26,346 bases of DNA. It comes from Spirogloea muscicola. Its lineage: Eukaryota > Streptophyta > Zygnematophyceae > Spirogloeales > Spirogloeaceae. Made by a program: the position numbers and the translations under genes. The notes under the pieces were generated by a model. It saw nothing but the letters and a program-made list of their open reading frames with translations. It did not search any database and was not told where the DNA came from. Positions 1 through 26,346 of the stretch are shown here, one piece after another. Each line of letters starts with the position of its first letter. The stretch's first letter is position 1. The stretch covers positions 62,511 through 88,856 of the forward strand of contig WELB01000099.1 in NCBI GenBank assembly GCA_009602725.1, in the 5' to 3' direction.

Positions 1-190
1 CTCTCCCTCTCTCTCTCTCTCCCCCCCCCCTCCCTCCCACCTACCCTCCACCTCACTTCCACCTTCCCTCCCACTCAAAAACCCCCCTCCTCCCCAGGCT
101 TCACCCACTCTTTGCTTCCTTTCCCTACTCCCCAGTACTTCTCTCCCTCATGCCTCTCCTCCCCTATCTTTCTCCATCCCTCCTTCCCAT
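1..190. repeat. Pyrimidine-rich low-complexity tract inside an intron
   Basis: The first 190 bases are almost only C and T on the + strand, starting with a (CT)n run and a run of ten C. The next exon of gene A starts at 325 in phase 1. In genes B and C the matching phase-1 intron separates the last LRR exon from the first Cys-rich exon, and in gene B that intron also holds a C-run. This tract is therefore best read as the inside of that same intron of gene A. No coding sequence is supported in 1-324. Confidence 0.7.
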
Positions 191-324
191 GACACCCCCT
201 TCCAGATGCACAGACGTTCCGAAGATTGTGATGCCAGTCTACAAAGCACGGCAGGAATGTTTTTAGCACAGTATGCTTGCTCTTGTTCCAACCTGTTAAG
301 ACGACCCGTTCTGTGTTTGTGCAG

Positions 325-3300
325 CTTGCTACAGCCAAGGCCCTCCAGACAACTGCAGATACTCCGTGCCAGATATTGACCGACAATGTGTCACCGAGAT
401 GTGCAAGTAAGTGAGCAACTTGACAAGTAATTGGGTGCTGTCCAGCCCATACCTGTGCTGGTCTTGGAGCAAAAGTATGCTGCACCCTGATCCCAAGATC
501 CTAGATCATCATGGAGAAGGTCGAGATGCTGTTACTTGACTTAGGTGTATCACCTGATATGACGATTACCTGGGCTTGACCTCTTTCACCCTACAGCCGC
601 ACGGCCGTGACTCCACGATGCACGATCCAGGTCCACAAAAAGGACAACACCCCCTGCAACTATGTCACTGGAGCTGATTACGTGCCCCAATGCGCCAATC
701 TTACCTGCCGGTCAGTGCTTGGTCAAGCTTAACAATTTTCCATCTTCCGTTGGTTGCCTGCGAGCTCATCTTCTCTATGAGCACCTCGCCAAGTCAACAG
801 GCTATGTATGCCTTACACCTGCTCACGAATCTTGTATGCAGGGCCAGCGTCTGCACCTACAGTGGTCCCTTGCAGGTTAATCAACATTGCTATCAATACC
901 CACCTGGGTCTACCGCTGATAAATATCCATGGGATGCGCCATGCTTTGATGCGCGGTGCAATAGGTAGGTACTCCATCTGCAAGTCGTTTTCCAAAGCTA
1001 TAGATCAAGGCATGTATCCTACATTGAGGTGCAAGCAGTTAGGGCTGAGGTTGAGGTGTACTGTTGAGCTGAGGTTGTGGTCTAAGATTCTGAAGTTCTT
1101 CTCTCGCAGCAATGGATCGTGCATCTTCCACAACTTCTATGGCACTTTCAGAGACTGCAGGCCGCAAAACATGGGGAAGGCATGCCACAGCCAATTCTGC
1201 AAGTAAGACAGCGGTGCTAGTTCCGGTGCTTATGCTGCATCAGCTGCCCACATTTGCGTCCCTGCATTGTCTGCTCTCACTTAGCAGAAGTCAAGCAGTG
1301 GTTTATAGCTGACTTTTATTCTCAAACAGTGGAACCGGCTACTGCAATATCTACAACGACTACCCCGATGGAGTGGACTGCCTTCCCCTATATTCTGATA
1401 ATTGCGCAAACCGAACCTGCGTGTAAGTACTCAGCCCCTCTTATTAATCGGAGATGGCCTGAGGCTACGCACTGATAGCATGCCAAGGGTGCAAGGAGAC
1501 ACAATCAGCTACTTCTCATCTGTAAGCGTCTATTAAAGCGCCAAGAATTATCCTGGTGGTGGCGCCAAGTCAAGATGTGGAAATAGGGGGGACTCTATAG
1601 TAGATCTCCATACCTCGAAATTTTCCCAAGGTTCACAATACATCGTAATTTGACGGAAAGTTGTTGATTGTTGATGAACAAGTGGAAATCTGTGACGGTG
1701 GGTCTAAGTGGCAACTTCGATCTTATCGTGCTCTTTATTGCTGCAGAAAAGGCCGTTGTCAAGCCATGGCTAGTGGCAGGACATCTTGCGATCCCAGCGG
1801 GCATTGGAGAGGATATGGGCCTGTTGAGGACTATGGCAACGACCCTCCTTACTACGGCAGTTACCCTCCAGTACCGCCTCCCACTGAGTGCCTCCTTTAT
1901 CAATGCTCAGCACCAGATGTGTAAGTAAATACACCTCTTATAGAGATTTCGGAAAGTACAGCCATGAAGCCAACAAGCCACACCCATAGCTTCGTCCTAA
2001 GCCCTACGACATGAATAGCCCGTAAAAATTTTGCTGATGAGTCCTAGAAGCTCTTATGGCTACTCTAATGTACTCCATACAAGTGGCATGAGCATATGCC
2101 TCCAAACTTGCTTGCCTGATGTTACCCCTGGCCGCATGTCTTGTGGCAACCTTTGTTCTTTGCCGAGATCTGAAGGCTTGGGGAGTCAACATGTGCTGTT
2201 CTGCTGCAGCTACGGATCTTCCTTCTGTGATGCTGGTCAAGCTCCAAGCACAACGTCGTGTCAGAGCACTTACAAGTGCACTAATGCCTACTTATGTAGG
2301 TGAGCTCAAGGTGCTCAGCAAATGTGAGGATGAGTAGTAAAGCACATGGCTTGGCAGATGAGCAGACCTCTCTCTCTACCTGTTAAGATGACTTGAGGGC
2401 TTGATGCGCAGCCAAACGATAGACCACTTCAAGTCCTAAGCGAGAAGATTATAGCACTTCTGGTTAGCCAAAGATAAAGTTGGTGCACTGGCGGCATTAA
2501 GGCTCACCTGTTGGAAGCAGTGTCCTCCAGAGATGCGGCCGTTCTGATTTGTACATTGCTCATACCTCTAATACCTTCATGGCTCTAAAGTATGCACCAA
2601 GTGGTTGCAGAGATGGCTATTGTGACGAGAGCGTCAAGCACAATCTGACCGATGGCACAAATTGCGGCCCATCTACAGGAAATACCTGCTCCAAAAGAGA
2701 ATGCAGGTTATAATCCTCGAGACAATGTGAATGCTTTTGCTTTGCATGAAGCCATTGCATCGGAACACAGATCCCCAGGTTTTCACACATCTGTGTAATA
2801 TGTAGGGCATTAATGCAGAAACTCTTGATCACATGCACAGGTCTGGCAATTGTGAGATAGAGCAATTGTACCCAAACGGCACTTTCTGCGATGTCAATGA
2901 GATCAACGCCACTGCAATTGATCCCCGGTGCCAGGTCAACTCATGCAAGTAAGCTTCATGATTGTGGTTGACGGGTGCTTGACAGACTAGGAGTGCCTGT
3001 CTGCCTAGCAGAGTCCAGATTGGGGATGTACATGGTTATATCCTGGACATTATGCGAAGTTGGAAAGACATTCTGTTCCTCAGGTTGCACACGATCTGTT
3101 GCTAAACAAACCACTCCATGCTCTTCATATGAGCACTTGCTGTTTTCAATCTATTGCAGAGATGGCGAATGTACAGCTGTGGACAGCTTCAAGCCGGCCG
3201 GCACCCAGTGCTTTGGGGACGGCTGGAACTCAATCACGGAGATATATGGATGCCACAATGAAGAATGCTGTCCCCGTTGTGATGGTGCAGGCAAGTGCAT

Positions 3301-3481
3301 CGAAGTAATGGACGGCCAACCTTGTACCAACTGCACAGGTGGCTATTGCTCCGAACAGCCAGGTGGGTGCGAACCTAATGGTTGTGTATGCAACAGCGGT
3401 GAATGTCGCAACAATGTTGGCGTTTACTGGTATGGGATCTACTACCAATACGATTCCGGTGATGCTTACTACTTAGACTAG
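325..3481 (+). CDS. Gene A: multi-exon cysteine-rich extracellular protein, 5' part outside the window
   Basis: Ten exons are visible: 325-406, 597-710, 842-964, 1110-1202, 1330-1422, 1747-1920, 2210-2299, 2611-2706, 2841-2948 and 3160-3481 (TAG stop). All have GT-AG borders, and together they give about 430 codons in one open frame. The first starts in phase 1; all later introns are phase 2, so each exon is a symmetric module. Each holds about four to six Cys with a D/N-G-x-x-C core, for example DGTNC and NGTFC, and usually ends in C-K, C-R or C-V. Several N-x-S/T sequons (NLT, NCT, NGT) fit a secreted glycoprotein. The 1747-1920 exon is rich in Pro and Tyr. The last exon is Cys-dense and ends in a Tyr-rich tail. 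The same exon phases and closing-module layout as genes B and C suggest an LRR half lies left of the window. Introns hold no other gene. Function is unknown; the secreted location is inferred. Confidence 0.85.
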
Positions 3482-4125
3482 TCGCCTGGGCACTTAAGAA
3501 GCATCTCAAGAAGCATAATTGCACCAAAAGCTGTATGGCCTTCCATCACCCCTAGGCCTCGCGAGCTTGCTTGACGAGCTGAGTACGTCTACTACTATAT
3601 AAGCTCAGGACACGTTGGCGAGAATAGAGTGTTGCAGTCGTTCTTGGCAGAACAGTAACTGCTCAAATGTCCTGCAGCCAACTTCCCAGCCAATACACAT
3701 TGCCTATTTTTATTGTTTGCAATCACCACGGACTTGTAGGCTAATATTAGCCCTAGTGAGCTCCAGGCCCTTGAGGCCTAAACAAGCCTACATGCTACCT
3801 CTTGGCACGGTCTTCAGCCATTTCATTCTACCATTGGGATTTACTTGGTGCTACTTTCTCTTCAGGGCTGTCTTCCTGTACAGTTAGGGATTACCAGCAT
3901 TCGAAAGCAGTCTTTGATACGTCGCAACTTATTTAGCGACTTCTGCATGTCGAGTGTTGCAATATGGTGAGACAGCGGGTCGGGTTGGGTCATCACCTGA
4001 CTCAGCCTAGTGGGCCGCAGGAGCCTCCCCGTAGAATGGTGCCCCTGCACATCGTGCTTAAGTCCCCATGCTGGATCGGAGGCGACTGCTGCTCCGGTCC
4101 TCCCTAGCCATGGCTGCCACTCACT
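3482..4125. other. 3' flank of gene A, no gene seen
   Basis: After the gene A stop there is mixed-composition sequence with short, unrelated ORFs and no recognisable protein. TATATAAG at 3596-3603 resembles a TATA box, but no supported gene follows. The stretch probably holds the 3' untranslated region of gene A and intergenic DNA. Confidence 0.5.
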
Positions 4126-4322
4126 GTGAGAGGGCGGAGCCTCAGCTTTCTGCTTGACAGTGTGGCTGATCTCTGTGTGAGTCCGGGATCTGTGTGAGGG
4201 TGGAGTCTCAGCTGTCTGTGTGACAGTGTGGCTAATCTCTGTGCGAGGTCGAATTTCTGTGAGGGCGGAGCCTCAGCTGGCTGTGCGACAGTGAGGCTAA
4301 TCTCTGTGTGAGGATGTGTGTG
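4126..4322. repeat. Tandem repeat, about 3 units of 66 bp
   Basis: Three successive units begin near 4126, 4192 and 4259. Each contains a GAGGGYGGAGYCTCAGCT-like segment, then a GACAGTG core and CTAATCTCTGTG. The units differ by scattered substitutions. A minus-strand ORF across the array only reflects the repeat and is not treated as a gene. Confidence 0.8.
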
Positions 4323-4507
4323 CCGCCACGAGCGGATATGCACCTGAGGCGTCGAGATGAGGGCGATCTGCTGGTCCTTCAAAGAAAGGGAAATATCTAG
4401 TTGAGGACCTTGAGTGGAGGAGACAAGAAGCGGAGGCTGCTTAACATTATCGACAGGAGCAACACCTGGAGCAGCCAGAGCAGGAAGGCCTTCACTGCAG
4501 GCGTGCT

Positions 4508-4581
4508 TTATGTAATACTAGCCCAAAGGACGCTCTTCGAGTAACTTCATGCACAGTGAGGAGGAGCTTAGTATTACATAA
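4508..4581. repeat. Perfect 13-bp inverted repeat with 48-bp spacer
   Basis: TTATGTAATACTA at 4508-4520 is matched exactly by its reverse complement at 4569-4581. The arms are AT-rich and could be the ends of a very small foldback element or a transcript hairpin. No other copy was noticed in the window. Confidence 0.7.
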
Positions 4582-5309
4582 GCTTAGTATCAACATTCAG
4601 TATCACCACCAGAGCTTGGCTGCTTTGTGAGCGCGATGTGCCCACATGGCTGTTAGCAGTTTGGGGCTTCCACCCCTGCTCTTGGCCTACAAGATTCTTG
4701 TCATGCCATCCCCGCCAGATGGCTACTGCTACAAGGACACTTTGCCGGTCAATGGAGTATAAGTGGCTGGACTTATCCAGCTCGGGTGGGACCACCAATA
4801 GCCACTTGGCGGCTGCGCTTCATCTTAGCTTGCCACCTGGTTGTTCTACATGCAGGCCGCTATTTCTGCCCACCGACTCTCGCGGCTGTCGTGCAAACCT
4901 TGCGCACCATCTGACAGTGCTAAACCCTTTCTTAATGAATGGAGCATTTGACTGAGTGAGAGCTTAGAAGCCGCCACCGCACGCCCGTGAAGGAGAGTTG
5001 CATGTGAAGCTGCACGTAAGCAGCTTGCAACACAGTAGCCTTCGGCTTCGACTCTTCTATGCGGCACAGCAGACGGCAGCCTGCAAGCTCCTTGAATTCC
5101 AGCATCTATCGCTGCTCCAATCTTACAAGATAGTTATAGCCATACACTGCACGATGAGTAAGAATGCTCTGTCCTGCATCATGGGAGCACTGCCATGTAA
5201 ACGTTCCACACCTTGGGGGCGTGCAGAGTTGCATCAACGTTTCTTTAGCTGCATTTTGAATTCTCGGAACTTCTCCGAGCCGTCAGAGGCCGTCAGCTTT
5301 GAGGCTGTC
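4582..5309. other. Intergenic stretch, no supported gene
   Basis: Only short overlapping ORFs on both strands are present, none with a recognisable domain or with the Cys-module exon pattern. The segment near 4715-4760 begins like a Cys-module exon (acceptor cag, then D-G-Y-C), but a stop follows after about 14 codons. It is at most a decayed exon remnant. Confidence 0.45.
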
Positions 5310-5699
5310 AGCCTCGTGACTCAGGTTACGTGCCGCCATCCAGCCCCTTCGGACCCTGTCCATTCCTTTTTGGGCTGGACCCTCACAGCCATCGCCCCCT
5401 TCTGGAAAAGCTCTCTCGATGGATTTTGTATCGACCTGACCCTCGGCCCTTTCTATTGCCCTGAAGAGTCCGTTCGGTTGCCGCTTGGGTGACCTTCGTG
5501 TTCCCGGCATCCGGCCTCCGCCTCTCACGGGGTGGGCCTTGGGGCGACCCCCACACATCATGAAGGGAGAATGGCACCCAGTAGCACTCCTAGTCTGGGG
5601 GCCGTACGTGCCGTACGTGGGAGGTCTTGTGCGAGACGGTGAAGCTGTAACGTCCCCACCGTTACGTGACGTTTAACTTTGGTTTAAACGCTAACGCTT

Positions 5700-6002
5700 A
5701 GTAACGGCACGCGGCCTCAGTATCGTTGGCGTGCGACACGTGGGCGACGCGCGTCAGTGACGCGCGGCGCGCCGCGGCTCGCCGGGCCGCCGGGCGGCAT
5801 GGCCGCCTGGCCGCCTTATGGCCGCCGCATGGCCGCCAGGTCGCCAGGCGGCATAGCCGCCTGGCCGCCGGACCGCCAGGCCCGTAGTGACATGCTCGTG
5901 ACGCGTGTGGCGCTGTGACGCGCCTGACGGCGCCGCGCCACGCAGGGCGGCGCCGCGCAGGGCGGCACCACGCCGCGCAGGGCGGCGCCGCCGGCCCCAC
6001 GA
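5700..6002. repeat. GC-rich block of short direct and inverted repeats
   Basis: The segment is very GC-rich and made of GGCGGC, GCCGCC and GCGCAGGGCGGC words. A perfect 9-bp stem with loop ATA lies at 5844-5864 (CCAGGCGGC / GCCGCCTGG). About three copies of a GCGCAGGGCGGCGCC-like unit lie near 5938-5995. An ambiguous base (N) follows at 6003, which fits a region that is hard to sequence. ORFs across it are compositional artefacts. Confidence 0.75.
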
Positions 6003-6190
6003 NGACCTGCGACTGCTTAGCAGGGGTTACTGAGTGATTAGTAGCTGCTTTGTTTCTTCTTGTGTGCTTGTCTTTCTTAGTGCTTCACCTCAGTGCTTCG
6101 CTTAGCCCCCTTCTTGAACTGTGTTCATTCTTTTTCTTGGGCTGCTGGCTGTTCCAGCCCATATCCTCAATGGGCGAGCCCTTTCTTCCT
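6003..6190 (+). mobile_element. 5'-truncated non-LTR retrotransposon fragment: last codons plus 3' tail
   Basis: Directly after the N, the + strand reads D-L-R-L-L-S-R-G-Y-stop (TGA at 6031-6033), matching the ends at 9.5, 18.4, 18.76 and 25.3 kb. It is followed by GTAGCTGCTTTGTTTCTTC, also seen near 7470 (+) and 18735 (-), and by a hairpin copy near 6124-6190. The coding part is only about 30 bp, so this is a severely 5'-truncated insertion or one whose 5' part is hidden at the N. Confidence 0.65.
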
Positions 6191-7458
6191 GGGGAGGGTG
6201 GCACATGAAGCACTATAAGTAGGGCTGAGACCTGCCTCAGGGCACCGGTCGAAGTCAGCGAAGCCCACGCCAGAGAGAGGCGCGCAGCCCTGCTGCCGCC
6301 TGCTGCCGCAGCTCGTCCACGCAGGCCTGCTACTGCCTGCTGCTGCAGCCCGACGCCGCAACCCGTCCCTGCGGATCTTCCTCGGCTCTTCTGAAGGTAG
6401 ACTGTGGCCGCTCCCTTTGGGGACAGTTGCTGGCCCGTACCGAGAGGTGAGTCGCCGCCTGTCGCCGGCGCCTCAGGGCAAGGTTATCCGCTGCGCGTGT
6501 ATGTGGTACTTCTCTGTGCTGGGGGTTTCGTCTCTAAACCCTAGCGACCGAAACCAATCAGCACGTTCTAACCCTTGACTGTCTGTGAAGGGTCTAGAAC
6601 GCTTCAGAAGCCATGCATACCATTCCCGCTGTCTCTCTTTCTGTGAGCACCAAACAGTGCTGTTAATCCTTACCAAGGATTCCAGATAATTGTGGTCAAG
6701 TTCCCCGTTTTACCTGCACTCCAGGGCCGTTAGCCTCGTGCTGCGTGGTGCATGCTGTTGAATCTTGGTCTTCGTTACTGCTCTTTCAGAACTCAATGAG
6801 AGTTCAGGCGGTGGAGTACCACCATTACTCAATTGGGATCAGGCAATGGAGGAACGACTTCTCAAGGGAGTGCCGCACACCGTCCGCGATTTCTTGACCA
6901 TGGTGGTGATGGCAGCAGACTCCGAGGGGAAGCAGCTCTTATGATTGAGGCGAGGGCTGTGGGAAAGGCCAGCATGAAAAGGAAAAGGGCGAGGTGAAAG
7001 CGGGGACTGTCCGGTGAGGTCGCGGGCCGCTCCGGTGGGCCGCCCTCGCAAGCCGCCATGCTGGCGACGTGGCGCGCTCGCTGACGGGCCGGCGCTCACC
7101 GCAAGAGCGGGCAGAGGCCCACACCTCAGATACCCATCCAGCCCTCGAGCCTTGCCGAGAATCGCTGGTCGCCATACCCTTTCTTGTGTCATTGTTCTTC
7201 TTTTCTGGGCTGGCCAATCACAGCCATCGCCCTCCACTGCAAGAGCCTTTCTCTCATTGTGGTATCTACAATTTTCTGTATACTTTGGGCTCAGTGGGCT
7301 CCAGTCACCCTCTCATAATTGTCAAAAGAAAGACTCTTCCAGCAGAAGTCGATGGCTGTGATTGGCCAGTCCAGAATAATTTGAAAAAAATCGAAGGGAT
7401 CAGAGAAAGCACACAGTGACTCGACTGGCCACGAGGCTCTCGGTGACCCCTTTTGAGG

Positions 7459-7665
7459 ATTGCTGAGGGATTCGTAGCTGCTTTGTTTCTTCTTGTGCTT
7501 GTATTTCTTCGCGCTTCCCCTAAGCGCGCCATTTCTTCTTTATGAGCAGCCGCAGGTCATAGACTGGTCTCCGAGTAGCGGGTCCCCTCTTCGGCTCCAA
7601 CGGACTCCGCACTTCGGCTCCTTCGGACCTTGTCCATTCCTTTGGGCTGGCCTTTCCCAGCCACC
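7459..7665 (+). mobile_element. Retroelement 3'-tail fragment
   Basis: A segment starting near 7459 repeats the tail that follows the stop codon at 6031, including GTAGCTGCTTTGTTTCTTC. About 150 bases on comes the GGACCTTGTCCATTC word and the hairpin core at 7624-7665. The protein-ending codons are not preserved here. Confidence 0.5.
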
Positions 7666-8997
7666 GGTCAATCTGGCCGTGCTGTTCCCTCTTCTCTATG
7701 AGCACTTCCCTTGGCCTGAACCAGAGACTCGGCCAATGCACGACTGGCACGTAGATGCATCGCGCGTGCCATTGACCAGCTGCAGCGGGAGGTTGGGGCC
7801 GGGGCCGACCAGGGAGGGGCGGGGCGGGCAGCCGCGGGCCCGCGTCGGCGCCGGCCATCGCTAAAGAGGCGGGTGCCATAATATGTCGGCACCGCCCAGT
7901 GGATAGGCCAAGCTCGGCAAATCCCCGCCCGCCCGGCGGCCCAGCACCCCGTTGGAGCGCCCACTAAGACAATGCCACGTTAAGACGCAGTGTGATTTGG
8001 CGCTTTCCTGGCCCCTTCGAAGTTGTACATCTTCCCTTATTTAGGCCTAGGCTTGCCAATCACAGCCATCGCCCTCTGCTGGAAGAGGCTTGCTTCTTGA
8101 ATGGCTCTGCGTGGACGACCTGCCATCGCCGCCTGGCTCCGTCAGAGCTGGCGGGCCAGGGTGGGCCATCGAAGAAAAAGAACAAGGCATCTTTGTCGGT
8201 GCAAGCGGGCTTGGAGCGAGGGCTGTGAAAAGCAGCCCGAAAAGAAGGACTAGGTCCGGGGGTGCCGGACAGCGGAAAGAAAGGGCGCGCCCATAGAGAA
8301 AGGGGGCCAGCAAAGCCAGCCCAGAAAGAATGGACAATGTCAGCGGAAAGCTGTGCAAGGCCAACCCAGAGACAAACAGGTCTTCAAGAGTTAGAGCGTC
8401 GTTCTTTTGGACTTGGACTTTCTGGGACGCTCTAAGGAGAAAGAAGAAAGTGCTCGCCAGTTGAGGATAGGGGCTGGAAAAGCGGCTTCCAAGAGAGAGA
8501 AGTGCTCGCCCATAGAGCGGTGGCTGGGAGAGGCCAGCCCAGGTAAAAGAATGCACAAAGGACGACGGAGTCCAGAGCAACGCACGCGCGGCACGTTCGC
8601 TCGCCAGTCTGAAATGAGAGCCCCGCCTGGTGGCCGCCTGACGTGAGCACCCAGGCTGGCGCCCTCCTGCCCGTTTGGGGGCCTCGTGTCGGCGAGCGTG
8701 CGTGTCGGTCAAGCCACCGCCGCCATGGGAAGCGAGCGGTCACCGATCCACATATGCCGCATATTATTTGTGCCTTGATCGGCACGGCTCCGTCATTTGC
8801 AGCTAGCCCACGGGCACGCCGGCGGGCGCGCAGCCGCGACTGTGCGCTGCGCCACGTAAGTGGGTCTTACCAAACGCCGCGGAAGCGGAAAAGAGGCAAA
8901 CGCATGAACGGAAGAGAGGCATGCTCTTCCATTTCACCCTTTTTGGGCTTGCTTACATACGTAATTGCTTGTGTACTTCAGCGCTTTTCGGCCCATT

Positions 8998-9118
8998 TCG
9001 GACCTTGTCAAATCTTTCCGGACTGGTTTTTCACGGCCGTCGCCCCCTTGAAAAAGAAGGAGCTCTCGCCCATTGAGGATAGGGGCTGGAACAGCCAGCC
9101 CAAAAAAGAATGGACAAA
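8998..9118. repeat. Two hairpin-tail copies in head-to-head arrangement
   Basis: A plus-orientation copy (8998-9047) and a minus-orientation copy (9063-9118) of the same tail repeat face each other with about 15 bases between them, making a roughly 120-bp imperfect inverted repeat. The minus copy has a perfect internal stem, GGGCTGG-AACAG-CCAGCCC. Confidence 0.6.
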
Positions 9119-9495
9119 GTACGAGAAGGGAGCCAAAAGGCTCACATTCTCTTCTTGGGCTGGCCTCTCATAGAGAAGAAGTGATCGCTCATAGAGAAGA
9201 GTGCCATCTCATAGCCATCGTCTTACTGTAGAGAAAAAAAAGAAACAGCTCTTATAATTTACGGCAATGGCTGTGAGAGGCCAGCCCAACGGAATGTACA
9301 AAATCTGGATGGGCTGAAACAAAGCAGCTGTCACCTTCTTTCTTCCAGAATGAAGAGTGCTCGCCCATGGAGCTGACTCAAAGAAGAAGGCTCGCCCATA
9401 AAGAAAGAGGGGCTGGCAAAGCCAGCCCAAAAAGAATGGACAATGTCCAAAGCCAAAGAATGAGAAGCCGAGGAAGGACTCCTCTACTCTACCAA

Positions 9496-12400
9496 TCACG
9501 ACAACATACTAGGGAAGCTCAGTACCCGCGAGTGAGCAACATCAGGTCCGAGTAGCTCGAGGCAGGGAAGGAGGCACTCCGCCGAGACCCGGAGGCCGCG
9601 GCCAGAGCGCGTCCTGCGCGCGTGTGGACAGCGTGGGCAAGGGATCGCTGGAACGATACCGCCAAGCGCATCAAAGACCTGGGCGAGCGACCCGGCGGCG
9701 CTGAAGCCGGGCAGCGCCCCGGGCGGACCCGACCGCCGATCAATAGCCTGACGAGCAAGCCGCTGGAGGAGATCCAGCCAGCGGCTGCCGAAGGCCCCGT
9801 GAACATCTATCGCCAGGGCCGCGAACTCATCACCGACCGGGTGATCGGCATATTTTTCCTCTTTTGCCCGGGCTGCCAGGCCGACCGCATGCCCTGCAAA
9901 CGACGCCGACCTGGTGGGGTTGCCGGAGTCGTAGCTGTCCGTTGTAACCACATCAGTGATGATGCGGGGACCGCCGCTGGGCAGGATAGCGACCAGGTCG
10001 GCGCGCCGGGTGTGCGACCGGCCGTCCTCGCCCCGCAGGATGGGCATGACTGAGGAGCACTCCACCGCCACCTTGAAGCCCGCCTCTATGAACACCCCCT
10101 GCATACCATCGCGCAAAAGATCATGGGAAGCGGTCCTCTCGCCTCCGTGGGCGCAACGGAGCATGTGCGCGGCCAGCTCCGCAGGGTCGGCGTGCCGGGC
10201 GCCGCACTCGCACTGTGTGACACCTGTAAGGCAGGGAGGGAGGAGCCCCAAGAGCCGATGCGCCGCCGTCCGGTAGACCTCGTCGGGCATGGTAAGTGCG
10301 GCATAGAGTGGGAGCGCTTGGAGCCACGCCGCCGCCCCAGGGGAAGAGGCGGAGAGAAGCCGAGCACGCCCGCGAACGTCAGACGGAGGGAGAAGCTCCA
10401 CCGCCTGGTCGGAGGCCGCCTTCTCGACCAACGCCGTGAAGCGTGCCTGAGCCCGCAGGTCTGGAGTGTGGGCGAGGTGCCGGAAAGGAACAGTCTGCTC
10501 GGACATGTTGGGGTGGACCTGCAGGAGCCTGTCGCGGGCAGTGCGGAGGGCGACTTGGAAGGGGAGTTGGCCTGTCTCCACATCGGCTGCCGCCCGCTCC
10601 AGGGCGCGTTGTCCGTGCACGAGGAACCGCTGACACATGGGGGCGGCCACCTGCGCCCAGCTTCCCAGGAAGGCCGCCTCACAGACGCGGGCAACTGAGC
10701 GGCATCCCAAGCCGCCACGACTGATCGGCAGGCTGGCCTGCAGCTGCGCAGCTTGGGTGGTGAGGAACGCCGGGTGCTGCACGAGGGAGGCTGCGGCCGC
10801 CATGATGCCGGTGTCGAAGGCCTCATACGCTGCCGTCACCGCCGGTGAGGGAAGGACGGTGCGGGCCAGGTAGTGGGGCCGCTGCGCGATGCACCGGGTC
10901 AGCATGGCGGTTGCCAGCTGCATGTCGTTCAGCGTGTGCAGGCGGGCCGCCGGCCGGAGGTGGTCCTGCAGCCGCCCCTGCAGCTGCTCCGCCACGAAGG
11001 CAGGTGCGCCCAGGGGGACGCCGAGGAGAGTGAGGCCCTCGGCCGGTGTCTGGCAGCCCACGGGCAGGCCCAGGTGGGCTGGCAGGGGACCTGCCGGGGA
11101 CCAGGCACAGCACTTGTCCGCCCTGATGTCCAGGCCGATCGCGCCCAGCTGCACCTGGAGGGTAGCAAAGGCTGCCACGACGTCTGCAGGCGGTCCCACC
11201 AGAGTGGTATCATCTGCGTACGTCGGCACCAGCACGCCAGGGTGAGCCGCGACCGTTGCCTGGAGCGCGCGATGGTGTGCCAGCGCGTAGTAGAATCCAG
11301 CGAGTGGATCCCCTTGACGTGCACCCCTGGTGGAGTGGAGGGTCTCCACCGCTCCCCCCTCCGTCCGCCACAGCAGGTCACTTGGCCGACCGTACCCCAG
11401 CCTGAAGAAGGGTAGAAGGCTGGGGAAGGCCTCTCTCAGCTCCTCCGCAATGACGTCCCGATCAACGCTATTGAAGGCATTGCGGACATCGACTGCCATA
11501 GCCACCCACTCCGGGTGCAGGTCCAGGGTGGCCCGTACGCCGTGCACGACCGTCTCGCCGCCGCTCCGTAGCCCCGCGCCAAACTGCTGGGGCGCCAGGT
11601 GTGCTTGGGCCTGCCCCGCGTGCTGTTGCCAGAGTGCGCGCCCCACCAGACGGTAGAGTACCTCCCCGATGGCGATGGGCCGGACCCCTCCGCCGGCCTT
11701 GCTGAGCGCCAGCAGTGTACTGGCGCACAGGACGTCCCGAACGCTGGCTGGGACCTGGTCGCGAGCTAGGAGCTGGCACACCTGGTGGAGCGCCGCGAAG
11801 TCGGCAGCGTCCCCCTCCAAGAAGATTTCCCGGAGGTGCTCGGTGAGCATGTGGGAAGGACCTCCAGCGGCTGCGCGGCGGCTGCTCTGCAGGGCCTGCC
11901 GCAGGGCGTCGGCGTCGAGGACCACCTCCTCCAGCAGGGTGAAGGTGTCCAGCCACGGGGGCAGGGGGTTGCGCGCCGGAGGGTGCAGGGAGTCCAGGGC
12001 CGCCCGCGTTGCGGCGTTGGTGGGCGCCAGCACCGAGTCGTCCAGGGCCTGGACCGCCCTGGACAACTCGCCCGCATGGCCGAAGCGTAGCGCCCGGCGG
12101 ACATTGGCGGCCCCGGCTGGCGCGGCCCGCGTGGCCCCATGGTCTGCCGCCGAGGCGGCCACCGCTGCATCGTGGCGTGCCAGAAGCTCCTCCCACTGGC
12201 CGCCCTCGAACATCTGGACGCGCTCCAGGAGGGGCTGCTGGCCCTGCCGGCGGCCGTCGTTGGGGACGCGCCCGAGCAGTAGCCGGGGGAAGAGGAGGAA
12301 CTGCTTCCAGGCCGCCTCGTCCCGATGGTCTCGGACAATCCGCTGCATCGCCGGGCGAAGCGCGCGGCGAATGTGTGGACGCACCCAGCGGGGAACGTGG

Positions 12401-12707
12401 CGGACGAGCGGGAGGGCCGCCTGGCGGTGGACGGCTGCCAGGTCGAGGCCGGCCAGCCACTGCCAGTGCTGAGGCGTGGGTGGGGACGGCGCGGGTGGGA
12501 CTGGCCGGCCTGGCCGGCCCCGGCGGCCACCTGCAGCAGCTGCGCCCCGCGCCTGCTCCGCACGGTTGTTGTTGCACACGCAGGCCCGTTCATGGAGGGT
12601 CCGGCCTGACCGCGTGGTGTAGGGCTTCGTGCAGTATTGGCACCGCGGGGGGTCGGGCGAGGCCGGTGAAGGCGGCGGCGGATGTAAGTAATTTTTTAAT
12701 GTATCCC
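9496..12707 (-). mobile_element. Non-LTR retrotransposon, near complete
   Basis: The element is read on the minus strand. Its 5' junction lies near 12685-12707: sequence homologous to the other duplication arm starts abruptly at 12708, while GC-rich element sequence lies to the left. The 3' end lies at or beyond 9496, because tail repeats of the same family continue to at least 9262. GC content is far higher than in the flanking host introns. No LTRs, clear poly(A) tract or target-site duplication could be identified. Confidence 0.75.
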
Positions 12708-12903
12708 AATGTGCATCATAGCTGCCAACCAGGTGCAAGTATGTGATGTCCTGACCTTGAGGCGGATACAGTAGAAGCAGGTACAGTATCGCACTTGTGC
12801 AATTCTGAGCTTCTGCTGCATAACCTCTACTTTGTAATGATATCACCAGTGCAAGCTCAATTTTGCAGCTGCCTATGCACACTAATGTTGGGGGCAGTTG
12901 CAC
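9496..12903 (-). CDS. Reverse transcriptase polyprotein of the non-LTR retrotransposon
   Basis: The open frame is 1135 codons. It has a C2HC zinc finger at residues 88-108 (C88, C91, H104, C108), a reverse transcriptase domain from about 395 to 600, and a second Cys/His finger (C898, C900, H913, C917). RT motif A is VDVRNAF with D472, motif B is RGARQGDPL (526-534), and motif C is YADD (562-565). A restriction-endonuclease-like region follows, with RRADLV (D969), IITDVV (D984) and KEEKY (1014-1018). Finger, RT, finger, endonuclease is the order known for R2-type elements; the exact clade is not determined. The first 65 or so residues are antisense host intron (12708-12903), and no Met occurs between there and about residue 186. 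The native start is therefore lost or unidentified. After about residue 1077 another frame gives the ending shared with other copies, so the last 58 residues may be frameshifted. Confidence 0.85.
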   Translation of the reverse strand: MQLPPTLVCIGSCKIELALVISLQSRGYAAEAQNCTSAILYLLLLYPPQGQDITYLHLVGSYDAHWDTLKNYLHPPPPSPASPDPPRCQYCTKPYTTRSGRTLHERACVCNNNRAEQARGAAAAGGRRGRPGRPVPPAPSPPTPQHWQWLAGLDLAAVHRQAALPLVRHVPRWVRPHIRRALRPAMQRIVRDHRDEAAWKQFLLFPRLLLGRVPNDGRRQGQQPLLERVQMFEGGQWEELLARHDAAVAASAADHGATRAAPAGAANVRRALRFGHAGELSRAVQALDDSVLAPTNAATRAALDSLHPPARNPLPPWLDTFTLLEEVVLDADALRQALQSSRRAAAGGPSHMLTEHLREIFLEGDAADFAALHQVCQLLARDQVPASVRDVLCASTLLALSKAGGGVRPIAIGEVLYRLVGRALWQQHAGQAQAHLAPQQFGAGLRSGGETVVHGVRATLDLHPEWVAMAVDVRNAFNSVDRDVIAEELREAFPSLLPFFRLGYGRPSDLLWRTEGGAVETLHSTRGARQGDPLAGFYYALAHHRALQATVAAHPGVLVPTYADDTTLVGPPADVVAAFATLQVQLGAIGLDIRADKCCAWSPAGPLPAHLGLPVGCQTPAEGLTLLGVPLGAPAFVAEQLQGRLQDHLRPAARLHTLNDMQLATAMLTRCIAQRPHYLARTVLPSPAVTAAYEAFDTGIMAAAASLVQHPAFLTTQAAQLQASLPISRGGLGCRSVARVCEAAFLGSWAQVAAPMCQRFLVHGQRALERAAADVETGQLPFQVALRTARDRLLQVHPNMSEQTVPFRHLAHTPDLRAQARFTALVEKAASDQAVELLPPSDVRGRARLLSASSPGAAAWLQALPLYAALTMPDEVYRTAAHRLLGLLPPCLTGVTQCECGARHADPAELAAHMLRCAHGGERTASHDLLRDGMQGVFIEAGFKVAVECSSVMPILRGEDGRSHTRRADLVAILPSGGPRIITDVVTTDSYDSGNPTRSASFAGHAVGLAARAKEEKYADHPVGDEFAALAIDVHGAFGSRWLDLLQRLARQAIDRRSGPPGALPGFSAAGSLAQVFDALGGIVPAIPCPRCPHARRTRSGRGLRVSAECLLPCLELLGPDVAHSRVLSFPSMLS

Positions 12904-13007
12904 AGCATGACGGTGCAGTGTTATGTTGAAAGTTTGTACCCTCCAAAGATCCTTGTCCTGTTATTGACCAATGCTCAACTGTGACCTTCTGGTGCTCATT
13001 ATCTCAG

Positions 13008-16000
13008 CAATCTCTGCTGCAACAATCTCACGGGCAGCATACCGACCACCATCACGCAACTCGCTAATCTCGCCAACTTGTGCGTGGCTAGTTTCTCTCA
13101 CACCTTACTCGAGATGATTGGTGCTGTAGACCTTCTTGCACATGATCTTCGCCATCCTCCAGATCTAGCCCGTATGCTACCGGTGTTCCAGTTGTTAGCC
13201 TTGAGCCTAGGCCTTCATACTTTGCTGTACCTTTACTTCATCTCTACAGCATTTTGGACCACAACGGCCTCAGCGGTGCGCTTCCCAACCTACAAGATAT
13301 GCGTTCGCTTCAGAAAATGTGAGAGCCAAGCATTTGCATGCAGAGCTTGCCTTTATTGTGAGCTCTGTCCGCTCATAACTCATCCGTCTCAGCCACCATC
13401 CCATACGCCAAGATCAATCTGACACTCACATGTGGTACCAAACGCTTGTATCAAGATCAAATGTAAGATGTAGCTGTCGCGCATGTGAAGGCTGATCCAC
13501 CAGCTTGCCCGCATGAGCGGTGTACTTTTGCCAATCCAGTCAAATGGCGCACAATCAGTTGACTGGCCCCATCATCGTATATCTCGACGTTCTATATGGG
13601 GAAACAGCCCTCACAACCGTGTATGACTTGCCATGCATCTTCCCTCCTGGCTTGCATAAGCATCTGAGTTGCAAGCATGAAGTTCTTCAATCCATGAGCT
13701 GCCCACAGACAGATTGGTGGTGCAAGTTCCGTGCTCTGGGATCCGACGAGCTGCAGACATGGTCGTAGAAGCACAACTGGCAGATTGTTCGTGCATTGCT
13801 CCATCCAGGGACTTTTCGTACAACAACTTCACTGGATTGTTTCCAATTAATCTTGTCTGATCGACTCTCCAAGCTCCAAGTCCTGTAAGACTCCCCAGTG
13901 CCTGAGCAGCAAAGCAACTGCCACAGATCATGAACGCTTCTAGGAAGTCAGATAATTACCAAATGTAGCACAGCGTGACAATGTCAGGTAATCTGTATTC
14001 CTGAGAGTCAACAAAGCCCATTAGGCACCAGATGTGCATGCTTGAGTCACAGGAGGACAAGGCAGCCTCCAGACATGTGAGAAGTGCAGTCCGCAACAAG
14101 ATCAAGCTATTGAAGCTGCTACTGATTGTAATGGGTGTGTGCCTGTGTATACCCTGTTCTTGCAGCAACCTTGCACGGAATCAGTTTGGAGGGGCGCTGC
14201 CAGACTTGGCCCCTTTTAAATTACCGCCCTTTTACAATCTTGTGAACTTGAGGAATTTGTAAGGGACAACAAACCTTGAAGCACATAATGCCGATCAGGG
14301 ATGTCACTCCGTTCCCATCACAAATGGGGGATCCTTTCTAAGTCACATACCTTGGCCATTATCGCTTTTGTGGCAGAGACATTTCCTACAACAACTTCCA
14401 GGGCGTATTCAATCTGAGTTTCTTTTCTTCAACCCAGAACTTGACATCGGTGGACGTCACCGGCAATTACTTCACTGGGCCAGCACCCAACTTCACAGTC
14501 GAGGGGAGCCCCGTTCACACCAGCACCAACTGCTTCGACGCCCCTGCCAAGCACCAGAGGCCAGCTTCGGTCTGTGCGGCCCTACCTGCGCCACGTGGGT
14601 GCCATGGATGCTCCCCCCCCCCCATCCTGCCCCATGCTCCTACACCCTAAATCCTACGCCCTAAAACCTAACGCTAAACCCTTACACCCTAAACCCATAC
14701 TACCTAACTCTTACACCCTAAACCGGAAAGCCTCGTGCTCTCTCAGCACCCCTCAGTCAGGGCTCGCTTCCTACCCCCTTGTCCCGGCTCTTCTGGGTCT
14801 ATGTAGACCCTCGTGAAGCGCTTGAAGCGCCCTGACTTCCTGATACCTCAGTGCCAGGTGCACTGAGTCTGCAAAAGGTGTGCGTGGCCCATGCAGGATG
14901 CTCTACACTCTTTGGAGTATATTTGACAGAGGTATTGCTGCTTCGTGTTGACAGTGTCTCTCCGCTGGGCATGTGCAGCCTGCTTCGTGGACATCTACGG
15001 CGTCAGTTGCTCGAACTGGCAGCCGGGCTTGCTGGGCCAGTATGATTTCCAAGACCCGTGTGCCTTTGCGTATTGCAAGTAAGTGCTGACTGCAGACCTT
15101 GAGAGGCTATTGAGCGCAGCTGCTTGGTCATCTGTCATATGGAGGCATCAGAGAACAGGAGTCTTACTTCAGCACCTTTTGCTTGCTAAGTAGTACTGCA
15201 TGTCTCCTACTAAACGAATGTTCCATCACAGTAATAGAGCTTGTAAGACTTGCATCCTTAAATTTTTGCTTGTCTCTGCTCCTCCCAGCTCTACGACCTT
15301 ACAGTGCACGCGGGGTATTAAAGATGATCGATCGTACTGTAATACTTTTGTTGCTGGATATGACCGCACTTGCGCAACTTCCGGCTGCGTGTCAGTGCTC
15401 TAACCTTCTTGCCACTCAATGTGCTCCTTGTCAGTTTGAGCTGTTGAGCAGATTGGCACCCTGTGCCTAAGATAGCTAGTTGGGCAAAATTATCCACTGG
15501 ACATGGAGTTGTCTCTAGTTGGTACCTGTGCAAAGCAGCTGTTCATTGCCTTTAGACAGTGAGCATGCAAGCGTGACCTGATCGACTGGAGCAATGTACT
15601 CACATGTCAGCTGCTGGGTTGGTGGTCATACTCTACAGGGAGGGGTCATGTGTATTCGTGTCCTCTCATCCTGCTGGTTCTTCCTGCTATGCGAACCCCG
15701 ACTTCAATAATCTCCAGTGCCAGCTGCAAGGAGCATGCGAGTCAGGCTGCACCATCTGTATCTGAAGACTTTCTGACGGGGCTCGCGAAGCATGAGAAGA
15801 TCGTACAAACACGCCTTCTAAACATGCAAGCACCCTAGGTGCTGTGAGCATTTCTGCTGGGCACTAAAAATAGTGAGACATCCTTGGCAGTGGTGATGGA
15901 CATTGCGTGTACGACTACGCTGCGACCGCCAATACATCTTGTGACTACATCCCTGGGAATGACTTCTGCAGCTTCCAGAAGTGCAGGTGGATAACTCGTG

Positions 16001-17057
16001 CATGATGCGTGAGGACCATGCAATGGCACATGCTCTTGCATGACCCATGCATGCGCAGCTTGACCATGGCATTACCTTGTGCAGACACTGTGCTACATTT
16101 GCCAATGTTTAGCCTGACATTTGTCATCAGCATGTGTGCCAGTCTTATCTGCCTCTGGTGCTTCTTTACGTAGGAATGGCACCTGTGCCCAAATCTCTCC
16201 GACTCCGGAAGGCGGCGATTGCGGACTGGCTTTGAACGTTATAGACTTCGTCCCAGGTCCCTTTGCTGAGAACAAGGGCTGTGCTACTGCTTCGTGCATG
16301 TAGGCCACATACCCGTGTGAGAGCCATAGAACATGGTTGTAGAACGGAGACCCACCTGTGTGAGCCATACAACATGGTTGTAGAAGTGAATACCTGGGTG
16401 GGTTTCAAAGTACGCCCACTTCTCAGATGGCATCCTGCATTCTTGATTGCAAACATATTTCTAGCACTCGTGAGGACCTGAGCTTTCAACTTGAGTTTGA
16501 CTGTGTCATCCTTGTGCTGACCAATACAGGAATGGCACGTGCACGCTGAGCCTCCTCTTTCCAGATGGCACTCCTTGCAACATAACCGGCTTAAATACAG
16601 AACTCATCAGTCCCGAATGCGTCACTGGCAAGTGCAGGTGAAGCGAAGAGATACTTTTGAGCTGCTTTGTTGTATCTTGCTATTCTCCTGCCACAGCCTG
16701 TGTGACTCAGGGGCTTAGCATTGACAGATGTCACACCTAAACAGCTGTCTCCTTGAGTTGATAGCATGTGCCATGGGTTCTTGCAAGGCTGAGCTTTAAA
16801 GCTGCTCACTTCTCTTAACATGCTCTCCAGCTTTACTTGACGTCATGCCGCCTTTGCAGTGAGGGCATGTGCCAGACTGACAGCTACAAGTCGGACGACA
16901 CGCCTTGCGTTGCGAAACGGGTTGCTGCAAGTTCTGTGATGGACAAGGACTCTGCCCTCCTAACGAATCTTCCCCTTGCTATAACTACGAAGGTGGCTAC
17001 CCTGGCCAATGTGATGATGCCAATAACTGCATTCCCGACGACCCCTATGAAGGATGA
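13008..17057 (+). pseudogene. Gene B: 5'-truncated LRR/cysteine-rich gene copy with two reading-frame lesions
   Basis: Exons equivalent to gene C lie at 13008-13079, 13250-13318, 13540-13620, 13809-13884, 14166-14258, 14377-14594, 14979-15078, 15289-15390, 15639-15740, 15891-15986, 16174-16299, 16530-16637 and 16860-17057. Six carry LRR sequence (for example LTGSIPTTI) and seven carry Cys-rich modules. The N-terminal cap and the first three LRR exons of gene C are missing, because retrotransposon sequence begins in the preceding intron. Exon 13809-13884 is 76 bp rather than a multiple of three and has TGA at 13858-13860, where gene C stays open. In the last exon a segment near 16910-16922 is 7 bases shorter than in gene C. 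The frame then runs to a different stop at 17067, although the original frame downstream is intact and Cys-rich to 17057. Splice sites are conserved, so it decayed recently or can still be transcribed. A sequencing error could explain one lesion but hardly all of this. Confidence 0.75.
14645..14722 (+). repeat. Degenerate telomere-type CCCTAAA repeats in an intron of gene B
   Basis: CCCTAAA occurs at 14645, 14659, 14687 and 14716. The spacings of 14, 28 and 29 are close to multiples of seven, with degenerate heptamers between. This is the complement of TTTAGGG, the plant-type telomere unit also used by many green algae. It lies in the phase-1 intron between the LRR and Cys-rich halves. A matching stretch is in gene C. 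Confidence 0.75.
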
Positions 17058-17594
17058 CATTATATGAGCGGATGACACAGCTATCAACATTTGCTCTACA
17101 AGATCCTCGATTATGGGATGGCTACTCAATTTACAAGACCCTCAAACTTGGGACGGCAATCCTCAAATATGGGATGGCAACTTCAATGTGTCGCCCACCT
17201 CTCAGACCACCCTCGTCTTCAGATCAAGAGCAATTTGCATGTCTAAGCAAGTCCTTTACACCAGTAGACGCATCCTTAGCAGCTATGAGGCTGCTCAACA
17301 CCACCCTCGTCAAGTCCTCCAAGTTCGTCCTCCTTTTTTATGTGCCGCTGCTAAGACTAGCAAGAAGACTCAGGCAGTTATACTCTAGAGCTTGTGAGAT
17401 TGTCAATCAAACTCGAGCCAAGTTTCTAGTTGTTTGTGATGTTTGTGAGCATTTCTCTGGTGACCTCGAGCTCGAAGCATGAAAGACTCATTGAACACTA
17501 CAAACTTCAGTGCTCATCGGACTCAAAGCACTTCAAACGAAAAGTGATGTTTGACCTATTTCATTCCAATCTTGTCATCGTTACTCGAGTTCGC

Positions 17595-17667
17595 TGTTAC
17601 TTGGGGCCACTCCCCTTTGGGTCGCGGTTACTGTTATTTGGGGCCACTCCCCTTTGGGTCGCGTTAC
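17595..17667. repeat. Two-unit 37-bp tandem repeat
   Basis: Units start at 17595 and 17632, and a third start is traceable at 17668. Each contains TTGGGGCCACTCCCCTTTGG followed by GTCGCG. The two units are almost identical, so the duplication is probably recent. Confidence 0.85.
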
Positions 17668-18295
17668 TGTTACCTTTGAGACTCTCTTTGAGGGTACTCT
17701 TGGCTCATTCTGGTTTCTTGTTCACACGCTGTGCTTGTGACTTGTCCATTCGATCCCGTTTTACTAGTAAATTGTTCATTTTCATTCCAAGTTCTCAATT
17801 GCCAACCACGTCATCTGTTGGTTACTCCTATTCTGTGTGTTGTTTCTATTCGATATCAAAGTAGCTCCTAAAGTCCTAGCAGACCTTCTTTCACCTCAAT
17901 TCATTAAGTGCCCACCAAGCGAGACTGATTTGGTTGCCTACTTCTGTACTAATCTGACTTCTCGACGTTATATGGCAGTCGACACTCTGTGGCACGACAC
18001 CGCTCACAGAGGCCGGACTAGCGTAGATTCTGCCAGACCGCAACTTACAGATGCCGGACTAGCACAGGTCCACCTGGCCGCACACAGAGCCGCACCCATG
18101 GTGGGGGCAGCCATAGCTAGGGCGCACAGAGCAGCGCGATCGCCCCTAGATTTACTTTAATTTAGCCCGGTGTGCCGGGGCATCCCTTTTTCACTTCGTT
18201 GATTCTTTTCTCTGGGCAGGGAGGACGGCACAGCTGTAGCGCATCCCACCATTTGTGGGCGCCAACCAGTGCTGTTAAAGGCAAGCGCGGCAAGA

Positions 18296-18620
18296 TTCAC
18301 TGGTGGCTGGGGAAGGCCAGCCCAAAGGAATGGACAAGGTCTGAAGGAGCCGGAGTGCGAAGGACTAGGACTAAGACATCAGCCAGGGGACGCTCAGTAA
18401 CCTCTAGTCAGGAGATGCAAGTCTGAGTAGCTAGCCGACGGAAAGACGTCGCCCTGACGGAAGCCGGAGGCCGCCGCTAAAGCTCGGCCTGCGCGCAAGT
18501 GAACCTCGAAGGCAAGGGAGCCCTGCAAAGAGATGGCCAAGCGCATCCGGAAGACGTTAGCGAGGGACCCGGCGACATTGAAGCCGGGCTGCTCGCCCTG
18601 CTGCCCGAGGCGGCGGGCCG
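18296..18620 (-). mobile_element. 5'-truncated non-LTR retrotransposon fragment
   Basis: On the minus strand the frame from about 18620 to the stop at 18394-18396 matches the end of the retrotransposon at 9.5-9.7 kb. It includes PGF-x(2)-AGSLA, then RAGRALAAASG, and ends SYSDLHLLTRGY. The tail with GACCTTGTCCATTC and the hairpin core follows at 18345-18296. Only the last 75 or so codons are present, the usual outcome of incomplete target-primed reverse transcription. Confidence 0.75.
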
Positions 18621-18643
18621 CTGCACGCCTGTTAGAAGAAAGT

Positions 18644-18790
18644 GCTCGCCCATTGAGAATAGGGGCTGGAACAACCAGCCCGAAAAAGAATGAACAGAGT
18701 ACGAGAAGGGGGCCAGGGGAAGCGCTAAGTAACAGAAACAAAGCTGCTACGAGACACTCAGTAACCCCTGCTAAGCAGCCGCAGATCAGA
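18644..18790 (-). mobile_element. Second truncated retroelement fragment, head-to-tail with the previous one
   Basis: The minus strand reads D-L-R-L-L-S-R-G-Y-stop (stop at 18758-18760), then the GCAGCTTTGTTTC tail and a hairpin copy at 18695-18644. It lies just upstream of, and in the same orientation as, the fragment at 18620-18296. This gives a short head-to-tail array of two truncated copies. Confidence 0.65.
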
Positions 18791-19217
18791 GATGCTGGGC
18801 TCCTGTTAGCGGTCACATGGTTGGAAGTATTGAGAGCAGGTTCCATCAAAAATGCCGGACTATGAGGCCGTTAGCCTCGAGACGCACGAAACATTCCTGT
18901 GCCGTTCCGGCACCGTCCCGTTATCGTCCTTGAGCGAGCTGGCTTAGCCAGGGTGACCCCTCGGAGGTCCGCACATGAGGGCCCAGGTGGCTGTCTGTGG
19001 GTGCCAAACACGGCCCCAGGTAGTCTTCTGTGTCCCTCTGGATTGCAGGTCTTCCCGTGGCCCTGACGGGACCTGATGGCGGCAGAGGGGCTGTCGCTAG
19101 CAACTCGGCACAGGCGCTTGTCGTACTACCCTCGTGCGGCGGGGGTGCCCCTGCAGTACGGCTGCCACAGAGAAGCAATGGAACAAAGTACCTAATATAA
19201 AGGGGAAAACCGCATCT

Positions 19218-19262
19218 CCAGTCCAGGGCGATGGCAGTGATCGGCTAGCCCAGGAAAAACGA
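19218..19262 (-). repeat. Diverged copy of the retroelement hairpin repeat
   Basis: On the + strand the segment reads GGGCGATGGCAGTGATCGG then CTAGCCCAGG and an A-rich end, a diverged minus-orientation copy. The 19262-19320 flank shares words (CACAGCGACTC, GTGGCCA) with 7412-7430, suggesting the same longer tail variant. Confidence 0.45.
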
Positions 19263-19849
19263 ACAAATCCAAAAGGGCCACAAAAGCGTTAAAGTGCACA
19301 GCGACTCAAGTGGCCACTGGGTGCTCACTTCATGTTGGGCAGCCGAAGTCAGAGAAACTAGTCTCGGGGAAGGACTCTGAATGTAAGCCCTGCAAGGATC
19401 GGACCGAGACCCGGCTGAGGGAGCCCGGAACGGTGAAGCCCAGAGAGAGGCGCAGCTCGGCAGTGGCTGGCCTTGGTGGGCTAGCTGCTGGCTGGTTCCC
19501 AGGAGGTGTGAGACGCTGCCTGACGGAAGCGCCACGGGGCAAAGTCTTCCACTCCGCCAACAAGCGAGTGCTTCCTTGGACGGGGTTGGCTCCTGAACCC
19601 CCTACAGCCGAATCTGAGAAGGACAACTCACCCCTGACTGTGTTTGAGAGGGCAGGTTGTTATACCTTTGGACAGTACCCTATAGACTCAGGTCTTTGTT
19701 TTGACCTCTTTGAGTTGAAGCAAGCTGTGAAACCCATCCAAGAAGGGCTCTTGTCAACGAAGTGTATGCTCCAACCGGTGCAATGCTCTGGGGCAGACAT
19801 GCACTTACGTGGAGAAGAAAAGAGCTTCAGTGGTGCAAGAAAAATGTGT

Positions 19850-20155
19850 GTAGTGATCAAGACAAGTCTTGAATGCTGCGAGCTTGAAGCAACCAAAAGA
19901 GAATGACAATATACACAAAGATCAAGAGATTCGGCCCTCGACCTTTGTTAATGAGATTCGTGCTCCCATCTGTGCGCAAGGCTTTGGCTCAGACATCACT
20001 TGAGTAACCAAATACTGGAAGTCCGATGAGCAATGTATTTTGGATTGAGGCAGTGTAATTTCGATGAGCAAGTTTGTAGTGGTCATGACGAGGTTTTTAT
20101 GCTGCGAGCTCGAGATGACCGAAGTGATGCTCACAAACATTACAGACGTCAAGAA
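19850..20155. repeat. Diverged direct repeat at the inner edge of the right arm
   Basis: The segment at about 19850-19928 and the segment at about 20068-20155 share GTAGTG-TCA, ATGCTGCGAGCT and later CAAGA words in the same order. The second belongs to the inverted-duplication arm; the first lies outside it and looks like an older, diverged direct copy. Confidence 0.4.
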
Positions 20156-23100
20156 ACTTGGCTCTTAAGATTGATTGACAATCTCACAAGCTCTATGCTT
20201 TAAAGCCTGCATCTTCTCGCTTGTCATAGCAGCAGCAAGTCAAAAAGGAGGGCAAAATTGGAGGACTTGAGAGGGTGTTTTTGAGCAGCCTCAAGGCTGC
20301 AAAGATTGGCCCAGTGGTGTATATGACTTGCGTTAAAGCTTAGACCTGCAAAATCTTCTTAATCCGAACAAGAGGGTGATCTAAGAGGAGGGCAACACAC
20401 TGCCTTTGCCTGAAATTGCCATCCCAAATCTCGAGGCTCTTGTGAAGTGAGTAGCCATCCCAAAGTCGAGGGTCTTGTAGAGCAAGTGTAGACAGCTGTG
20501 TCTTCCGCTCGTGTGATGTCAATCCCCTCCGTCAAAGATGCAGCGAGTACCCAAGCATTGGCCACTGTGGCCATCATAGTAGCAAGAGCCAGCGTTGTCA
20601 AAGAGGCAGGTTCCTTGGTCATCACAGAAGGCGCAGCAACCATAGGGGCACGGACCACCGCAAGGCGTGTCGACCGGCTTGTAGCTGTCAGTCTGACATA
20701 TGCCCTCACTGCAAAGGCGGCATCACGTCAAGTAAAGCTGGACAGCATTCCAAGAAAATCTAGCAGCTAGACAGCTCAGCCTTGCATTATCCATGGGAAA
20801 GGCTACCAACCCAAGAGTGAGCTATTTGAGTAATAAATCTGCAATGCTGAGGCCCTGTCACACAGGCTGTGACAAGGAAATGGCAAGATGCAATGAAAGC
20901 AGCTCAAATTTGTCTCCTCGCTTTACCTGCACTTGCCACTGACGCAGTCGGGATAGGATGTTGTATTCAAGCCAGTTATGTTGCAAGGAGTGCCATCTGA
21001 GAGGAAATTCAGCGTGCACTTGCCATTCCTGTAATATATAGAACAAGGATGAAAGAGTGAAAGTCAACAGGAAAGCCCAGGTCCTCACGAGGGCTAGGAG
21101 ATGTTTGCAAAGTTGAAAGAGATGCAATCTGATAAGTGGGCGTACTTTTGAACTCCTGGCTGGGTTTCAGTCTACAACCATGTCTATATGGCTCACACGG
21201 GTATGTGGCCTACATGCACAAAGCGGTAGCACAGCCCTTGTACTCAGCAAAGGGACCTGGGCCGTAGCCCATGATGTCAAAGGCTTTTGCGCAATTAGTG
21301 CCATCTGGAAGAGGAGAGAGCTGAGCACAGGTGCCATTCCTACATGGAGAAGGACCAGAGGCAAATAAGACTAGCACACATGCTGATGAAGGATGTCAGG
21401 CTGAACATTGGCACATGTACCACACTATCTGCACAAGGTAATGTCATGGTCACACTGCGCATGCATGGGTTATAGATTGTGCCATTGCATGATCCTCGCG
21501 CATCATGGACGGCTTATTACCTGCACTTTTGGACGCTGCAGAAGTCATTCCCAGGGATGTAGTTACATGTTGTGTTGGCAGTTGCAGCGTAGTCGTACTT
21601 GCAGTGTCCAACACCACTGTCAATGATGTGTCACCAGTGTTAGTGCCCAGCAGAAATGCTCACGGGTGCTTGGATGTTGAGAAGACATGTCTGTACAATT
21701 TTGTTAATGCTTCGCAAGCCCCTCCAGAAATCTTAAGATACAGATGGTGCCTTACTCGCATGCTCCCTGCAGCTCGCACTGGAGATTAATATAGTCGGGG
21801 AATAAGTAGCAGGAAGAACCAGCGGGATAATAGCTCATGACTGCGCACGACCCGTTCCTGTAGAGGCCGACCACCAAGCCAGCAGCTGACTTGTGAGTCC
21901 ACTGCTGCAGAAACGATCAGGTCATCCTTGCATGCCCGATGTCATGAAGGCTATGAACAGCTGCAGATTGGGACAGGGTGCCGATCCGCTCAACTACTCA
22001 ACAATAAGGAGCACATTGGTTGGCAGAAGGTCGGAGCACTGACCGGCAGCTGAAACTGGCGCAAGAGGAGTCAACTCCAGCAACAGAAGCACAATATGAT
22101 CCATCACCAAAGTTAGCCCGCGTGCACCGTAAGGTCGTAGAGCTGGAGAATGGCAGAAACAACCATAAACGTGAGGATGCAATAGTAGCATCGCCATATT
22201 CCTGTGATGGAACATTCTTATATCAGGAGGCATGCAGTATTACTTGGCAAGGAGAAGGTGCTGAAAGAAGGCTCTTATTCTCTGATGTCTCCAGCTGACA
22301 GATAAAGAAGCAGCTGCGCTCAACAGCCGCTCAAGGTCTGCAGTCAGCACTTACTTGCAATCCGCATACACACAAACGTGTTGGATGCTAGCCAGGTCCT
22401 GGCCAAGCAAGCCTGGCTGCCAGTTCTGGCAACTGAGGCCGTAGTTGTCCACCGAGCAGGCTGCACATGCCCAGCGGAGAGAAACTTTACCACGAAACAG
22501 CAATCATCTGTCACATATACACCAATGATTGTGGAGCAACCTGCATGGACTGGTCGATCTTCACAGCACTTCTAAAGACTCAATGCAATTGCCGTTCGAG
22601 TATCCAGAAATGAAGGGCGCTTCATGCGCTTCACGAGGGTTCACGGAAAACCAGTGGAGCTGGGACTATGGGCAGGGGACAGGGGGGAGGAAGTGACCCC
22701 TGAGCGAGGCGTGTTGAGGGAGCACGGGGGCAGGACGAGGCTGTTCAGGATTGAAGGTTAACGGTAAGGGTTTTAGGTTTAGGGGGTTGGAACAAGGATA
22801 GGGGGAGGGTCTATGGTACTCACATGGTGCAGGTAGGGCCGCACAGACTGAAGCTGGCCTCTGCCACTTTGTAGGGCGGCTGAAGCAGTTGAGGCTCGTG
22901 TGAACGGGAATTCCCTCCTTTGTGACGTTGTTGGGTGCTGGCCCACTGAAGTAGTTATCGGTGATATCCAGCCATGTCAAGTTCTGGGTTGAGGAGAAGA
23001 AGCTCAGACTGAACACGCCCTGGAACTTGTTGCGGGAAATGTCTCTGCCAGAAAACCAATGATGGTAAGATGTGTGACTTAGAAAAGGATTCCCCTTCTG

Positions 23101-24705
23101 TGATGGGACATCCCTGATTGGCATCTTATTCTTCAACCATCTTGTCCCTTACAATTTTCTCAATTTCCCAAGATTGGAAAAGGGCTTGGCTATCAGATTC
23201 AGGTCCGGCAGCGCCCCTCCAAATTGATTTCCTGCAATGTTGCTGCATGATCAGGGGATACACACATACGAATTAGTAGTAGCTAGATGCCAGATGTTGT
23301 TGCGGACTGTACTTTTCGCACATCTGGAGGCCTCCTTGTCCTCCTGTGACACAAGCACACCTGGTGCCTAACGTGCTTGTCAGCTCTCAAGAATTCAAAC
23401 TACCTGCCATTTGCACGCTGTGCTACATTTGGTGATTATCTAACTTCCTAGAAGCGTCCGTGGTCTGTGTGACAACTGCTCTGCTACTGAGGCACTAGGG
23501 AATCTTACAGGACTCGGAGATTGGATTTTGTATAGTCTAACAGATTAACCGGAAATGTTCCAGTGAAGTTGTTGTACGATAAATCCCTGGATAGGGCAAT
23601 GCAACGAAGGATCTGCTGGTCAGTTGTGCTTCTAAGACCATGTCAGTAGCTTGATCAAATCTCAGAGCAAGGAGCCTGCTTCATCATTTTGCATTGCGCA
23701 GCTCATGGACATGAACAATCGCATGCTTGCAAGTCAGAAGCTCATGCAAGGTCATACACGATTTCGAGGACAATATTCGAGGAGTACACTTCCGGTACAA
23801 TGATGGGGCCAGTCAACTGATTGTGAGCCACTTGACTGCATTGGCAAAAGTACACCACTTATGCGCGCTAGCTGGTGAATCAAAAATTCACGTTCCGACA
23901 GCTGCATTTTGGGTTCGATCTTAGGAGCTTGGTACAGACGTTTGGTACTACTTGAAATGCCACATTATGTTCAGTGTTTGTGATTGTGGCTGGAATGTAC
24001 GAGTCATGAGCGGATAGAGCTCAAGAGAATGGCAAGCTCTGCATGCAAATGCTGGGTTCTCACACTTTCAGAAGCGCTCCCATATTTTGTATGTTGGGGA
24101 TCCCACCAGTGAGGCCGTTGTAATCCAAAATGCTGTAAAGATGGGGAATTTGCTGATGCTGTAAAACTGAAGTAAAGGTCACAACAAAGTATGAAGGCCT
24201 AAGCTCAAGGCTAACAAGCTGGAGCACCCGTAGCATGCGTGCTAGATATGGAGGATAGTAAAAGACCATGTGCAACAAGATCTACAATACCAATCCTCTC
24301 CAGTAAGGTGTGAATGAGAAACTAGGTGCGCACAAGATGACGAGACGAGAGAGTTGTGCTATGGTGGTCGGTATGTTGCCCGTGAGATTGTTGCAGCAGA
24401 GATGGCTGAAGAATTGAGCAACAGAAGGTCACGGTCGAGCATTTGTCAAAAACAGGACGTGGATTTGGGGAGGGTACAAAGTTAAAACCAAAACACTGCA
24501 CATTCTGCTGTGCAACAGCCCCTTAAATCAGTTTGCATAGGCAGCTGCAGGATCAGCGTTCACTTGTGATATCAGTACACAGCAGAGATGATGCAGCAGA
24601 AGCTCAAAGTTATCCACAAATGCGATGCTGTACCTGCTTCTACTGTATCTGCTTAAGGTCAGGACAACATATACTTGCACCTGATTGGTAGCTATGATGC
24701 ACATT
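19987..24705 (-). repeat. Right arm of the large inverted duplication (contains most of gene C)
   Basis: This is the reverse-complement counterpart of 12708-17559. Exon order, exon phases and many intron sequences are kept, as is the 3' flank past the stop. The outer edge near 24705 is the point where the left arm meets the retrotransposon. Gene C continues uninterrupted beyond it, which marks the right copy as the more complete one. Confidence 0.85.
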
Positions 24706-25775
24706 TAGGTACTTAAGAGAAGAGCTCACAGCAGTTCCAGCACAGATAGCTGCCCGATGCTCGATGGAATGCTCCCACTTAAGAAGTTGTGGTCAAGGTT
24801 CCTGCAGGCGAACACGTGACATGAAGCACACAGTGACCTTACTTGCGTTTATCGGGCCACTCAAAAGTGCATCAAGAATATCAGAGAAGCTCATGCTGCA
24901 AGGTGAGCAGAGCTTGAGTTGCTCACAGAAGGACGAGTTGGGTGAGAGCACCGACAGTCGGGGGGATGTTTCCTAAGAGCCGATTGCCATAAAGATATCT
25001 TGCACAGCATGCAAAACCGAAACAAGGTCAGAGACTCAGTGACACTGGTTTGCAACCAGTTGACAGGCATTAGAAGCACCAGCTTGTACACGGCTGCTGC
25101 CAATAAGATTCTGATGTGGGTACTGCGAGCAGGAACTTGTGGAGAGCAGAGAGCAGGTCTCACAAGCACGTGAGGCCCGTCAGGTTGCCAATGGAGGCGG
25201 GGATGCTCCCGCTGAGGTTGGCGTTCACGACCACTCTGCCATGCAAAGGCTTGGCCGCACTCGGTTCCGTCAGGGCGACGTCTTTCCGCCCTCTAGCTAT
25301 TTGGACCTGCGCTTGCTGACTAGAGGCTTCTGAGAGTCTCCTTTTCCGACGTCTAAGCGCTTAGTATCTTGCCATCTGGCCCTTTCAGACCTTGTCCATT
25401 CTTCTGGGCTGGCTTCTCACAGCCACTGCTGTCAACCTGGAAGCGCTTTTCTGATCAACCCATGTCGACGGACCACATCGTCGACGGAGCTTGGCATGTG
25501 CACTTGTGTGGATGGCCTAGAGAGTCCGTGTTTGCCACCAGACTCCTGGAGGTGAGGATGGAGACAATGCGAGCCCAAGCGCGTTCAAGGGCTGGGATGT
25601 GGGGATTCATATACTCACAGCGAGCTGACGCGGTTGGTGCTCACGTCGCACTGGATGCCGTACCAGGGGCAGTCACCACCAGTAGCATTGCAGCCGGCGC
25701 AGGGGTCGGATCCCACCCAGCTCGCCAGTATCGGCGGCTGAAACACGGCGGCCTGGAAGTCCCGCAGGGCCGCCA
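20519..25775 (-). CDS. Gene C: secreted LRR protein with C-terminal cysteine-rich modules
   Basis: Seventeen exons on the minus strand join in one open frame of about 600 codons: 25775-25619, 25235-25164, 24998-24927, 24801-24730, 24405-24334, 24132-24064, 23835-23758, 23586-23509, 23242-23153, 23044-22824, 22460-22355, 22142-22044, 21857-21756, 21616-21521, 21339-21214, 21028-20927 and 20708-20519 (TGA). Residues 1-52 form an LRR N-terminal cap: ALRDF, SWVGSDPC, then CPWYGIQCD and RVSSL. Residues 53-253 are eight LRR exons of 69-90 bp with cores such as LSGSIPASIGNL and LLGNIPPTV. Residues 254-327 hold a terminal LRR and linker. Residues 328-599 are seven Cys-rich modules with D-G-T-P-C cores; the last has about a dozen Cys. 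No kinase or membrane segment follows the modules. A signal-peptide exon must lie upstream (phase-1 acceptor at 25776) but was not found. A cell-surface or secreted role is inferred; the ligand is unknown. Confidence 0.85.
22757..22790 (-). repeat. Degenerate telomere-type repeat in an intron of gene C
   Basis: The + strand holds TAAGGGTTTTAGGTTTAGGG, a degenerate TTTAGGG run; in the gene C sense this is CCCTAAA. It sits in the same phase-1 intron as the run in gene B, so it predates the duplication. It is shorter than the gene B version. Confidence 0.7.
25238..25460 (+). mobile_element. 5'-truncated retroelement fragment inside the first visible intron of gene C
   Basis: The + strand frame reads FRQGDVFPPSSYLDLRLLTR then G-F-stop (TGA at 25331-25333), the same ending as the 18.4-kb copy. 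The GACCTTGTCCATTC word and hairpin core follow at 25390-25435. It is inserted antisense in the intron between the LRR cap exon and the first LRR exon of gene C. The acceptor of the 25235 exon sits only a few bases from the fragment edge. Confidence 0.7.
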
Positions 25776-25805
25776 CTGCACAGCGAAACAGCTCTTCCAA
25801 CATAA

Positions 25806-25835
25806 GGCAGTGGCTGTGAAAGGCCAGCCCCGATG
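25806..25835 (-). repeat. Hairpin repeat copy just upstream of a splice acceptor of gene C
   Basis: The + strand reads GGCAGTGGCTGTGAAAGG then CCAGCCCC, the clearest form of the hairpin (GGCTG / CAGCC stem, 8-base loop). In the gene C sense it lies in the upstream intron, about 30 bases before the acceptor at 25776. Confidence 0.75.
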
Positions 25836-25984
25836 AATGTACTGCAGAGGGAACTCTCGGCGGCGCATCCTCAAGAACAACCGGCTGCAATGGCGGCGGC
25901 TGTCGCAGTATGCTGGGCTACGCCAGCAGGCAAGCTCTTCCGAAAGGACTACAGCTGGCACGGGGGTACTAAGAGCGCCCTGCT

Positions 25985-26187
25985 GCCTGGCCTGTGGCTC
26001 CGCTAACATAGCCACGAACACCCTCTGTATGCACCTGCCTGGCTTTCACAGCCGCTATATTGCTATCAGCAGCTGCCTCCTATTCTGCCTGGCCTGTGGC
26101 TCCGCTAACATGGTCACGAACACCGTCTGTGTGCACCTGGCTGGCTTTCACAGCCGCTTTTGATATCAGCAGCGGCATCTTATCTTC
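25985..26187. repeat. Two-unit 102-bp tandem duplication
   Basis: Units at 25985-26086 and 26087-26187 both start GCCTGGCCTGTGGCTCCGC and share CACGAACACC, GTGCACCTG-like and GGCTTTCACAGCCGCT segments. They differ at several positions, mainly at their right ends. The GGCTTTCACAGCC word in each echoes the hairpin repeat core. Confidence 0.85.
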
Positions 26188-26346
26188 GAGGGGGCCCATG
26201 GCTGCGAGGCGCCAGGCCGAGGAGGAAGCGCGCGGGCCTAACGGCGCCTGGCGAGGCTAACGGGGGCGCTCACGGTCGGGGTGCGGCGCGCCGGCGGGCA
26301 GGCGCCGCCGCGCGGGGAGCTCCGCCGCGCCGTCAGCCGCGCCATT
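26188..26346. other. GC-rich sequence at the window edge, no supported gene
   Basis: The segment resembles the GC-rich block at 5.7-6.0 kb (GGCGCGCCGGCGGGC, CGCCGCGCGG). It could be a promoter-proximal GC island of gene C, whose signal-peptide exon has not been located, or another repeat. ORFs here are compositional. Confidence 0.4.

What the first reader, a model, noticed from the sequence alone, without database searches (positions are those of the whole stretch)
20519..25775. LRR ectodomain joined to an array of single-exon cysteine modules
Gene C combines a plant-type LRR cap and about nine LRRs with seven Cys-rich modules and no kinase or membrane anchor after them. The frame and the splice phases agree across 17 exons. 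Cores such as N-G-T-C then D-G-T-P-C then C-V-x-G-K-C superficially resemble the Cys-rich repeats after the catalytic domain in ADAM/ADAMTS proteins, but here they follow LRRs. I do not recognise this domain order. It could be a secreted recognition or cell-wall protein family of an alga.
Basis: partly seen in the sequence, partly recalled or inferred. Interest (0 to 1): 0.8.

Follow-up and report, generated by a model that had tools for sequence, protein, structure and literature searches.

The report
Secreted algal LRR-cysteine-array protein family
A green alga carries a multi-copy gene family for secreted proteins that join a plant-type leucine-rich-repeat head to a chain of disulfide-rich modules; I could not match the chain to any known domain, and the conserved binding face of most heads suggests a shared partner outside the cell, perhaps in the wall.

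Summary
On the minus strand, 17 exons (25775-20519) splice in one frame into an LRRNT cap, about ten LRRs, a Cys-containing cap and seven Cys-rich exons, then a stop; no kinase or membrane span was found. An 18th, signal-peptide exon lies 5', cut by an assembly gap. The join is no model artefact: 17 type-1 loci keep LRR-then-Cys order; 237 of 250 intron positions and phases agree; alignment scores are at least 932, against at most 146 in controls. A second type with a longer array (window gene A; 17 loci) has LRRs in 4 of 6 loci fetched. Pfam, PDB sequences, viral and prokaryotic contigs gave no credible relative of the Cys half. The LRR concave face is conserved (omega 0.14 against 0.65 elsewhere in the LRRs), also into type 2, but not in three divergent type-1 loci; in the array little but cysteine is kept. 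This argues against a freely diversifying immune receptor and for a wall or matrix protein with a shared partner, LRX-like in logic. Other algae could not be searched.

The parts
26274..26346 (-). gene C exon 1, 3' end only: end of the signal-peptide exon, cut by the assembly gap that starts at 26347
   Evidence: the stretch aligns at 84-88% to upstream DNA of L006, L010, L012; hydrophobic start whole in L003, L004, L006, L009, L016
25619..25775 (-). exon 2: LRRNT cap (DPCAGCNATGGDCPWYGIQC)
   Evidence: Pfam LRRNT_2 E 0.0076, 16.9 bits, below its cut-off of 20.7
23153..25235 (-). exons 3-10: 25235-25164, 24998-24927, 24801-24730, 24405-24334, 24132-24064, 23835-23758, 23586-23509, 23242-23153; about one LRR per 69-90 nt exon, joined in phase 2
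   Evidence: LRR_1 E 1.3e-20
22824..23044 (-). exon 11: last LRRs plus cap NCFSRPTKWQRPASVCAA; joined to the Cys array in phase 1
22355..22460 (-). exon 12: first Cys-rich exon (not the canonical module)
20927..22142 (-). exons 13-17: five single-exon four-Cys modules, 22142-22044, 21857-21756, 21616-21521, 21339-21214, 21028-20927
   Evidence: four Cys columns invariant in 20 chosen module sequences
20519..20708 (-). exon 18: ten-Cys terminal exon and TGA stop; no hydrophobic tail
325..3481 (+). gene A: second type of the family, ten Cys exons visible; its 5' part lies in the gap left of the window (LRRs are present in 4 of 6 fetched relatives)
12985..17054 (+). gene B: type-1 paralog, broken: LRRNT and first LRR exons not found between it and gene A, a retrotransposon lies before it, and its last exon changes reading frame

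Best explanation
Gene C encodes a secreted, probably glycosylated LRR protein of a multi-copy green-algal family. Shown: plant-type LRR head, Cys-rich C-terminal array, signal-peptide exon in paralogs, no membrane span, constraint on both halves. Inferred: the concave face of the LRR head binds an extracellular partner shared by most paralogs (a Cys-rich peptide or a wall glycan), while the array of small modules, two disulfides each, is a stiff, protease-resistant rod that holds the head in the cell wall or extracellular matrix, its length set by the number of modules (seven Cys exons in type 1, about ten in type 2). In logic this is the LRR-extensin (LRX) design with a disulfide rod in place of the extensin.
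For: Concave strand positions (-4, -2, -1 from the LRR Asn; 30 sites) have entropy 0.38 against 1.33 at other LRR sites (117 sites); permutation p 5e-5, the floor of the test; pooled omega 0.14 against 0.65 with like dS (0.288 and 0.294), so the protein and not splicing is constrained (12 of 17 type-1 loci for entropy, 6 pairs for omega). Type-2 models L019, L020, L022, L023, not used in that test, keep gene C's residue at 20-25 of 27-30 of these sites against 26-41 of 95-113 other LRR sites. In the array 30 of 34 Cys but 29 of 234 other residues are invariant in 12 loci; omega 0.08 against 0.73. Thirteen N-glycosylation sequons in gene C, two of them at module starts. Signal exon in 5 of 23 models; no 17-residue stretch in the last 250 residues has mean Kyte-Doolittle hydropathy above 1.51. 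The head matches plant LRR ectodomains, LRX2 (6qxp, E 9e-31) among them. LRX design and RALF binding: PMC7733995, passages.
Against: No transcript, protein, localisation or ligand evidence. Three type-1 loci left out of the test (L013, L014, L015) do not share the concave face: 11 of 30 sites each, like their other LRR sites (31-34 of 105-107). No extensin or other known wall-binding motif; wall retention is a guess from the build. The array could not be modelled (last exon pLDDT 48). The LRR register was set by eye.
Confidence: 0.4

Rival explanations
1. A soluble recognition receptor or inhibitor (like a PGIP, or a receptor-like protein without its anchor) of a repertoire that binds microbial molecules.
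For: Multi-copy, clustered genes with broken members; LRR head of plant receptor type and PGIP hits; L013-L015 carry a different head face on the same array; LRR receptors are reported in nearly all chlorophytes while LRR kinases are nearly absent there (PMC2939053 and PMC3268121, passages).
Against: In the 12 loci tested the face that would diversify is the most conserved part of the LRRs (omega 0.14), and it is kept into type 2.
Confidence: 0.25
2. A gamete or cell adhesion protein: the LRR head recognises a partner cell and the Cys rod projects it.
For: Head plus modular rod, rod of two lengths.
Against: No membrane span at the C-terminal end in 21 informative models; no data on sex or stage were available.
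Confidence: 0.15
3. The Cys modules are small secreted peptides (defence or inhibitor modules) freed by proteolysis from the LRR carrier.
For: One module per exon with little conserved besides Cys; two loci show the array without an LRR found upstream (L018, L021).
Against: Exon matches keep the same order along the array across paralogs. Cleavage sites between modules were not examined systematically.
Confidence: 0.1
4. Two neighbouring genes wrongly joined by the reader's model.
For: The LRR-to-Cys junction is phase 1, unlike the phase-2 junctions on either side; the junction is not reproduced in L013.
Against: All 17 type-1 loci and 4 of 6 type-2 loci have the same order; the phase-1 junction recurs in 16 of 17 type-1 models.
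Confidence: 0.02

Closest known systems
Plant LRR-extensins (LRX)
   Same: N-terminal plant-type LRR domain with a repetitive C-terminal part and no kinase (LRX2 head 6qxp matched at E 9e-31; design from passages of PMC7733995).
   Different: The C-terminal part is a Cys-module array with no Ser-Pro(3-5) extensin repeats.
Plant LRR-RLK and LRR-RLP ectodomains (GSO1, FLS2, MIK2, ERL1, TMM)
   Same: LRRNT-like cap and 24-residue LxxLxLxxNxLxGxIP repeats. Exons of 72 nt, one LRR each, are also known from plant LRR kinases (recalled).
   Different: No kinase, no transmembrane segment, Cys array after the LRRs.
Polygalacturonase-inhibiting proteins (PGIP)
   Same: Secreted cap plus about ten LRRs (1ogq, E 1.7e-26).
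   Different: PGIP end after the LRR cap (recalled); here some 275 further residues of Cys modules follow.
ADAM/ADAMTS disintegrin and Cys-rich domains
   Same: Loose DGTxC...CxxGxC spacing (recalled motif).
   Different: No Pfam model or PDB chain of this kind matched; no metalloprotease in the gene.

Membership tests
Plant-type LRR proteins | N-terminal cap and tandem 24-residue plant-specific LRRs | tested here: met
   Pfam LRR_1 E 1.3e-20, LRR_8 4.9e-11; LRRNT_2 only 0.0076, below its cut-off; plant LRR ectodomains in the PDB
LRR receptor kinase (RLK) | transmembrane span and kinase domain after the LRRs | tested here: not met
   No kinase in Pfam; stop at 20521-20519 and no hydrophobic span
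LRR receptor-like protein (RLP) | C-terminal transmembrane span or GPI signal | tested here: not met
   Hydropathy of the C-terminal 250 residues: 23 models, of which L011 and L016 end before the last exon and tell nothing; no GPI predictor was run
LRX | C-terminal extensin repeats SP(3-5) | tested here: not met
   Sequence of exons 12-18 read directly
LRX | retention in the cell wall and RALF-type ligand | not testable with these tools
   needs protein work
ADAM/ADAMTS Cys-rich domain | match to disintegrin or ADAM Cys-rich profiles | tested here: not met
   Pfam on the whole protein and on five Cys regions of five loci, max E 10 with HMMER's filters on; PDB phmmer and hmmsearch
ADAM/ADAMTS Cys-rich domain | same fold | tested here: inconclusive

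The most novel reading that the evidence does not exclude
An undescribed superfamily of at least 34 loci in one green alga, secreted LRR heads on disulfide-module rods of two lengths, forms a protein scaffold of the algal wall that reads one conserved ligand, with a swapped head in one subgroup: a chlorophyte counterpart, reached independently, of the land-plant LRX-RALF wall-integrity system, with a new disulfide fold in the rod.
Probability: 0.2. Interest if true: 0.75.

Novelty: new variant of a known kind. Interest (0 to 1): 0.5.

Why it matters
Green algae are reported to have almost no LRR receptor kinases (PMC2939053, PMC3268121, passages), so what their secreted LRRs do is open. A multi-copy family with a conserved concave face and an unmatched Cys module gives defined proteins, residues and a domain of unknown fold for testing that, and a new profile for annotating algal secretomes.

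Tried and rejected
Chance or model artefact: rejected by paralogs and controls. Misjoined genes: rejected. ADAM kinship: no profile match. Viral or prokaryotic relatives of the terminal exon: 114 and 66 stretches matched a pattern, none confirmed by tblastn; this tests only patterns from that exon. Subtelomeric placement: no TTTAGGG in the first 400 bases of C99 or the last 400 of C20. Naming the alga: no RuBisCO large subunit found in the assembly, and none of the 20 papers listed for the assembly numbers held them. Structure: one AlphaFold job on the last exon, pLDDT 48, not used. Literature: the listings (open-licence PMC texts, best rows only) showed no title on this architecture; three papers were seen in passages only. 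The 34 loci are not 34 independent genes: the start of C99 and the end of C20 are collinear (four type-1 pairs in the same order, mean identity 78-91% over aligned exons and introns; intergenic match), so they may be a segmental duplicate or two haplotypes.

Results against, and rows dropped: L010, L013, L014, L015 and W_B were left out of the entropy test before counting; looked at afterwards, L013-L015 do not share the concave face (11 of 30 sites each), L010 and W_B do (22 of 27 and 16 of 21). The omega pairs are six chosen close pairs; the 11 pairs overlap. In-frame stops occur in 5 of 17 type-1 models (L003, L004, L010, L014, L016). The models hold 24 junctions beyond those shared with gene C, and 13 of 250 expected ones are missing. 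Omega of the Cys half is 0.41-0.86 in 10 of 11 pairs and 1.04 in the pair with gene B. The pattern search for a signal exon found none in 17 of 23 models and a non-hydrophobic one in L010.

Full report
Gene structure. rebuild the gene on the minus strand. Exons 25775-25619, 25235-25164, 24998-24927, 24801-24730, 24405-24334, 24132-24064, 23835-23758, 23586-23509, 23242-23153, 23044-22824, 22460-22355, 22142-22044, 21857-21756, 21616-21521, 21339-21214, 21028-20927 and 20708-20519 splice with GT-AG borders into one open frame of 599 codons and a TGA. Of the 16 junctions, 14 are the best-scoring option of the junction script, one (exon 16 to 17 of this list) ties for best, and one (22044 to 21857) was placed by hand because the script's window missed it. 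Upstream, 26346-26274 matches the end of the signal-peptide exon of paralogs; its start is in the gap. The window is gapped on both sides: 2143 N in L001 to the right, 8911 N in L017 to the left.

Domains. Pfam lists seven families, all LRR-type: LRR_1 at 1.3e-20, LRR_8 at 4.9e-11, and a sub-threshold LRRNT_2 among them. The LRR half matches plant receptor ectodomains in the PDB, best GSO1, with LRX2 and PGIP lower (60 of 99 rows shown). The Cys half gave no Pfam row for gene C; five Cys regions of five loci gave three weak rows below cut-off; in the PDB one antibody light chain at E 0.68 and nothing by module profile. Twenty module sequences chosen from this and related genes align with four invariant cysteines.

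Family. A search of the genome with the Cys half gives 92 exon matches, which I group into 17 type-1 loci: six on C99 (window genes B and C among them), six on C20, one each on C453, C100, C3, C24, C274. I aligned the gene C protein with splicing to all 17 (two from the window, 15 fetched). All 17 hold LRRs followed by the array; 14 of 17 show the LRRNT exon (not W_B, L002, L007); 12 of 17 models have no stop. Identity of the 16 others to gene C is 46-89%. Intron position (within one residue) and phase agree at 237 of 250 places; scores are 932-2738 in the 16 paralogs against 88-146 in 34 control alignments. The LRR-to-Cys junction recurs in 16 of 17, not in L013. Window gene A is a second type with a longer array (ten Cys exons visible). 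A type-2 last exon finds 17 loci at E 4e-10 or better, plus two weak places. Of six fetched, four (L019, L020, L022, L023) have LRRs upstream; in L018 and L021 none was found in the stretch fetched, where Pfam sees an rRNA-processing gene and a sub-threshold ferric-reductase match. That makes at least 34 loci, not all independent: the start of C99 and the end of C20 are collinear.

Organism. Four RbcS loci, each in two exons, point to the green lineage; RbcS is nuclear there and plastid-borne in red-lineage algae (recalled). Genes C and A end in TGA and TAG, so the usual stops are in use. The species was not identified.

Secretion. A hydrophobic start ending in RRLL or RRLLP...HP with a GTG donor lies upstream of five of 23 models (L003, L004, L006, L009, L016). 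In all 23 a stop follows within 25 codons of the last aligned residue, and no stretch of 17 residues in the last 250 exceeds a mean hydropathy of 1.51; L011 and L016 are aligned only to the exon before the last, so 21 are informative.

Selection. Omega is below 0.6 for the LRR half in 11 of 11 pairs and below 0.86 for the Cys half in 10 of 11 (pairs overlap). Within the LRRs the exposed positions of the concave strands are the slow ones and sites outside strand and scaffold are fast; plant immune repertoires show the reverse (recalled). Type-2 heads keep the same concave residues (24 of 30, 25 of 30, 20 of 27, 22 of 30) while other LRR sites agree at 23-38%. L013-L015 do not (11 of 30 each): their array is type 1 but their head differs, as the long LRR branch also shows, so heads and arrays may have been recombined. 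Two adjacent cysteines on the concave side of the fourth repeat core (CCNN) are kept in 13 of 17 type-1 and 4 of 4 LRR-bearing type-2 models. In the array the cysteines are kept and most else drifts.

Mechanism. A conserved concave face suggests a shared partner; an array in which little but Cys is kept suggests a scaffold; no membrane span means wall, matrix or medium. The nearest known design is LRX, with an LRR head that binds RALF peptides and an extensin part likely involved in wall interaction (PMC7733995, passages). Membership in LRX is not claimed: the extensin part is absent. Shown: gene, family, secretion signal in paralogs, selection. Inferred: ligand, wall retention, rod shape, disulfide pairing, glycosylation.

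Novelty. Six literature searches in open PMC texts showed no such architecture in the rows listed. No eukaryotic sequence collection could be searched, so relatives annotated elsewhere as hypothetical proteins are likely. Hence new variant of a known kind, interest 0.5.

Noticed in passing
window 11700-11020 (-), element about 9500-13000: Reverse transcriptase domain (RVT_1 E 1.8e-13) of a retrotransposon directly before the 5'-truncated gene B; it may have cut gene B. The missing LRR exons were not found between 3501 and 13000.
   Followed up: partly
window 18283-18629: Roughly 350-base interspersed repeat with many copies at 92-94% identity on other contigs (40 of 5049 candidates scored).
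   Followed up: no
window 17076-17523 and 20020-20500: Seven pairs of inverted arms, 26-77 nt, 80-96% complementary: the 3' flanks of convergent paralogs B and C.
   Followed up: partly
window 5349-9318: Scattered copies, both orientations, of a motif around GGGCTGGCC...TCACAGCCA; possible short mobile element. Similar text sits in a 102-base tandem repeat at 25995-26203 upstream of gene C.
   Followed up: no
G000 C99:4k-88k and C20:1037k-1121k: Collinear segments, type-1 pairs 78-91% identical including introns: segmental duplication or strongly diverged haplotypes.
   Followed up: partly
L013, L014, L015: Type-1 array on a different LRR head (regular repeats, concave face not shared, no CCNN): possible head swap within the family.
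   Followed up: partly
window 24405-24334 and relatives: Vicinal Cys-Cys on the concave face of one LRR (HLCCNN), kept in 13 of 17 type-1 and 4 of 4 LRR-bearing type-2 models; could be a vicinal disulfide or metal site.
   Followed up: partly
L018, L021: Type-2 Cys arrays without an LRR found upstream: truncated copies or Cys-only genes.
   Followed up: partly
G000 C10, C22, C29 first bases; other contigs: Plant-type TTTAGGG repeats at the very start of some contigs; the other listed places (C4, C9, C27, C32, C35) were not checked against contig ends.
   Followed up: no
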